52,819 nt of DNA from a virus: positions 1 to 52,819 of IMG/VR virus record IMGVR_UViG_3300035703_000127, one strand, 5' to 3'. Made by a program: the position numbers and the translations under genes. The notes beneath the pieces were generated by a model that made no database searches, was not told where the DNA came from, and was given only the letters and a program-made list of their open reading frames with translations. Position 1 is the first letter of the stretch, and each line of letters begins with the position of its first letter. Positions 1 through 52,819 of this stretch are shown here, piece after piece.

Positions 1-145
1 CCTGCTGGTGGACATAGGACTTTGCTGATTCCCCAGCCGGACCTGGTGGCCCCTCGCTGATCACCCGCACCATGCGTGCCTGGGCTTCCTCGACAATCTG
101 AACCAGCCGCGCTTCCCCTTCTCTGATGACGTGGACTTGATCCAT
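1..145 (-). CDS. Partial phage protein with collagen-like stretch
   Basis: The ATG is at 145 and the gene runs off the window, leaving about 48 visible residues. These are a charged helix (MDQVHVIREGEARL onward) followed by a short collagen-like GPPGPAG stretch. The start overlaps the stop of the next gene upstream as TGATG, so the two are probably translationally coupled. Short collagen-like stretches are common in phage fibre-associated proteins, but no function can be assigned from this fragment. Confidence 0.5.
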   Translation of the reverse strand, partial: MDQVHVIREGEARLVQIVEEAQARMVRVISEGPPGPAGESAKSYVHQQ

Positions 146-546
146 CACGCCTCCACAGCGGCTGTGCTCAGGCCCTGGTTGATGCTGGCAAGGCCCTCCA
201 GCCAGTAGTTCCGTTCTCCAGCTCTTGGCAGCGACGGCCCTTCAATCAGCAGCAGATCCCACTGGGATGGCTCTTCCAGCGCAGCGGTGTCCTGCCAGCT
301 GCCCACCAGATAGAAGTCCCCGTAGATCACCACGCTCGTTTCACCTTCCTGCGTCACCGTGATCGGCACAGCGCGGTTGATCCACTCCACTGCGAAGGTG
401 AGCAACGGCTCGATCCGCCGGCCATTGCGCACCTTCCACACCTGGGCGATCACCTCGCGATCGGTGCAGTCGATCGGCAGCTGAATGCGCTCGCGGAAGG
501 TCGCCCGCTGCGGGATGGTGATGTCGTAGCGCAGCGGTAAATCCAT
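145..546 (-). CDS. Hypothetical phage structural-region protein, 133 aa
   Basis: I do not recognise a family with certainty. The protein looks beta-rich: it opens MDLPLRYDITIPQRATFRER and has alternating hydrophobic strands through to a WDLLLIEGP segment, with no signal peptide or membrane segment. The layout resembles small Ig-like proteins coded near phage capsid or fibre genes. It lies downstream of the capsid cluster, overlaps the stop-start of the partial gene below by TGATG, and is preceded by a junction motif 27 nt before its ATG. Confidence 0.75.
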   Translation of the reverse strand: MDLPLRYDITIPQRATFRERIQLPIDCTDREVIAQVWKVRNGRRIEPLLTFAVEWINRAVPITVTQEGETSVVIYGDFYLVGSWQDTAALEEPSQWDLLLIEGPSLPRAGERNYWLEGLASINQGLSTAAVEA

Positions 547-563
547 CGCCCTGGCCCCCTGGG

Positions 564-573
564 CCAGCTTTCC
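564..573 (-). promoter_or_regulatory. Junction motif copy, 27 nt before ATG at 546
   Basis: Minus-strand GGAAAGCTGG lies just past the TGA (576-578) of the preceding gene. No purine-rich Shine-Dalgarno is needed to explain it. Confidence 0.7.
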
Positions 574-575
574 GC

Positions 576-908
576 TCAGGACTGGGCAGCGGCATCTGGC
601 CGGCTGAGCTCGATCGTCGGCCCAGCGGCAGGCTCAGCCTCTGGCGCCTCGGTGGGCTTAGCTGAGACTTCCTCTTTGGCCTGCCAGGCCTCGTTTACCG
701 CAGGCGTGGCCGGGTCATCCGCCTGGAACTGCCCGTCAGCGTCGCGGGCCCGGGTGGTGCGCTTGCTGCGCTTGCCCCTGGCGCTCTCCACGGCCTCTGG
801 CTCGGTGACCACCACCTGCAGGGGCCTGGCGTGGGCGATCACCGCCTCCGGCGGCAGGGGCGTCTTGGCGCCAACGACGCCCAAGGTGATGCCAATCGGC
901 TTGCCCAT
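576..908 (-). CDS. Hypothetical Ala/Glu-rich protein, 110 aa
   Basis: ATG at 908 is chosen because GGAG lies about 6 nt before it. An in-frame GTG at 920 would add four residues. The first 40 residues (MGKPIGITLGVVGAKTPLPP onward) look folded. The rest is a low-complexity tail rich in Ala, Glu, Pro and Arg, ending in AAQS. It follows a terminator, so it probably depends on read-through from the capsid genes or on its own signal. Function unknown. Confidence 0.65.
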   Translation of the reverse strand: MGKPIGITLGVVGAKTPLPPEAVIAHARPLQVVVTEPEAVESARGKRSKRTTRARDADGQFQADDPATPAVNEAWQAKEEVSAKPTEAPEAEPAAGPTIELSRPDAAAQS

Positions 909-922
909 CAGGTTCTCCACGT

Positions 923-949
923 AAAAAACAAGGGGCCCCGCAGGGCCCC
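923..949 (-). terminator. Rho-independent terminator after the capsid genes
   Basis: Read on the minus strand, a 7-bp GGGGCCC/GGGCCCC stem with a 4-nt loop is followed within two bases by a run of six T. It ends the 2383-968 capsid transcription unit. Confidence 0.85.
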
Positions 950-967
950 GATGGTCTCCAGTCGCGA

Positions 968-1426
968 TCAGGCGGGCTGGATGTAGATGGTGGCGGTGCC
1001 AGCGGGCTCAGCCTCGCCGGTGCCGGCAACGGCCTGGATCGCCACGCCGCGCACCTCGCCGGTTACACCAGCATCGGCGGCCTTGATGGCATCCTCCAAC
1101 TGACGGCCCGACAGGCCGATCTCGGTGGTGCCTTTGCCCGCCAGGGTCACCGTGGCGATCGAGGCGTAGGCGCTGGCATCGGCCAGGGTCCCGCCAGCCG
1201 GCACGTGGGCCACCTGGATGGTGTATTGGCCAGCGGCTGCAGCGTCCTGACCGACCACCACCAGCTTGAACAGGTTTTGCTGGTTCAGCTGGGTGGTGAG
1301 CAGCCGGGCGGCGCCGGTGCGGGTTTCTTCTGCACGGCTGTAGCCGTTGGCGCCGACATAGCCCACCAGCACCGATTCAGCATCGAGGTGGTAGGCCCGC
1401 CGGTCAAGCCCAAATGAGCGTCCCAT
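968..1426 (-). CDS. Probable head decoration or capsid-associated protein, 152 aa
   Basis: It lies directly after the major capsid gene, where decoration or head-stabilising proteins usually sit. The start at 1426 is preceded by a good GGAGGA Shine-Dalgarno. The protein is Ala/Gly/Thr-rich and beta-prone (VTLAGKGTTEIGLSGRQLED), with no cysteines, signal peptide or membrane segment. The C-terminal AGTATIYIQPA looks like a final strand. The decoration role is inferred from position only. Confidence 0.6.
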   Translation of the reverse strand: MGRSFGLDRRAYHLDAESVLVGYVGANGYSRAEETRTGAARLLTTQLNQQNLFKLVVVGQDAAAAGQYTIQVAHVPAGGTLADASAYASIATVTLAGKGTTEIGLSGRQLEDAIKAADAGVTGEVRGVAIQAVAGTGEAEPAGTATIYIQPA

Positions 1427-1459
1427 GGATGGTTCCTCCGTAAGTGATCAGGGAATGAA

Positions 1460-2383
1460 TCAGGCCACCACGGCCGCGTTGGTCACCCCGGCCAGACGCG
1501 CCACTGAGCGACCGTTGTAGATCGCCAGACCGATGTACCAATCCATGCGGGTGCGCATGGCCGGCTTGTCGGGGGCCTCACCCAGATCCCGCACGCTGAT
1601 GCCGTACTGGCCCTGGTGCTGGCCTTGGATGCCGGTGGTGAGCATGTCGCCGAACGCCACGCAGTAGATGCTGGTGGTGTTGCCGTCCTCGGTGAAACCT
1701 TGGATGTCCTGGTTCAGCGAGTTTTTGTCGGTGATCAGGATCTCCACGTCGCCGTAGCGGGTGACGATCTTGCCCATCTCGTTGCGGTCGGTCAGCAGAC
1801 AGCCCGACAGCTCCTGGGTGCGAGCGGCCTGGGACAGCCGCCGGCGCATGGCCTTGGGCATGATCAGGTACTTGGGAGCACCGCCGGAATCCACTTCATC
1901 GATCAGCTGATCGAGAGCGGCCAGCGACAGGGGGCCGCCTTCGTTGTCGATGTACTGGCTGGAGCCCTCCACCACCCGGGTCTTGAGGCCGTCCATCTCG
2001 CGGGGATTCGTTTCCGAGTCGCCGTTGATGAACTTGTCCTCGAAGGTCATCCGCATTGCCCGGACCTTCATCTGGGTCTGGATGCCGCGGGTCTGCTCGC
2101 CGTACATGTCGATCTGAGCCAGATCCACATCCAGGTCGCCACCGAAGATCCGCAGGCCTTCGGATTGGGGGTTGAGCACGCCGTAGCCGTCGGGGTTGCC
2201 CTCGTTGAAGCCACGGAAGCCCACGGCCGGCAGTTCGCCTTCGCGGGAATAGAACACGCCGCTACCAGGGACGTTCTGGAAGGGGATCGTGCGCATCAGC
2301 TCACCTTCGGTGAGCTCGGAAATGACGGCGGAAGTCAGGGGATCCTGCACCCCTTTCGCCGCCTCCATGAGAGTGAGGCCCAT
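1460..2383 (-). CDS. Major capsid protein, 307 aa
   Basis: This is the shell subunit of the head. ATG at 2383 is chosen over an upstream GTG because AAGGAG lies 8 nt before it. The product opens MGLTLMEAAKGVQDPLTSAV and carries features typical of HK97-fold capsid proteins of this group: an N-arm helix, FINGDSETNPREMDGLKTRV in the expected E-loop/P-domain zone, and a C-terminal half with YLIMPKAMRRRL and YGDVEILITD. It sits between the scaffold and the decoration candidate and has its own upstream terminator and junction motif, so it is probably a separately expressed late gene. Confidence 0.85.
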   Translation of the reverse strand: MGLTLMEAAKGVQDPLTSAVISELTEGELMRTIPFQNVPGSGVFYSREGELPAVGFRGFNEGNPDGYGVLNPQSEGLRIFGGDLDVDLAQIDMYGEQTRGIQTQMKVRAMRMTFEDKFINGDSETNPREMDGLKTRVVEGSSQYIDNEGGPLSLAALDQLIDEVDSGGAPKYLIMPKAMRRRLSQAARTQELSGCLLTDRNEMGKIVTRYGDVEILITDKNSLNQDIQGFTEDGNTTSIYCVAFGDMLTTGIQGQHQGQYGISVRDLGEAPDKPAMRTRMDWYIGLAIYNGRSVARLAGVTNAAVVA

Positions 2384-2495
2384 TTGGGTTCTCCTTGAAG
2401 TGGGGTTGTGTTTGGGACTGGCTTCACGCCGGGTGGCCAGGGCCCTCACGGCCTCTGACAGGTTGCGCCGGTGGCCTCACGCCTCCAGCTGTGCC

Positions 2496-2507
2496 CTCAG
2501 CTTTCCA
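2496..2507 (-). promoter_or_regulatory. Junction motif copy between scaffold terminator and capsid gene
   Basis: Minus-strand GGAAAGCTGAGG lies just downstream of the terminator at 2524-2548 and 124 nt before the capsid ATG. It is the only strong minus-strand copy that follows a terminator. A GTG 26 nt downstream opens an 18-codon reading frame that could be a leader peptide, which is weakly supported. Confidence 0.75.
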
Positions 2508-2523
2508 ACCCCCGATCGACAAC

Positions 2524-2548
2524 AAAAAAGCCCCCCTGCCAGGGGGGC
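2524..2548 (-). terminator. Rho-independent terminator after the scaffold gene
   Basis: A minus-strand GCCCCCC/GGGGGGC stem with a 5-nt loop is followed immediately by six T. It separates the scaffold from the capsid gene and probably helps set their relative expression. Confidence 0.88.
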
Positions 2549-2570
2549 GTGACGCCAGAGCGGCGATGGC

Positions 2571-3401
2571 TCAGCGCTTCGGCTGGGTGTAGGCCAGGGC
2601 GAACTTCTCCTGGGTGGAGAGCTTGCTGATGTCCTGGCCGTGGGCCGTGCGCACATCCCGCCCAGGGCCCATGCCACTGCCGCTGCCGTACTTGGGCTTG
2701 AACAGGAAGGAATAGAGCTGGTGGTCCCGCTGCTTGGCGATGAAGTCGCCCGGCTTGAGGCGCTTGCCGGTCTCCTGATCGAGCTCCCAGTCGCCATTGG
2801 CATCCACCACCCCCAGGCTGCCGTCGGCAGGGTCGATCTTGAAGCGGCCCCCCAGGCGATCCCAGAACATGTCGAAGGCGCTCACGCCGTCTTCTCCCAC
2901 GACGGTGAGGCCATCGGCGGAGATAAACACCTTCTCCAGGGCGTAGCGCTGGCGCTCGGTTTCCAGCGCGCGCACAGCCCGCTCCCGCTCCTGAATCGCC
3001 TCCTGCAGCTTGCTGCTGTACTTGGTCTCGGTTTCACGCAGCTTCTCGGCCTCCCGGGCCTGGGCCTCGGCCGCCAGCCGCTCGGCTTCCGCGGCGCGCT
3101 CCTGGGCCTTGCGGTAGGTCTCGGGATCCAGATCCTTCACTGCCTCATAGCGTCGCTGGGCTGCCTTGGCGGCCTTCTCGTGCTCGGCGCTGATGCGGCG
3201 TTCGTTGTCCAGGGCGCGCTTGAGCTTCTCCAGGTCGCTGAGGCCAGCGTCATCGCCCTCGCCGCCGGTGCCGCCGCCCTGGCCTGCTGGGGAGCCGCTG
3301 CCGGCCCCCTCGCCGCCGTCGCCAGTGCCGGTGTCGGCCAGGAGGATGCCGCGGTAGACGGCTGCCAGTTCAGGGAAACGCTCAATCAGGCGTTTGCGCA
3401 T
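2571..3401 (-). CDS. Probable head scaffolding protein, 276 aa
   Basis: It assists capsid assembly and is then lost from the head. Residues about 50-140 form a long charged coiled coil (AAEAERLAAEAQAREAEKLR). This is preceded by a Gly-rich linker and followed by a compact C-terminal domain (FDMFWDRLGGRFKIDP) with a basic tail ending QPKR. This architecture, placed directly upstream of the major capsid gene and similar to it in length, is typical of siphovirus scaffolds. I see no Ser-His protease motif, so it is not a fused maturation protease. Confidence 0.78.
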   Translation of the reverse strand: MRKRLIERFPELAAVYRGILLADTGTGDGGEGAGSGSPAGQGGGTGGEGDDAGLSDLEKLKRALDNERRISAEHEKAAKAAQRRYEAVKDLDPETYRKAQERAAEAERLAAEAQAREAEKLRETETKYSSKLQEAIQERERAVRALETERQRYALEKVFISADGLTVVGEDGVSAFDMFWDRLGGRFKIDPADGSLGVVDANGDWELDQETGKRLKPGDFIAKQRDHQLYSFLFKPKYGSGSGMGPGRDVRTAHGQDISKLSTQEKFALAYTQPKR

Positions 3402-3440
3402 GGTTCAGGTCGGGGCTCACCCCCGCCGTGATGGTGCGGC

Positions 3441-3450
3441 TTAGGTTTCC
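3441..3450 (-). promoter_or_regulatory. Junction motif copy overlapping a stop codon
   Basis: Minus-strand GGAAACCTAA, 49 nt before the scaffold ATG. Here the motif itself encodes the Glu-Thr-stop end of the 52-aa gene at 3441-3599. Confidence 0.6.
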
Positions 3451-3599
3451 AAGGGCCGCTGACGCTCCATTCCCTGGCGCAGCGCCTTGAGCTCCTGACG
3501 GCGCATCATGGTTTGGCGATTGGCGGCTTGCCGCAGCTGGAGGGTCTCCAACAGCGCGCTGTAATCGGGCCCGTCCGCTGGAGGGGTTGCGCTGGTCAT
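3441..3599 (-). CDS. Small helical hypothetical protein, 52 aa
   Basis: ATG at 3599 overlaps the TGA of the preceding tail gene (ATGA). The product, MTSATPPADGPDYSALLETL onward, is predicted mostly helical and rich in Gln and Arg. It ends PLET, with its stop inside the junction motif. It sits between the last fibre gene and the scaffold. Function unknown. Confidence 0.6.
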   Translation of the reverse strand: MTSATPPADGPDYSALLETLQLRQAANRQTMMRRQELKALRQGMERQRPLET

Positions 3600-5158
3600 G
3601 GCTGCAGATCTGAAGGGCTAAAGCCGAGAGCAAGCAGCTCCTGCCGGCAGTATCCAGCGTTGCTCCAGTCCCAGGCGATGTAGGTAGCTTCCGAGTTTTT
3701 GACCTTCAAGCGCTGGTTGAAAGCAGCACTTGGCATTGCCACGTCTGCGCGACTTGGGAGCTGATTGGTGACGGCTAATCGATCTGTCATGTCCCATGTG
3801 CTTGCATTCTGCCCCAGTGTCGGGTCAATGAAGATTCGCGGAGCGCGCATGAAATAGTCCCTGCGCAGGTTCGCGTAAATCAGGCTGGCATCGCTGGTAT
3901 GGCTTAAGTCCATCTGTCCTTTGAGCCAGGTGTAAATAGATGGCGTAGCGTAAAAGTAACTGCTGTGGATTCCCCTGCTGAGGTTGCCCATGCCGAAATG
4001 CGCTGCATAGCGACGACTCGGCGTTGGGTAGGCGTCTGAGCTGTATTGATCGTAAGTGTCTTCGGTGTAGGCGCTTTGATCGAAATAGTGGTTGTAATTG
4101 TAGCTAGGCATGTAAGCGGTTTGATCTGGGCCGTCTTCGCCTCTGGCATCCCATGGGGCTGTGAAATCGCCAAACCACAAGAAGCGTGGGCTCAGGTAAA
4201 AATTATCGGCGCCGATGCTTGGGTCTGGGAAGATCGCGTTGATTCGCTGAGCAAGCAGAGCGGGGACTGATACTTCTTTGATCTTCTTCCTGGTTACTAG
4301 AAAGGCTCTGTTCTCAAACAATGGGGTTGACTTGATGTAGTTGGTTTCTCCTAGGCCTGCCGTTACAACGACATCGTAGCCATAGTCATAGCCTTGCTTT
4401 TCATAGGTCCAGGGGCGCCCCGTAACCATGCGTCCCGTCCATGTCCAGTTTCTGTTGATGGCAAAGGATGCTGCCATCCTGACTTGCCGTGCGATCGTCA
4501 CCACAATGCAAGATTCACGGCCAACGGGCAGCAGCAAAATCTCCTTGTAGGCGATCCTTGATTGATCGGTGTAAATTGTTTGGCTTTGTCCGCTGAATAC
4601 CGTTTGTGGCGGATCCCCTCCCCACGGAACAGTGACTATTTCCGTTGGATTGTATCGAATGTACGCAAACTGATTAGAAGCCGGGTAAACGGCGTACAGA
4701 CTCCAGCGCCGCGTGGGAGGTTCTGAGGGCGATTGGCTTTCTAAAGTTGGCCAGCTCTGGGCTGGCCATTGGATAATCTTGTATTCGTCGGGGAGCAGAT
4801 TTTGTTGAGCCCACGTATATTTCTGGGAAACGGTCCCGCTGATCTTTGTGCCGGGCGGCACAAGTAAAAGTTGATTCGCATCAGCATTGGGCGGTCCGCT
4901 GACTGTTGGACTGCTCCAATAAGCCCACACCCCGCTCATGGTGATGGTGTCTTGCCGCACGGCGGCAGGCTCAGGCCGCCGGTAGGCCTCGGCGCTGGCA
5001 TTGTGCCGCTGCCGCTGCACCCTCGGCCGCGTCATCCCACGGCTTGCCGCCGCCAGCTCCTGGCTGCGCTGAAAGCGGGCTCGATTCGCCAGGATGCGCT
5101 GCTTAACCGCCTGCAGGATTCGATCGGGAACAAGCTGAATGTCAACAAGCGTTGCCAT
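3596..5158 (-). CDS. Large tail or receptor-binding region protein, 520 aa
   Basis: ATG at 5158 overlaps the TGA of the preceding gene as TGATG. After a basic helical N-terminus (about 60 residues, many Arg and Gln), the protein becomes rich in Tyr, Trp, Ser and Asn (WTYEKQGYDYGYDVVVTAGL; YNYNHYFDQSAYTEDTYDQY), typical of surface-exposed fibre or spike material. Base composition is visibly less GC-rich at 3.7-4.9 kb than in the neighbouring genes, which may mark exchange of a host-range module. No catalytic motif is seen. The receptor-binding role is inferred from position at the end of the tail module and from composition. Confidence 0.7.
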   Translation of the reverse strand: MATLVDIQLVPDRILQAVKQRILANRARFQRSQELAAASRGMTRPRVQRQRHNASAEAYRRPEPAAVRQDTITMSGVWAYWSSPTVSGPPNADANQLLLVPPGTKISGTVSQKYTWAQQNLLPDEYKIIQWPAQSWPTLESQSPSEPPTRRWSLYAVYPASNQFAYIRYNPTEIVTVPWGGDPPQTVFSGQSQTIYTDQSRIAYKEILLLPVGRESCIVVTIARQVRMAASFAINRNWTWTGRMVTGRPWTYEKQGYDYGYDVVVTAGLGETNYIKSTPLFENRAFLVTRKKIKEVSVPALLAQRINAIFPDPSIGADNFYLSPRFLWFGDFTAPWDARGEDGPDQTAYMPSYNYNHYFDQSAYTEDTYDQYSSDAYPTPSRRYAAHFGMGNLSRGIHSSYFYATPSIYTWLKGQMDLSHTSDASLIYANLRRDYFMRAPRIFIDPTLGQNASTWDMTDRLAVTNQLPSRADVAMPSAAFNQRLKVKNSEATYIAWDWSNAGYCRQELLALGFSPSDLQP

Positions 5159-5559
5159 CAGTCGTCTTGCAGCAGTCTGATCACATAGGACTTCACCTGG
5201 CCTGCTTGCAGGAGAAGCGGTGTCGTAAGACGCGCAAAGCTGTGAGGGTAAGTGCCCCCTGCAATGGCAATCACCACGGTGTCGTGTGTGAAACCAGCGC
5301 CAGAGCCGCTGAACTGGGCATTGATCGCCGGCAGGGCATAGGCGCTGCCGTTGTAGCTGCCCGTGCCGATGGTCCCTGTGACTGGTGCATAGCCGTTCAC
5401 CTCTGCCAGCTCCAGGCCCTCCCATTGAGCGACAGTGCTGCTGGAGCCAAGGCTGGCGGTTGGATCGCTGCAGAGGAAGACGGTGTAGGCCTTGCCTTCA
5501 AACGCCAACGCTGCTTGCCGCTCTAACTCTTTTGGGGTGATCGATAGGGTGAGAGCCAC
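5158..5559 (-). CDS. Hypothetical tail-region protein, 133 aa
   Basis: Starts with GTG at 5559 (MALTLSITPKELERQAALAF). The small beta-rich protein contains TVFLCSDPTASLGSSSTVA and a Gly/Ser-rich middle, and resembles the following 140-aa protein in size and composition. The TGA overlaps the next ATG. The position suggests a fibre-associated or baseplate accessory protein, with no firm family assignment. Confidence 0.65.
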   Translation of the reverse strand: MALTLSITPKELERQAALAFEGKAYTVFLCSDPTASLGSSSTVAQWEGLELAEVNGYAPVTGTIGTGSYNGSAYALPAINAQFSGSGAGFTHDTVVIAIAGGTYPHSFARLTTPLLLQAGQVKSYVIRLLQDD

Positions 5560-5564
5560 AGCGA

Positions 5565-5987
5565 TCAGGCGATGGTGAGGACGCCTGTGGTGGCGTCAAA
5601 GTCCACGGCGAAAGACTCGCCAGCGGCGAGGGTGATGCTGCTGCCGTAATCCCACCAGCCGATCAGCTCATCGTTGGTGGCGGTGTCGTTGTAGAGCACC
5701 GCGTAGCGGAAGGGGCCAATCGAGCCGCCGGTGGCGGTCCAGGTGGCGGGGTCGCCGAGCACCAGCTTGTAAGTGCCGCTGGTCTGGCTGGAGCTGGTGA
5801 CAGCAGCGGTGGCACCACCAGCGGTATAGCCGTTGCCGGCACTGATCTCGGCCAGGTCCGCTTTGACCGCGTTGGTGGCCACCGGTGCGGTGCTGGTCAG
5901 CAGCACCTTGAGGGTGTCCGCGCCGAGATCGTGCTTCTTCTCGGCCAGCGCCTCCACGAAGCTGTTGAACTTGTTGAACGACGCCAT
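5565..5987 (-). CDS. Phage fibre-region beta-rich protein, 140 aa
   Basis: Starts MASFNKFNSFVEALAEKKHD, then ADTLKVLLTSTAPVATNAVK, and ends GVLTIA. The opening (F..FVE.LAEKKHDL....L.V.LT.. P) is familiar from small structural proteins coded in phage tail-fibre regions. The junction motif lies exactly 28 nt before its ATG. Confidence 0.7.
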   Translation of the reverse strand: MASFNKFNSFVEALAEKKHDLGADTLKVLLTSTAPVATNAVKADLAEISAGNGYTAGGATAAVTSSSQTSGTYKLVLGDPATWTATGGSIGPFRYAVLYNDTATNDELIGWWDYGSSITLAAGESFAVDFDATTGVLTIA

Positions 5988-6003
5988 CGGCCAGGGGCTT
6001 TGT

Positions 6004-6015
6004 CCCTAGCTTTCC
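6004..6015 (-). promoter_or_regulatory. Junction motif copy, 28 nt before ATG at 5987
   Basis: Minus-strand GGAAAGCTAGGG directly follows the TGA of the 6017-6268 gene. It uses the AG variant at positions 9-10. Confidence 0.8.
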
Positions 6016-6016
6016 T

Positions 6017-6268
6017 TCAGCCGATCTGGCGAACGACCTTGCGCCACTTGGGCAGCATCGGGAAGTCAGGAGAGGTGCCGACAGCGGCGATCCGATGGGA
6101 GGAATTAAGTTCCAACAGACCGCGATTGAAGGGGCCGTTTAACAGCTGCTCAATATCTGGTGCGGTCAGCGCAGTTACCCTAAATCCTGTCGTAGGCAGG
6201 GGTGCATCCACAACTCCCAGTCTAACGGTAGTCACTTGAGTGCCTAACACAAAAGAACCCCAGGGCAT
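6017..6268 (-). CDS. Hypothetical tail-region protein, 83 aa
   Basis: Starts MPWGSFVLGTQVTTVRLGVV immediately after the preceding gene with no gap. A small beta-strand protein with a helix-like LLNGPFNRGLLELN segment and a basic WRKVVRQIG end. Unknown function; probably a minor fibre or baseplate component. Confidence 0.6.
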   Translation of the reverse strand: MPWGSFVLGTQVTTVRLGVVDAPLPTTGFRVTALTAPDIEQLLNGPFNRGLLELNSSHRIAAVGTSPDFPMLPKWRKVVRQIG

Positions 6269-7117
6269 TTAATACCTCACAAAAACTGGAGAGGCTCCCA
6301 TGCACACCGCAGTTGTGGGCCCAGGGAGCGTGCAATAACGACCAAATAAATATCCCAGTGATGCCCCTTCACCGATAAGCAAGTTCTGACTAGCGGCGGA
6401 TACTGCCAGAGTCGTGGCACTACCAGCGGCCGGCAAGTAAGTAGTGCTGGTAACCTTCAGCGCAAATGGATCAAGGACATTGTTGGACGAAGAATATAGA
6501 GAGGCAGTCACTACGCCATACTGGCGCCTTGGCGTAGTGTTTGTTGGCAAATAAAAAGTGCCATAAGTGTTGCTAGTTGTGTAGGTATAGCCGGCCCACT
6601 CGCCATTTGAATCCTTGAATACCAGAAATGTGCCCGAGTAATTGGCTGTTGCGCTGGCTTTCCAAGCCAAGCAGAAAAACTCCTTTCCGTTCTCTGTTTC
6701 GCTACCTATAGCGAACTCCGCGGCTTGGCCTGAAGTGTAAAAGTATGCTGTCGGAATACTTGACGAAGGAGCTGTAAATGCTCCGTATCCTCCGTTTCCC
6801 GTTCCAGCTGTCCAGCCGGAGTCAAACGACACCGTGGCTTGGGCTGTCGAATTGCTAAAAAATGAAGCATAAAAAGTTGAACCGCTACTGGCACTGGCCA
6901 GTTTAATGACCCACCCCACGTAGTTCGTGCTGGTGCTATTAGCAGGTCCCTTCTCAATCGTGATCTGCTTGGTCGCGTTGCTGGCGTTGGCGTTGACCGC
7001 TGCAACCCAGGCCACCAGCTTGTCGTTGATCTGGAGCGGTGCAGAAGTTGCCGTGGTCTTATCGAGCCAGTTGTATTCAGCGCTTGTCCACGCCTGATAG
7101 TCCATTGTGACCGCCAT
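6269..7117 (-). CDS. Tail fibre-like structural protein, 282 aa
   Basis: Ser/Thr/Ala/Asn-rich beta-structured protein (MAVTMDYQAWTSAEYNWLDK; TTLAVSAASQNLLIGEGASL) with no membrane segment. Such composition and its place among small fibre genes fit an extracellular tail or fibre subunit. Base composition is less GC-rich than in the surrounding morphogenesis genes. Its ATG overlaps the stop of the preceding gene. Confidence 0.65.
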   Translation of the reverse strand: MAVTMDYQAWTSAEYNWLDKTTATSAPLQINDKLVAWVAAVNANASNATKQITIEKGPANSTSTNYVGWVIKLASASSGSTFYASFFSNSTAQATVSFDSGWTAGTGNGGYGAFTAPSSSIPTAYFYTSGQAAEFAIGSETENGKEFFCLAWKASATANYSGTFLVFKDSNGEWAGYTYTTSNTYGTFYLPTNTTPRRQYGVVTASLYSSSNNVLDPFALKVTSTTYLPAAGSATTLAVSAASQNLLIGEGASLGYLFGRYCTLPGPTTAVCMGASPVFVRY

Positions 7118-7473
7118 CAGCCGATCTCCTCGTAGTTGATGGTCAGGTCAACGCTGGTGCCAGCCGATGCCTTCGCCTGCAGCTGATCGCCTTCCTCAAG
7201 ATAGATGTACTCGTTCTTATCGGTGGCGATGAGCGTCTTGCCGGCATCTACGGTGCCGCCTTTCAGCAGGTAGCTGGTGGTGGTGCCTCGGTAGATGGCG
7301 ATGTCCACCGTTACGGAACCGACCGCCACGTTGGCAGCTCGAATCGTGTTGACCTTTAGCACCTTGCCGCTGGCAGCGGTGTTGCTCAGAACAGCCGTCA
7401 AGCTGGTGGTCAGTGCCGCTGGTGCGGTCTTGCCGGTGACCGTGGCTGGTGATCGCAGGTTGGGTGCGGCCAT
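7117..7473 (-). CDS. Small beta-rich tail protein, 118 aa
   Basis: Starts MAAPNLRSPATVTGKTAPAA and has regular beta-strand spacing (VGSVTVDIAIYRG; YIYLEEGDQLQAKASAG; DLTINYEEIG), similar to small phage fibre-tip or head-fibre domains. Junction motif 28 nt before the ATG. The next gene overlaps its stop. Confidence 0.65.
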   Translation of the reverse strand: MAAPNLRSPATVTGKTAPAALTTSLTAVLSNTAASGKVLKVNTIRAANVAVGSVTVDIAIYRGTTTSYLLKGGTVDAGKTLIATDKNEYIYLEEGDQLQAKASAGTSVDLTINYEEIG

Positions 7474-7489
7474 GGTCTGCGCTTGCTAT

Positions 7490-7501
7490 CCCTAGCTTTC
7501 C
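7490..7501 (-). promoter_or_regulatory. Junction motif copy, 28 nt before ATG at 7473
   Basis: Minus-strand GGAAAGCTAGGG. Its first G is the last base of the TAG stop of the 7501-8247 gene. Confidence 0.8.
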
Positions 7502-8247
7502 TAGTCCGCCCACATTTCGGGATAGACGAGCGCTTCGTAGCCGTAGGTCTGCGTGGCCCACTTGCCGAAAAAGTCCTCCAGCGACAGCTGGGCGTCCTGG
7601 CCGGTGACGGTGAAGCTGCCGGCCGAGGCAGCCACCAGATACCCGCGCAGGCCGCGGGAGTCTTGGCCGGTGGTTGTCAAGTTGCCACCGGCTGCCACCA
7701 GATTTGCCCCCTTGAAGAAGGTGGCGTCCTTGCCGGTGAGCGCCACCGCTCCCACCTCTCCTGCCAACGGCAACCGCTGATAGCGCAGTGCCGTGCCCTG
7801 GCCCGTGGAGGTGAGTACGCCCGCTTCGAGGCCAGTCCAGCGGTAGCCGCGCAGGCTGCCGGCGTTCTGGCCTGTAGCCGCGAAGCCCCCAGCGTCGGCC
7901 TTGATCGCTCTGGTGTAACGGGATGAGGCGCTTTGTCCCGTGACTGAGCAACCACCTGCAGCCAAGACCATAAGGGTGGCCAGAACTGCCGATCCCTTGC
8001 TGCGGCTGATCGCCTCCAGCTCATCGACCGGCTCGGCAACCCCATAGGGGTAGTCGATGATCTGCAGCCTGGTGCGCGAGATCGCCAACAGCCGGTCTTG
8101 CTCCAGCAGTGGAGCAATCAGGGCGCCGCTCGTTTGCACCTGATCAAACTGATCCGCACCGTTGAGCGGCAGCAGATCAAACAGGCTGCCAGGGCTGGCG
8201 GGATCCAGGCCCTCGGGGCTGGTGATTGTGTTGGCGGGAACGGCCAT
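7501..8247 (-). CDS. Repeat-containing tail fibre or stalk protein, 248 aa
   Basis: Residues about 95-225 carry six imperfect repeats of the form AG.f..TGQ.A.l.rgY (for example DAGGFAATGQNAGSLRGYRW and AGSFTVTGQDAQL). This repeat is familiar from phage tail and fibre proteins. The N-terminal 90 residues contain a separate LLPLNGADQFDQVQTSGALI domain, and the C-terminus ends in an aromatic FFGKWATQTYGYEALVYPEM segment. It probably forms an elongated beta structure on the tail tip. Confidence 0.72.
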   Translation of the reverse strand: MAVPANTITSPEGLDPASPGSLFDLLPLNGADQFDQVQTSGALIAPLLEQDRLLAISRTRLQIIDYPYGVAEPVDELEAISRSKGSAVLATLMVLAAGGCSVTGQSASSRYTRAIKADAGGFAATGQNAGSLRGYRWTGLEAGVLTSTGQGTALRYQRLPLAGEVGAVALTGKDATFFKGANLVAAGGNLTTTGQDSRGLRGYLVAASAGSFTVTGQDAQLSLEDFFGKWATQTYGYEALVYPEMWAD

Positions 8248-8249
8248 GG

Positions 8250-9623
8250 CTAAGGCACCAACAGGGGCAGTGAGCTGGCTGCAACTGGAACCTTGACCCA
8301 GCTGGAGGTAATGGGCTCGGTGCGACCAGCCACACCGCAGAGCAGCAGATCGCTGCTGCAGACCACGCCATTGCCGTCGAAGGCCCAGGCAGTGCCGTTG
8401 AGCCGCATCCCGGCGCTGATGCCACCAGCATTGAGGTAGATCGCTGCAAAGGCTTGGCCTGGCAACCGGTCAATGCTGGTGCTGATGTTGCAGCCGTAGG
8501 CGTTGCCGGCAAGCAGGCGATTCATCATGGCGCCGTACTCTCGGGCCGCTGCAGCGGCATTGCCCTGCACCAAGGTGCCGCTGGTGTTGAAGTAATCGTC
8601 TGGCGCATAGGGCATGGTATAGCTCCTCGCCGTGTTGACTTCAAATGCGCTGCTATCGCTTGAGTTAAAGCTGATGCTCCCCTGCGTGGATCCAGGGCTT
8701 GGAGTTGATACTTCCAGGTCATCGATTGTGCCGCCGCCTGGAATCGGATCTGTGGCCGTGAAGGTTCCGCCGCCTCTGTAGGAGTTATAGAAGACTCCAG
8801 GCCCCACCACGTCAGGGTCTATGGCTGCTGGGTTGAGCAGTTCTTCCACTTCACGGCTCTGCTCATCAGGCCGGCCATAGACCGGTGCGCGGCCGATGGA
8901 CGTTCGCACTTCGGTGCCATCGCAGGTGAGCTCCGCTGCCGCATCGATGATCGACTGCAGGCGGCTATCGGTGCCATCCAGGGCTTTGAGCTGCTCGGCA
9001 GCTGACTGCTGCCCTTCTTGGGTCAGCCCTTGCGCCATCCAGCGCGTCACCTTGGTCTTGGTGTGTGTTCTGCCGTTTTCACTTGACGTGAACTCGTCGT
9101 ATTCCGTCAGCGTTTGACTGGCGATAATCGTGACCATCGTTGACGGTTGCAAGTAGCCACCATTCTCCTCATATGGCCCATTGAGTGAATAATCAGTAAT
9201 CGCCAGCGAGCCTGCCAGCTCGACTTCACTGATGTACTCCGTGACCATTTCACGGATTACTTTCGGGCCTTCGCTCGTCACCCGATAGGTGTACTCGGTT
9301 TTGCTCTCTTTGTTAGCATCGCCAGCTGGGAGCCCCAGGCCTCGCTCCAGACGCCACTTCACGTAGGCGGCGTTGACTGCTGCGATGGTGTTGCGTGTTT
9401 CAGAATTGCGCTCGCCGACGACATCTTGCACCTGAGGCTTGCCGTCGTTGTCGAAGTAGTCAGCCTGAACATAAGTTGTTCGCGTTTCTGTCCATTGCGT
9501 ACTGGTCAGGCTGGCAGTGCGTTTCTGGAGTGAACCATCCGCCAAGGTAACGGCATATTCAATCTTGATCTTCGCCGGTGTGCTTACCGTTTTGTCGTAT
9601 TCCCAGTCATAGTCGTATGCCAT
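8250..9623 (-). CDS. Tail-tip or baseplate protein, 457 aa
   Basis: Starts MAYDYDWEYDKTVSTPAKIK. The N-terminal half is charged and beta-rich with a likely internal coiled segment (QEGQQSAAEQLKALDGTDSR). The C-terminal half is Ser/Gly-rich. Its 1-nt overlap with the upstream 236-aa gene and its place after the distal-tail genes suggest a hub or tip component such as a phage tail-attachment protein. No enzymatic motif is visible. Confidence 0.65.
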   Translation of the reverse strand: MAYDYDWEYDKTVSTPAKIKIEYAVTLADGSLQKRTASLTSTQWTETRTTYVQADYFDNDGKPQVQDVVGERNSETRNTIAAVNAAYVKWRLERGLGLPAGDANKESKTEYTYRVTSEGPKVIREMVTEYISEVELAGSLAITDYSLNGPYEENGGYLQPSTMVTIIASQTLTEYDEFTSSENGRTHTKTKVTRWMAQGLTQEGQQSAAEQLKALDGTDSRLQSIIDAAAELTCDGTEVRTSIGRAPVYGRPDEQSREVEELLNPAAIDPDVVGPGVFYNSYRGGGTFTATDPIPGGGTIDDLEVSTPSPGSTQGSISFNSSDSSAFEVNTARSYTMPYAPDDYFNTSGTLVQGNAAAAAREYGAMMNRLLAGNAYGCNISTSIDRLPGQAFAAIYLNAGGISAGMRLNGTAWAFDGNGVVCSSDLLLCGVAGRTEPITSSWVKVPVAASSLPLLVP

Positions 9624-10333
9624 TAGCTAGCGCTCCGTATCGCTTCAAAGTTCACCGTCACCCTGTCGGCCGGTTCTTCGCCGCCGGCAATGGGCTGCAA
9701 ATCAATGACATCCGCATCTGTGAGCACAGGAGCCGTCCCGATTGCATCAAGCGCCACCTTGCGCACCACCAGCTGCTCTGCCAGGTTCAGTGTGCCGTAA
9801 CAGCAATGGCTTGCTATCAGCTTGCCGATGGTCGCCACATAACCGCTGCTCAGATCCAGCTCTGAACGCAGGAACTGAAACGACAGCGTTTCAGAGCCAC
9901 TGGCCAAGGGGATGCCGATTCTGCCAAGGCAGTACACCAGCGCATCTTGAGCACTGATGGTCGGCGGTCGTGTTGAGCTCGGATTCCACCAGCTTGCTGG
10001 CAGTGCTTCCGCGCGAATCACATCCGAGAGCACCGCCAGGTTCTCCTTGAGCGCGAGCTTGCAGCCCACCTCCAGTGTTGTCGTGCGTTCGTAGGGATTG
10101 GCCGTTGAGCGCAGCACCCGCACGCGCCTGGGGAAGCGCGTGACTGTGCCGACCTGCGGCCGCTCGTAGGCGAGATCCACCAGGGTGCCACGGGCATAGT
10201 TCGCCAGCCCCGCCAGTACCACGGTCCCGGTGGTGCGGATCAGGCCGCTGTCGGAGAGCAGGTCATCGCCAATCTGCCCGGAGAGCACCTCGCCCAGGTT
10301 GCAGATCATCCGGGCCCGGACATCAATCGCCAC
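9623..10333 (-). CDS. Probable baseplate hub or minor tail protein, 236 aa
   Basis: Starts MAIDVRARMICNLGEVLSGQ. It has alternating strands (RRVRVLRSTANPYERTTTLE) and two Cys-Cys-proximal positions in ASHCCYGTLN. The pattern LVDLAYERP...TRFPRRVRVL resembles proteins coded after the distal tail gene in siphoviruses, which link the tube to the fibres. The role is inferred from order: tape measure, then a distal-tail-like gene, then this one. Confidence 0.6.
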   Translation of the reverse strand: MAIDVRARMICNLGEVLSGQIGDDLLSDSGLIRTTGTVVLAGLANYARGTLVDLAYERPQVGTVTRFPRRVRVLRSTANPYERTTTLEVGCKLALKENLAVLSDVIRAEALPASWWNPSSTRPPTISAQDALVYCLGRIGIPLASGSETLSFQFLRSELDLSSGYVATIGKLIASHCCYGTLNLAEQLVVRKVALDAIGTAPVLTDADVIDLQPIAGGEEPADRVTVNFEAIRSAS

Positions 10334-10336
10334 GGC

Positions 10337-11086
10337 TCAAATCCCCCAGAGATCGATGCTGACGATGCACCGCGTCGTCTTGGTGCCGCTGCTGGTCGTC
10401 ACCTGCCGGCGCTGCATGGTGGGCGCACTGGCGGGGTAGTAACTGCCGCTGCTGGGGGCAGTGATCACCGCGGCCTTGTACCAGGCCTTGATCGCCGTCC
10501 AGCCCGCCTCGGTGGTGTAGCCGTTGAGGCGCTTCACTTCCACCACGCCCAGGGGGCCATTCACCACGATGCCGCCGGCTGCGGTGCGCTCCAGCTGCGG
10601 CCCACCCTCGTAGCCATCGGGCTGATCGAGCAGCGTCAAGGTGGTGCCGCCCAGGTTGAAGGTGCCGTGAATGTTGGCTTCGGCATCTTCCGCCTCCAGC
10701 TCGCGCGATAGCTGCCGCTTGAGGGCGTCAAGTGCCTGGCTGGCATCGATCAGCCCAAAGCTGACGCGGATGAAGGCGCCGGCGGCCTCCCCACTGGGCG
10801 AACTGGTAAACCAGCAGGCGACATTGCTCCAGCTCGTGCCGGCAAATGAGCCACTGAAATTGACCGTCGTACCCGTACTGAGCGACACCGCTGTGTCGGC
10901 ATCAGCCTTTCTGGCGTCGCGCCAGGTTTCAAAGATGCTCAGCAGGCTGAGCCAATCCGCCGGGCGCACCAGGCCCTCGACGTTCCACTGCCGTGGCGCC
11001 AAGCCCGTGGTGGTGTCGCTCTCGGCGTAACCCAGGGGCTGCGCCTGCAGCCGATCGATGGAGAGGGTTTCAAGGGTGACGGCCAT
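10337..11086 (-). CDS. Probable distal tail protein, 249 aa
   Basis: Directly follows the tape measure, the usual location of the distal tail (Dit) protein. Starts MAVTLETLSIDRLQAQPLGY and contains NVEGLVRPADWLSLLSIFET and SGSFAGTSWSNVACWFTSSP, then a likely oligosaccharide-binding-like C-terminal half. No conserved motif proves Dit, so the assignment rests on position, size and beta content. Confidence 0.6.
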   Translation of the reverse strand: MAVTLETLSIDRLQAQPLGYAESDTTTGLAPRQWNVEGLVRPADWLSLLSIFETWRDARKADADTAVSLSTGTTVNFSGSFAGTSWSNVACWFTSSPSGEAAGAFIRVSFGLIDASQALDALKRQLSRELEAEDAEANIHGTFNLGGTTLTLLDQPDGYEGGPQLERTAAGGIVVNGPLGVVEVKRLNGYTTEAGWTAIKAWYKAAVITAPSSGSYYPASAPTMQRRQVTTSSGTKTTRCIVSIDLWGI

Positions 11087-11089
11087 GGA

Positions 11090-14000
11090 TCACCGCATGC
11101 GATTGAGCAGGTTGAGGTGACTGGCCCCGCCGTCGTTCCGCACCTTCACATGCACGGCCCAGTCCTTTTCCACCAGGCGATCGACGCTCTGCTGAAGCTT
11201 GCCGATGGCCACGGCCTGATGCGCGATCACCGCTGCGTGATCGCGACTGCCTGAGCGGGAGCGCGCCACCAGGCGCTGACCACTGACCGCGCCTCGGGCC
11301 TGGCCATCCGGGGCAAAGGCGCCCCGTTCTTTGAGCCCCTCGGTGACACCGGCGGGGATCACCAGGCCGCTGGTGGGTGCTGTCCAGAGGCTGTTGGGTG
11401 GCCGGTTGATCAGCGACAGCTGGCCGGTGGAGCTCAGGAAGGATTCCTGGCCGAGGGATCGAGCGGCCGGGCCATCGTTGATTCGCACGGTCTGGCCTGC
11501 ATCCACCGGGCCACCGGTCCAGCGGCTGCCGGGGAGGCCTGAGGCCTTCGCCAGGGTGTTGTAGAAGGTCTGGGCTGCAGTTGCTGCAGCCTGCATGGCG
11601 CTGCGCAAACCACCAGCGGAGCCCGAGGCACGGCTGAGGTTCTCGGCCATCTGGGCGGTGGCCACCACGCGGGCATCGCCAGCAGCCTGGCCCAGGGCCT
11701 GGTTGATCGGCTTGAGGGATGCAGGGTTGGCGTTCTTACCGATGTTCCCGGTCTGGGTGGCGGCCTCGCCGGCCTGGGTTGCAGCACCGCCGAGCTCCTT
11801 GGTCACAGCACCAACAGCCCCCTGGGCGGCTCCCAGGTTCTTCTGGATGCCGGCGGTGTTGGTGGAGGTGGCTGAGGCCTGGGTAGCGGCTTGCCCCAGT
11901 CCCGTGCTGGTCTGCTGCGCATAGCCGGCGGTACTGCGCAGGGCCTGATCCACCGCGCTGCTGGCACTGGCAGTGTTGCTGGCGCCGGTGGTGGCGGCCT
12001 GGAAGTTGACCTGTAGCTGGTTGGCTGCACCCGCGGCGGCCTGGGTCGCTGTTGCGGCCTGGGTGGTCTGCTGGCTGAGCACGATGCTGCCGTCAGCCGC
12101 TCGCTTGGCCACCACCTCCACCGCTGCCATCCCCTGGCCCAGTGATGCGGTGGCCTGAGTGGACCGAGCGACGGCGCCATAGAACCCCTGCCCGGCGGCC
12201 TCGGCCTTGAGGCTGTTGACGGCCGTTTCGTTGGTGGCCTGGGCGATCGCCCGCTCCAGCGGTTGGATCTGCCCCAGCAGGCCCACGTTCTCCTGGCTCA
12301 GGCCCACCGCCTGTTGCTTGAGCTGCACCTGCTGAGCGGCTGCGGCCACGCCGGCGGCGTCGTTCTTGGCGGTGGCCTCGGCCAGCTTGGCCTGGGCATC
12401 CAGCAGCTCGTTCTTGGCCTGGATCACCGAGAGGTTGGCGTCGATCTGCGCCTTCCGCTGGCTGATCTCCAGCAGCCGCGCTTCGATCACCTGCTGCTGC
12501 GCCAGGGCATTGGCCTTGGCCTGCAGCGCCTGGGCCTCCAGCTGGCGGTTGGCCTGGCGGATCTTGTTCAGCTCCCCTTCGCTGGCGCCGGCCTCCTGTG
12601 CGCGCTGCAGCTCGTACTGGCCGCGGGCCTTGGCGATGGAGAAGCGGGACTGCTCCAGGTCCGCCATCGCCTTCCCGTAGGACAGGGCCATGGTCATCAG
12701 CTGCTGATCACCGCCGGTCTTGCTGGCCTCGGCGTTCAGGGCCATCAGCTTCTGGGTGAGGCTGCTGGCGGACTCGCCCTGCTGCTGGAGCTTTTCGGCC
12801 ACCAGACCCCGCTTGACGGCCTCAGCATCCAGCTGCTGCAGCTGCACGGTGCTGATTTGCACCTGGGACTTGGCGGCCTTGGCCAGGGTCTCGTAGTTGG
12901 CAGCGAGCTCCGGCTGGTTGTTGGCCCGGGCGGCCACAGCCAGATCGGTGAACTTCGCGGCCAGGTTCTCCGATGCGGTGATGGAGAACCCGAGCGCCCT
13001 GCGGTTCTGGTCGAGCTCGCCGGTCAGCTGCCCAACCTGCTCTGCCGGCACCGTCCCGTCGATCGTCGCCAGCTTCTCGCGGAACGCGGCGGCTTTCTGA
13101 GCAGCCTTGCCAATCTGCTCATCGAACTGCTCGAACTGATCGCCCGCCTCGATGATCGCCTGGTTCTCGCCGGCCACCTGGTAGGCCTCGCGGGTTTTGT
13201 CGATCAGCCACTGCAGGCCCTGGAGTACGGCGCCGATCGGGGAGTTCTTGAGCGCCGTCCACATCCCCTGGAGGGCCATGGCGGCGAGCTTGCCCACGCC
13301 AGGGATCTCCCGCACCTTCTCCACCAGGCCCTCGAACGACTTGCCGAGGTTGCGGGTGATCTCCGCCACCGGTCCGCCCTGGCGGCCGAAGTCCTGGAAG
13401 CTCACCCCGGTGCCCTTGAGGTCCCGCCCCAGCTGCTCCACCACCGGACCGACGCTCGCGGTCACCTGGCGGGACTGGCCCATGATCTGGTTGTAGCCCA
13501 GCACTGCCGGCACCACGGCGGCGGCTGCGATGGCCAGGGGCCCCAGTGCTGCCGCGGCTGAGGCGAACCCTGCCGCCACCTGCCCGCCGCTCAGTCCCGC
13601 CGCGCCAGCCAGCACCCGGCTGAGCCCGGTCATGGCGTTGGCAGCGCCCGTGGCACCAGCGGTCATCGAACCCTGCAGCACGGCCGCGGTGCCCTTGAGA
13701 CCGGTCTGGGCCATAGCGGAGTTGGCCGCCATGGTGCGCAGGCTGTTGCCCAGCAGCGAGGCCCCAGTGGCGGCATTGGCCAGGCCGCCCCGCAGCCCGG
13801 TGATGCCGTTCTGCACCAGGGCCTGGAGGGCTAGGCCACCGGTCTTGGCACCGCCGGCGATGGCCTGGCCCAGCTGCTGGAACCCCGCCACCGCCTGGGC
13901 GGCGTTGAGGGACTTGAGGCCCTGCACGATCTTGGCCAGCCCGGCCACTGCTGCATTGGCGCTGTTGGCGTTGAACCCGGCCGACAGCTTCTGCCAGGCG

Positions 14001-16240
14001 ACAGCAGCACCGGCCAGATCGCGCTTGAACTCCATCCGCAGGAACCGGCTCAGCACCTGCAGTTCCTTGATCGCCCCGGCGACCATGGGCTGTTGCACGG
14101 CCCGGCCGAAGGCCACGGCTGCCACCTTCGCGGCCACGTAGGCCCCCGTCAGCGTCACGAGGGTGGCGGCCAGGGCGCGGATCGGCCCGGGCATCGCCGC
14201 CACCGTTCCAAGCACCAGGTTGGCGAGGTTGAGGAACGGCGCGAGCCCCGCCGACAGCACCTTGCCGAAACTGCTGGTGATCACCCCCAGGGCGCCCTCC
14301 AGCTGCATCAGGGCCATCTGGAAGCCCTGCATGCCGCCGCGGGCCACATCCGTTGATCCCTTGGCGTTGCGGATCGTCTCGTACATCCCAGAGATGGCCT
14401 GTTCGCTCTGGTTGATCACCGCCAGGAACTTGCTGCCGGCCTCATCCCCGAAGATCGCGCTGGCCAGTTCCACCTGGGCCGCCACCTCCATCTGCCCCAT
14501 CGAATCCTTCAGGGAGAGGAACACCTGATCGAGGGGCTTGAGGGTGCCCTGGGTGGTGGTCACCTCCGCCCCGAGCATCTTCATGGCGTTGGTGAGCTTC
14601 TCCTGCCCCTTGGAGAGCCCCAGGCTTTCGCCACTGGCACCGGCGGCGGCCTTCTGCAGGCGCTGCAGGCCGGTGCGCAGGCCGGTGCCGGCCACGGAGG
14701 CATCGATGCCGGCGTTGGCCATCAGGCCGGCCGTGGCGGCCAGATCCTCCAGGCTCACCTTGAGGGTGTTGGCGACCGGTGCGGCGTACTGGAACGTGTA
14801 GCCGAGGCCCTCCACGCTGGCGTTGGAGGCGTTGGCGGTCTTCACCAGCACGTCCACCACTCGGCTGGTCTGATCCACCTGCAGGCCAAAGCCCCGCAGG
14901 GTGTTGCCGACGATCGAACCCATGTTGTCGAAGCTGGTGCCGGTGGCCTCAGCGCCCCGCACCACTCCAGCAAGGGCCACCTCCACCTCGCCGACCTTGT
15001 AGCCGGCGCGCACCAGGGACGTGGCCAGCTCGGCCACCTGCTTCTGGGTGCCAGCGGCTTCAATGCCCACCTTCTCGATCACGGCCTCCAGGCGCTCGTA
15101 GGCGCCGGGCTCCTCGGCGGCGGTAGCGGCCTTGCGGATCTCGGTGTCGAGGGCGGTGAACTCACCGATCAGCGAGCGGATGCGACCGAGGGCCGACCCC
15201 ATCGCATTGGTGAGGGTGTTTGCAAGGGAAAAGCTGATGCCGGCCATGGCGGCCTGCATCACCCCGCCCTGGCGGCTGGCATTGGTGAAGCCACTGCTCA
15301 GTCGCTCCAGCCCCGCCTGCCCCTGGGTGGTCTGCCCGGTGAACGTCGCCAGGCTGCGCGCGGCCCCATCGAGAGCGGGGTTGAGCTGGCGCAGCTTGTC
15401 GAGCTCCTTCTGGGGAACGATCTCCCCCTTGGGCGTCTCAAACCGCAGCTTGACGGTGTTGAAGACCAGCCCCACTTCCCGCGCAGCCTTCTGGGCCTGA
15501 TTCACCACAGCGGCGAACAGGGCCTTGTTCTGATCGACGCCACGGCCGATCCCCTGCCCCAGGGCCTGACCGATCTGCACGCCACTGCCGCTGGCCGCAC
15601 CCTGGCCGGCGGCGAATACCCGCTTGAACTGCGCCGGCAGGACCCCATCGAGGCTGCTGCCAATCCCGGATCCCAGGCCACTGCCGAGGTTCACCCCGGC
15701 CTGACGGCTGGAGCTGCTGGCGGCGCCGACGGCCTTGAGGAACGCCGGGGGTAGCTGGCTCTGCAGGCTGCCCCCGGCACCCTGGGCCAGGGCGGTGCCG
15801 AACTGCTTGCCGGACTGGCTGGCTGCGCTGCTGCCAGAACCAAGGGCCCTGTTCAGGGCTGCGGGGATCGTGCTGCTGACGCTGCTGGCCACCCCGGAGG
15901 CCAGGGCGGTGCCCAGCTGTTTGCCACTGCTGCCGGCGGAGCTGTTGGCGCCAGTGAGCGCTTTCTGCAGGCTGGAGGGGATGGCGCGCCCTACCTGGGC
16001 GCTGACGCCGGCGGCGAGGCTGCGCCCCAGGGCGGCGCCGCTGCTGGCAGCACCGCTCTCGGCGTTCTGCAGCGCCTTGCTCAGGCTGCTGGGGATCAGG
16101 GAGGAGGCGCGGCTGGCCACACCACGCCCCAGGCTTTCGCCGGCCCGGGCGCCGGTGGCTGCTGCCTGCTGCTCAAACTGCTTGAGGCCCTCCAGCAGAC
16201 CCCGTGGGTCGAGGCCGCCGCTGATCGTGAAGTCAGACAC
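11090..16240 (-). CDS. Tail tape measure protein, 1716 aa
   Basis: Sets tail length and is threaded inside the tube. It is the largest gene in the window, between the tail terminator candidate and the distal tail candidate. Residues 37-240 hold five 38-residue repeats plus a partial one. A TP901-type tape-measure core follows at about 370-540 (SLEDLAATAGLMANAGIDAS), then hydrophobic segments around 667-715 (ALAATLVTLTGAYVAAKVAA). Long Gln/Ala-rich coiled coils make up the rest. The C-terminus is basic. At about 0.15 nm per residue, a tail of very roughly 250 nm would be expected, if the usual scaling holds. Confidence 0.92.
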   Translation of the reverse strand: MSDFTISGGLDPRGLLEGLKQFEQQAAATGARAGESLGRGVASRASSLIPSSLSKALQNAESGAASSGAALGRSLAAGVSAQVGRAIPSSLQKALTGANSSAGSSGKQLGTALASGVASSVSSTIPAALNRALGSGSSAASQSGKQFGTALAQGAGGSLQSQLPPAFLKAVGAASSSSRQAGVNLGSGLGSGIGSSLDGVLPAQFKRVFAAGQGAASGSGVQIGQALGQGIGRGVDQNKALFAAVVNQAQKAAREVGLVFNTVKLRFETPKGEIVPQKELDKLRQLNPALDGAARSLATFTGQTTQGQAGLERLSSGFTNASRQGGVMQAAMAGISFSLANTLTNAMGSALGRIRSLIGEFTALDTEIRKAATAAEEPGAYERLEAVIEKVGIEAAGTQKQVAELATSLVRAGYKVGEVEVALAGVVRGAEATGTSFDNMGSIVGNTLRGFGLQVDQTSRVVDVLVKTANASNASVEGLGYTFQYAAPVANTLKVSLEDLAATAGLMANAGIDASVAGTGLRTGLQRLQKAAAGASGESLGLSKGQEKLTNAMKMLGAEVTTTQGTLKPLDQVFLSLKDSMGQMEVAAQVELASAIFGDEAGSKFLAVINQSEQAISGMYETIRNAKGSTDVARGGMQGFQMALMQLEGALGVITSSFGKVLSAGLAPFLNLANLVLGTVAAMPGPIRALAATLVTLTGAYVAAKVAAVAFGRAVQQPMVAGAIKELQVLSRFLRMEFKRDLAGAAVAWQKLSAGFNANSANAAVAGLAKIVQGLKSLNAAQAVAGFQQLGQAIAGGAKTGGLALQALVQNGITGLRGGLANAATGASLLGNSLRTMAANSAMAQTGLKGTAAVLQGSMTAGATGAANAMTGLSRVLAGAAGLSGGQVAAGFASAAAALGPLAIAAAAVVPAVLGYNQIMGQSRQVTASVGPVVEQLGRDLKGTGVSFQDFGRQGGPVAEITRNLGKSFEGLVEKVREIPGVGKLAAMALQGMWTALKNSPIGAVLQGLQWLIDKTREAYQVAGENQAIIEAGDQFEQFDEQIGKAAQKAAAFREKLATIDGTVPAEQVGQLTGELDQNRRALGFSITASENLAAKFTDLAVAARANNQPELAANYETLAKAAKSQVQISTVQLQQLDAEAVKRGLVAEKLQQQGESASSLTQKLMALNAEASKTGGDQQLMTMALSYGKAMADLEQSRFSIAKARGQYELQRAQEAGASEGELNKIRQANRQLEAQALQAKANALAQQQVIEARLLEISQRKAQIDANLSVIQAKNELLDAQAKLAEATAKNDAAGVAAAAQQVQLKQQAVGLSQENVGLLGQIQPLERAIAQATNETAVNSLKAEAAGQGFYGAVARSTQATASLGQGMAAVEVVAKRAADGSIVLSQQTTQAATATQAAAGAANQLQVNFQAATTGASNTASASSAVDQALRSTAGYAQQTSTGLGQAATQASATSTNTAGIQKNLGAAQGAVGAVTKELGGAATQAGEAATQTGNIGKNANPASLKPINQALGQAAGDARVVATAQMAENLSRASGSAGGLRSAMQAAATAAQTFYNTLAKASGLPGSRWTGGPVDAGQTVRINDGPAARSLGQESFLSSTGQLSLINRPPNSLWTAPTSGLVIPAGVTEGLKERGAFAPDGQARGAVSGQRLVARSRSGSRDHAAVIAHQAVAIGKLQQSVDRLVEKDWAVHVKVRNDGGASHLNLLNRMR
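15563..16132 (-). repeat. Five 38-residue (114-bp) tandem repeats in the tape measure N-terminus
   Basis: Each unit follows the pattern LG..LA.GV.S.V...IP..L.KAL..A.S.A..SGkQ and units are exactly 38 residues long, with a sixth partial unit after. The DNA copies are diverged, so the repeat is old or under protein-level selection. Confidence 0.8.
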
Positions 16241-16243
16241 TGA

Positions 16244-16687
16244 TCACACCTCCGCAGGAATCACCACGGCCGGGTTGCTCCAGCGCACCACCGCCTGGGC
16301 CAGCCCGGTGGTGACGCCCGGCAGGGTCACGTCGTTCCAGGCCGCACCCGGCAGCAGCGCCACCAGACGCTCCAGCACCGCCTCGTACTGCCAGTCCCCC
16401 AGATTCGGCGGCTGCCACTGGGTCACCGTGAGCCGCCAGGTGGGGTTCAGCTGCTGCTCGCCGGTGGCCCAGGGCTGCGGGGCAGTACTGCTCTGGCGGC
16501 GGATCACCACCTCCACGCCCTGGGGCTCCACACCGGGGGGCATGGACTCGTTGGGCCAGAGCACCGCCAGGGCGCTCAGCACGGTGCCATCGCTGAAGCG
16601 ATAGCTCCCCAGCAGCGCCATCAGCGCCGCATCCGCCTCCAGCCAGTCGTAGATCGCCTGGGGATCGGTGGGGTAGGGACTGGCCAT
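16244..16687 (-). CDS. Probable tail terminator or completion protein, 147 aa
   Basis: Size, acidic-aromatic composition and layout (DPQAIYDWLEADAALMALLG; then VVIRRQSS...WRLTVTQW) fit the small proteins that cap siphovirus tail tubes. It lies between the tail tube and the tape measure. ATG at 16687 is only 13 nt after the first base of a junction motif, a spacing shared with the gene at 50789. The stop lies 3 nt before the tape measure start. Confidence 0.65.
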   Translation of the reverse strand: MASPYPTDPQAIYDWLEADAALMALLGSYRFSDGTVLSALAVLWPNESMPPGVEPQGVEVVIRRQSSTAPQPWATGEQQLNPTWRLTVTQWQPPNLGDWQYEAVLERLVALLPGAAWNDVTLPGVTTGLAQAVVRWSNPAVVIPAEV

Positions 16688-16690
16688 GCT

Positions 16691-16700
16691 CCAGGTTTCC
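16691..16700 (-). promoter_or_regulatory. Junction motif copy, 13 nt before ATG at 16687
   Basis: Minus-strand GGAAACCTGG runs into GAGC-ATG, so here the motif tail also supplies a GGAG Shine-Dalgarno. It is back-to-back with a plus-strand copy 12 bp away. Confidence 0.75.
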
Positions 16701-16712
16701 GGCCAGCGGCGC

Positions 16713-16724
16713 GGAAAGCTCGGG
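16713..16724 (+). promoter_or_regulatory. Plus-strand junction motif, 31 nt before ATG at 16744
   Basis: GGAAAGCTCGGG on the plus strand, ahead of the only plus-strand gene in the tail module. Its orientation follows the gene it precedes, showing that the motif belongs to the downstream gene. Confidence 0.75.
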
Positions 16725-16743
16725 CATTCTTCGGGCAGGGCCG

Positions 16744-16989
16744 ATGGCCTGCAGGCAATGCCAGCGCTGCGGCGCCCGCTGGATCGATGGCCAGCTCTAC
16801 TGGGCCACCGGCAAGCCCGGGAGTGATCTGGACCTGGCGGGGCTGGTGTGCAACCTGGCCAATGACCCCAACTGCGCCAATCCCCTCAAGGGCGCGACCG
16901 GCGGCGACAGCTGGGAGAAGCGCGCCGGCCGGGCTGAGGCCTTCATCGAGGCCCTAGGGCAGGAGATCGATCGGGCCAGCGAGCGCTGA
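16744..16989 (+). CDS. Small Cys-rich plus-strand protein, 81 aa
   Basis: Reads MACRQCQRCGARWIDGQLYW, then GLVCN and PNCANP. The Cys pairs (CRQC, C..CG) look like a small zinc or redox knuckle. The C-terminal half is a charged helix (RAGRAEAFIEALGQEIDRAS). It is coded against the direction of the tail operon, with its own plus-strand motif upstream and a minus-strand terminator just beyond its stop. It is an inserted 'moron'-like gene. Function unknown. Confidence 0.75.
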   Translation: MACRQCQRCGARWIDGQLYWATGKPGSDLDLAGLVCNLANDPNCANPLKGATGGDSWEKRAGRAEAFIEALGQEIDRASER

Positions 16990-16995
16990 GGGCAC

Positions 16996-17023
16996 AAAAA
17001 ACCCCGCCAGGGTGATGGCGGGG
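16996..17023 (-). terminator. Rho-independent terminator after the tail tube gene
   Basis: A minus-strand CCCCGCC/GGCGGGG stem with an 8-nt loop is followed directly by six T. It ends the tail tube transcript before the convergent 81-aa gene. Confidence 0.85.
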
Positions 17024-17069
17024 CGGTGAGTCCAGGAGCTGCTCTCACCCGAGCGTTTCAGCTTGCCGA

Positions 17070-17666
17070 TCAGGAGCTGAAATCGAGGGCATAGGGGCCG
17101 TAGAACTCAAAGCTGCAGCTCCAGCTGACGATCGATCCGGCCTCGTTGTTCTCGTTGTAACCGGTGAAGCGACCGAAGCCGTACACCGTTTCGGTGGAGC
17201 CCACCGGGCCAATCCGCGCCAGCTTGGCCATCAGGTTCTTGCTGACGGAGTTGCGCTCACACAGCCGCAGCACCTTGTAGGCCGCGTCGGTGAAGTTGGC
17301 GTTGCCGGCCAGCTCGATCACCGCCGACTTGGAGGTAGCGATCGAGGTGGAGAAGCCCTCGGTCTCGTCGTCGTAGGTCAGCGAGGTCTCGCTGTTGGTG
17401 TCGGTGGAGAGGGTGGCGCTGGTCAGGCCCAGGAGCCGCAGCGGATCATCGGAGCCATCGAGGGCCAGGGCCGTGGTGCCAACGGTGAGGCCATAGGGGG
17501 TGGTGGTCTCGGTGACGGCTGCGCTGTTGGAGAGGGGGGCCGTGTTGTCGATGAACTTGCCAGCACCCAGGCCGCCGGCGCTCAGCTCCGCCAGATCCAG
17601 CTCAGTGGAGAGCAGCGGCACGATGTAGACCTTGTAGCCAAAGGCCTGGGAGAAGTTGGAGGCCAT
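17070..17666 (-). CDS. Major tail tube protein, 198 aa
   Basis: Expected to polymerise into the tail tube. Starts MASNFSQAFGYKVYIVPLLS, with beta-rich structure, a Thr/Ser-rich loop (TTALALDGSDDPLRLLGLTS) and a C-terminal GRFTGYNENNEAGSIVSWSC segment. Length and position before the terminator and tape measure fit a tube subunit, and its private terminator fits high expression. A degenerate GGACCCCTAGGG (17686-17697) lies 31 nt upstream and may be a decayed junction motif. Confidence 0.75.
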   Translation of the reverse strand: MASNFSQAFGYKVYIVPLLSTELDLAELSAGGLGAGKFIDNTAPLSNSAAVTETTTPYGLTVGTTALALDGSDDPLRLLGLTSATLSTDTNSETSLTYDDETEGFSTSIATSKSAVIELAGNANFTDAAYKVLRLCERNSVSKNLMAKLARIGPVGSTETVYGFGRFTGYNENNEAGSIVSWSCSFEFYGPYALDFSS

Positions 17667-17767
17667 GGGGACCCGCAGAACGCTGCCCTAGGGGTCCCGC
17701 TCCGCTAAGGCGCCCCAGTGGCTTACAGGGCCATGGCAAACCAAGGGGCCACCGTGGCCCATAAGCC

Positions 17768-18070
17768 TTGAGCCGTTGCTGCTACCCGCCGGGGGTGTCC
17801 TTCTGCCCGCACAACAAGCAACGGCCGTTCCAGGCCCGCATCCAGTGGCGGGGCCGGCGGATCAGCCTGGGTTACTTCCGCTCGATTGCTGAGGCGGAGG
17901 GCCGTCGCAATGCGGTGCTGGCGGAGATTCGGCAATGGGAAGGATCGAACCTGCCTCCGCCATCACTGCTCCAGCGCTGGCGACAGCAGCCGGAATCACC
18001 AGCTCCAGCGTCTCCCCATCCTCTGAGTGCAGCAGACGGCGCTGACCCGCCGCCTCGGCCTCCGCAATGA
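17768..18070 (+). CDS. AP2-type DNA-binding protein, possible homing-endonuclease remnant
   Basis: Plus-strand gene with a TTG start at 17768 or GTG at 17797, up to 100 aa. The segment FQARIQWRGRRISLGYFRSI followed by AEAEGRRNAVLAEIRQ matches the AP2 DNA-binding fold seen in phage and cyanobacterial HNH proteins. The HNH half is absent and the tail is Pro-rich. Its 3' end overlaps the end of the minus-strand chaperone extension by 209 bp. It is probably a stand-alone AP2 relic left between tail genes. High third-position GC through the AP2 part supports real coding. Confidence 0.6.
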   Translation: MSRCCYPPGVSFCPHNKQRPFQARIQWRGRRISLGYFRSIAEAEGRRNAVLAEIRQWEGSNLPPPSLLQRWRQQPESPAPASPHPLSAADGADPPPRPPQ

Positions 18071-19129
18071 GGAAGCCCCCCCAGTGCTCGGCATCCACCA
18101 CGTAGGGGGCCAGCAGCAGGGCATCGTCACCAATCCAGGCCAGCCGCGGGGGGAGCTGATCGGGATCGGCCACGGCCTTGAGCTCCTTGAAGAACGCCAG
18201 CGAGAAACTGGGCAGCAGCCCCCGGCGCTCCAGCTCCAGCAGGGCCGCACCAGCGGCCGCAGGCGGTTTGGCGCTGCCTTCGTCCTGGTGGAAGAACTGG
18301 AAGTCGCGCAGGGCAAAGGGCTTGCGCTGTTTCTTGGGATCGCGCGCCTGGTTGGCCGTCAGACAGGTGAGCTGGGCGATGGGGAGCTCGTGGCACTGGA
18401 GCCTTTCGCGCTCCTGCCGTTCGCCGGCTTCGAGGGCGCTGAGGAGGTAGGCGATGGTGTTAGCGCCAAAGCGGTCTGGTCGGAACTCATCGGCTCCGGG
18501 GTAGAGGGTTCGCAGTCGCCAGTAGATCCGCTCCCAGTCGGGTTCGGCGGGCGGTTGCCAGGTGCCGGCGGCAATTTTCCCAGCTCTTCTGCCGTCTTGC
18601 GCTCCTGCTCCTCGGCGTTGCTGTCTTCCTGTTGCTCGCCTGCTTCGGTCTGGACAAAGGCGAAGATCGCCGCGATCAGCAGCTCCCCCAGCTGGCGGGT
18701 GTCGGCCTCGCTCCAATCCTCACAGCCGGGCAGACGGTTGACGATCACGGCCGTCACCCCAGCGATCTGGCGGCGATCGTTCCAGGCCACCGTGGCATCG
18801 GTCAGGGCGCCGAGGGGTCCGGCGTACTTGGCGCGCAGCTCCAGCTCCTGGCCGGTGAGCACCGCGCCGGCGCCCAGCGCGGCCCCAAGGATGCGCGTCA
18901 CCATCGTGTGGGCATCGAGGTGGGGGAGGCCTTCGGCCTTGGCGATCTCGGCGGCCACCAGGGCGCTCTCTTTGAACAGGGAGAACCCGCCATCGGCGTT
19001 GCGCAGGGCCTCCCGTTCAAACCACCTCAGCGAGCCGTAGCGGGGGAACTCCAGCTCGCCGATCTCCGGGTTGCCGACGGTGACGGCGGCCTGACGGGGC
19101 TGGGTCTTGAACGGAAGCGGCTTGCTCAC
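17862..19129 (-). CDS. Tail assembly chaperone fusion (G-T type) by -1 frameshift, 422 aa
   Basis: Ribosomes translating the 19129 gene can slip back one base at GGGAAAA (18575-18581), in frame as G GGA AAA. They then leave the zero frame after 185 codons and add 237 residues (IAAGTWQPPAEPDWERIYWR onward) ending at 17862. This is the organisation of lambda gpG/gpGT, whose product escorts the tape measure. The extension has no start codon of its own in the coding part, which supports fusion. Unusually, the pair lies before the tail tube rather than between tube and tape measure, and the zero frame stays open for a further 71 residues. Confidence 0.72.
18359..19129 (-). CDS. Tail assembly chaperone, zero-frame product, 256 aa
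   Basis: GTG at 19129 is chosen because a junction motif lies exactly 28 nt upstream. Reads MSKPLPFKTQPRQAAVTVGN, then FPRYGSLRWFEREALRNADG and a helical body ending in a Glu-rich stretch at the slip site. Past residue 185 the sequence becomes low-complexity Pro/Ser (SSAPSKPANGRSAKG), so that part may have no structural role. Acts in the cytoplasm during tail assembly. Confidence 0.7.
   Translation of the reverse strand: MSKPLPFKTQPRQAAVTVGNPEIGELEFPRYGSLRWFEREALRNADGGFSLFKESALVAAEIAKAEGLPHLDAHTMVTRILGAALGAGAVLTGQELELRAKYAGPLGALTDATVAWNDRRQIAGVTAVIVNRLPGCEDWSEADTRQLGELLIAAIFAFVQTEAGEQQEDSNAEEQERKTAEELGKLPPAPGNRPPNPTGSGSTGDCEPSTPEPMSSDQTALALTPSPTSSAPSKPANGRSAKGSSATSSPSPSSPV
18575..18581 (-). 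other. Slippery heptamer GGGAAAA for -1 frameshifting
   Basis: Minus-strand codons CTG GGA AAA TTG place the heptamer in the canonical X XXY YYZ phase. A short TTGCC/GGCAA stem-loop can form just downstream. Confidence 0.75.
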
Positions 19130-19147
19130 GCTGGGGGCGCATGTAAG

Positions 19148-19157
19148 CCAGCTTTCC
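19148..19157 (-). promoter_or_regulatory. Junction motif copy, 28 nt before GTG at 19129
   Basis: Minus-strand GGAAAGCTGG. An out-of-frame ATG occurs between motif and GTG, but the 28-nt rule selects the GTG that opens the chaperone frame. Confidence 0.75.
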
Positions 19158-19168
19158 GGCTCAGCTGA

Positions 19169-19624
19169 TCAGAGCTTGAGGGCCTGGAGCCACACCTCTT
19201 TGAACCGCGCCTGCACGTCGTAGGGCTCGATCCCGGCAATCCGCTCGGTGCCCAGCACTGCGGATGTCCACGGCCGGGGCGGCAGGTTCACCAGCTGGGC
19301 CTTGGGGTTGCCATAGGGCCGGATCGTGGCCCCCTCATGCACAAACGAGGCGTAGTTGACGGTCCAACGGAAGACCGCCTCATAGCCCGACACTCCGAAG
19401 CTGTTGCTCTGCCGCAGCGCGCCGGTATCCACGATCGTGCGGGGGCTGCCCACGGCCTTGTTGTTCACCCGCACCGTCTGCCGGGGCCAGGCCCAGACCT
19501 TCGAGCCGATAGCGTCCTGGAAGCGGCCGTTGAGCTCGCTGAACACCACCTTGGCGGCCGTCTGGGCGGCCTGTTCGGCCCGCTGGGCCAGGGGCACATC
19601 GAACTTGACGGTGAACTTGCTCAT
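19169..19624 (-). CDS. HK97 gp10-like head-tail connector, 151 aa
   Basis: Reads MSKFTVKFDVPLAQRAEQAA, then VDTGALRQSNSFGVSGYEAV and YASFVHEGATIRPYGNP. The VDTG.LR...F ... Y...VHEG pattern is typical of the HK97 gp10 / tail-completion family acting at the neck. The start overlaps the upstream stop by four bases (ATGA). Confidence 0.82.
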   Translation of the reverse strand: MSKFTVKFDVPLAQRAEQAAQTAAKVVFSELNGRFQDAIGSKVWAWPRQTVRVNNKAVGSPRTIVDTGALRQSNSFGVSGYEAVFRWTVNYASFVHEGATIRPYGNPKAQLVNLPPRPWTSAVLGTERIAGIEPYDVQARFKEVWLQALKL

Positions 19625-20103
19625 CGCGTCTCCGCGAAGATCCCGGCGAACTTGTCGCCTGCCGCAGCCCGCAGCCGGGCGCCGATGCCACCACTGCCGT
19701 AGGGATGACTGATCTGGCTGAGGGTGAGCCAGCCCAACTCGGCGTCATCCACCGCCGGCAGACCGCTCAGATCGCCCCAGCAGGCCTGCAGCGTCTCCCC
19801 CGCCTTGAGGCCCTGGGGCCGGAGGCCGTTGTCCTGCCACGGCCAGCTCAATCCCAGCCCCAGCCAGTCGCTGCCCGGCGGCAGCACGGCATGGCGCACC
19901 AGGAAGCCCGACAGGCCGAACTGGCCGATCGCCAGGCCACCGGTCTGCTGCTCACCGCCACCGGCCTCACTGCTGCGGGCCCAGGCATCGATCACCACGA
20001 TCTCGGTGGGCACGCGCGAGCCATCGCGGAAGTTGGGGATGGCGGCACTGCGGCGCTCGAACCGCAGCCGGAGGTTGGCGTAGGCGGCAAAGGGGGAGGC
20101 CAT
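19621..20103 (-). CDS. Probable head closure or neck protein, 160 aa
   Basis: Lies between the connector candidate and the gp10-like protein, the usual place for a head-closure protein. Starts MASPFAAYANLRLRFERRSA and contains PTEIVVIDAWARSSE and LGLGLSWPWQDNGLRPQG. Short beta-rich protein without membrane segments. Assignment by order only. Confidence 0.6.
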   Translation of the reverse strand: MASPFAAYANLRLRFERRSAAIPNFRDGSRVPTEIVVIDAWARSSEAGGGEQQTGGLAIGQFGLSGFLVRHAVLPPGSDWLGLGLSWPWQDNGLRPQGLKAGETLQACWGDLSGLPAVDDAELGWLTLSQISHPYGSGGIGARLRAAAGDKFAGIFAETR

Positions 20104-20591
20104 CAGCTGCGCAGCAACACCCCGACGCTGGCGCCGTAGCCCATCTCGCTCAGGCCGATGGCGGCGAGCACCTTGGCCTGCAGGTCAGCGATGCGCGCGC
20201 CACTGGCGCCGTTGGCTGTGGCCATCTGGCCATCGCCGGCGGTGATGCGCACCTTGTAGAGCGTCTCGGTGTCGTACTGGAGCACGTCCACCTGGCGCAG
20301 CATGTCTTCTCGGGTGGGTTCAGCGCCGGGGCGGAGGCCCTCGTAGGTCTTGGCGGAATCCAGGTGGGCTCTGCCATCAGCCACCTTGCCGGCATAGGCC
20401 GCCTCCAGGGCGGTGGCCTCATCGATCCAGGCGCGGCACTGGGTCACGGTGGTGGGGCTGAGGGCCGCGACACTGTTGAGGGCACTCACCAGGTGCTGGA
20501 TGCCCGATTCGGTGACCGGGATGGCGGCATAGGTGCGGATGGCCTCGCGATCCGACTCACGCCAGAGGGGATTGAGGGGCGGGATCGCCAT
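20103..20591 (-). CDS. Probable head-tail adaptor, 162 aa
   Basis: First gene of the connector block. Helical protein (IQHLVSALNSVAALSPTTVT; CRAWIDEATALEAAYAGKVA) with size and helicity fitting gp6/gp15-type adaptors that dock under the portal. Junction motif 28 nt before the ATG. Stop overlaps the next ATG as TGATG. Confidence 0.6.
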   Translation of the reverse strand: MAIPPLNPLWRESDREAIRTYAAIPVTESGIQHLVSALNSVAALSPTTVTQCRAWIDEATALEAAYAGKVADGRAHLDSAKTYEGLRPGAEPTREDMLRQVDVLQYDTETLYKVRITAGDGQMATANGASGARIADLQAKVLAAIGLSEMGYGASVGVLLRS

Positions 20592-20607
20592 TGCGCCGGC
20601 TCGGGTG

Positions 20608-20619
20608 CCTCAGGTTTCC
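20608..20619 (-). promoter_or_regulatory. Junction motif copy, 28 nt before ATG at 20591
   Basis: Minus-strand GGAAACCTGAGG, two nt after the TGA of the preceding MAGN-type gene. No Shine-Dalgarno-like run lies between it and the ATG. Confidence 0.85.
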
Positions 20620-20621
20620 GC

Positions 20622-20999
20622 TCAGCGGCGCCGATCGAGACCCGTGTAGCGGTAGCCGGCCGGCCTGGGGGCGCCAGCGGCGATCCCGCGGGTGAACCCC
20701 ATGCGCTGGGCGCGCTCCGGGTTGCGCGCCACATCCTGGGCGCCATAGCCAGCGCGGTAGAGGCCGTTCACGGTGGCCAGCTGCCGCACGCTGATCCGCT
20801 TGCCGGTGAGATCGGTGCCGCGGGTCCGGGCACGGTTGGGGGCCCCGCCGATGGTGCCGTCAGGCCGGCGAATCCCGGACACCAGCTGGAATGCTTCCGA
20901 GCGGGAGGTGCCGAAGCCCGTGAGGCCTTCACGCTTCACCTTGCTGCCCTGGCGGCCTGGGGCTCGGGTGCTGCCTGCCTTGCTGTTGTTGCCTGCCAT
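20622..20999 (-). CDS. MAGN-tagged basic protein 1, 125 aa
   Basis: Most diverged tag in the family: MAGNNSKAGSTRAPGRQGSK. The body includes GLTGFGTSRSEAFQLVSGIR and GKRISVRQLATVNGLYRAGY and is Arg/Gly-rich with no membrane segment or cysteine. It sits last in the first cluster, just before the head-tail adaptor, so it is likely co-expressed with late genes. Function unknown. The shared tag with a different body suggests targeting rather than a common activity. Confidence 0.82.
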   Translation of the reverse strand: MAGNNSKAGSTRAPGRQGSKVKREGLTGFGTSRSEAFQLVSGIRRPDGTIGGAPNRARTRGTDLTGKRISVRQLATVNGLYRAGYGAQDVARNPERAQRMGFTRGIAAGAPRPAGYRYTGLDRRR

Positions 21000-21015
21000 G
21001 GGCCCGGCGCCGTTG

Positions 21016-21027
21016 CCTCAGGTTTCC
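21016..21027 (-). promoter_or_regulatory. Junction motif copy, 28 nt before ATG at 20999
   Basis: Minus-strand GGAAACCTGAGG, three nt after the TGA of MAGN protein 2. Confidence 0.85.
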
Positions 21028-21030
21028 AGC

Positions 21031-21468
21031 TCACCAGGCCTGGCGCCTCCCTTCATTCCAGGCGCGCTGATCCATGCCCCAGCGCCGGTTGGCAAGTGCT
21101 TGCCGACTGCCCCGGGGCCGGCGGCCACCTGGCTTGCTGTTGAACTTCTCGCTGTTGCGGGTCTGAAGCCGTGGGCGGTTGCCGTAGGTGGAAGCGGTGC
21201 CGTAGTCGCGCATGAAGTTCTGCGCACGCTCCGCCGTCAAGCGTGACTGCTGCGCGCGCTTCATGTCGCTGTTGATGCGCTTGTCCCTGGCGTAACGGGT
21301 CATGTCCAACGGATACGGCGTCCTCTTCTCGATCGCCACCCGTCGGGCCAGAGCGGTCACTGTGCGCTCCGCCCGGCGCTGCAGTGTGGCGTTATCGAAT
21401 GAGTTGGCTGGGCCGACAGCACCTCCAGCCGTCCGGCCACTCCCTGCTCGACTGCCGTTGCCCGCCAT
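21031..21468 (-). CDS. MAGN-tagged basic protein 2, 145 aa
   Basis: ATG at 21468 is chosen although the frame stays open to 21777: this start gives the tag MAGNGSRAGSGRTAGGAVGP and lies 29 nt after the junction motif. The body is highly basic and helical (TVTALARRVAIEKRTPYPLD; RINSDMKRAQQSRLTAERAQ), ending RAWNEGRRQAW. Candidate nucleic-acid- or capsid-interior-binding protein, by charge only. Confidence 0.82.
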   Translation of the reverse strand: MAGNGSRAGSGRTAGGAVGPANSFDNATLQRRAERTVTALARRVAIEKRTPYPLDMTRYARDKRINSDMKRAQQSRLTAERAQNFMRDYGTASTYGNRPRLQTRNSEKFNSKPGGRRPRGSRQALANRRWGMDQRAWNEGRRQAW

Positions 21469-21485
21469 GGTCCTGCTGCCTGATG

Positions 21486-21497
21486 CCTCAGGTTTCC
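21486..21497 (-). promoter_or_regulatory. Junction motif copy, 29 nt before ATG at 21468
   Basis: Minus-strand GGAAACCTGAGG that also encodes the Glu-Thr-stop end of MAGN protein 3. AGGA lies close to the downstream ATG. Confidence 0.85.
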
Positions 21498-22135
21498 GAC
21501 CTGCCCCGCCGCCGCCGCTTGGGCGTGCCACCGCTGTTGCGGGGGCCCGGCCGAAGGTTGTTCCTGCCGGCCTTCGGTTTGCCTTTGCCCATGTACGCCA
21601 TCTGGTTGCCGTAGATCTCCCGCGCCCTGGCGGCTGGCTTGCTGCCACGCGCTGCAGCATCAGCAGCACGCTGCATCCGCCGCTGGATGGCCTTGGCGCC
21701 GATCCGGGTTCCGACCACGCCGATCTCGACACCGGCCAGCATCCGGTCAATCGGATCCTTGGAAAGTCGCCTCTCAATCGCCCGAGCGGCGCTGCGCTCG
21801 TTCTGCCGCATCATCTTGTCAACCTGAGGCCGCTTGGACTTCACCGCATCGCTAAAGCGCTTCATCTCGGCGTCCAGATCCTTGATTGAGCGCTCGGCTT
21901 GCCGCTCGATCTGGCCCAGCCGGAGCCTGGGCGTCTTCGGGTTGAAGGAGCGGACGGCATTGGCCCGCAGTGCCAACGGCTGCCGCCGATTGCTGCGCCC
22001 GCTGGTGGGGATCACCACGCTGCGGGGCTGAGGCCTCGGCAGGCCAGCCGTGGCCCTGATGCTGTTCCCGGCCCCCTGCACCGAGACCCCGCCTGCGGAT
22101 CGGGCGCTACCGGCCCGACTGCCATTACCTGCCAC
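21488..22135 (-). CDS. MAGN-tagged basic protein 3, 215 aa
   Basis: Longest family member, with a GTG start at 22135 confirmed by the tag (MAGNGSRAGSARSAGGVSVQ) and by a motif exactly 28 nt upstream. The central helix-rich region (RLGQIERQAERSIKDLDAEM; PQVDKMMRQNERSAARAIER) suggests a coiled coil. The C-terminus is a very basic RNNLRPGPRNSGGTPKRRRR segment ending RSET, with the stop inside the motif of the next gene. Confidence 0.83.
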   Translation of the reverse strand: MAGNGSRAGSARSAGGVSVQGAGNSIRATAGLPRPQPRSVVIPTSGRSNRRQPLALRANAVRSFNPKTPRLRLGQIERQAERSIKDLDAEMKRFSDAVKSKRPQVDKMMRQNERSAARAIERRLSKDPIDRMLAGVEIGVVGTRIGAKAIQRRMQRAADAAARGSKPAARAREIYGNQMAYMGKGKPKAGRNNLRPGPRNSGGTPKRRRRGRSET

Positions 22136-22151
22136 GGCATCACCGCCACTG

Positions 22152-22163
22152 GCTCAGGTTTCC
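22152..22163 (-). promoter_or_regulatory. Junction motif copy, 28 nt before GTG at 22135
   Basis: Minus-strand GGAAACCTGAGC, two nt after the TGA of MAGN protein 4. GGTGAT just before the GTG may act as a Shine-Dalgarno. Confidence 0.85.
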
Positions 22164-22165
22164 GC

Positions 22166-22585
22166 TCAGCGCTGGCGACGGATCACCCCAGCTCGCTGCC
22201 CTGCCTTTGGCTGCGGCAGGCCACTGCGTGGGCCCACCACGTAGCCCCAAGTGCCATTGGGCAGCCGAAACTCTGATGCCCTCCAGCGGGGGGATTCAAC
22301 CCAGGTGCGGCTCATGCCGTTGGATCCGATCAGCCCGATCTTCCGGCGCCGGGCTGGCGTCATGTCCTTGTCAGCGAGGAAGACCTGGTTGGGTTGAGGG
22401 AACAACCGCTGGGCAGCCTTCAGCTGGGTCAGCTGCTCCAAGGCCTGGTCTTCCTTGCTCGCCCGGGGTGCTGGTGCTTGGGGGCGCTTGATGGCCACCA
22501 CCTGGCCGGTGCGTTGCAAGGGCTTGCTGCCAGAGCCTGGCCCCGTTGTGCGAGCGCTCCCCGCGCGGCTCCCATTGCCGGCCAT
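22166..22585 (-). CDS. MAGN-tagged basic protein 4, 139 aa
   Basis: Tag MAGNGSRAGSARTTGPGSGS followed by a Pro/Arg linker, a short helical part (QALEQLTQLKAAQRLFPQPN) and a strand-rich C-terminal part (GSNGMSRTWVESPRWRASEF; GTWGYVVGPRSG). It is one of the few members with a clearly compact-looking domain. Motif 30 nt before the ATG. Downstream of the PilZ island in transcription order. Confidence 0.82.
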   Translation of the reverse strand: MAGNGSRAGSARTTGPGSGSKPLQRTGQVVAIKRPQAPAPRASKEDQALEQLTQLKAAQRLFPQPNQVFLADKDMTPARRRKIGLIGSNGMSRTWVESPRWRASEFRLPNGTWGYVVGPRSGLPQPKAGQRAGVIRRQR

Positions 22586-22603
22586 CGTCGAACTGCTGCG
22601 ATG

Positions 22604-22615
22604 CCTCAGGTTTCC
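22604..22615 (-). promoter_or_regulatory. Junction motif copy, 30 nt before ATG at 22585
   Basis: Minus-strand GGAAACCTGAGG. The frame entering it encodes GGSQDIPGQPMET and stops in the motif, but has no start codon before an in-frame TAG near 22740. This looks like the tail of a lost gene. Confidence 0.8.
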
Positions 22616-22835
22616 ATCGGCTGCCCAGGGATGTCCTGAGACCCACCGCTGGGCACAGCAGCTGCGGTCTTACCGGTCCAGGAGGTGACTGGGCCATCAC
22701 CATCCCGGCAGTTCGGCTGGCTGGTCGGCTATGTCGCGCTGGGCAGATATGGAAGGCTTGGTCTATGCGTCTTCTGCATAGGAGCGATATGCGCTGTATG
22801 GGCTGGGTATGGTTCCGCCTGAATAGTTCTGCCCG
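22616..22835. other. Island edge with gene remnant and no intact gene
   Basis: Holds the startless minus-strand frame ending GQPMET near the left edge and an AT-richer stretch with repeated TATGCG/GATATG words to its right. The plus-strand PilZ start follows. I see no complete gene here. A weak plus-strand promoter for the PilZ gene could lie in this stretch, but no clear -35/-10 pair is visible. Confidence 0.5.
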
Positions 22836-23192
22836 ATGACGCCGGATTCGGCAGGTATAGACCTCGGCGCTATTCCTGGCCTAGAGCTACAGCGTGATAG
22901 GCGGAGAGCTGTTGGCGATCGGCGACAGGAGCTGCGCTACGTCCCAGAAGAGGGCAGTTGTCCTGTGCGGCTTAGGAAGGCCAGCTCAACCCAGCATCTT
23001 CAAGCGGATTTGCTTGACATCAGCACGCGCGCCATGCGGCTGGCCCTTCATCCTCAAGCGGCATTCTCCCTTGGGGAGCGGTGCATCACGACTTGGCGGC
23101 CGCCAGGAGCGGATGAGTTGAGCCTGGGAGGATGGGTCACCAGACTGGAGAAACACAGCTTAATTATTGTGATGACGTTGACATTTTCGTAA
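22836..23192 (+). CDS. PilZ-like protein, 118 aa
   Basis: Plus-strand gene in a minus-strand operon. Shows the two PilZ signatures in order: RQELR (R...R, about residue 30) followed by LLDISTRAMRLAL, the D.S..G motif with Ala replacing the last Gly. Strands continue through FSLGERCITTWRPP to GWVTRLEKHSLIIVMTLTF. PilZ domains bind cyclic di-GMP, and R...R and D.S contact the ligand. The Gly to Ala change leaves binding uncertain. AT-richer DNA and the opposite strand point to acquisition as a cargo gene. Confidence 0.65.
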   Translation: MTPDSAGIDLGAIPGLELQRDRRRAVGDRRQELRYVPEEGSCPVRLRKASSTQHLQADLLDISTRAMRLALHPQAAFSLGERCITTWRPPGADELSLGGWVTRLEKHSLIIVMTLTFS

Positions 23193-23225
23193 CAGTTAGC
23201 GGCAGCCTTGTTTCAGCATTTCAGG

Positions 23226-23237
23226 CCTCAGGTTTCC
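23226..23237 (-). promoter_or_regulatory. Junction motif copy with no gene at the expected distance
   Basis: Minus-strand GGAAACCTGAGG encoding the Glu-Thr-stop of the 90-aa gene. Downstream lies only the antisense PilZ gene, so the gene it once served has been lost or displaced. Confidence 0.8.
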
Positions 23238-23500
23238 GCCGGCGGCACGGCGATCTCCTCATACCCCCCTCTGGGCAACAGCAGCAGGTGGCCATCGCCC
23301 TCGCCGTCGTTGCTCAGATCGAACGGAACCATCTCGCAACAGGCCACAGCCGTGCCGGCATCCCTGTGGATGTAGACGTGCAGGGGCCGCCCCTGGCGGT
23401 CGCAGTCCGGCCAGGAGGCGATCTGCCCCTTGAGCTGCGCGACGGTCAACCCTTCCGGGTTGCGCAGGAACAGCGGATGCAGGCTCACTTCGCCATCCAT
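23228..23500 (-). CDS. Hypothetical acidic protein, 90 aa
   Basis: Reads MDGEVSLHPLFLRNPEGLTV, then GQIASWPDCDRQGRPLHVYI and LLLLPRGGYEEIAVPPAET. A small alpha/beta protein, acidic and untagged, unlike its MAGN neighbours. Start overlaps the stop of the 62-aa gene as TGATG. Function unknown. Confidence 0.7.
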   Translation of the reverse strand: MDGEVSLHPLFLRNPEGLTVAQLKGQIASWPDCDRQGRPLHVYIHRDAGTAVACCEMVPFDLSNDGEGDGHLLLLPRGGYEEIAVPPAET

Positions 23501-23688
23501 CAGCGCAACCGCATCAGCCAGCCACGGCCCTGGGCATCGAGGCTGGCCTCCAGCACCTGCACCACGCGATGGGCCTCCCGCTCCTCCAGCTCCAGGGCGG
23601 CCTGGCGCAGGCTCTGGCGGGCAGCCTCCTCATCACGGCCCAGAACGGCGACGTGGAGCATCAGCAGGGAGCGCAGGCCGGGATCCAA
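23500..23688 (-). CDS. Small helical hypothetical protein, 62 aa
   Basis: TTG at 23688 gives MDPGLRSLLMLHVAVLGRDE. A later ATG in the same frame would shorten it by nine residues. The rest is one or two charged helices (QSLRQAALELEEREAHRVVQ). It is coupled to the 90-aa gene downstream. Function unknown. Confidence 0.55.
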   Translation of the reverse strand: MDPGLRSLLMLHVAVLGRDEEAARQSLRQAALELEEREAHRVVQVLEASLDAQGRGWLMRLR

Positions 23689-23762
23689 CCGTAAGCCACT
23701 GATTCGATGCCGAAACAGTAGCGGGGCTGATCAGGAGCGCAAACGATTCAGGGTGGCGCGGC

Positions 23763-24104
23763 TCAGTAGAGGCGGGTTGCGGGGAAGCGGAACCCTGCCC
23801 GCCTCCTGCCAACGGCGAACAGCCCCATGTCCCGATACATCCGAGCGTTCTGCGCGGTCTGGAGGGTTCTTTCAGCCCGGCGGAGGCTGCCAGTGGCTAT
23901 GCGGCCGATGCGTGAATTGACCTCCCGAGCGGCACGGTCTTCCATTGGCCCCGTTCTCATCGAACCCTGGTTGTTGCGGCTGCGGGCGCCCTCGCTGGCC
24001 TTCACGAACTGGCTCACCTGCAGGGAGGTGGGCCGGGGTGGCTGCGACGCCACTGCGCCGCCACTGCTGCGACTGCTGCCGCCCCGTGAGCCGTTACCTG
24101 CCAT
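23763..24104 (-). CDS. MAGN-tagged basic protein 5, 113 aa
   Basis: Tag MAGNGSRGGSSRSSGGAVAS, then a mostly helical basic body (NSRIGRIATGSLRRAERTLQ) and a C-terminal RRRAGFRFPATRLY. The RRAERT heptad-like stretch recurs in proteins 2 and 5, hinting that some bodies are distantly related. Motif 28 nt before the ATG. Confidence 0.82.
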   Translation of the reverse strand: MAGNGSRGGSSRSSGGAVASQPPRPTSLQVSQFVKASEGARSRNNQGSMRTGPMEDRAAREVNSRIGRIATGSLRRAERTLQTAQNARMYRDMGLFAVGRRRAGFRFPATRLY

Positions 24105-24120
24105 GGTCCTGCTGCTGTTG

Positions 24121-24132
24121 TCTCAGGTTTCC
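24121..24132 (-). promoter_or_regulatory. Junction motif copy, 28 nt before ATG at 24104
   Basis: Minus-strand GGAAACCTGAGA, shortly after the stop of MAGN protein 6. AGGACC precedes the ATG. Confidence 0.85.
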
Positions 24133-24139
24133 GCTGCCT

Positions 24140-24538
24140 TCAGCTGTTCACCAGGCGGCTGCGCTTGCGGCCGGCTTTCTTTGTGGTGCCGGTGGTGCGT
24201 CGTTCACGGTTGGCGAAGCCGGCCTGCAGCGATTGCGGCATCCCCGTGGCCCGATCCGTGCGGAGGCTTTCGTAGAAGTTCCGCGCCCCGCGCTGGGTGG
24301 CATTGGTCTGCAGCAGGCGCCGGTTGTTGGCGTCTTGATCCCACCGGGGGCGATCAGCGTTGGCGATGTAGCGGCGGGTTTGCATCCGATCCCGGCTGGC
24401 CCGGGCATAACGGCGTTCAAAGGCTGCCTGGCTCACCGACGCCAGGGCGTTGATCGACTTGGGCTTGTCGCTGACGGCCGTTCCCCCTCCGCCGCCGGCT
24501 GCACGGGAGCTCCCGGCCCTGTTGTTGGCGCCAGCCAT
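24140..24538 (-). CDS. MAGN-tagged basic protein 6, 132 aa
   Basis: Variant tag MAGANNRAGSSRAAGGGGGT. The body contains many Arg, Asn and Tyr (ASRDRMQTRRYIANADRPRW; NATQRGARNFYESLRTDR) and ends in a basic KKAGRKRSRLVNS. It lies second in the cluster after the MuF-like gene. No known domain is recognised. Confidence 0.82.
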   Translation of the reverse strand: MAGANNRAGSSRAAGGGGGTAVSDKPKSINALASVSQAAFERRYARASRDRMQTRRYIANADRPRWDQDANNRRLLQTNATQRGARNFYESLRTDRATGMPQSLQAGFANRERRTTGTTKKAGRKRSRLVNS

Positions 24539-24554
24539 GGTCTGAATGCTGTTG

Positions 24555-24566
24555 CCTCAGGTTTCC
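24555..24566 (-). promoter_or_regulatory. Junction motif copy, 28 nt before ATG at 24538
   Basis: Minus-strand GGAAACCTGAGG following the TAA of MAGN protein 7 by about ten nt. Confidence 0.85.
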
Positions 24567-24576
24567 GGCTTGCTGC

Positions 24577-24927
24577 TTACCCCTGCCCCGCCGCGCGTTT
24601 CATGCGCCGGCGCATCTCCCGCAAACCTGCTGCCACCCCTGTGCCTGGCTCTTGACCAGCGCGCATGGCGGCGGTGAACGGATCGCGAATCTTGGTCAGC
24701 ACGCGGCCGCGCACGCTCATCATGTTGTCGAGACTGGCGTTAAAACCAGCGGCCTGAAACGCCTCTATGCGGGCGCGATCGGAGCGCAGCTTGCCATTGG
24801 ACATCACTCGGGCAAAGGCCTTTTCTTCCGCATTGAGGCGCAGCGGCGAGGGTGAAATCGTGCTGACTGGTTGGACCTTCGCTCCAGCACTGCGGCCACT
24901 TCCAGCCCGGTGCCCCGCCCCTGCCAT
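24577..24927 (-). CDS. MAGN-tagged basic protein 7, 116 aa
   Basis: Two adjacent ATGs exist (24930 and 24927). The second fits both the tag (MAGAGHRAGSGRSAGAKVQP) and the 28-nt motif spacing, so it is chosen. The body is helical and basic (KLRSDRARIEAFQAAGFNAS; GRVLTKIRDPFTAAMRAGQE). First member after the MuF-like protein, so probably made late with head proteins. Confidence 0.82.
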   Translation of the reverse strand: MAGAGHRAGSGRSAGAKVQPVSTISPSPLRLNAEEKAFARVMSNGKLRSDRARIEAFQAAGFNASLDNMMSVRGRVLTKIRDPFTAAMRAGQEPGTGVAAGLREMRRRMKRAAGQG

Positions 24928-24943
24928 CACCCTGCGCCATCTG

Positions 24944-24955
24944 GCTCAGGTTTCC
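24944..24955 (-). promoter_or_regulatory. Junction motif copy, 28 nt before ATG at 24927
   Basis: Minus-strand GGAAACCTGAGC that encodes the Leu-Glu-Thr-stop end of the MuF-like protein. Confidence 0.85.
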
Positions 24956-26031
24956 AGCGCCACGCTCGGCATCAGGCTCTCCAGCACCCCCGGGTAGCGC
25001 CGCTTCTCGCTGGCGGTTGGCAGTTTCAAGTAGCGCTGCAGCTCCTTGCGCGCGGCCGCGGGTTCCATCCCCTTGGCCTCGGCGTATTCCTTCCAGGCCT
25101 GCTGCTGGCTCTCGCGCCAGAACGCCTGATCCAGCAGCCCATCACGGGCCTCTCCGGCGGGGAGATCGGCCACCTCCTGGGGCACCGGCGTGGTCACGCA
25201 ACGGCAACGCGGGTGGGCCGGCGTCACCACCTTCCCGGCCGGGTAGATCTGCCCATGGCGGCTGGCGCAGTAGGGGCAGGCCCGTTCATCCTTCACCGCC
25301 ACCCAGCGCACGTACTCAAACCCCTGCCGCCGGGTGTGCTCCAGCTGTCCCTGCGCATAGGCCGTGGCCAGTTCACTGCGGGCGATCAGCGCCGCCCGTT
25401 GCCGCAGCCCCAGCGCACGGGTCTTGCCGGTGGGATCGCCGGCACCCTCCAGGGCACGCCGCACCTGGGCCTCCATCCGCTTGGGCCCCCACCCCCGCGC
25501 GGCCGCATCGGCCGTCACCGCCACCAGCTGTTCGCGGAACCGGGCCCCTTCTGCCCCCAGGTAGGCGCCGGCATTGCGCACCGCGGCCGCCACCGCCGGG
25601 CCGTTGGCACCGCCAAAGGGCAGCGCAGCCTCCGGGGCGCTCAGCTGGGCCAGCTCCCGGCTCAGCTCACCCCCCAGCCGCTGCGCTTCCGTCAGGTCGC
25701 GCTCCAGCTGCTGCTGCCACCGCAGGATCTCGGCCTCGCTGAGGAAGTCCTGGCTGATCTCCAGGATCGAGCGCAGCCGCGCCGAGCTTTCGCGGATCAC
25801 CGCGGCGCCACTGCGCTGCAACGGCCGCCCCTGGGCATCCACCCCTTCGGGTGCAGCGGCCTCCAGGTAGCGCCCGTAGGCCCGCTTCAGCTCAGCCATC
25901 ACCCCCGCCAGGCTGCGGCGCAGGGCCTCCACCGTGGCCGTTTCGCTGCGGGCCTCCAGTTGCCGCAGGGCCTCGGCATAGTCTTCGGCCAGCTGCAGGC
26001 TGGCTTCACCAATCCGCCGGCGGCGACTCAT
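24946..26031 (-). CDS. MuF-like minor head protein, 361 aa
   Basis: Minor capsid protein coded next to the portal, as in Mu and SPP1. The N-terminal 200 residues are long charged helices. Residues about 235-300 carry the gpF signature ARSELATAYAQGQLEHTRRQ, then WVAVKDERACPYCASRHGQI and PAHPRCRC, with the C..C/H/C.C zinc-like ligands intact. Start overlaps the portal stop as ATGA. The stop lies inside a junction motif. No fused toxin domain is visible at the C-terminus. Confidence 0.88.
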   Translation of the reverse strand: MSRRRRIGEASLQLAEDYAEALRQLEARSETATVEALRRSLAGVMAELKRAYGRYLEAAAPEGVDAQGRPLQRSGAAVIRESSARLRSILEISQDFLSEAEILRWQQQLERDLTEAQRLGGELSRELAQLSAPEAALPFGGANGPAVAAAVRNAGAYLGAEGARFREQLVAVTADAAARGWGPKRMEAQVRRALEGAGDPTGKTRALGLRQRAALIARSELATAYAQGQLEHTRRQGFEYVRWVAVKDERACPYCASRHGQIYPAGKVVTPAHPRCRCVTTPVPQEVADLPAGEARDGLLDQAFWRESQQQAWKEYAEAKGMEPAAARKELQRYLKLPTASEKRRYPGVLESLMPSVALET

Positions 26032-27635
26032 GCCACTGCGCGCTGTTGCTGCGCGCCCAGCTCAGCAGCGGCATTCAGCCCCCCGCCACCACCAGCAGGC
26101 AGGGCCTCAGGGGGGAGGCCCCCAGGCGGCAGGGCCCCGGGGGGCAGGGCCCCGGCCAGGTCGTTCACCCCAGGCACATTGCCAGCGACTGGCAGTTGCT
26201 TACGCAGCCGCTCCAGTTCATCGTCGGCGCTGGTCACCACCGTCAGCACACCGCCCTTGATGATCTGCTCCAGGAAGCTCTGGGTAGAAATCTGCTCGTT
26301 CTGCTCCAGCGACGACAGCTGCGCCACATCGGGGGCCGCCAGCGGTCGATCGAACAGGTGTGCCGCCATCGTGATCCCGGCTTCGGGGCTGAGACGCTCA
26401 CCGGTGAAGTTGCACCACAGCAGCATCAGCGCCTGCACCGCGGAGTTCTTGGCGGTGGCCACCGAACGCATCGAGGCCTCGGTGTGCGCAGCCTCCAGGC
26501 TGGCCTGGGTGGCGGTCTTGCTGCCGCCATCGCCGTAGAGGAATGCCAGGGTCTGCTCGCGGATCAGCGCTTCGATGTGGCTGATGTCCTGCGCCAGGTG
26601 GTTCAGGGAGCTGGCACCCGGTTCGGCAAAGCCAAAGCTGCCGTTGGGGTCCAGATCCACCACGCTGTTGGGCCCCAGCACCAGCGGCGCCACCTGCCCC
26701 CCAGGCCCGGGCAGGGCGCCCTTGCGCACCGGCACCGGCATGGCGGTTTTGTGCTTCAGCTCGGCATGGTCGGAGCGGCAGCGCAGGTGCTCCAGCGTCA
26801 GCTCCGCCAGCCCCGACAGGCGGATGCTGCCCTGGCCGAAGCCCTCCCGTGCCCCGGCGGCGTACCAGACCACCGGCGGAGCGGGGTAGGGCCGTCCAGC
26901 CGGTGCCTCGTAGTACCCCTGCTGGGGCACCCCATCGGCATTCACCGCCACCCGCACCGACGGCCGGCCGCCACTGCCGGCGCTGCCTTCCACGATCTCC
27001 AGCAGCCGCCAGAAGGCCTGGCCGTTGAGGGTGCCGATCAACCGGTAGCGGGGCTTGAGCTTGACGCCGTAGAGCCCGTCCTGCTCCTCAGCCCACTCGC
27101 GAATCACCAGCCAGTCGAGCACCTCCCGACCGCCCTCGTGGTGAACGCGCCAGTTCAGCAGGTTGCGGCGCTCCACCAGCGCCAGGTAGGGCCGCCGGTC
27201 TTCCGCCAGCTGGTGGCCGTTGGTGGGGACGCTGCCGGCCGGCATGTCCACGGTGATCAGGCAGCCGCCATCCCGCAGGGCCAGCTGATCGGCCTGCTGC
27301 AGAAAGCTGGTGAGATCGTTGCCGCGCCGGTCAATGTCATCGATGGCCCTCTCCAGGCTGGCTGGGGGGTTCTTGAGCTGGTAGCGGCTCAACACCCCCG
27401 CGAAGCTGGTGATGGCATCGCGGAAGAAGGGCACATAGCTGACCCGCCCCAGCCGCGCCTTGTAGGCGGCCGGTGGTTCCTTCGGCTCCTTGGGCAGGTA
27501 GTGCTCCAGCCGGCCCTTGAGGTAGTTCCAGCAGTCGCGGTTGCGATCGAGCTCCTCCAGCACATCGCGCAGCACGTGATGCTGATAGCTGGGCAGCTCA
27601 GGATCGGTTGTGGGGTGCGCGAACTTCTGCTCCAA
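26028..27635 (-). CDS. Portal protein (DUF4055 type), about 535 aa
   Basis: Forms the dodecameric vertex through which DNA enters. The TTG at 27635 is the first usual start codon; a CTG at 27650 would sit closer to the upstream motif. The N-terminal domain reads YKARLGRVSYVPFFRDAITS, followed by a wing/stem region (LVERRNLLNWRVHHEGGREV) and a helical crown (DISHIEALIREQTLAFLYGD). The end is Pro/Gly-rich with short repeats (LPPGALPPGGLPPEALPAGG). Position between terminase and MuF supports the call. Confidence 0.85.
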   Translation of the reverse strand: MEQKFAHPTTDPELPSYQHHVLRDVLEELDRNRDCWNYLKGRLEHYLPKEPKEPPAAYKARLGRVSYVPFFRDAITSFAGVLSRYQLKNPPASLERAIDDIDRRGNDLTSFLQQADQLALRDGGCLITVDMPAGSVPTNGHQLAEDRRPYLALVERRNLLNWRVHHEGGREVLDWLVIREWAEEQDGLYGVKLKPRYRLIGTLNGQAFWRLLEIVEGSAGSGGRPSVRVAVNADGVPQQGYYEAPAGRPYPAPPVVWYAAGAREGFGQGSIRLSGLAELTLEHLRCRSDHAELKHKTAMPVPVRKGALPGPGGQVAPLVLGPNSVVDLDPNGSFGFAEPGASSLNHLAQDISHIEALIREQTLAFLYGDGGSKTATQASLEAAHTEASMRSVATAKNSAVQALMLLWCNFTGERLSPEAGITMAAHLFDRPLAAPDVAQLSSLEQNEQISTQSFLEQIIKGGVLTVVTSADDELERLRKQLPVAGNVPGVNDLAGALPPGALPPGGLPPEALPAGGGGGLNAAAELGAQQQRAVA

Positions 27636-27663
27636 ACCGAGATCCGCCAGCGGCCACCTTCTG

Positions 27664-27675
27664 GCTCAGGTTTCC
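27664..27675 (-). promoter_or_regulatory. Junction motif copy upstream of the portal
   Basis: Minus-strand GGAAACCTGAGC. Its TGA is the in-frame stop immediately upstream of the portal frame. Distance to the TTG at 27635 is 40 nt, or 25 nt to the CTG at 27650, so the 28-nt rule is not met exactly. Confidence 0.7.
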
Positions 27676-27716
27676 AACCCCTTCCCCCATCAGGCCTCAC
27701 GGCTGGGGGCGTGATC

Positions 27717-28790
27717 TCAGGCGGCCAGATCCAGGAGCCCCAGCTGCAGGGCCTGGGCCTCCAGCTGCCGGCGGCTGCGGGGGCGCCGGGGGGGCGCCTT
27801 GGGCAGCGCCTGGTGGCCCGGCGGTTTGAGCTCCACGGCCAGCTGCAGCGCCAGCTGACGGCGCACCTCCGGCAGCCGCTGGCCTCGCAGTGCCATCCGC
27901 GCTGCCGTGAGGAACTGCCCCAGGGCCTGCATCGGCATCACCGGCCGCCGGCCGGGGTTGCTCCAGAACTGCTCCAGCGCCTGGCGGTCACTGCGATGCA
28001 GCCGCCCCCAGATCGTTTGCACCAGCTGTTCCACCGGCTGCAGCACGTCCGCCTCCAGCTGGGCATCGGCCTGACCCACCAGCTCCTCATGCAGTTCGGT
28101 GGTGCCCGCCATGGCGTTGAGCATTTCTTCGAGCTCTCCGGCCTTCAGCCCCACCGCCTGGCACACCACCTCGGGGCTCTGGCCAGCCTCCAGCAGTTTC
28201 TTGGCCCGCGGCATCACCTCCCGCCAGCGAGCGGGGAACTTGATCGCATACCCCCGGTCGCGGAAGTGGTGGAGGATCTCGCCGTTGATGTACGGCACCG
28301 CGATGGTGCTGAGCTTGTAGCCGCTGGCGGGGTTGTACTTGCGGCAGCCCTTCACCAGGCCGACAAAGGCAATCGCCTCCAGGTCGTCGTAGGCCAGCTG
28401 GGATTTGCGCGCCCATCCCCAGGCGTACTTGCGCGCCAGCTTCAGGTTGTCGGTGATCAGCTGCTCCGAGTCGAGCTCCTCGCCGGTGTCCGGGTTGACC
28501 CAGCGCCAGGGTGCAGGGAAGCCGCCGCGATCTACTCCGGCGCCAGCACCAGCTGACGGTTCCAGATCAGCAGTTCCCGAGGGGCCCGCTGCAGCTGGCT
28601 CAGGGGCGCTCGGCTCCACTCCCCCCCGAAGCGTCGAATCTCGATCTGGCGCTCCCGCAGTCGCCACAGCCCGCCGACGGGGAGACCGCGCACGGCGCTG
28701 GCCGTGGCCTCCGGCAGTTGATTCAGCGCTGAGCGGTGGGCCGTTGGGGCCTGGGAGGGCAGGGGCACAGCTGGGCGGTAGGTCAGTCAT
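27717..28790 (-). CDS. Phage-encoded RNA polymerase sigma factor
   Basis: Sigma-70 family, group 3 (SigB/SigF-like) layout. With ATG 28790 (AGGA upstream), region 2 spans about residues 111-182: ITDNLKLARKYAWGWARKSQ, YDDLEAIAFVGLVKGCRKYN and YKLSTIAVPYINGEILHHFR, carrying core-binding and -10 recognition helices. Region 3 (KFPARWREVMPRAKKLLEAG) follows. Region 4 is weak. Codon bias before about residue 85 is poor and a better-looking overlapping gene occupies that stretch, so the true start may be near 28540. It would redirect host polymerase to phage promoters. It is set oddly between terminase and portal. Confidence 0.75.
   Translation of the reverse strand: MTDLPPSCAPALPGPNGPPLSAESTAGGHGQRRARSPRRRAVATAGAPDRDSTLRGGVEPSAPEPAAAGPSGTADLEPSAGAGAGVDRGGFPAPWRWVNPDTGEELDSEQLITDNLKLARKYAWGWARKSQLAYDDLEAIAFVGLVKGCRKYNPASGYKLSTIAVPYINGEILHHFRDRGYAIKFPARWREVMPRAKKLLEAGQSPEVVCQAVGLKAGELEEMLNAMAGTTELHEELVGQADAQLEADVLQPVEQLVQTIWGRLHRSDRQALEQFWSNPGRRPVMPMQALGQFLTAARMALRGQRLPEVRRQLALQLAVELKPPGHQALPKAPPRRPRSRRQLEAQALQLGLLDLAA
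28532..28768 (-). CDS. Small hypothetical protein before the sigma factor, 78 aa
   Basis: GTG at 28768 opens a frame with strong third-position GC: MPLPSQAPTAHRSALNQLPE, then GLWRLRERQIEIRRFGGEWS and LIWNRQLVLAPE. This looks more like coding sequence than the sigma frame overlapping it. It stops exactly where the convincing sigma sequence begins, so it is either an upstream coupled gene or the N-terminal part of the sigma factor joined by a frameshift. Unknown family. Confidence 0.5.
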   Translation of the reverse strand: MPLPSQAPTAHRSALNQLPEATASAVRGLPVGGLWRLRERQIEIRRFGGEWSRAPLSQLQRAPRELLIWNRQLVLAPE

Positions 28791-28815
28791 GGGCAGGATT
28801 CCTGGGGTGGGGAGC

Positions 28816-30441
28816 TCACCGGAAGCCCGGGGCCTGGGGCGGCCGGCGCGGGGCAATCGGGCCCTGGGGGATCAGATCCCCAGGCTTGGGATCGGTGTAG
28901 TGCTCACTGCCACGGCCCCAGCTGGCGGTCGTCACCCGCATCGGGCCGGTGCCGGACACGTAGTTGAGGACCTGGGTGGTGCTGTCCACCATGTCGTCAT
29001 GGGCTGCACCGGGGAACCCCAGCAGCTGGTCTTCGTAGGGCTGCAGCCAGCCGGCACCGGTTGGATGCCAGACCCGGCCCTGCTCGTACCAGGGGGCAGC
29101 GGCATTGGCGCGGGCCTCTTTGCCCCCCAGGGGGCGCACGCTGCGGATCAGGTAGCCGCTGCTCTCACGGCTGAGGGTGTCGATCACCGCCGGGCCGTTG
29201 GCGGCATCCTCCACCAACAGCTCCCCGAAGTGCCAGCGGTGCCAGACCGTGGCCAGCAGGGCCAGGGTGTCGATGAATCCCAGGCGCTGATTGATCACGT
29301 CCCGCAGGAACATGCCATCGGCGCACTGGCTCCAAATCGTCAGCGCCACAAAGTCGCTGCCGCTGGTGCTTTTGAAGGTGCAGTCCAGGGACGCCAGGGT
29401 GCGAACGATCTGGCTCTGATCGATCTGCGCCGGGTCGTAATAGCGGAACCACTCGCGCTGGAAGAGGTTGCCGCCGGCCACCGTCGGCTGCTGCTGGTAG
29501 AGGGCCTGCCACCAGCGGGTTGCCATGGTGCCTTCGGTCTTGCGCAGCTGCTCAATCGGATAGCGCTCCGGGCAGAGGGCCTCACCGGGTTGGCGCCAGT
29601 CCGGCTCACGGGTGCAGCTGGCCGGCAGCGGGGTGTATTCGGCCTGGGGCAGGGCAATGGCCGCCAGGTCGATCACATGCCACCGCTCGGGTTCGGAACC
29701 CCGATCGAGGGCCTCATCTTCCTTGCTCAGCAGGAAGCCGGTGAGGTCATCGAGGGCCCAGCGGGTCTGGATCACCACCATCGCGCCACCGGGCTCCAGA
29801 CGGGTGGAGTAGACCGCATCCCACCAGTCCTTCATCGCCGCCTTGTAGCCCGCGCTGTCGGCCTGATTGGCATCTTTCACCGGGTCGTCGATCACCCCCA
29901 GGTGGAAGCCCTTACCGGTGGCTGCACCGGCGACACCCACAGCCCACATGCCACCGCGATCGAGGGTGCCCCAGCGGTTGACAGCGCGGCTGGCCGGATC
30001 AATCGGCCCACCGTCTTCCGTGAAGAACTGCCGGGCTTCGCGGGAGAGGGAATCGGCCAGTTCAGCGCCATAGCTGGCCAGACCCACCCAGCGCTCGGGG
30101 TGACGGCGCAGGAAGTAGGCCGGGAACAGCCGGCTGGTCAGCTGGGACTTGCCATGGCGCGGCGGGGCCTGAATGATCAGGCGCTTGATCTGGCCATCGG
30201 CCACCGCCTGCAGACGCTCCACCAGCACATCGACGTGCCGGTAGAACTCAAAGCGGGGTGAGACGCGGCGGATGAACTGGGCCAGGCTGCCCACCTGCTC
30301 GGCGTTCTGCTCGGGGGTGAGGGCCAGCTGGTGGCGCTGGCGCTGCTGCTCCAGGGCCTGGCACCGCTGCCAGGCCGAGTAGCCGCCAAAGCGCTTGGCC
30401 GCTCCCAGGTCCAGCAGGGCATCGCCCAGACGGCGGCTCAC
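28816..30441 (-). CDS. Terminase large subunit, 541 aa
   Basis: Packaging motor with ATPase and nuclease halves. Walker A is IIQAPPRHGKSQLTSRLFPA near residue 95, and Walker B is LGVIDDPVKD near 185 with an ATPase coupling segment after it (MVVIQTRWALDDLTGF). The RNase-H-like nuclease is in the C-terminal half with acidic residues in TLASLDCTFKSTSGSDFVAL, LLVEDAANGPAVIDTLSRES and AAHDDMVDS. Length is normal. The start overlaps the small terminase stop as ATGA. Confidence 0.95.
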   Translation of the reverse strand: MSRRLGDALLDLGAAKRFGGYSAWQRCQALEQQRQRHQLALTPEQNAEQVGSLAQFIRRVSPRFEFYRHVDVLVERLQAVADGQIKRLIIQAPPRHGKSQLTSRLFPAYFLRRHPERWVGLASYGAELADSLSREARQFFTEDGGPIDPASRAVNRWGTLDRGGMWAVGVAGAATGKGFHLGVIDDPVKDANQADSAGYKAAMKDWWDAVYSTRLEPGGAMVVIQTRWALDDLTGFLLSKEDEALDRGSEPERWHVIDLAAIALPQAEYTPLPASCTREPDWRQPGEALCPERYPIEQLRKTEGTMATRWWQALYQQQPTVAGGNLFQREWFRYYDPAQIDQSQIVRTLASLDCTFKSTSGSDFVALTIWSQCADGMFLRDVINQRLGFIDTLALLATVWHRWHFGELLVEDAANGPAVIDTLSRESSGYLIRSVRPLGGKEARANAAAPWYEQGRVWHPTGAGWLQPYEDQLLGFPGAAHDDMVDSTTQVLNYVSGTGPMRVTTASWGRGSEHYTDPKPGDLIPQGPIAPRRPPQAPGFR

Positions 30442-31172
30442 CCGATCACCTCGGCGTCTTCAATCACCCGGGCATCGAGCTCCAGCACTGCCCGCTCCAT
30501 CTGCAGCAACAGCCTGTCCACGCCGATGGCGCGGCCCCAGTTGTGATGGGCTGAGGCCGCCAGGCTGCAGGCCGAGGCGACAAAGGAGGGGATCTCCCGG
30601 GACTTGAGCAGCTCCTGGCGCTCCAACATCCGCGCCACGGATTTACTGGCGATCTGCGTCATCGCCCGGGCGAGCTTCATCTGGTGACGGCCGAGGGATT
30701 CGGATTCCTCCCGGAACATCTCCAGCATCTGTTCGTGTTCCAGTTCCTTGGCCCGGATTTCAGGCGGCAGGGAGGGCAGGGCGTCCGGGTTGCGACTGCT
30801 CACCAGTTCCACCGGCGGGCGAGACGCCGCTTCCAGCAGGGGTTGTGGCAGAGGCGGGGCCAGATCCGGGTTTGTGGCGGACTCCTCCGTGCGGGCATCC
30901 CATTCCTTGGCACGGCCGACCCAGTTGAACTTCAGGGCCAGTTCGTTGATGGCAGTCCTGGAGGTGCCGAAATGCTTGGCGGTTGCGACCTGGGTGCGGC
31001 CTGGGCCCTGGTCGCGGTAGTGCAGGAACTTCAGATGGGAGTTCTGGCGCTCGCGGGGGAAGCCCTTCTCATCGCGCTGATACCCCTGGCCGTGATCCCA
31101 GGGAAACTGGCGTCCATCATTCCCTTGATTCGGCACAGAATCCAGACCGATCCGGTTTCGATAGCTGATCAC
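30438..31172 (-). CDS. Probable terminase small subunit, 244 aa
   Basis: Recognises the packaging site. GTG at 31172 opens MISYRNRIGLDSVPNQGNDG. The helix-turn-helix lies at about residues 62-90 (TQVATAKHFGTSRTAINELA), followed by W..RAKEWD and a long helical C-terminus (SLGRHQMKLARAMTQIASKS) for oligomerisation. Larger than many small terminases. Its direct overlap with the large subunit supports the role. Confidence 0.78.
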   Translation of the reverse strand: MISYRNRIGLDSVPNQGNDGRQFPWDHGQGYQRDEKGFPRERQNSHLKFLHYRDQGPGRTQVATAKHFGTSRTAINELALKFNWVGRAKEWDARTEESATNPDLAPPLPQPLLEAASRPPVELVSSRNPDALPSLPPEIRAKELEHEQMLEMFREESESLGRHQMKLARAMTQIASKSVARMLERQELLKSREIPSFVASACSLAASAHHNWGRAIGVDRLLLQMERAVLELDARVIEDAEVIG

Positions 31173-31356
31173 GCGGATGGTAAGGCTTTTCCGGCGGCCG
31201 GCCAGGGAAAACCAGGACGCACAGCACGCGCACCGTGGCGGTCAAGGCGAAACAGGGTTCAGCCGGACTGGTGAAGAAAGAGCCGGTGCATCACAAGACG
31301 CGGCAGGGTAATGGCCGGGGGAGCCGCTCCAGCCACGGGCGGAAGCTGCGCCGGGG

Positions 31357-31620
31357 TCAGGGCAGGGGCTGAGGGTCGGCGGGCGGTTCGTGGCGCTCGT
31401 AGGCCTTGAGTAGCCGGCGGGCGGCGACCACCAGCTGCTCCAGCTCCTCCAGGTCCAGGCGCAGGGTCTTGGGGGCGAGGGCTGCATCGACGGCCTCGAT
31501 CTCCAGGAAGGCGCCGCCGCCCTCATCGACGATGGAGAGGCGCAGGCCGTTGCCGTAGTAGGGGTTCTGATCGCTGGGGTGAATGCTCACGCTGAGCGGT
31601 GTGTAGCGGTAGCTGGTCAT
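31357..31620 (-). CDS. Small hypothetical protein, 87 aa
   Basis: Last gene of the early overlapping chain before a 184-bp gap to the terminase genes. Reads MTSYRYTPLSVSIHPSDQNP, then LRLSIVDEGGGAFLEIEAVD and a helix LEELEQLVVAARRLLKAYER. Alpha/beta, with no recognised family. ATG overlaps the stop of the 35-aa gene upstream. Confidence 0.65.
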   Translation of the reverse strand: MTSYRYTPLSVSIHPSDQNPYYGNGLRLSIVDEGGGAFLEIEAVDAALAPKTLRLDLEELEQLVVAARRLLKAYERHEPPADPQPLP

Positions 31621-31724
31621 GAGGGCCTGCGCAGGTCGGCCAGGGCCCGGGTGAGGTCCATCCAGCCCGGGTTGCCGATGTTGACGCGCAGGGCGGGCAT
31701 GGTGAGCTCAATGGGGGCGCTCAT
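31617..31724 (-). CDS. Very small hypothetical protein, 35 aa
   Basis: ATG at 31724 and TGA at 31617 overlap both neighbours by four bases (ATGA), which is the main evidence. Reads MSAPIELTMPALRVNIGNPG, then WMDLTRALADLRRPS. Unknown function. Confidence 0.6.
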   Translation of the reverse strand: MSAPIELTMPALRVNIGNPGWMDLTRALADLRRPS

Positions 31725-32011
31725 TGCTCTGCATCCCGCTCAGGCATTTCCTCTGGGAGCCAGGCCATCGCAAGTCGGACGGTGTTGACGAGGTGCTTGT
31801 GTTCTTCGCCGACAACCAGAGCAAGGTGCGCCAACGCGAATGCTGCCTGGATGCGCAACTCCGGGGGTGGCGGCAGGTCGCGCAGCCATCTGCGAGCGAG
31901 TGCGACATGGCGGCGCGATTCAGGCGAAAGGGTGCCGCGATCAATCTCCTGTTTCAGGATTTCTGAGAACTTCCAACACAGGAAGTAAGGGTCAAGCGCT
32001 GCAAGATTCAT
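31721..32011 (-). CDS. Small helical hypothetical protein, 96 aa
   Basis: Starts MNLAALDPYFLCWKFSEILK and is helical throughout (HVALARRWLRDLPPPPELRI; LAHLALVVGEEHKHLVNTVR). No membrane segment long enough to span. ATGA overlaps on both sides. Unknown function. Confidence 0.65.
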   Translation of the reverse strand: MNLAALDPYFLCWKFSEILKQEIDRGTLSPESRRHVALARRWLRDLPPPPELRIQAAFALAHLALVVGEEHKHLVNTVRLAMAWLPEEMPERDAEQ

Positions 32012-32289
32012 CCCTCCACCTCCAGCACCTGGCGGCGCAGGGCGGCCAGCACCAGGGCATTGGTGCCGGAACGGCGCAGCATGGCGAGCTGGGAGTCAAT
32101 CAGCGCCAAGATCCGGTCTCGTTCCCGGGCGGCAGCCTGTTGCCAGGCGGCCTGCACGGCAGCGTCCTGGGTGAGGTGTTCCGCAGCGCGGACCAATACG
32201 CGCTCCTGGGCCTCGATGGCGGCGCGCTCGTTGCTGAGTTCAGCCAACAGGGCATCCAGCTGTTGGCGGGTCTGATCCAAAAGTTCCAT
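32008..32289 (-). CDS. Coiled-coil hypothetical protein, 93 aa
   Basis: Almost entirely heptad-like: MELLDQTRQQLDALLAELSN, then ERAAIEAQERVLVRAAEHLT and a closing LAALRRQVLEVEG. A dimeric coiled coil is likely. ATG overlaps the upstream stop by a single base. Role unknown. Confidence 0.65.
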   Translation of the reverse strand: MELLDQTRQQLDALLAELSNERAAIEAQERVLVRAAEHLTQDAAVQAAWQQAAARERDRILALIDSQLAMLRRSGTNALVLAALRRQVLEVEG

Positions 32290-32651
32290 CAGCAGGCCAC
32301 CTCCAGCAGGGGCAGCTGGCCGTTGTTTTTCTCGATCCGGGCGATGCGCAGGGCCTCCATGCGTTCGGGATCCAGTTCGGCGCGGAACTCATCGAGCTCC
32401 ACGGTGTTGCCGTCCTTAATCAGCCAGAGCCTGTCGCTGTCCATGCGGTCGAACACGCCGTCATCAAGCGGCTCCGGCTTCGCGCGTGAGCAGCAGCTGG
32501 TGGCTTCGGCGTCATCCCAGACATCGAACTCGACTTCAGCCTTGGCCCACTTCTCGGCGGTCTCCTGATCCGGGGCCCACACCAGGGCTTCACCCTCGGC
32601 GCTCCATTCCTGGGTCACCAGGACCCGGTAGAGGTTCAGGTTGCTGCTCAT
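32289..32651 (-). CDS. Hypothetical protein, 120 aa
   Basis: ATG at 32651 overlaps the preceding stop. Reads MSSNLNLYRVLVTQEWSAEG, then EALVWAPDQETAEKWAKAEV, similar to small phage proteins with a strand-strand-helix start and a following EVEFDVWDD acidic segment. The end is basic, then LPLLEVAC. Unknown function. Confidence 0.65.
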   Translation of the reverse strand: MSSNLNLYRVLVTQEWSAEGEALVWAPDQETAEKWAKAEVEFDVWDDAEATSCCSRAKPEPLDDGVFDRMDSDRLWLIKDGNTVELDEFRAELDPERMEALRIARIEKNNGQLPLLEVAC

Positions 32652-32834
32652 GGCGCCACCTCCAGCTGGAGCGTCACGGCTGTGCTCAATCCGCAGCTTC
32701 CCCACTGCACAAAGCGAAGCCCCTCCATTGCCGGGTGAACGGCTTGGCCTGGATGGAACCGTCGGATGCTGGTATTGGCGTTGATCCACCACAGCATCCC
32801 GATGCGGCCGTGGTCGGAGTTGATGTTGATCATG
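32648..32834 (-). CDS. Small hypothetical protein, about 61 aa
   Basis: ATG at 32834 (MININ) or TTG at 32839 start a beta-rich frame: NSDHGRIGMLWWINANTSIR, then AMEGLRFVQWGSCGLSTAVT. The terminal TLQLEVAP runs into an ATGA overlap with the next gene. Unknown function. Confidence 0.55.
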
Positions 32835-33027
32835 GACAAGACGACGTGTGGTTGCTGAGGGGGCTCCCCGCTGCGGCGGGGTTGAGGGCCTCTGCCACCT
32901 GGCGGGCGCCGATGCCGCGGTAGCCATCGACTTCCAGCAGCAGCGAGAGGGTGTAGGGGTGCAGGCCGGGACGGCGAGCGGCGAGGGCATGCAGGTGCTC
33001 ACGCCAGCTGGGGCGTTCAGCGGTCAT
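32830..33027 (-). CDS. Small hypothetical protein, 65 aa
   Basis: ATG at 33027 lies within the end of the previous gene. Reads MTAERPSWREHLHALAARRP, then LHPYTLSLLLEVDGYRGIGA and RQVAEALNPAAA. The last part resembles a short winged-helix or recognition-helix motif, but it is too brief for a call. Confidence 0.55.
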   Translation of the reverse strand: MTAERPSWREHLHALAARRPGLHPYTLSLLLEVDGYRGIGARQVAEALNPAAAGSPLSNHTSSCP

Positions 33028-33418
33028 GGCTGGCCTCGGGTCGGCGATCGGCCTCACGGCGGAGCCATTGGGCCTGGGGGCCATCACCAAAGGCATCGGC
33101 GAGGGCATCGGCGACGGCGTGGAGTTCCTTGCCGGTGGGTGCCAGCCAGGCCAGATCCAGCAGCGATGTGGCCGGCGGCGGCGGCAGCGCTGCGCTGGGG
33201 GCCAGCTGGTAGGGCTCGATCAGCTGGCCGGTGGCATCAATGAATCCGGCCTGCTGCAGGAAGCTGCGGGCGGTGGCGGGGTCCTGGAGCAGGGAGCGCA
33301 ACGCCAGGGCCAGCACCTGCAGCGCAGCCGGCGAGGGCAGGGGTGTGGGGGTCGGCGGGGGGATCGTTGCGGGAGCCGGGCCGGTGATGGCCGGCGCAGC
33401 CTCGGCGATGGTGAACAT
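33017..33418 (-). CDS. Pro/Ala-rich hypothetical protein, 133 aa
   Basis: After a Pro/Thr-rich N-terminus (ATIPPPTPTPLPSPAALQVL) the protein is helical: LALALRSLLQDPATARSFLQ and KELHAVADALADAFGDGPQA. The end overlaps the next start by 11 bases. Unknown function. Confidence 0.58.
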   Translation of the reverse strand: MFTIAEAAPAITGPAPATIPPPTPTPLPSPAALQVLALALRSLLQDPATARSFLQQAGFIDATGQLIEPYQLAPSAALPPPPATSLLDLAWLAPTGKELHAVADALADAFGDGPQAQWLRREADRRPEASHDR

Positions 33419-33426
33419 GGTGAATC

Positions 33427-33624
33427 TCAGGGGGAGAGCAGGTCGGGGCGGTGGGCGTGAAACCAGGCGATGAGGGAGGTCAGGTCGATCAGCAACGCTT
33501 CTCCGGTGTCGGTGGCGGCGCGGATGGCCAGCTGGCTGCCGGGCAGGTCCACCAGGGAGACATCAGCGCCGCAGTTCAGCTCCTCCACGCCGTCCATGGG
33601 GCGCTCATCGAAGGCCCAGCTCAT
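33427..33624 (-). CDS. Small acidic hypothetical protein, 65 aa
   Basis: Starts MSWAFDERPMDGVEELNCGA and continues DVSLVDLPGSQLAIRAATDT to a helix LTSLIAWFHAHRPDLLSP. ATGA overlap with the upstream gene. Unknown function. Confidence 0.58.
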   Translation of the reverse strand: MSWAFDERPMDGVEELNCGADVSLVDLPGSQLAIRAATDTGEALLIDLTSLIAWFHAHRPDLLSP

Positions 33625-33923
33625 GGCAGGAACTGCGGCAGCTGGGGGCCAGCGGTCGGCTGGGATCTGGAGCCGGACTGGGGGCTGCGAAACCGCAGCT
33701 GGCGGGACTGCCGCAGGGAGATCTCACGCCAGCCCTCGGTATCACGCTGGGCCTGCCGGAGGGCGGCCTGCAGGTTGTGAATCGCCTGGCGCTGGTGTTG
33801 CACGAGGGTGTGCTGGTCGATCAGCACGGCTTCGGCTTCCAGCAGCCGGCGTTCGAGGTAGACGACCCGGGCGGCAGCGGGGGAGAGCAGGCGCTGGCGC
33901 CACCAGGTGAGGAGGGCGTGCAT
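33621..33923 (-). CDS. Small basic coiled-coil protein, 100 aa
   Basis: Starts MHALLTWWRQRLLSPAAARV, with a central coiled coil (LLEAEAVLIDQHTLVQHQRQ; IHNLQAALRQAQRDTEGWRE) and a disordered Ser/Gln-rich end. The short hydrophobic N-terminal stretch is probably not a membrane anchor. Unknown function. Confidence 0.58.
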   Translation of the reverse strand: MHALLTWWRQRLLSPAAARVVYLERRLLEAEAVLIDQHTLVQHQRQAIHNLQAALRQAQRDTEGWREISLRQSRQLRFRSPQSGSRSQPTAGPQLPQFLP

Positions 33924-33946
33924 GGCATCAAGGCGGTGGGGATGGC

Positions 33947-34387
33947 TCAGCTGGCGATCACGTCCAGCACGGCGCTGCTGGGATCGAGATCGGGGGCGTA
34001 GGCGTCGGCATCCACCACCGACGGGGCGGCCGGGGTGATGGTGACGATGTAGCCCTGGGTGCTGAGGGCCTGGGCCTGAGCCCAGAGATCGGCCTCGGTG
34101 GAGAGGCTGTAGAACTGGGAGCCGATCAACCGTTGACGGCGACCGGGCCCCTTGCGCTCGATCACCTCGTGCCAGGTGAGGCGCTTGCGATCGGCAGAGA
34201 GCTGGGAGCGACCCTTGCGATCGGCGTGGGGTTGGGAAAGGGGCATGGGAGGGATGGGGCAGCCGCAGTGGAGGCAGCGGTGATCAGGTCGCACGGGCAC
34301 CAGGCCAAAACAGCTGACGCACCAGCGTTCAGGCGCTGGGTTGGCCAGAGGAATCGAGAGGCAGGTCACGGTCGGCGGCAGTGGCAT
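33947..34387 (-). CDS. Zinc-ribbon-containing hypothetical protein, 146 aa
   Basis: ATG at 34387 overlaps the preceding gene by 59 bp. The first 50 residues contain WCVSCFGLVPVRPDHRCLHC followed by GCPI, a C..C...C..C zinc ribbon. The middle (DRKRLTWHEVIERKGPGRRQ) is basic. A later ATG would drop the ribbon. Possible nucleic-acid-binding protein. Confidence 0.6.
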   Translation of the reverse strand: MPLPPTVTCLSIPLANPAPERWCVSCFGLVPVRPDHRCLHCGCPIPPMPLSQPHADRKGRSQLSADRKRLTWHEVIERKGPGRRQRLIGSQFYSLSTEADLWAQAQALSTQGYIVTITPAAPSVVDADAYAPDLDPSSAVLDVIAS

Positions 34388-34742
34388 CAGGGGTGGCCTC
34401 TGCGGGAGTGAGGGATGGGATCGGAGCGTTCCAATCCAGGGCGGTGACGGTTTTCAGGCACTCACTGGCCACGAGGGCATAGAGGGCGCTGGTTCCGGCC
34501 ACGTCTTCTGCGGCGGGGTAGGTGACCGCGGCGATCGAGCGCTTGAGGGCGCGGGCCAGTTCGCGCCGGTTGGTGAGCAACAGGTACTGGTGGGGGTAGC
34601 CGGGGCGTTTGCGGGCGGCTTCTCCCGGGAACAGGGCCGGGATGGTCTCCGGCTGCCAGGCAATGACGCGCACGGCATCAGTGCCGAGGCTGGGGTCAGC
34701 CGTGACGACGATCGGGCCGGCGGGGAGGAGGTGCAGAGACAT
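34329..34742 (-). CDS. Hypothetical protein, 137 aa
   Basis: Reads MSLHLLPAGPIVVTADPSLG, then DAVRVIAWQPETIPALFPGE and a helical LTNRRELARALKRSIAAVTY segment. The C-terminus (ATPDATAADRDLPLDSSGQP) is disordered and antisense-free but overlaps the following gene. Unknown function. Confidence 0.58.
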   Translation of the reverse strand: MSLHLLPAGPIVVTADPSLGTDAVRVIAWQPETIPALFPGEAARKRPGYPHQYLLLTNRRELARALKRSIAAVTYPAAEDVAGTSALYALVASECLKTVTALDWNAPIPSLTPAEATPDATAADRDLPLDSSGQPSA

Positions 34743-34766
34743 CGGAGGGCAACGGGCGACGGTGGC

Positions 34767-34946
34767 TCAGCTGGTGATCAGCTGGCGCTTGGCGGTGAGC
34801 AGCTGGCGGCGATGGGCGGCCAGCTCGGGGTAAGAGATCCAGCGGGGGGCCTCTTCGTCGTTGAACTGGATCAGGGCCTCCAGGCCGGCGCCGGTGCGGC
34901 GGATTTCGTGGAGGTAGCCCCAGCCCTTGGCCATCGGCGCGCTCAT
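34767..34946 (-). CDS. Small hypothetical protein, 59 aa
   Basis: ATG at 34946 overlaps the preceding stop (ATGA). MSAPMAKGWGYLHEIRRTGA then GLEALIQFNDEEAPRWISYP looks like a small SH3-like barrel, followed by a basic helix. It resembles the next gene upstream in overall plan. Unknown function. Confidence 0.6.
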   Translation of the reverse strand: MSAPMAKGWGYLHEIRRTGAGLEALIQFNDEEAPRWISYPELAAHRRQLLTAKRQLITS

Positions 34947-35155
34947 GAGAAACGCATGGCGAGGGGCTTGGTCAGCAGCTCCAGCTGACTGGCCTGCCAC
35001 TGGGAGCCGTCGGGGGCCCGCAGGGCGTAGTGGGGCCAGCCGTTGTGCTCCAGCAAGCGGGTGACCACGAATGGGTCCTGGTGCCAGGCGTGGCGACGGG
35101 GCAGCAGGAACACCCGATCCCCGACGGCAAAGAGGTGATGGGCGGAGCACGTCAT
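34943..35155 (-). CDS. Small SH3-like hypothetical protein, 70 aa
   Basis: ATG at 35155. MTCSAHHLFAVGDRVFLLPR, then HAWHQDPFVVTRLLEHNGWP and HYALRAPDGSQWQASQLELL. The GDRVFL...VT.L...G...Y.L....G..W....L order is that of a small SH3-like barrel. ATGA overlaps at both ends. Confidence 0.6.
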   Translation of the reverse strand: MTCSAHHLFAVGDRVFLLPRRHAWHQDPFVVTRLLEHNGWPHYALRAPDGSQWQASQLELLTKPLAMRFS

Positions 35156-35310
35156 GGGCAACGGTGCGGCTGAGCGATGCACACCACGTGGGCGATGGCC
35201 GGGATGGCCTCTGGGTTGGTTTTCCGTTGGCTGTGGTGGATCAGCCCACCGGGCGACCAGATCAGGGCGGAGGTGATGACGAAGCCCAGCAGGGTGGGGA
35301 GGTGGCGCAT
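35152..35310 (-). CDS. Small secreted or membrane-anchored protein, 52 aa
   Basis: ATG at 35310, stop overlapping the next ATG. The N-terminus MRHLPTLLGFVITSALIWSP is a short hydrophobic signal or anchor, followed by a polar GLIHHSQRKTNPEA tail with two Cys near the end. Could be a lysis accessory or envelope-active early protein. This is a guess from topology. Confidence 0.55.
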   Translation of the reverse strand: MRHLPTLLGFVITSALIWSPGGLIHHSQRKTNPEAIPAIAHVVCIAQPHRCP

Positions 35311-35312
35311 GG

Positions 35313-35579
35313 TCAGTCGAGAAAGGAGGGGTTACAGCGCGCGATGGAGCCCAGGGCGGTTTCGTCGGTGTCGCAGTAGCGCCAGGGCGGATCAGGCGGC
35401 AGTTGGGGGTAGACGGTGACGAGGTAGGGGTGGCCGGCGGCCTGGAAGGCGGCGTGCATCGGCTCCCAGTCGTCAGCTCCCCCCCTGTCGTCGGTGCCGT
35501 CGGCGGCCTCGAAGTAGAAGATCCAAGGGTCATCGGCGGGGATGGGGGCACCGGCCTGCTGCTGCCAGGGGGTGCTCAT
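35313..35579 (-). CDS. Small acidic hypothetical protein, 88 aa
   Basis: ATG at 35579 overlaps the LexA-type gene's stop. Reads MSTPWQQQAGAPIPADDPWI, then FYFEAADGTDDRGGADDWEP and PPWRYCDTDETALGSIARCN. Strongly acidic with several aromatic residues, a composition seen in DNA-mimic or inhibitor proteins, but nothing specific supports that. Confidence 0.6.
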   Translation of the reverse strand: MSTPWQQQAGAPIPADDPWIFYFEAADGTDDRGGADDWEPMHAAFQAAGHPYLVTVYPQLPPDPPWRYCDTDETALGSIARCNPSFLD

Positions 35580-35812
35580 GGGTCTTCCCCCGGCGCGGTG
35601 GGCAGCAGGCTGCGGACACAGCCACTCCTCCACGTGATCAGAGCCAGTGCCCGCAACCGGTTCAGGTGGTGCTGAATGGCGGAGGGTGAACGGAGCCCGA
35701 AGTGGGCCTGCAGTTCGCGGATGGAGGGGCTGATGCCGTGCTGCTGGCGGTAGCGGATCAGGTAGGGCAGCAGTTGCCGTTGCTTCACCGATGGCTCAGG
35801 GGCGGGCGTCAT
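35576..35812 (-). CDS. LexA-type winged-helix DNA-binding protein without protease, 78 aa
   Basis: KQRQLLPYLIRYRQQHGISP followed by SIRELQAHFGLRSPSAIQHH is the LexA DNA-binding domain order, with the recognition helix around SPSAIQHHLNRL. The S24-type autoprotease half is absent, so it cannot self-cleave like LexA or CI. It is a likely transcription regulator of the early operon and sits beside palindromes at 35984-36001 and 36073-36087. It overlaps both neighbours. Confidence 0.75.
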   Translation of the reverse strand: MTPAPEPSVKQRQLLPYLIRYRQQHGISPSIRELQAHFGLRSPSAIQHHLNRLRALALITWRSGCVRSLLPTAPGEDP

Positions 35813-35972
35813 CGGGCCTCCAGCCGTGCTGCCAGGCGCAGGTGATCAGGGATTGGCGGCTGTGGGAGCCGTAGGGGATGCGGCGGTCATCCAGGAAGTC
35901 CTGGGCGTCTTCCTCGTGCTCATCGGAGCTGATGGCGTGGCTCAGGAGCTCCTGGAGAGTGGCGTAGAGCAT
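35796..35972 (-). CDS. Small hypothetical protein, first gene of the early chain, 58 aa
   Basis: ATG at 35972. MLYATLQELLSHAISSDEHE, then DAQDFLDDRRIPYGSHSRQS and a Trp-rich end. Acidic, helical start. The region upstream (to 36127) holds the operator-like palindromes, so this is the promoter-proximal gene of the chain. Unknown function. Confidence 0.58.
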   Translation of the reverse strand: MLYATLQELLSHAISSDEHEEDAQDFLDDRRIPYGSHSRQSLITCAWQHGWRPDDARP

Positions 35973-35983
35973 GGTTCTGGTTC

Positions 35984-36001
35984 TGACCCGAATCAGGGTC
36001 A
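35984..36001. promoter_or_regulatory. Palindrome TGACCC-N6-GGGTCA, likely operator
   Basis: Perfect 6-bp arms with a GAATCA spacer, 12 nt upstream of the first gene of the early chain. A related inverted word, CCTGATTCGG, recurs at 36111-36120, matching CCGAATCAGG here. Confidence 0.6.
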
Positions 36002-36072
36002 GGCAAAGAAGGAGGCCGGTTCCGGGTGGGGGCCGGGCCGGCCATGACCCCACTATGCCAGTTCTTTTGCGA

Positions 36073-36087
36073 AAGGAAAGTCCTTTT
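36073..36087. promoter_or_regulatory. Palindrome AAAGGA-N3-TCCTTT in an AT-rich stretch
   Basis: Lies in the most AT-rich part of the early region between the winged-helix gene and the chain. A CATAGT on the minus strand nearby (about 36052-36057) could be a weak -10. Possible promoter/operator. Confidence 0.4.
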
Positions 36088-36127
36088 AATCAGAAAGCGC
36101 AACATTCGAGCCTGATTCGGTGTCTGA

Positions 36128-36520
36128 TCAGGGTTCGCGGTAGAGCAGGGACTGCCACACCCGCACGTCGCCGCGGTGGCGGCTGGGGCGGCTGGTGGTG
36201 ATGGTGCGATCGGTGCGCACGATCCAGCCCGCCTTGGCGGCCGCCACCATCACCGGCCCTGAGGCGCGGTTGTCGTGGGTGCTGATCCCCTCAGCCTCCA
36301 GGCCATCCCAGAGGTCGTTGGCGCTCACCTCCGGCCGGGCCAAGGCGGCGGCCCGCAGCACCCGCAACGCGGCCTGGCGGAACTCCGGCCGGGCGTGATC
36401 CCACACCTGGGCCATGCCGGCCTGTTTGCCCACCTCCCCCTGGCGGGGGCTGGTGCCAGGGGCTGCAGCCGCGGTGAACAGGGGCAGATCGTGGTACTGC
36501 CCTACGGCGCCAGCGGCCAC
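36128..36520 (-). CDS. Winged-helix-like hypothetical protein, 130 aa
   Basis: Residues about 48-125 read RVLRAAALARPEVSANDLWD, then ASGPVMVAAAKAGWIVRTDR and RHRGDVRVWQSL. This is a compact helix-helix-helix-wing arrangement seen in small phage DNA-binding proteins near replication genes. The start abuts the Gp157 stop at 36520. It may bind DNA or a replisome partner. Not proven. Confidence 0.62.
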   Translation of the reverse strand: MAAGAVGQYHDLPLFTAAAAPGTSPRQGEVGKQAGMAQVWDHARPEFRQAALRVLRAAALARPEVSANDLWDGLEAEGISTHDNRASGPVMVAAAKAGWIVRTDRTITTSRPSRHRGDVRVWQSLLYREP

Positions 36521-37107
36521 TACTTGATGCTCCAGCTGCGGCGCTCCTCCAGCCGGGCGCCCGGCACCTGCTGGCCCAGCTTGAGGGCGGCCTTGATGGC
36601 CGCTTTGTCTACAGCTGTGCTGGTCTTGATGCGCATGAACGCATCTGGCACGGCCTCCTCCTCCTCGATCACCAGCCCCTGGGAGCGGCGGCTGCTGATC
36701 TGGTGGTTCGGCAGCGTGAAGGCCGTGGCGTTGGGCTGCAGGCGGGTGAGCACGGTGATCAGCGCGGCCTCCAGGCGATCGGCGCGGGCGCCATCGGCAG
36801 CGGCCAGATCGCTGAGGCGCTGCGCCTGCTGCTTGCGGTAGGCGGCCTGGCCCCGCAGGTTCTCGATCACCCAGCAGTAGGCATCGGCCTTGCGCTCCAG
36901 GGCGGCGCGCTGGCCTTCATCCGCGGCCAGCAGGGCCTCCAGTTCGGTCAGGGCGGCCTGGCGCTGCTCGTCATCGTCGCTGTCCAGCAGCAGGGCCAGG
37001 TTCTCCACCTGGCGGTTGAGCTCCTGGGATTCCAGGCCCAGCTGCCAGAGGGAAGGGGCTGCAGCCGGCGGCGCGGCCGCAGGGGTGGCCTCAAGGGTGA
37101 CAGACAT
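36520..37107 (-). CDS. Siphovirus Gp157-family protein, 195 aa
   Basis: ATG at 37107 opens MSVTLEATPAAAPPAAAPSL. The body is coiled coil (LESQELNRQVENLALLLDSD; ALERKADAYCWVIENLRGQA; YRKQQAQRLSDLAAADGARA) followed by LPNHQISSRRSQGLVIEEEE and a C-terminal RLEERRSWSIK, the order typical of Gp157 proteins. The family is linked to phage replication and recombination regions and is SMC-like in the coiled part. Divergent from the plus-strand genes across a 107-bp control region. Confidence 0.78.
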   Translation of the reverse strand: MSVTLEATPAAAPPAAAPSLWQLGLESQELNRQVENLALLLDSDDDEQRQAALTELEALLAADEGQRAALERKADAYCWVIENLRGQAAYRKQQAQRLSDLAAADGARADRLEAALITVLTRLQPNATAFTLPNHQISSRRSQGLVIEEEEAVPDAFMRIKTSTAVDKAAIKAALKLGQQVPGARLEERRSWSIK

Positions 37108-37123
37108 GGAACACATCCGTGGT

Positions 37124-37137
37124 GGCCTGATCAGGCC
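37124..37137. promoter_or_regulatory. 14-bp palindrome GGCCTGATCAGGCC in a divergent control region
   Basis: Perfect palindrome between the Gp157 start and the plus-strand ribbon-helix-helix gene. ACACATCC occurs next to both divergent starts (37112-37119 and 37207-37214). Candidate operator for the ribbon-helix-helix protein. Confidence 0.5.
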
Positions 37138-37160
37138 TAGCACTAAAACGCTACCGTTTC

Positions 37161-37202
37161 GGCGTCGGATCGGGCGGTGTTCCGATCTGATGCGCCCTTT
37201 TT
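37161..37202 (+). terminator. Leader terminator (attenuator-like) before the plus-strand operon
   Basis: GGCG plus CGGATCGG pair with CCGATCTG plus CGCC (one mismatch in the inner arm), followed by C and five T. It ends 12 nt before the ATG at 37215, so a transcript starting near the palindrome would be terminated or regulated in its leader. Confidence 0.45.
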
Positions 37203-37214
37203 CGTGACACATCC

Positions 37215-37397
37215 ATGGCGAGCCGAAAGCTGTCCCTTCACCTGGCCCCGCACGTCTTTGAGCTGCTGCAGGCCAAGGCGCAGCGAGAGGGTCGCTCCAG
37301 CGCCAACCTCGCGGCCTTCCTGGTGGAGCGCGAGCTCCGCAGCCCTCACAACATCCCGGCGGGCAGCAGCCCGGGCGATGGCACCAGCTCCAACTAA
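37215..37397 (+). CDS. Ribbon-helix-helix protein, 60 aa
   Basis: MASRKLSLHLAPHVFELLQA followed by KAQREGRSSANLAAFLVERE matches the CopG/Arc fold: a beta strand (RKLSLHL) for major-groove contact, then two helices with GRS between them. The disordered C-terminus is dispensable-looking. First gene of the plus-strand block and probably autoregulates the divergent region. A second, different ribbon-helix-helix gene lies at 39894. Confidence 0.78.
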   Translation: MASRKLSLHLAPHVFELLQAKAQREGRSSANLAAFLVERELRSPHNIPAGSSPGDGTSSN

Positions 37398-37424
37398 CCC
37401 CCCCTGCCCTGTTGCGCTCCCCCC

Positions 37425-38057
37425 ATGCCCACCCTGGCCCGCAAGGAAGAAGTCGTCGTCATCCAGCCGCCCGATTTCCGGCTACTGGAACTGCAGATCC
37501 GCGGTACGGCGCCCCTGGTGATCAACCGCTTCAGCGCCAAGGCGATGGCGATGATGCGCGAAACCCAGGAAGCCGGCAGCACAGCCAAGTCCCGCAAGAA
37601 GCGGGAGCCCAAGGACTTCGACGCGCTCTATGAAGACGCGAAGCACCGCAGCGATGAGGGCTGGGAGGGCATCCATGCGGCGGCCTTTCGCAATGCCTCG
37701 ATCAGCGCCTGCCGCGCCTGCGGCTACGTGATGACCAAGGCCAAGCTGGCGATCTTCGTGCAGCAGGACGGCTTCGACGTGGTGGATGGTGCGCCGTTGG
37801 TGCGCATCTCAGAAGGGGTCGCCGAACCGTGGGTGGCCCCGACTCGCAATGCCACAGGCGTGGTGGACCTGCGCTGCCGGCCGATGTATCGCCAGTGGGG
37901 CGCCATCCTGCGGCTGCGCTACGACGCCGGCATGCTCACCCAGGGCGACGTGGTGAACCTGGTCGCCCGGGTGGGGCTGCAGGTGGGGATCGGCGAGGGG
38001 CGGCCCGATTCCAAGGCGAGCCCGGGTCTGGGCTTCGGCCTGTTTGAGATCGTCTGA
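37425..38057 (+). CDS. Conserved-looking phage protein near replication genes, 210 aa
   Basis: Not recognised with certainty. Reads DFRLLELQIRGTAPLVINRF, a basic GSTAKSRKKREPKDFDALYE insert, ISACRACGYVMTKAKLAIFV, and a Gly-rich end (GIGEGRPDSKASPGLGFGLF). The ferredoxin-like strand order and glycine-rich tail recall RAMP/Cas7-like or single-strand-annealing proteins, but this is only a resemblance. Its place beside Gp157 and a possible origin favours a DNA or recombination role. Confidence 0.6.
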   Translation: MPTLARKEEVVVIQPPDFRLLELQIRGTAPLVINRFSAKAMAMMRETQEAGSTAKSRKKREPKDFDALYEDAKHRSDEGWEGIHAAAFRNASISACRACGYVMTKAKLAIFVQQDGFDVVDGAPLVRISEGVAEPWVAPTRNATGVVDLRCRPMYRQWGAILRLRYDAGMLTQGDVVNLVARVGLQVGIGEGRPDSKASPGLGFGLFEIV

Positions 38058-38705
38058 TGGCTGACAACACCCCAGGCGGTCGCGATCCGCCGGCACTGGA
38101 GAGGCATTCGCGCCCTTGAGCCCCGGCATTCAAACGACATGGCAACGCTCGGTGGCCCATTGCAGCGCCCACCTCTGCTTGGCACCGCAGGATTGGCTCG
38201 GCGACCCAACGCTTGGCTCGCCTTGGCTGGGCCTCTCACGGCTGGCTAGGAGGAGCTGGGATTGACCAGGCTCGGCCTCCCACTGCAGGCATGGATCGCC
38301 ATGGCTTTGCAGCGCTGGGCGGCACGACGCTCGGCATGACGCCGCTGGATAGGCAACGCCTGACGGTGCGTGGATGACGTGGCGAGGCCCGGCCCCCCAT
38401 CGCTGGATAGGCAACGCCTACCGAGGCACGGGGTGGCATGGCACGGCTGGAACCGCATGGCAAGTCGTCTCAACGATGGCGTGGCATGACCCGGCCGGCA
38501 ACGCATCCCATCGCACGGCTCGACAAGGCGACGCAAGGCGCCCCGCCGCAGGCATGGCACGGATCGGCAACGCTCCGTGAGGTATCGCAGGCGTGGCACC
38601 GCTCGCTCTGATCGGCCTCAGTGCGGCCGGCAACTGCCGATGACACCGGTTCGATTCGGACCAACACTGGGGGCCTGCGGGCCCCCTTCCCCTATTGCTG
38701 AACCC
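38058..38705. repeat. 650-bp non-coding region with iteron-like GGCAACGC repeats
   Basis: No convincing gene on either strand. The core GGCAACGC occurs at 38141, 38352, 38410, 38497 and 38566, with a degenerate CCAACGC at 38206. Two copies lie in a 19-bp direct repeat, CGCTGGATAGGCAACGCCT (38343-38361 and 38401-38419). GGCATGG and TGGCACGG words recur around them. Irregular spacing (about 58-150 bp) rules out a CRISPR array. Candidate replication origin or structured RNA. Confidence 0.6.
38669..38686 (+). terminator. Possible hairpin terminator before the 38706 gene
   Basis: GGGGGCC/GGCCCCC stem with a 4-nt loop, followed by only two T. Strong hairpin but poor U-tract, so it may instead be a leader structure. 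Confidence 0.4.
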
Positions 38706-39284
38706 ATGAGCGATCAACCCGTCTACGCCTTCTCCTACGAGGAGGCAGAAGCTGACCTGGGCGTGGATGCCCAGACCGCGGGCGCCGAGCTGGACCGCAT
38801 CCGCCGCCGCGATGGTCACATTGCCCCGGCGGTGGTGGTGGCGGAGAGCCGGCCAAAGAAGGCCCCGCTGCATCCGGCCTTTGAGTGGCGCGATGCGGTG
38901 GCGGCCGAGCGCTACCGCGAGCACCAAGCCAGCCAGCTGGTGAAGGTGGTGCGGGTGATCACGCCCCCACCGGCACGTCAGGCCAGTCCCACCACGGTGC
39001 GGGTGGAGCGGCGCCAGACCAGCGAGCCCCTGGTGGAGCGCCACGATCCCTTTGAAGCCCAGCTCAGCGAGGTGGTGGGCCAGATGGTGGAGACCGAGCG
39101 GCGGCTGGAGCAGATCAAGCTGCAGGCGCAGCGCAGCTTCGATCGGCAGCGGATGATCAGGGTGGAGGTGGCGCTCAGCGCGCTGCACGAGGCCCACGAG
39201 GCGCTGTTGGCGGCGGGCGAACGCGAGGGATGGGCCGATCTTCCCCGTGCGGCGATGGCCAGGGGCGGCGGCCGGAGGCGCTGA
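38706..39284 (+). CDS. Hypothetical plus-strand phage protein, 192 aa
   Basis: MSDQPVYAFSYEEAEADLGV, then HPAFEWRDAVAAERYREHQA and SQLVKVVRVITPPPARQASP, followed by a coiled-coil helix (MVETERRLEQIKLQAQRSFD) and a basic RRR end. HPAFEW..AVAAE.YR..QA is a pattern I associate with phage early proteins of unknown function. It follows the repeat region directly. Confidence 0.6.
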   Translation: MSDQPVYAFSYEEAEADLGVDAQTAGAELDRIRRRDGHIAPAVVVAESRPKKAPLHPAFEWRDAVAAERYREHQASQLVKVVRVITPPPARQASPTTVRVERRQTSEPLVERHDPFEAQLSEVVGQMVETERRLEQIKLQAQRSFDRQRMIRVEVALSALHEAHEALLAAGEREGWADLPRAAMARGGGRRR

Positions 39285-39316
39285 GCCTCCAGCCAGACGC
39301 GATGCCAGGGGATGGA

Positions 39317-39682
39317 TCAGGCCATGGCGGCCATCCCCTGCAGGGCCAGGGCCTGCAGCAGATCGGTGCGGCGGCCGGTGCGGGCCAGGGCCTTGAGGCC
39401 CAGCTGGCGCGCGCGGCGGCGCAGCTCACTCACCGTCAGCCCCTCCAGGGTGTCCTGGGCCAGGGCATGGAGCGGATGCACCACCGGCGGCAGGCAGCGA
39501 TCGGCCGGTATCGGCGGATCAGCCGGTGCAGCCAATACCTCGGCAGCTGGGTGCGAGGGCCCCTGCGGGGCGATGGCCAGCAGCAGGGCCACCAGGGCCA
39601 CCAGCACGGTGGCGGCGGCCTCCAGGGCCAGCCAGCTCACCAGCAGCAGCGCTTCCACCGGGTGCAGTTCGGTGCGGTTCAT
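39317..39682 (-). CDS. Membrane protein with C-terminal SAP-like domain, 121 aa
   Basis: The N-terminal half contains one long hydrophobic segment (LALEAAATVLVALVALLLAI), likely membrane-spanning. The C-terminus LEGLTVSELRRRARQLGLKA followed by LARTGRRTDLLQALAL is a good SAP/Rho-N-like helix-extended loop-helix that binds nucleic acid. Membrane anchor plus DNA-binding motif is an unusual pairing for a small phage protein and could tether DNA to the membrane. Confidence 0.65.
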   Translation of the reverse strand: MNRTELHPVEALLLVSWLALEAAATVLVALVALLLAIAPQGPSHPAAEVLAAPADPPIPADRCLPPVVHPLHALAQDTLEGLTVSELRRRARQLGLKALARTGRRTDLLQALALQGMAAMA

Positions 39683-39756
39683 GGTCTCGGGGGCAAAGGA
39701 TTCGGCGGCCGGCGCATCGCTTCCAGCGCATCGGCCACCAGGCGGCCCCCTGGCAT
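39679..39756 (-). CDS. Possible microprotein, 25 aa
   Basis: ATG at 39756, TGA overlapping the SAP-gene ATG (ATGA). Reads MPGGRLVADALEAMRRPPNP. The overlap and a helix-like LVADALEAMRR favour translation, but the length makes this tentative. A further GTG-started frame (39770-39880) lies upstream. Confidence 0.4.
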   Translation of the reverse strand: MPGGRLVADALEAMRRPPNPLPPRP

Positions 39757-39893
39757 CGGTTGTCGAGGTTCAGCGCCCTGGGGCCCCGGGCCCGGCGGGC
39801 TGTTGTTCCGTTGCGCGAGCGGCCCAGCTGCAGGGCTTGCGGATGCGCCCCATCACCATGGCACAGGCCGGGCCGATCACGCCACCGGGATCC

Positions 39894-40103
39894 TCAGCCG
39901 TGACCGTTGGCGCGGCGGTGTTCCCGGGCCATTTCCAACAGGTGGGCGCAGAGATTGGAGGCGGAGCGGCCCTCCAGGCTGGCCTGCTCATGGATCCAGT
40001 CATGCAAGGCCTGGGGCATGGTCACGGAGATGCGATGGGGAGAACGCTGCAGGAAGGCCGCAAGAGGCGAGCTGGCGTCAAAGGGGACGTTGGAATAGGC
40101 CAT
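39894..40103 (-). CDS. Ribbon-helix-helix protein, 69 aa
   Basis: RISVTMPQALHDWIHEQASL followed by EGRSASNLCAHLLEMAREHR is the strand-helix-helix order of CopG/Arc-type regulators, preceded by a polar arm (MAYSNVPFDASSPLAAFLQR). Shares the GRSASNL turn with the 60-aa regulator at 37215 (GRSSANL), so the two may be paralogs. Likely transcriptional regulator. Confidence 0.75.
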   Translation of the reverse strand: MAYSNVPFDASSPLAAFLQRSPHRISVTMPQALHDWIHEQASLEGRSASNLCAHLLEMAREHRRANGHG

Positions 40104-40164
40104 GGGTCAGATCTGGCACAGGTTGGATCTAGCCGGTTCTGGTCACAACCGACATAGCTACACG

Positions 40165-40908
40165 CTAATCAGGTGCCGAATGTGTCCGGGTTGCGTCAAC
40201 GTGCGGCATGCCGGCACACAGCCGAACCCCGAAGGTTCGGGCCCAGTCCCACGCCAGCTCCTGCAGGTCCGGCCGCCCGGTGAGCGGCAGCAGCCAGATC
40301 GGCACCTCTCCGTTGCACCGGGCCTTGAGAGCGCGATCAAGCCAGCGAGCATCCTGCGGGCCCGTCACTGGCTGAATCACCTCATTGGCGCGGCGGTAAA
40401 GCCAGTCCCGCACCATCAGCCCGCCCGGTTGCTGATGTTTCGGGCTCAGGCTCACCCACACCCGACGGTCCACGCTCAGCGGCAGCACGCCACTGGTCTC
40501 CACCTGCACGCTGTAACCCCGCTCCAACAGCTGGGCGCTGAACCAGGCCAGGTCGTACAGCGCCGGCTCTCCGCCGGTGATCAGCACATGGCGGCTCTGG
40601 TAGCCCCCGATCAGCGCCAGCAGTCTGGTGCCGCTCAGCCAGCGCCAGCCCCGCTGGCCGTCCCCCCGCTCCAGGTCTTCTTCGCTGGCCTGATCCTCTT
40701 CATCGGCGATGGTCGGCTCGGGAATCCCGGCTGGCGCATTGCACCAGGGGCAGCCCACCGGGCAGCCCTGCAGCCGCAGCACCACCGCCGGGGTGCCGGC
40801 ATGGATGCCACAGGGGACCGGCTCTTCTCTCAAGCTCCAGACCGCCAGGCAGCTGTCCTGGGGCTGCAGCTGCACCGGGATGGCCGCGGTGGACGGGACC
40901 TGTTCCAT
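40165..40908 (-). CDS. queE: 7-carboxy-7-deazaguanine synthase QueE-like radical SAM enzyme, 247 aa
   Basis: Converts 6-carboxytetrahydropterin to 7-carboxy-7-deazaguanine. Near residue 45, AVVLRLQGCPVGCPWCNAPA holds the C...C..C cluster motif. GGYQSRHVLITGGEPALYDL supplies the SAM-binding GGEP, and LPLSVDRRVWVSLSPKH the later family core. QueC, QueD, FolE and DpdA are not in the window, so either they lie elsewhere in the phage or QueE draws on host substrate. Phage QueE usually serves DNA or tRNA deazaguanine modification. Confidence 0.82.
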   Translation of the reverse strand: MEQVPSTAAIPVQLQPQDSCLAVWSLREEPVPCGIHAGTPAVVLRLQGCPVGCPWCNAPAGIPEPTIADEEDQASEEDLERGDGQRGWRWLSGTRLLALIGGYQSRHVLITGGEPALYDLAWFSAQLLERGYSVQVETSGVLPLSVDRRVWVSLSPKHQQPGGLMVRDWLYRRANEVIQPVTGPQDARWLDRALKARCNGEVPIWLLPLTGRPDLQELAWDWARTFGVRLCAGMPHVDATRTHSAPD

Positions 40909-40930
40909 GGCCCAGTGTTCCGGCCGTGGC

Positions 40931-41176
40931 TTACACCTGGCGCCCTAGCCGGCGGTAGAAGCGCTGCTGCTCTTCCAGCCAGTGGCCCTGCGGGGTCCCC
41001 AGCACCAGGGAGAGCTGGAAGTCGAGCTGCGGATTGATGGGGGTGCGGTCGCTCAGCACGCGGTAGATGGCGCCACCGGAGCGGCCGACGCGCGTAGCGA
41101 ACTCCGCCTGGGTCCAGCCCCGGGCCTGGAGTTCGCGGCGCAGCAGGCCGCCGGGGCTCAGTTCAGCGACCCTCAC
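40931..41176 (-). CDS. HigA-like HTH regulator, 81 aa
   Basis: LSPGGLLRRELQARGWTQAE followed by FATRVGRSGGAIYRVLSDRT is the XRE/HigA helix-turn-helix with the family-typical start. The end LGTPQGHWLEEQQRFYRRLG matches HigA C-termini. No HigB toxin lies next to it, so it is probably an orphan regulator. GTG start overlapping the stop of a MAGN gene. Confidence 0.72.
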   Translation of the reverse strand: MRVAELSPGGLLRRELQARGWTQAEFATRVGRSGGAIYRVLSDRTPINPQLDFQLSLVLGTPQGHWLEEQQRFYRRLGRQV

Positions 41177-41628
41177 CGGTTCGGGAGGCGCCGGCGGACG
41201 GTGGCGGCCCCCAGGGGCCGAGAGGCGTAGTTGTTGCTGATCCGGTAGTTGTAGACGTTGCCGGTCGGCTTGTCGCTCTGATAGGAGCGCTCCTGAACCC
41301 TGAATCCGGTGCGTCCCACGCGGCGGCCATAGGCGTTGATCTTGCCAGTATCTGGGGCGTAGAGGTCGCCGCGATAGGTGCGACCCGAACCGATGAAGCT
41401 GGGCGAGATGCGCCCGCCCCAGGCCATCAGACGAGCACTTTTGGCGCCATCACCCCAGCCGTAGGAGCCTCGATTGGCGGCATCTTTGGCGATGGTGTTG
41501 CGGTAGCGACGGGTATTGCGGTCCTGGAGGATGGTGCCCGATCCGCTCGCCCCAATCCGCTTCGGGCTGAGGTTCACCCCACCACCGGCGCCGCGACCAG
41601 CACCACCCCTCGCCCCGTTGCCTGCCAT
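41173..41628 (-). CDS. MAGN-tagged basic protein 8, 151 aa
   Basis: Tag MAGNGARGGAGRGAGGGVNL. Body rich in Gly, Arg, Tyr and Asn with low predicted helicity (NRGSYGWGDGAKSARLMAWG; YAPDTGKINAYGRRVGRTGF), unlike the helical members. This supports the view that the tag is grafted onto unrelated bodies. Its stop overlaps the HigA-like start, linking the second cluster to regulators. Confidence 0.83.
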   Translation of the reverse strand: MAGNGARGGAGRGAGGGVNLSPKRIGASGSGTILQDRNTRRYRNTIAKDAANRGSYGWGDGAKSARLMAWGGRISPSFIGSGRTYRGDLYAPDTGKINAYGRRVGRTGFRVQERSYQSDKPTGNVYNYRISNNYASRPLGAATVRRRLPNR

Positions 41629-41645
41629 CTATCTGAAAGCCATTA

Positions 41646-41657
41646 CTCCAGGTTTCC
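41646..41657 (-). promoter_or_regulatory. Junction motif copy, 29 nt before ATG at 41628
   Basis: Minus-strand GGAAACCTGGAG, two nt after the TGA of MAGN protein 9. Confidence 0.8.
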
Positions 41658-41659
41658 GT

Positions 41660-42166
41660 TCAGTAGATCCAGGCCTTGTCGATCGTGGTCTCAAAGCCTG
41701 CATCGGTGCGGTAGCGAACGGTCTTGCGATTCACCCGCGTCACCACGCCGTCGCCGTAGAGGCGTGAGCGGATGCGATCACCCACAGAGCCCTTCCACTG
41801 ATTCCGCTGGGTCTGGCGTTTGCGCTCGGCGTCGCCCTTATTGGTGCTCGCCATGCGATCGAGGTTGGCGGCCCGTTCCCGCAGGCGCTCAGCACGCCTC
41901 AACGCCTCCATCGAGCGGTCGATCCCCGCTCGTGCTTTGTCTCGTTGCCGGCCCAGCCCTGGCTGCGTCCAGAAGGCGTTGTCGCCGGGTCTCCTGTGAC
42001 GGTCCCAGAGCCGCTGGGATTCCGCCTCTGCCCGGGCCGCCTGGTCACGTCGCTTCTGGGCCCGGGCTGCCCAGCGCTCCTTCTGGGTCATGGGCGCCGG
42101 CTGCTCGGCCGTGACGCTGCCGCCCGCACTGCGCGCACCCCCTTTCCGGCTGCCGTTCCCCGCCAT
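41660..42166 (-). CDS. MAGN-tagged basic protein 9, 168 aa
   Basis: Tag MAGNGSRKGGARSAGGSVTA. A charged helical body (ERWAARAQKRRDQAARAEAE; MEALRRAERLRERAANLDRM) leads to a beta-rich end, GDGVVTRVNRKTVRYRTDAG, reminiscent of a small KOW/SH3-like barrel that could bind nucleic acid or protein. Motif at 28 nt. Confidence 0.83.
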   Translation of the reverse strand: MAGNGSRKGGARSAGGSVTAEQPAPMTQKERWAARAQKRRDQAARAEAESQRLWDRHRRPGDNAFWTQPGLGRQRDKARAGIDRSMEALRRAERLRERAANLDRMASTNKGDAERKRQTQRNQWKGSVGDRIRSRLYGDGVVTRVNRKTVRYRTDAGFETTIDKAWIY

Positions 42167-42182
42167 GGGCCTTCGACTGGTG

Positions 42183-42194
42183 CCCCAGGTTTCC
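42183..42194 (-). promoter_or_regulatory. Junction motif copy, 28 nt before ATG at 42166
   Basis: Minus-strand GGAAACCTGGGG, shortly after the stop of the 72-aa gene. Confidence 0.82.
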
Positions 42195-42196
42195 GG

Positions 42197-42415
42197 CTAC
42201 TTCCGCTTGCCCGCTGCCTTCCCTTTGGCCTGGGGCTTGGGCTTGGCCTTGCCGGCCTTGGCCGCTTCGCTGAGGGCGATGGCAATGGCCTGGGCTCGGC
42301 TGCTGACCACCGGGCCAGTGCCGGGGCCTGGCTTGCCGGTGTGCAGGGTGCCGGTTTTGAACTCGTGCATCACCTGACGCATCTTCTTCTGCTGGGCGGT
42401 GGGTTTCTTGGCCAT
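42197..42415 (-). CDS. DUF6496-like small basic protein, 72 aa
   Basis: MAKKPTAQQKKMRQVMHEFK, then GTLHTGKPGPGTGPVVSSRA and QAIAIALSEAAKAGKAKPKP. The order KMR.VM.EF..G.L..G..G..V.SR.QAIAIALSEA is that of DUF6496, a small family found in bacteria and phages. Untagged, inside the second MAGN cluster, with a long Lys/Ala-rich tail. Function of the family is not known to me. Confidence 0.75.
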   Translation of the reverse strand: MAKKPTAQQKKMRQVMHEFKTGTLHTGKPGPGTGPVVSSRAQAIAIALSEAAKAGKAKPKPQAKGKAAGKRK

Positions 42416-42419
42416 GGGA

Positions 42420-43010
42420 TCAGGAGCGGGGAGTCCGCCGGAGGCGGCGGATGTTGTTGCCGCCGTCGGTCCCGCGCTTGCCGTTGTTGTTCAGGGCAAA
42501 GCGGATGCCAAAGGCCCTGCGCTGTCGGCCGAACTTCTCCAGGCGGGCCCGACGGCCAGCACGGGTGGCCAGGGCTGGACGGACGTTGTTGCGCGGTGTG
42601 CGGGCTTCCTTGATCTTTCCGGCCAGGTAGTCGCGAGCGCGAACAGCTGTTTCAGCCCCTTGCAGCAGCTGCCGGTAGGTACGACCGGTGCTCTCCTTAA
42701 GCGTGCGATCGGTGTAATAGCCCCCAGAGCGCTGGATGTAGGCGTTGGCCTGCGATGTGAGGCGATTGGCGCGGCGGATATTGGCGGTGTTGCGCAGGCC
42801 GGCCCTGACCAGCGGCGAGAGGGTCTTGATCTGCGAGAGCATGCGCAACTGGGCCTCGCTTCGATTGGTCCGCCGGATGTTGTTGACGGCATAGGGGGCC
42901 TTGCCGCCGGAGCCATTGATCGCGGCCAGCACGTTCTGTTCCCGCTTGCGGTCCAGGACGGCCCCACCAGCCGATCGGCCGGCACCGCCTCGACTTCCGT
43001 TACCTGCCAT
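42420..43010 (-). CDS. MAGN-tagged basic protein 10, 196 aa
   Basis: Tag MAGNGSRGGAGRSAGGAVLD. Long Arg-rich helical body (NIRRTNRSEAQLRMLSQIKT; RRANRLTSQANAYIQRSGGY; YRQLLQGAETAVRARDYLAG) with repeated 'NIRR' elements and a basic, glycine-containing C-terminus. Best candidate for a nucleic-acid-packaging or internal head protein by charge and length. Confidence 0.83.
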   Translation of the reverse strand: MAGNGSRGGAGRSAGGAVLDRKREQNVLAAINGSGGKAPYAVNNIRRTNRSEAQLRMLSQIKTLSPLVRAGLRNTANIRRANRLTSQANAYIQRSGGYYTDRTLKESTGRTYRQLLQGAETAVRARDYLAGKIKEARTPRNNVRPALATRAGRRARLEKFGRQRRAFGIRFALNNNGKRGTDGGNNIRRLRRTPRS

Positions 43011-43027
43011 CGTTTCTGCCCTCCACC

Positions 43028-43037
43028 ACAGGTTTCC
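43028..43037 (-). promoter_or_regulatory. Junction motif copy, 27 nt before ATG at 43010
   Basis: Minus-strand GGAAACCTGT, a slightly degenerate tail, just after the TGA of MAGN protein 11. Confidence 0.75.
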
Positions 43038-43039
43038 GA

Positions 43040-43450
43040 TCAGTTCGCGCGGCGGCGCATGGCGTTCAGCCTTGCCATGAACTCGGCATCGCGCCGGGCC
43101 ACGCGGCGGGCCGTGAGCCGATCCTTCCCGGCCAGGTAGGCGGTCAGGTTGCCGGATCGGCGCCAGGCCCCGGGCTGCGCCATGCGCTGCTGGGCTTCCT
43201 GCAGGTTGCGCAGATTCGCCTCAGCCATGGTGATGGCGTTGCGGTCGATCCCGAAGACGTTGCGGGGCGGCTTGCGGGCGTAGGCCTCCACCTTCATCCG
43301 AGCCGCGGGGATCCGCTGCGCCACCCAGCGCCGGTCCGCGTCGGTGTACGGGACCCGCACCCCCTTGGCAATGGCATTGGCGTGCTTCCGCTCTGCCAGA
43401 GACCCGCCGGTGCCCCGGCCTGATCCACCTCGGCTTCCGTTGCCTGCCAT
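43040..43450 (-). CDS. MAGN-tagged basic protein 11, 136 aa
   Basis: Tag MAGNGSRGGSGRGTGGSLAE. Body with many Arg/Ala (RVPYTDADRRWVAQRIPAAR; MAEANLRNLQEAQQRMAQPG; LTARRVARRDAEFMARLNAM). Its ATG is 3 nt from the stop of protein 12 with no motif between them, so translation is probably coupled to that gene. Confidence 0.83.
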   Translation of the reverse strand: MAGNGSRGGSGRGTGGSLAERKHANAIAKGVRVPYTDADRRWVAQRIPAARMKVEAYARKPPRNVFGIDRNAITMAEANLRNLQEAQQRMAQPGAWRRSGNLTAYLAGKDRLTARRVARRDAEFMARLNAMRRRAN

Positions 43451-43453
43451 GGC

Positions 43454-43990
43454 CTACATCAGCCGACCGATGGACCGGCGCTCACGGGCGCGGTCCCTTG
43501 CGGCGCCGCTGTTGGTCGTGCGCTGGATCATCATCCGACGGCCTGGCACGGTGTCGGAGAAGCCACCCGTGAGCAGGTTGCCCTGGCCGCGGGTGGTGCC
43601 GCTCCGGCGCCCCACCAGCGTGGACTTGGCGCCTGAGCCGTAGCGGCCCTGGTAGTTCGCGGCCGAGAGCACCCGATCGGCCGTGATGCGGTAGCGGGCT
43701 GCTGCCCGGCCCTTGGTGCGGACGTTGACGCGCAGGCCGCCTTGGGCGATGGCCTTGTTCTGCTTGGCCGCCAGGCGACGGTTGGCTTCAAAGATCACCG
43801 GGTCATCCGGCGTGAGGCGGCCGCCCTTGGAGCTCAGCATGTAGTCCCGGTAGCGCCGGATGCGACTGATCGAGTCCTGCAGCGCGTTCTGGTCACCCGC
43901 AGGCGCTGCACCACCGCGCACCTTGCCCCGGGCCGTCACCGCACCGCCGGCACCGCGGCTTGCACCACCCCGTGATCCGTTGCCTGCCAT
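43454..43990 (-). CDS. MAGN-tagged basic protein 12, 178 aa
   Basis: ATG at 43990 is chosen over an upstream ATG at 44026 because it gives the tag MAGNGSRGGASRGAGGAVTA and lies 28 nt from a degenerate motif inside a hairpin. The C-terminal half is Arg/Thr/Gly-rich (RRSGTTRGQGNLLTGGFSDT; RRMMIQRTTNSGAARDRARE). Confidence 0.82.
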   Translation of the reverse strand: MAGNGSRGGASRGAGGAVTARGKVRGGAAPAGDQNALQDSISRIRRYRDYMLSSKGGRLTPDDPVIFEANRRLAAKQNKAIAQGGLRVNVRTKGRAAARYRITADRVLSAANYQGRYGSGAKSTLVGRRSGTTRGQGNLLTGGFSDTVPGRRMMIQRTTNSGAARDRARERRSIGRLM

Positions 43991-44002
43991 CTGCTCAGCC
44001 CC

Positions 44003-44027
44003 AGTGCCCTGGTTTGCCCAGGGCACT
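44003..44027 (-). promoter_or_regulatory. Perfect 10-bp hairpin holding a degenerate junction motif
   Basis: AGTGCCCTGG/CCAGGGCACT with a 5-nt loop. The minus-strand GGCAAACCAGG spanning the loop is at the usual 28-nt distance from the ATG at 43990, which suggests that the motif position matters more than its exact sequence. Confidence 0.55.
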
Positions 44028-44063
44028 AAGCCATGCGGGGCATCACGCCCGCCAGGCGGGGGC

Positions 44064-44414
44064 TTATGCGCCTGCGACCCTGCGGATCCGGCGTTGGCCG
44101 GCGGGGCTGATGCCCAGGGCCCTGGCGCGACGGACGGCGCTGCTGCCGCGGCCGCTGCCGATGTTCATGGACCCACGGCTGCGAACTTCCATCGCCCCCA
44201 CGGCGAAGGCGCGACGGGCCACCTTCGTGCGGCTGTAGCGCGCGCTGTCCTGTGGCGTCATGGCCTTGTTCTTGAGCGCGGCGCTCTCAGGGCTCTCCTG
44301 CCGCATCCGGTCGTAGCGATCCGTTGCCGCACGGTAGATGCCTTGGCGCTTGGCAGCAGCCGCACTGCCACCGGCGCCGCGGCCACTGCCTGCTCGACCC
44401 CCATTGCCTGCCAT
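44064..44414 (-). CDS. MAGN-tagged basic protein 13, 116 aa
   Basis: Tag MAGNGGRAGSGRGAGGSAAA. Body GIYRAATDRYDRMRQESPES, then SARYSRTKVARRAFAVGAME and a C-terminal RARALGISPAGQRRIRRVAG. It is first in the second cluster, directly after the disrupted radical-SAM gene, with the motif at 28 nt. Confidence 0.83.
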   Translation of the reverse strand: MAGNGGRAGSGRGAGGSAAAAKRQGIYRAATDRYDRMRQESPESAALKNKAMTPQDSARYSRTKVARRAFAVGAMEVRSRGSMNIGSGRGSSAVRRARALGISPAGQRRIRRVAGA

Positions 44415-44430
44415 GACCCTGAAGCGTTTG

Positions 44431-44442
44431 CCTCAGGTTTCC
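44431..44442 (-). promoter_or_regulatory. Junction motif copy, 28 nt before ATG at 44414
   Basis: Minus-strand GGAAACCTGAGG encoding the Glu-Thr-stop end of the radical-SAM protein. AGGGTC precedes the ATG. Confidence 0.85.
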
Positions 44443-45160
44443 GGCTCCTCCCCACCGCCTTCCTCCAGCTCCAGGCCGTCGAGTTCCAGCAGGCCCTCCT
44501 CATCAAGCTCGCCCACATCCAGCAGCTCGGGGGTGTCGGCGTAGACGTACTTCCAGCCCTTACGGCGGTAAACCACGATCCGATCGCCGTTCTCATCCAC
44601 CAGGGGGATGATCGTCTCGCCATCGCGCACCGAGGCGTGAGCGAAGCAGCGGAAGCTGTTGGGCCCCAAGGCCTTGGCGTACACCTCATCGTTCCAGATC
44701 AGGTCCCAGAACCCCGCCACGTCCTGCTTGGGCAGCTTGCCGTCGGGGTTGGTGATGGCCCGGTAGTGCTTGGCGTTCTTGTGCCGCAGGGGTTCTGCCC
44801 AGTCCAGCTCCGGCAGCGGCTCCAGGATCTCGATGGCATCGGCCTTGCTGACGATCACAAAGCTCTCCTCATCGCCGGGCTCCAGCTCGCTGTCCACCAC
44901 GTTGATCAGCTGATGCCAGTAGGGCATCGGCCGGTCGTAGAGCTCATGCCACGGGTCGAAAAAGTCGCTGGGCTCCTCGTAGGAGGTGGAGAACACCTGC
45001 AGGCCGATCGACTTGGCGAAGGCCATGGCCTCCCGGGCGTTGGCAATGTCCATCGCATCGCCGCGCTCCCCGCAGCGCTTGATGAACTCCGGCCCCAGGG
45101 CCTTCACCTGCTTGGGGCTGAGGTTGTTTTTGAAGGTCTGGGCGAAGTACGGCACCTCAA
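44433..45160 (-). pseudogene. C-terminal part of the IS-interrupted radical-SAM gene, 239 aa after the joint
   Basis: Begins at the target duplication and reads VPYFAQTFKNNLSPKQVKAL, then GPEFIKRCGERGDAMDIANA and a long acidic C-terminus ending GGEEPET. Removing the IS and one duplication copy joins it in frame to the upstream part as WIE-VPYFAQTF. NLSPKQV is the position where spore-photolyase-like radical-SAM enzymes have a conserved LH.N.KQ-type segment. A longer frame starting at 45272 uses IS sequence and is not a native start. Confidence 0.8.
45153..45160. repeat. Target site duplication, left copy (CACCTCAA)
   Basis: Identical 8-bp copy at 46817-46824. Length is normal for IS256-family elements. 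Confidence 0.85.
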
Positions 45161-45190
45161 GGCCGCGTCCCTTTGCGTGGTGTAAAATCC
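45161..45190 (+). repeat. IS left inverted repeat
   Basis: Outer end reads GGCCGCGTCCC, and the inner conserved block is GTGGTGTAAAATCC (positions 17-30). Confidence 0.8.
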
Positions 45191-45429
45191 GAGGCCGCAC
45201 TTCCCTGATCAGAGGGTGATCAGAGTGGAATGAGCGGATATCAATCCCGAGGCGATGGGTTGCCTCGTTCATTCACCTTGCACGGTCACAAATGACCTGT
45301 CAAGGCATGTCTGCCTGAGTGTCCTGATGGTGCAGCAGGGTTCAGCGCCGGCCCCCGGGCGCCAGAGGTCCGGCCCGCCCTGTGGGGGCGAGCCAGAGCG
45401 CTGGCTGGGTCCCGTGTGATCGCTGGCTG

Positions 45430-46668
45430 CTACGCGGTGGCTGTAGTGGCTCGGGCACCGGGCGGCAGTTCATCGGCTGCCGCCGGAATCGCGGCCATCG
45501 AGTCGAGCGAGAACATGCGGCGGCCCTCCAGCTGCCAGTGCTCGTCCTGCTCAAGCAGCACGGCCCCCACCAGGCGCGTGATCGCGGCGTCGTTGGGAAA
45601 GATGCCAACGACACGAGTGCGGCGCTTGATCTCCTCGTTCACCCGCTCCAGCAGGTTGGTGCTCCACAGCTTGCGCCAGTGGCTGACTGGGAAGTGGCGG
45701 AACGCCAGCACGTCCTCGCGGGCTGAGGCCATGAGTTCAGCGGCCCTGGGGAACTTCCCGGCGAGCATCGCCGCCACCTGATCCCACTGCTCCTGCACGG
45801 TGGCGGCGCTCTGCTGGGTGAACACCGAGCGCAGGGCAGCGGCCACCATCTCCTGCTGGGCCTTTGGCACCGTCTGCAGGAGGTTCCTGGCGAAATGGAC
45901 GCGACAGCGCTGCCAGGAACACCCCTGGAACATGCGGCCCACGGCCTTGGTCAGGCCCACATGGGCGTCACTCACCACCAGCCGGACCCCAGTGAGGCCG
46001 CGCTGTTTCAGGCTGGCGAGGAACTCCCGCCAGAAGGGCTCACTCTCGCTGTCGCCCACCTTGAGCCCAAGCAGCTCCCGGCGGCCATCGGCGTTGACGC
46101 CCATGGCAACGACGACGGCGCGGGAGCAGACCTGCAGCGTCTTACCGAGCCGGCCGTGGAGGTAGGTGGCATCCAGATAGAGGTACGGATGGCGGCTGCC
46201 ATCGAGGGGCCGCTCCAGGAAGGCCTGGATCTGGGCGTCGAGCCCCTGGCAGATGCGGCTCACCTCCGAGCGGGAGATCCCAGCATCCGAGCCGATCGCG
46301 GCGACCAGGGCGTCGACCTTCCTGGTGGAGACGCCCTTGACCCAGGCCTCCATGATCACCGCGTAGAGGGCCTGATCGATCCGCCGCCTGGGCTCGAGGA
46401 TCGTCGGGAAGAAGCTCCCCGAGCGGAGTTTGGGGATCGAGAGGGGGAGGTCGCCCACCTGGGTGGTGAGCAGGCGAGGTCGACTGCCGTTGCGGTAGCC
46501 GAGGCGTTCGTCGGTGCGCTCATGGCGCTCGGCACCGAGCACGGCGGCAACCTCCAGCTCGATCAGTTGCTGCAGGCCGTGGCGCGCCAGCTCAGGGATA
46601 AGCTCCCCGGCCGTGCTGCCATCCAGTAGCGACGCCAGTGCTGAGGCGCCAGAATCCGTCTTGGGCAT
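45430..46668 (-). CDS. IS256-family DDE transposase, 412 aa
   Basis: Catalyses excision and insertion of the element. ATG 46668 is preferred to an in-frame start at 46695. Catalytic Asp residues fit YLYLDATYLHGRLGKTLQVC and RLVVSDAHVGLTKAV. The Glu is in the C-terminal STNLLERVNEEIKRRTRVVG. The family-typical CSWQRCRVHFARNLL lies between, and DNA-binding N-terminal helices include ELARHGLQQLIELEVAAVLG. Full length and undamaged. Confidence 0.93.
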   Translation of the reverse strand: MPKTDSGASALASLLDGSTAGELIPELARHGLQQLIELEVAAVLGAERHERTDERLGYRNGSRPRLLTTQVGDLPLSIPKLRSGSFFPTILEPRRRIDQALYAVIMEAWVKGVSTRKVDALVAAIGSDAGISRSEVSRICQGLDAQIQAFLERPLDGSRHPYLYLDATYLHGRLGKTLQVCSRAVVVAMGVNADGRRELLGLKVGDSESEPFWREFLASLKQRGLTGVRLVVSDAHVGLTKAVGRMFQGCSWQRCRVHFARNLLQTVPKAQQEMVAAALRSVFTQQSAATVQEQWDQVAAMLAGKFPRAAELMASAREDVLAFRHFPVSHWRKLWSTNLLERVNEEIKRRTRVVGIFPNDAAITRLVGAVLLEQDEHWQLEGRRMFSLDSMAAIPAAADELPPGARATTATA

Positions 46669-46753
46669 GGTTCGTCTGGTTGAGGTGGTTCTCAAACCAG
46701 GGAAGCGGGCCTGCCCACCCCCTACAAGCGCTGGAGCCTGGAGCGGTGGTCGG

Positions 46754-46780
46754 CTCAGCCCCGGCTACACCGGGGCTGAG
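46754..46780. other. Perfect 11-bp hairpin inside the IS, upstream of transposase
   Basis: CTCAGCCCCGG/CCGGGGCTGAG with a 5-nt loop and no U-tract. It lies between the end and the transposase start, where such structures can block read-through translation or transcription from flanking DNA. Confidence 0.6.
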
Positions 46781-46786
46781 GCCCAG

Positions 46787-46816
46787 GGAATTTCCACCAC
46801 TTGGCGGGACTCAGGC
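46787..46816 (-). repeat. IS right inverted repeat
   Basis: Minus-strand outer end GCCTGAGTCCC and inner block GTGGTGGAAATTCC, aligned gap-free to the left end. Confidence 0.8.
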
Positions 46817-46824
46817 CACCTCAA
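46817..46824. repeat. Target site duplication, right copy (CACCTCAA)
   Basis: Matches 45153-45160. The codon for the Val that joins both gene halves ends exactly here. Confidence 0.85.
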
Positions 46825-47332
46825 TCCAGGCGCCCCAGGCCCCAAGATCCTTGATCCGGTTCAGCAGCGGCTCAAAGTCCGGCACCCAGTCCAGCGTGAG
46901 CGGGTTGACGCCCACCGTCACCACGTGACCGGCGGCCACCAGCTGCTCCACCAGCTCAAAGCGACTTTCGATGCTGGGCGCCATGGGTTCGACCCGCTTG
47001 CGCACCGCGTCGTCGAGCATCGGGATCGACACGTACCAGACCGACGGCGGGTTCTCGCGGATCACCTTCTCCAGGAACGGGCGCTGGGGCTTGTGGGCCC
47101 CGCGGGTCTGCCAGGTGAGGGGGATCTGGAGCTCCATGCACAGCTCCCAGATCGGCTCGAACTGCTCGGCATTGGTGCCGGCGAAGGGATCGACGTGGTT
47201 GGAGACCAACATCGGCACGCCCGCCTGAAGCAGCTTGGCCTCACGGGTGCTGCGGGTGCGGTAGTTGGCCAGCAGCCCCATGATCCCGGACAGGTCCGCC
47301 TTGCGGTCCGGCTTGAACGCATTGGCAAAGCA

Positions 47333-48364
47333 GTTGCGCGATAGGAACCCTCCTGAAACGTAGTTGTGGGTAGACGTGCGGAAACTGGCCACGCGGATCA
47401 TGCCAGCGTCTTCCACACGCACCACTGGGATGCGTTCTTGCAAGCCCTTCAGGGACCGTCCCATGAGGGAGTTCGCTTTTCGGGTGATGGCAGGTTGAAC
47501 AAACTGCACGAATAGTGGTGCTGCCAATCCCACAGCATTGACGAGGCGAATGGCTTTGTCTTCCGAGACGAACTGGAACCCAAAGGACAGCAGAGCTTCT
47601 TCAATACGGCGATAGGTGATTGGGTTCTTCTCTCGGTGTTGGCAGATCCGAAGTGCCGACTGGGTGGCGCCAGAGCGACGGGCTGGAGTGCTTCCCTCTG
47701 CGTCATAGATGCCAGCGAGCCAGCCACGCCAATACTCACGCTGCTCGGCGGCATCCGCAGAGGCCATCAGTCGGCTCACAGGATGCTCCACAGGGAAATA
47801 GAGCTGCTGCATCGGGGAGCGCCCCGGCGTAGCGGTGTAATCCTTGAACGCCCGTAGTGGCTGGGAGGCCCAGCCCAGCGCAGACACAAAGGCAGCTACA
47901 CGCTCCAGCGGCTCAGGGTCCTTCAGCGCAATCCGCCAAGCGCCATATGGCGTTGTGCTGGCGTCGCCTTCCAACAAGCCGCAGATGTAACCCCGGCGGT
48001 AGTCATCGCAGAACGGTTCATCCGTCAGCAGTGGCAAGCGAATGCGATGCAGAGCTCGTCCAGGGCGAACAACCATCCGCGAATAGGGGCCGACTGTGCA
48101 GATCGGCGCGTACTCGATCACCCCACGGCGACCCGTCCAGAAGTGGTGATCAGGGGTGCAGGTGATCGTTTCGCCGTTGGCCAGGTGAACCCGAACACCG
48201 GGCACCTCGCGAGCAAACACCTCTTCCACCACGGCCGGGGCCCATTCGCGGTGGGCACCAACACCACGAGACTGGAAGCCCAGGAGAACATCGCCTACCT
48301 GCACAGCCTTGCCGGGCTTGGTGCGGAGATTGGCGAGCATCACCGGCGAGTTTTCTTCTATGCA
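47333..48364 (-). mobile_element. LAGLIDADG intein, 344 aa
   Basis: Splices itself out of the radical-SAM protein. Starts with Cys1 (CIEENSPVMLANLRTKPGKA), has block-B-like ETITCTPDHHFW with TxxH, and ends STHNYVSGGFLSRN followed by Cys+1. The last His before Asn is replaced by Arg (RN rather than HN), which can slow splicing. Two endonuclease motifs are seen: YICGLLEGDASTTP and WLAGIYDAEGST, with catalytic acidic residues present. It interrupts the third Cys of the cluster motif, a site that leaves the enzyme inactive until splicing. Confidence 0.88.
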
Positions 48365-48462
48365 GTAGGTGCAGGCATGGCCGCACCAGTTCATCGAAAG
48401 CTCCAGGCCCGCCGGGGAGACCAGGAACTCGCCCGCGTAGGCGCGGATGCCATCGCCAGCCA

Positions 48463-49119
48463 TCAGCCTTCCTCCCGGGCGTGGATCTGGGCCAGGAAGT
48501 CATCGGCCAGCTTGAGCAGGGCGATCTTGTCGCGGCTGTAGCCCAGCTCCTCTTTGGCCTGGCGCCAGCGGCGCAGCTCCTCGGGTTCCAGCACGATTGC
48601 CAGCGGCTGGCCGCGGGAGGGGTCGTCGGGGTCGCCGTAATCCGGCTCCTCCTCATGCTCCTCGATGCCATCCTCCTCGCCCTTGCTGATCAGCTCCTGG
48701 AGCTCATCGGGGCGGAACCAGTCGCTGGTGTCGAAGCCTTCATCGCTGAGCGCGGCCAGCACGTCGTCATCCCACTCGCTGAGCTCCCCGGTGCGGTTGT
48801 CGGCGATCGACAGCTGCACCTTCTGCTCAGGGGTGAGGTTGGTGCGGCGCACGGCGATGATCTCGTTGCCATCGGCCTCGATCACTCGCACCTTCTCAAT
48901 GCCAACCTGGCCGGCGGCCTCCACCACGCCGTTGCCGGCGATGATCTGGCCCTCTTCGTCGATGACGATGGAGCGGCCGACGCCGAGGGTCTGCAGGCTG
49001 TGGGCGATGCGATCGGCGCTGCGGGAGGTGCGGCGACGGGGATTGCGGGGATCGGCCCGCAGCTGAGAGATGTGGCTGATCTCAGCGGCGGCAGCCTTGG
49101 GGGCAGCTTTGGGGGGCAA
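48463..49119 (-). CDS. ParB/Srx-fold protein, 218 aa
   Basis: TTG at 49119 is chosen because the junction motif is exactly 28 nt upstream. ISHISQLRADPRNPRRRTSR, then LGVGRSIVIDEEGQIIAGNG and VVEAAGQVGIEKVRVIEADG match the ParB nuclease-like domain (P.NPR ... G.GR.I..D..G.IIAGNG). The C-terminal half is acidic (EEDGIEEHEEEPDYGDPDDP) and then helical. Phage members often accompany methyltransferases or nucleotide-modifying enzymes. Here it overlaps the radical-SAM gene. Confidence 0.82.
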   Translation of the reverse strand: MPPKAAPKAAAAEISHISQLRADPRNPRRRTSRSADRIAHSLQTLGVGRSIVIDEEGQIIAGNGVVEAAGQVGIEKVRVIEADGNEIIAVRRTNLTPEQKVQLSIADNRTGELSEWDDDVLAALSDEGFDTSDWFRPDELQELISKGEEDGIEEHEEEPDYGDPDDPSRGQPLAIVLEPEELRRWRQAKEELGYSRDKIALLKLADDFLAQIHAREEG

Positions 49120-49135
49120 GCCGGTGGTGCGACTG

Positions 49136-49147
49136 CCTCAGCTTTCC
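49136..49147 (-). promoter_or_regulatory. Junction motif copy, 28 nt before TTG at 49119
   Basis: Minus-strand GGAAAGCTGAGG. Its TGA is the stop codon of the 55-aa gene, giving the ending Glu-Ser-stop. Confidence 0.8.
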
Positions 49148-49305
49148 GGCGGTGGCTTAGAGATCGGCGGACGCTCCGCCTCGGGGAACTGGGAGAGGTC
49201 GCGCTCCTCCTCCACCGCCTCCAGCAGCTCCGCCATGGCAGCCAGTTCGGCGGCCAGGTCTGAGAGATCGAGGTGGAGCTCCACAGACCGCTGGGGCAGA
49301 GCCAT
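49138..49305 (-). CDS. Small acidic helical protein, 55 aa
   Basis: ATG at 49305 with a degenerate motif 28 nt upstream. MALPQRSVELHLDLSDLAAE, then LAAMAELLEAVEEERDLSQF and a Pro-rich end. A single long amphipathic helix is likely. Unknown function. Confidence 0.62.
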   Translation of the reverse strand: MALPQRSVELHLDLSDLAAELAAMAELLEAVEEERDLSQFPEAERPPISKPPPES

Positions 49306-49321
49306 CAGCGTGCCGGCGCAG

Positions 49322-49337
49322 CCCCTGGTTTCAGGGG
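49322..49337 (-). promoter_or_regulatory. 6-bp hairpin holding a degenerate junction motif
   Basis: CCCCTG/CAGGGG with a GTTT loop. Minus-strand TGAAACCAGGGG lies 28 nt before the ATG at 49305. Second case of a degenerate motif inside a perfect hairpin. Confidence 0.5.
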
Positions 49338-49397
49338 ATGATTCGTGCTCAGATCCGCGGCATGGTTGGTTCTGATGCTGATCAGAGGGCGCCTGTC

Positions 49398-50057
49398 CTA
49401 CCGCTGAGTCACTTCACCGGTATGGCAGTTGATCACCTCCCGTGACTGCCCACCGAAGCCATTGGCGGCGGTGTACTCGATCATGCCGAGCTGCAGCTGC
49501 TGCTCGATGTCGTTGCGCAGTCGCAGGCTGCTCGGATCGCGCAGCGACGCCTCCAGCTGCATCAGGCACCGGGCCCGTTCCTCCTGGTTGATCACCAGCG
49601 CATCGCGGATCTGCTGTTCGCTCAGCGGCGGCCGGGAGGATGCTGGCTGGGGTTGCTGGGCAGCTTGCGGTTGTGGCGCCGGTGCCGGTCTGGCGGTGAT
49701 GCTGTCGGCGGCCACCTGCTTCACCAGCTGCTGGAAGGCTGGGGCCTGAATGCGGCCATGCCACAACGCCAGGGACGGCTGCGCGAGCACCTGACAGGCC
49801 AGCTGCACCTGGCGGCGGCAGAGCGGGATTGAGGCCTCAGCTGTCACCACCGCCAGCGCGGCCATGCCCAAGGTGACGATCGCGCCGGCAGCTGTGACCT
49901 GGAAGGCCAGCAGGAACAACCGGCCACCGGGACCCATGCTGAGCTGCCCGCGGCGGCGGCGTTCAGCCTGGCGGTCCTGTGCATCGGCCAGGCGCTGGAG
50001 GGCTTCCCTCTGCTGCGGGTCAATCGGTGCCATTGCAGCGCCTGCTGATGGGCTCAT
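49398..50057 (-). CDS. Membrane protein, 219 aa
   Basis: One clear membrane segment near residues 48-72 (LFLLAFQVTAAGAIVTLGMA ALAVV), after a charged cytoplasmic coil (QREALQRLADAQDRQAERRR). A Pro/Gln-rich linker and a C-terminal domain follow (IRDALVINQEERARCLMQLE; GFGGQSREVINCHTGEVTQR). Ends with a Cys in INCHTGEV. ATGA overlap with the upstream gene. Role unknown. Confidence 0.65.
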   Translation of the reverse strand: MSPSAGAAMAPIDPQQREALQRLADAQDRQAERRRRGQLSMGPGGRLFLLAFQVTAAGAIVTLGMAALAVVTAEASIPLCRRQVQLACQVLAQPSLALWHGRIQAPAFQQLVKQVAADSITARPAPAPQPQAAQQPQPASSRPPLSEQQIRDALVINQEERARCLMQLEASLRDPSSLRLRNDIEQQLQLGMIEYTAANGFGGQSREVINCHTGEVTQR

Positions 50058-50383
50058 CTTGGCCGTGGGGCCCCTGCTCTCGGCATCACCGCAGCCCGGA
50101 AGATCCAGGTGGCGGCATTGAAGCGCTGCAGCAGCCGCACCAGGCGAAACAGCAGCCAGTGCCCCATCGGCGCATGACGGCTGAGCAGCTGCTGCGCATT
50201 GGCGCCACCGTCGATCGCCAGGGCCTCCTGCACGTAGCTCTCCACCTGATCCAGCAGCCGGCGCTGCGCGGCCTCAAAGGTGGAATCCTGCGCCGCCAGG
50301 TCGAAATCCAGGCACGCCACCACCCACTGGCCTTCGACACGGCGGGCCATGAGGTGCAGTGAGGCCGGTGCAGCAGCAGCCAT
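50054..50383 (-). CDS. HicB-like protein, 109 aa
   Basis: LMARRVEGQWVVACLDFDLA followed by AQDSTFEAAQRRLLDQVESY is the degenerate RNase-H-like HicB fold (strand-strand-helix). No DNA-binding tail of the classical kind and no HicA neighbour is seen. The C-terminus is a helix with RLVRLLQRFNAATWIF. Probably an orphan HicB-domain protein. Confidence 0.6.
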   Translation of the reverse strand: MAAAAPASLHLMARRVEGQWVVACLDFDLAAQDSTFEAAQRRLLDQVESYVQEALAIDGGANAQQLLSRHAPMGHWLLFRLVRLLQRFNAATWIFRAAVMPRAGAPRPR

Positions 50384-50393
50384 GGCACTCAGG

Positions 50394-50789
50394 CTATGGC
50401 CGTGCCCAGCGTGCCTCGATCAGCGCCGAGAGCTTGGGCAGCCAGATCGCTTCCTGTTTCTTGAGCATGGTGCCGGTGATCGCCAGGCAGGCCCAGCCGG
50501 AGGCCTGAGCGGTGAAGGCCTTGGCGCAGTCGCGCTCGATGCCAACACCGGAGCTGTGCTTTCCGAGGGTCCAGGTGCCACCCTGAATCTCCAGGGCCAC
50601 CTGCGCCTCAGGCCAGGCGAAGTCGGCCCGGTAGCGCACGCGGCGGGTCACCAGCCCCAGCGCCTTGCGCTCGGATGCCCAGGCCTCCCAGGCCGGGAGG
50701 CTGTATTCCCGCTCGAAGGGCAGGGCGGGATAGAGCTGCTGCCAGCGCGCCGCGAAGCGATCCTCAAGGGGTGAGCTGGTGCGTGGCAT
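50394..50789 (-). CDS. PD-(D/E)XK-like endonuclease, 131 aa
   Basis: RVRYRADFAWPEAQVALEIQ then GGTWTLGKHSSGVGIERDCA gives the spaced Asp, Glu-x-Gln and His/Arg residues of the small restriction-like nuclease fold found in phages (Holliday-junction or Vsr-like). The N-terminal WQQLYPALPFEREYSLPAWE is a typical lead-in. Probably acts on phage DNA intermediates. Motif only 13 nt before the ATG. Confidence 0.7.
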   Translation of the reverse strand: MPRTSSPLEDRFAARWQQLYPALPFEREYSLPAWEAWASERKALGLVTRRVRYRADFAWPEAQVALEIQGGTWTLGKHSSGVGIERDCAKAFTAQASGWACLAITGTMLKKQEAIWLPKLSALIEARWARP

Positions 50790-50790
50790 G

Positions 50791-50802
50791 CGCGAGCTTT
50801 CC
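50791..50802 (-). promoter_or_regulatory. Junction motif copy, 13 nt before ATG at 50789
   Basis: Minus-strand GGAAAGCTCGCG. Same short spacing as the copy at 16691. Confidence 0.65.
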
Positions 50803-50846
50803 GCCCGGAAGCGCTCTGCCAGTCGGCTTCAGCAGCAGGGCTCAGC

Positions 50847-51029
50847 TCAGCGGCGTTCGCGGTCTCGGATGGCTTTCAGCCTGGCGCCCAGTTCCCGCAG
50901 CTTGGCCACCAGCTCGGTGTCAAGCGCGGCGTCCCTGAAAGACCGGGTGATTGTGTCCGCAATGCGCTGGAAAGTCGGCGCAGCTTTGGCGAACGCGTCA
51001 GTTAGCTCTTGGGCTTCGTTGTTCGGCAT
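50847..51029 (-). CDS. Small helical hypothetical protein, 60 aa
   Basis: ATG at 51029. MPNNEAQELTDAFAKAAPTF, then QRIADTITRSFRDAALDTEL and VAKLRELGARLKAIRDRERR. All-helical and charged. Unknown function. Confidence 0.55.
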   Translation of the reverse strand: MPNNEAQELTDAFAKAAPTFQRIADTITRSFRDAALDTELVAKLRELGARLKAIRDRERR

Positions 51030-51048
51030 GGAGTCGTAGAGAAAGTGA

Positions 51049-51288
51049 CTAAGAGGGGGTGCTCTCCAGCTCCTGGGCGATGTTCCGCAGCTCCCGGCGG
51101 GTGCGCGGTGTAGGAGTCCAGCGGCAAGGTCCATCGCCGGTCCAAGGGCCAGCGTGGTGGTCGGCCAGGACCCGGAGCGCGGCTGCCAGGCACACCTCCT
51201 GCCAGTTGCCCTCCAGCGGACCGAGCAGCTCGTAGCGTTCGTCAAAGGCTTGGACGATGGCGGCAGCGGCGGGGCTCAGCTCAGTCAT
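51049..51288 (-). CDS. LSPAAQA-family small protein A, 79 aa
   Basis: ATG at 51288 overlaps the upstream stop by 8 nt. MTELSPAAAAIVQAFDERYE, then LGPLEGNWQEVCLAAALRVL and a C-terminus ending NIAQELESTPS. It shares the start and the AALR and IA.ELE elements with the next two genes, so it is a tandem paralog. Confidence 0.62.
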   Translation of the reverse strand: MTELSPAAAAIVQAFDERYELLGPLEGNWQEVCLAAALRVLADHHAGPWTGDGPCRWTPTPRTRRELRNIAQELESTPS

Positions 51289-51526
51289 GGTTGCCCTCCA
51301 GCTCGGCGGCGATGGCGAGGAGTTCGGCGCGGATCTGCTCGCATTGGGTGATGCAGCAGTCGTCGCCACACGGATCGAGAGGCGCCACCTGATCCACAGC
51401 AGCTCGCAGAGCAGCGGCGACAGTGGGGGCATCCAGCTGCCAGCCCATATCTCGGATTTGCGGTTGATCGCTGTACAGGGCAAGCACGGCATCCTTTACT
51501 GCTTGCGCGGCGGGGGACAAGCTCAT
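51281..51526 (-). CDS. LSPAAQA-family small protein B, 81 aa
   Basis: ATG at 51526. MSLSPAAQAVKDAVLALYSD, then TVAAALRAAVDQVAPLDPCG and AELLAIAAELEGNHD. Two adjacent Cys pairs (CGDDCC, QC) occur in the middle. Overlaps both neighbours. Confidence 0.62.
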   Translation of the reverse strand: MSLSPAAQAVKDAVLALYSDQPQIRDMGWQLDAPTVAAALRAAVDQVAPLDPCGDDCCITQCEQIRAELLAIAAELEGNHD

Positions 51527-52254
51527 GCCTCCACCTCCGGCGCCATCAGTATCTGCCGGAGCGGCACCGGCAGCGCGTGGTGGGGGAGCCAGTGGGATGC
51601 GCCCCAGGAAGGGCCATAGGTGCGGTCCAGTAGCTTCCACCCCCAGTCGTCGTCATAGTCGCCAAGCTGATCGGCCCAGAACCAACACTTTCCCTCCCCA
51701 TCGCAATCCTCCAGCCCCGGCAGCCGCTCAGCGACGGGCACCGGCTCGATGGCGGGGCGGTGCCAGCGGGCGAGGACGGCGCGAGCGAAGCAGTGCTGCT
51801 GCGTTGGCCATGGTCCTTGATCTTGTTCTGTTGCCCAACTCCAAAGATCGCTGATCTCTTCATCCGTCGCCTCCTGCGGCTCAGATTGGCGCCCTGATAC
51901 CGCTTTAGTCCACCCGTCGGCGTAGCCCTCCCGGTAGGCATGAAAATCGTCGCCACGATGCGTCCATGGAACATCAATTTCTTCGCAGTCCAGCTTCGCC
52001 CCCTGCGGCTCGGGCTGGGCCAGGGCGGCGCCATCCAGTTCGGCTGCGATGGCGAAGAATTGAGAGCGAATGCTTTGCTGAATTATGTCTTCGAGAATAG
52101 AAACCAGGCCATCCTCTGGCACCACCTGATCCGCAGCAGCACGCAGGGCGGCGGCGGCATAGCTGGAGTAAAAGTTCGTTTGCCACTTTGGGTTTCGTGT
52201 TGCTTTGTAAGCGGCTTTCAGAATTGCCTGTGCGGCGGGGGATAGGTGAGTCAT
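51523..52254 (-). CDS. LSPAAQA-family protein fused to a DUF551 domain, 243 aa
   Basis: ATG 52254. The N-terminal 75 residues (MTHLSPAAQAILKAAYKATR; AAAALRAAADQVVPEDGLVS; IAAELDG) match the two small genes downstream. The C-terminus PVAERLPGLEDCDGEGKCWF followed by WGWKLLDRTYGPSWGASHWL and PHHALPVP is a DUF551-type domain, common in phage early regions. Likely the full-length form of the family. Coupled to the HNH gene by ATGA. Confidence 0.72.
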   Translation of the reverse strand: MTHLSPAAQAILKAAYKATRNPKWQTNFYSSYAAAALRAAADQVVPEDGLVSILEDIIQQSIRSQFFAIAAELDGAALAQPEPQGAKLDCEEIDVPWTHRGDDFHAYREGYADGWTKAVSGRQSEPQEATDEEISDLWSWATEQDQGPWPTQQHCFARAVLARWHRPAIEPVPVAERLPGLEDCDGEGKCWFWADQLGDYDDDWGWKLLDRTYGPSWGASHWLPHHALPVPLRQILMAPEVEA

Positions 52255-52742
52255 GGATTCCAATGATGCTCAAGACGATGGGCGAGAGCGGCCAGGTGAG
52301 CTTCGTAGGGAGTGTCGTAGGTGCCTACGTACTGCTTTCTGCCTTGTCCGATCACTTGATAGCTGGCGTACCACCGGCCTTCTGGAGTAGGGCGCACGTA
52401 GCGCCAACCAGCCTTGCCTCGCTTGCGTTTATTCTGCTCGTTGGTAGATCGACAGCACCAGCGAAGATTCTTTGGGTGGTTGTTGAGCGGGTTGCCGTCT
52501 ATGTGATCAACCTCTTTGTGGTGTGACTCTGGCATGATGCCGGAAAGCGCCAAGACAATGTGAGAACAGGCATAAGTCCTGCCTTTTGTCTTAACCCTGT
52601 AGTAGCCGTCAACTAGATGGCCCGCCATCTTTTGATGGTTTTGGTACGGCACCAGTTGGCGCCACGACAATCCTGAAGGCTGAGACGGATCAACCTGAAA
52701 ACGCTCACGCCACAGGTCGAGCCTGTCTTGTGCAATGGTCAT
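52251..52742 (-). CDS. HNH homing-type endonuclease with AP2 domain, 163 aa
   Basis: KEVDHIDGNPLNNHPKNLRW is the HNH core (DHIDGN...N..NLR), and CRSTNEQNKRK follows as in free-standing intron-like HNH enzymes. The C-terminus GWRYVRPTPEGRWYASYQVI followed by YVGTYDTPYEAHLAALAHRL is an AP2 DNA-binding domain. Both ATGA-linked neighbours and the intact core indicate a functional endonuclease. Confidence 0.88.
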   Translation of the reverse strand: MTIAQDRLDLWRERFQVDPSQPSGLSWRQLVPYQNHQKMAGHLVDGYYRVKTKGRTYACSHIVLALSGIMPESHHKEVDHIDGNPLNNHPKNLRWCCRSTNEQNKRKRGKAGWRYVRPTPEGRWYASYQVIGQGRKQYVGTYDTPYEAHLAALAHRLEHHWNP

Positions 52743-52819
52743 CGGACAAGCCTGTAGGTAAATCCATCGACTTTGATTATCTCGGGTGGTTTGGGTGATT
52801 GACGGCGGGCGGCGCGGAG
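52739..52819 (-). CDS. C-terminal fragment of a gene cut by the window edge
   Basis: Last 26 residues visible: RRQSPKPPEIIKVDGFTYRL, then VR and TGA. The stop overlaps the HNH ATG (ATGA), which supports coding. Confidence 0.5.
   Translation of the reverse strand, partial: LRAARRQSPKPPEIIKVDGFTYRLVR

Follow-up and report, generated by a model that had tools for sequence, protein, structure and literature searches.

A phage sigma factor carried by a family of cyanobacterial siphophages is predicted to read a late promoter that consists of one conserved block and stands before most of the separately transcribed structural genes. We put the probability of this reading, which is drawn from sequence comparison, at about 85%. 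The window (the whole stretch of DNA analysed) is a 52.8-kb IMG/VR virus record of about 66% GC whose minus strand carries nearly all of the genes. The identity of the sigma factor, the motif, its fixed bimodal spacing, its co-occurrence with the sigma gene, the lack of a second block and the correspondence of sigma residues with motif bases were computed. The sigma gene, its parts and its neighbours are:

27717..28790, minus strand: phage sigma factor, sigma2-sigma3 plus a degenerate C-terminal part (Pfam, PHROG, family alignment)
28251..28469, minus strand: sigma region 2, residues ~108-180, containing H174 (28269-28271) and R177 (28260-28262)
28100..28250, minus strand: sigma region 3, residues ~181-230, containing A187 (28230-28232)
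27849..28052, minus strand: C-terminal helices, residues 247-314, in region 4's place and unrecognised as Sigma70_r4
28816..30441, minus strand: terminase large subunit, upstream neighbour of the sigma gene (phrog_38, 9e-102)
26028..27635, minus strand: portal protein, downstream neighbour (phrog_145, 6e-71) and the first motif-bearing gene after the sigma gene

The sigma open reading frame runs on the minus strand from an ATG at 28790 to a stop at 27717 and encodes 357 amino acids. Its protein has a Pfam Sigma70_r2 domain (E=1e-8, 35.3 bits against a cut-off of 24), the single such match in the whole record, which places it in the sigma-70 superfamily, and it matches the PHROG sigma families 36098 (3e-26) and 351 (9e-24). 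The original prediction had described a sigma-70-type protein with a weak region 4 between terminase and portal, and both parts of the description hold. AlphaFold predicts helices at residues 247-314 (pLDDT ~64-91 by block), in the place of region 4, yet no family model recognises them: Pfam gave no Sigma70_r4 match at E<=0.1 in the window protein, and none in its relatives when these were scanned up to E=1. The model, which is good for residues ~90-230 and 250-300 only (pTM 0.37), suggests that the C-terminal helices may still hold the beta flap. A Foldseek comparison of this model with the PDB returned many sigma factors at low TM, probably due to a flexible arrangement of domains, and the state of region 4 was not decided on it.

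The motif recovered from the upstream regions of the window genes has the 14-base consensus GGAAA[CG]CTRRGSCA. The 13-mer GGAAASCTGRGGC occurs 17 times with at most one mismatch (0.63 expected), a number reached in none of 100 shuffles, and the core GGAAANCT is found 23 times on the minus (gene) strand against once on the plus strand. The motif lies upstream of 15 of the 21 non-coupled structural genes, six being without it, and of none of the 11 translationally coupled ones. Among non-coupled genes it precedes 5/9 at 41-50 kb and 1/14 elsewhere in the window, and the counts for coupled genes in the window are 0/11, 0/4 and 0/12. The claim that the motif stands before nearly every non-coupled late gene was thus real in substance and slightly overstated in extent. 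From the start of the motif to the start codon the distance is mostly 27-30 nt (mode 28) and in two cases exactly 13 nt, with outliers at 40 nt (portal) and 49 nt (a scaffold-like gene). No Rfam family matched in the window, and in 20-32 kb the scans for sigma-70 promoters and for terminators gave no more matches than shuffled sequence. The sites in the window are:

27662..27675, minus strand: motif GGAAACCTGAGCCA, 40 nt before the portal start
24942..24955, minus strand: motif GGAAACCTGAGCCA, 28 nt before gene 24577-24927
24553..24566, minus strand: motif GGAAACCTGAGGCA, 28 nt before gene 24140-24538
24119..24132, minus strand: motif GGAAACCTGAGACA, 28 nt before gene 23763-24104
22602..22615, minus strand: motif GGAAACCTGAGGCA, 30 nt before gene 22166-22585
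22150..22163, minus strand: motif GGAAACCTGAGCCA, 28 nt before gene 21488-22135 (GTG start)
21484..21497, minus strand: motif GGAAACCTGAGGCA, 29 nt before gene 21031-21468
21014..21027, minus strand: motif GGAAACCTGAGGCA, 28 nt before gene 20622-20999
20606..20619, minus strand: motif GGAAACCTGAGGCA, 28 nt before gene 20103-20591
19144..19157, minus strand: motif GGAAAGCTGGCTTA, 28 nt before gene 18359-19129
16687..16700, minus strand: motif GGAAACCTGGAGCA, 13 nt before gene 16244-16687, predicted leaderless class
7488..7501, minus strand: motif GGAAAGCTAGGGAT, 28 nt before gene 7117-7473
6002..6015, minus strand: motif GGAAAGCTAGGGAC, 28 nt before gene 5565-5987
3437..3450, minus strand: motif GGAAACCTAAGCCG, 49 nt before the scaffold-like gene 2571-3401, an unusual distance
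560..573, minus strand: motif GGAAAGCTGGCCCA, 27 nt before gene 145-546
41644..41657, minus strand: motif GGAAACCTGGAGTA, 29 nt before gene 41173-41628
42181..42194, minus strand: motif GGAAACCTGGGGCA, 28 nt before gene 41660-42166
43024..43037, minus strand: motif GGAAACCTGTGGTG, 27 nt before gene 42420-43010
44429..44442, minus strand: motif GGAAACCTGAGGCA, 28 nt before gene 44064-44414
49134..49147, minus strand: motif GGAAAGCTGAGGCA, a good copy 28 nt before gene 48463-49119, which encodes a ParB-like protein
50789..50802, minus strand: weak motif GGAAAGCTCGCGCA, 13 nt before gene 50394-50789

A degenerate copy, GGAACACTGGGCCATG, is found 13 nt before the QueE-like radical SAM gene 40165-40908. 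An orphan copy, GGAAACCTGAGGCC, at 23225-23237, falls between genes 22166-22585 and 23228-23500; no open reading frame follows it at the usual distance, and it is possibly the trace of a decayed gene.

Sigma gene and motif travel together across viral genomes. A single-sequence search of IMG/VR found one relative of the sigma factor, L002, which is 72% identical, and the wider family was recovered by an alignment-based scan. When viral contigs were scanned for the motif with its spacing, most gave single matches and some carried four to seven copies. All multi-copy contigs that cover the head module (G011, G014, G015, G034, G036, G038, G047) encode a sigma homologue, in several of them directly before the portal gene; two more (G032, G035) are short fragments whose sequence seems to start downstream of the sigma gene. 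Single-copy matches, including ten long one-match contigs without a sigma gene, were judged to be mostly chance. In the opposite direction, a scan by sigma alignment alone gave 80 loci, and in the 915 kb of sequence counted the motif occurs 72 times on the gene strand and 19 times on the opposite strand, against 5 and 1 for a reversed-pattern control, with distances to start codons that peak at 30-34 nt. The motif was found in 29 of 32 whole sigma-bearing records. Terminase-selected loci without sigma (573 kb) stand at control level, with 0.10 motifs per 10 kb against 0.07 for the control and none at the right distance under the strict pattern. Among loci of GC>=0.55, a looser placed pattern has a site in 10/17 with sigma and in 1/13 without (p=0.007). 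The co-occurrence that the original prediction named as a check is seen in both directions. The case named there as refuting, the motif in relatives that lack the sigma gene, was met only in contigs that end before terminase and sigma, with one exception that stays: L231, a portal-selected 9.9-kb contig with its portal at 7.2 kb, has the motif, and terminase and sigma were undetected in it. Part of the co-occurrence is explained by co-inheritance within one phage family.

The motif also emerges de novo, from a 9-mer word count and an EM (expectation-maximisation) run to which it was not supplied. In most sigma-bearing records the top over-represented upstream 9-mer is CGGAAACCT or a variant close to it, at about 29 nt from the start. 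Run on the complete genomes of S-CBS2 and S-CRES1, EM gave tGGtAtcCTA and tGGtAtCCTA, centred 29-35 nt upstream, and on about 98 of the 107.5 kb of PSS2 it gave GGAAggCTAa with a score of 72.7, only a little above the 63.7 of the control. The form common to these three phages is GGWAnnCT[AG], 29-35 nt upstream, and a quarter to a fifth of all their genes have it before them. Over all upstream regions EM did not settle on the motif in G064, G065 and G077; the word count does recover it in G064, and in G065 it yields a weak variant, so that the sigma-bearing G065 and G077 have a weak motif or none de novo. A separate arrangement was seen at L082:2998-3024 (22998-23024 of the G036 record), where the MAIPNLNSLWR gene is preceded by two back-to-back motifs on opposite strands, one base apart, that form an inverted repeat; G032, G035 and G038 keep remnants of the second arm of this repeat.

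The lack of a second conserved block upstream, as first described, holds on a larger set of sites: across 181 aligned sites (32+149), nothing is conserved 5-50 nt upstream beyond the immediate flank. A reading of the block as a -35 only, of the ECF-like GGAAC kind, was dropped as no conserved -10 follows it. Distances between motif and start codon fall into two classes, with 16 sites at 13 nt, 3 at 14-26 nt and 80 at 27-34 nt. At motif position 14, 66-84% of sites have an A, which in the 13-nt class is the first letter of the ATG. The 13-nt class is kept before orthologues of gene 16244-16687 in at least nine diverged phages. If transcripts begin at the A of position 14, leaders would be 0 or ~14-20 nt long. 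The bimodal spacing thus suggests mRNA leaders of either zero or at least ~14 nt, and we infer that the 14-26 nt gap stands for leaders that would be too short to allow leadered initiation. None of the 23 genomes has the motif before terL, the metagenomic ones also lack it before sigma, and in many genomes it appears from the portal gene onward, which fits a sigma factor made by host polymerase that then switches on the structural genes. PSS2 and S-CBS2 have a GGTAGACTG-type site 31-33 nt before sigma itself, which suggests self-activation in these two phages.

The closest solved sigma factor by sequence profile is S. aureus sigma-B (8x6g_H, E=6e-10, profile positions 2-131). Like group 3 sigma factors, the phage protein is most similar to sigma-B in regions 2 and 3; unlike them, it has no recognisable region 4 helix-turn-helix to read a -35. 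The -10 element of sigma-B is GGGWAW, in which R110, R100 and R97 read G-15, G-14 and G-13, and A-11 is flipped out in the promoter complex (PMC11156646). With G1 and G2 of the motif placed at -14 and -13, the phage block reads G-14 G-13 W-12 A-11 W-10, the sigma-B -10 minus its first G. In the window protein R177 is the equivalent of R100, which contacts G-14, and H174 that of R97, which contacts G-13, while A187 stands at the position of R110, which contacts G-15. Over 23 phage sigma factors the R100 equivalent is Arg in all, the R97 equivalent is His in 22 and Gln in one, and the position of R110 is taken by Ala, Ser, Thr, Asn, Asp or His and never by Arg. Base -15 follows this last residue: it is mostly C with Ala, Ser, Thr or Asn and G with Asp (6/6 sites, in G034), and shows no single preference with His. 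Independent residue changes behind the covariation number only about four, so it is strong support and not proof; a difference in GC content also sets the marine group apart. The phage proteins do not keep the aromatic A-11 pocket of sigma-B (F79, F86). GGWAW and the Arg for G-14 are thus common to the phage system and sigma-B (S. aureus and B. subtilis), whereas the phage system has lost G-15 with its Arg, has no -35 block, and shows conservation that runs on through the discriminator. Taken with the co-occurrence, this residue-by-residue fit argues for the proposal that the motif is a -10-type element for this sigma factor; the sigma-B-type reading is supported, short of proof. The G034 record (L079-L080) holds the most diverged sigma, with Asp at the R110 position, Gln at the R97 position and a two-residue insertion, and a shifted motif, CGGGAAACCTG, all six sites of which have G at both -15 and -6.

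The mechanism that we propose would start with production of the sigma factor from the terS-terL-sigma operon, itself not preceded by the motif. Using sigma2 and sigma3, the protein would bind the core RNA polymerase of the host and direct it to the single 14-bp block repeated before most separately transcribed structural genes. In this block a putative sigma-B-type -10 without its first G (C-15 G-14 G-13 W-12 A-11 W-10) would run straight into the conserved S-9 C-8 T-7 and then into the purine-rich discriminator RRGSC. With region 4 degenerate, no -35 contact would be made and specificity would come from the extended -10 and the discriminator. Transcription would probably start at or beside the conserved A at motif position 14, giving a leaderless mRNA where the motif is 13 nt before the AUG or a leader of ~14-20 nt where it is at 27-34 nt. 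Recognition of the motif by the sigma factor, the start point, late timing and leaderless translation are here predicted from sequence patterns. Whether the whole arrangement amounts to a group-3-like sigma factor that does no -35 reading we regard as evenly balanced: sigma2 and sigma3 alone would act on a contiguous GC-rich 14-bp block (a sigma-B-type -10 joined to the discriminator), every late gene transcribed separately would have a promoter of its own, and the start point would be locked so that leaders are either absent or ~14 nt and longer, and never of a length in between. The GC-richness of the block, unusual where a promoter has to melt, counts against a promoter reading.

Other readings of the motif have been weighed. 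It could be an operator for some other regulator, of phage or host, or be read by a host sigma factor, with the phage sigma merely travelling along; sigma and motif are both family traits, recognition by the sigma is a prediction only, and the divergent back-to-back pair in G036 and G032 looks operator-like. We nevertheless think this unlikely. The -10 of the closest characterised sigma factor aligns with the motif, whose one lost G matches the lost Arg. A fixed, bimodal distance to the start codon better suits a start-point element than an operator, and the single Cyanobium host-type genome that was scanned contains just one exact match, so the host makes no wide use of the motif. A role in translation initiation, like that of the start-associated sequences of cluster K mycobacteriophages, is less probable again. 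The distances from start codons are fixed and the GAGG within the motif resembles a Shine-Dalgarno core, but GAGG lies ~20 nt before the AUG in the main class and directly against it in the 13-nt class, and the Shine-Dalgarno reading was rejected as neither distance is workable. Ribosome binding does not predict two distance classes with a gap between them, and coupled genes also need translation, yet none of them has the motif (0/11, 0/4, 0/12). In the cluster K phages a short asymmetric repeat, GGGATAGGAGCCC, stands before many gene starts (PMC3203893); it lies immediately upstream of the start, has a different sequence and has no known reader, whereas the window motif is mostly at 27-34 nt, with a minority at 13 nt, and so does not sit immediately upstream of the start codon.

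Least probable of all, and by our estimate highly improbable, is a recombination or gene-cassette boundary in which the motif and an N-terminal tag form a duplicated mobile unit. Thirteen window genes do have the tag MAGNGSRGGSGRSAGG in common, and the motif is at 27-30 nt in 11 of them. Untagged genes (ParB-like, 5987, 7473, 16687, 20591 and portal) have the motif too, however; it is kept in phages whose tagged genes bear a different tag, and in S-CBS2, S-CRES1 and PSS2 it stands before a quarter to a fifth of all genes. The reading as a late promoter for the phage sigma factor is therefore the one that we prefer.

Several known systems come close to the proposed one. PSS2 ORF003, S-CBS2 gp077 (rpoS) and S-CRES1 gp20 (annotated SigF) belong to the same sigma family as the window protein, and in all three phages the order is terS-terL-sigma, with sigma always directly after terL. 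They differ from the window in a less GC-rich motif and a shorter sigma (206-244 amino acids), and these marine phages also have a second sigma factor (group 2 / RpoD-like). The paper on PSS2 left the target of its sigma open, and we found no published promoter for the post-terL sigma of cyanosiphoviruses, nor a description of cyanophage late promoters, in the open-access literature searched. Phage phiEco32 gp36 is a sigma factor without region 4 whose middle/late promoters consist of the single element tAATGTAtA, transcripts starting 6-8 bp beyond it (PMC8948821). The window system is like it in having one conserved block, no -35 and a sigma without region 4, a likeness of mechanism and not of common descent; the phiEco32 element is AT-rich, has another sequence and is described from six promoters. 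The late sigma factor gp55 of T4 docks where sigma domain 2 binds and has no domain 4 of its own (PMC2988020), but as a split sigma it needs gp33 as a sigma4 mimic and the gp45 clamp. Single-element promoters and phage sigma factors without region 4 are thus already known, and what is new here is a sigma-B-like protein and a GC-rich block that runs into the discriminator. If right, the reading would give the late-gene code of a widespread family of freshwater and marine cyanophages, with sites predicted in culturable isolates. It would also supply natural sigma/promoter pairs with linked residue and base changes, from a lineage without a -35 contact. With its two spacing classes the motif also opens leaderless translation during cyanophage infection to a direct test.

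Other features of the phage genome were noted. The glycine-rich tag starts thirteen proteins encoded in 20622-24927 and 41173-44414 whose bodies are unrelated, and nearly all tagged genes are 27-32 nt behind a motif; it could, as a guess, be a shared virion- or capsid-targeting signal. Relatives have one to five genes apiece with an analogous tag, MARTYKRDSRGRFAGGGG, and in two relatives the bodies of tagged proteins give weak DnaJ-domain matches. In the stretch that separates the portal gene's annotated TTG start from its motif (27635-27675), another frame reads VAAGGSRFGA, which resembles the tag of its neighbours and may be a remnant or an alternative start. The host of the phage is probably Cyanobium/Synechococcus. 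The genome also encodes a transposase (45430-46668, phrog_2331, E=2e-111) and a Mu Gam-like end-protection protein (36520-37107, E=1e-25), and by its gene content the phage looks like a Mu-type transposable siphophage.
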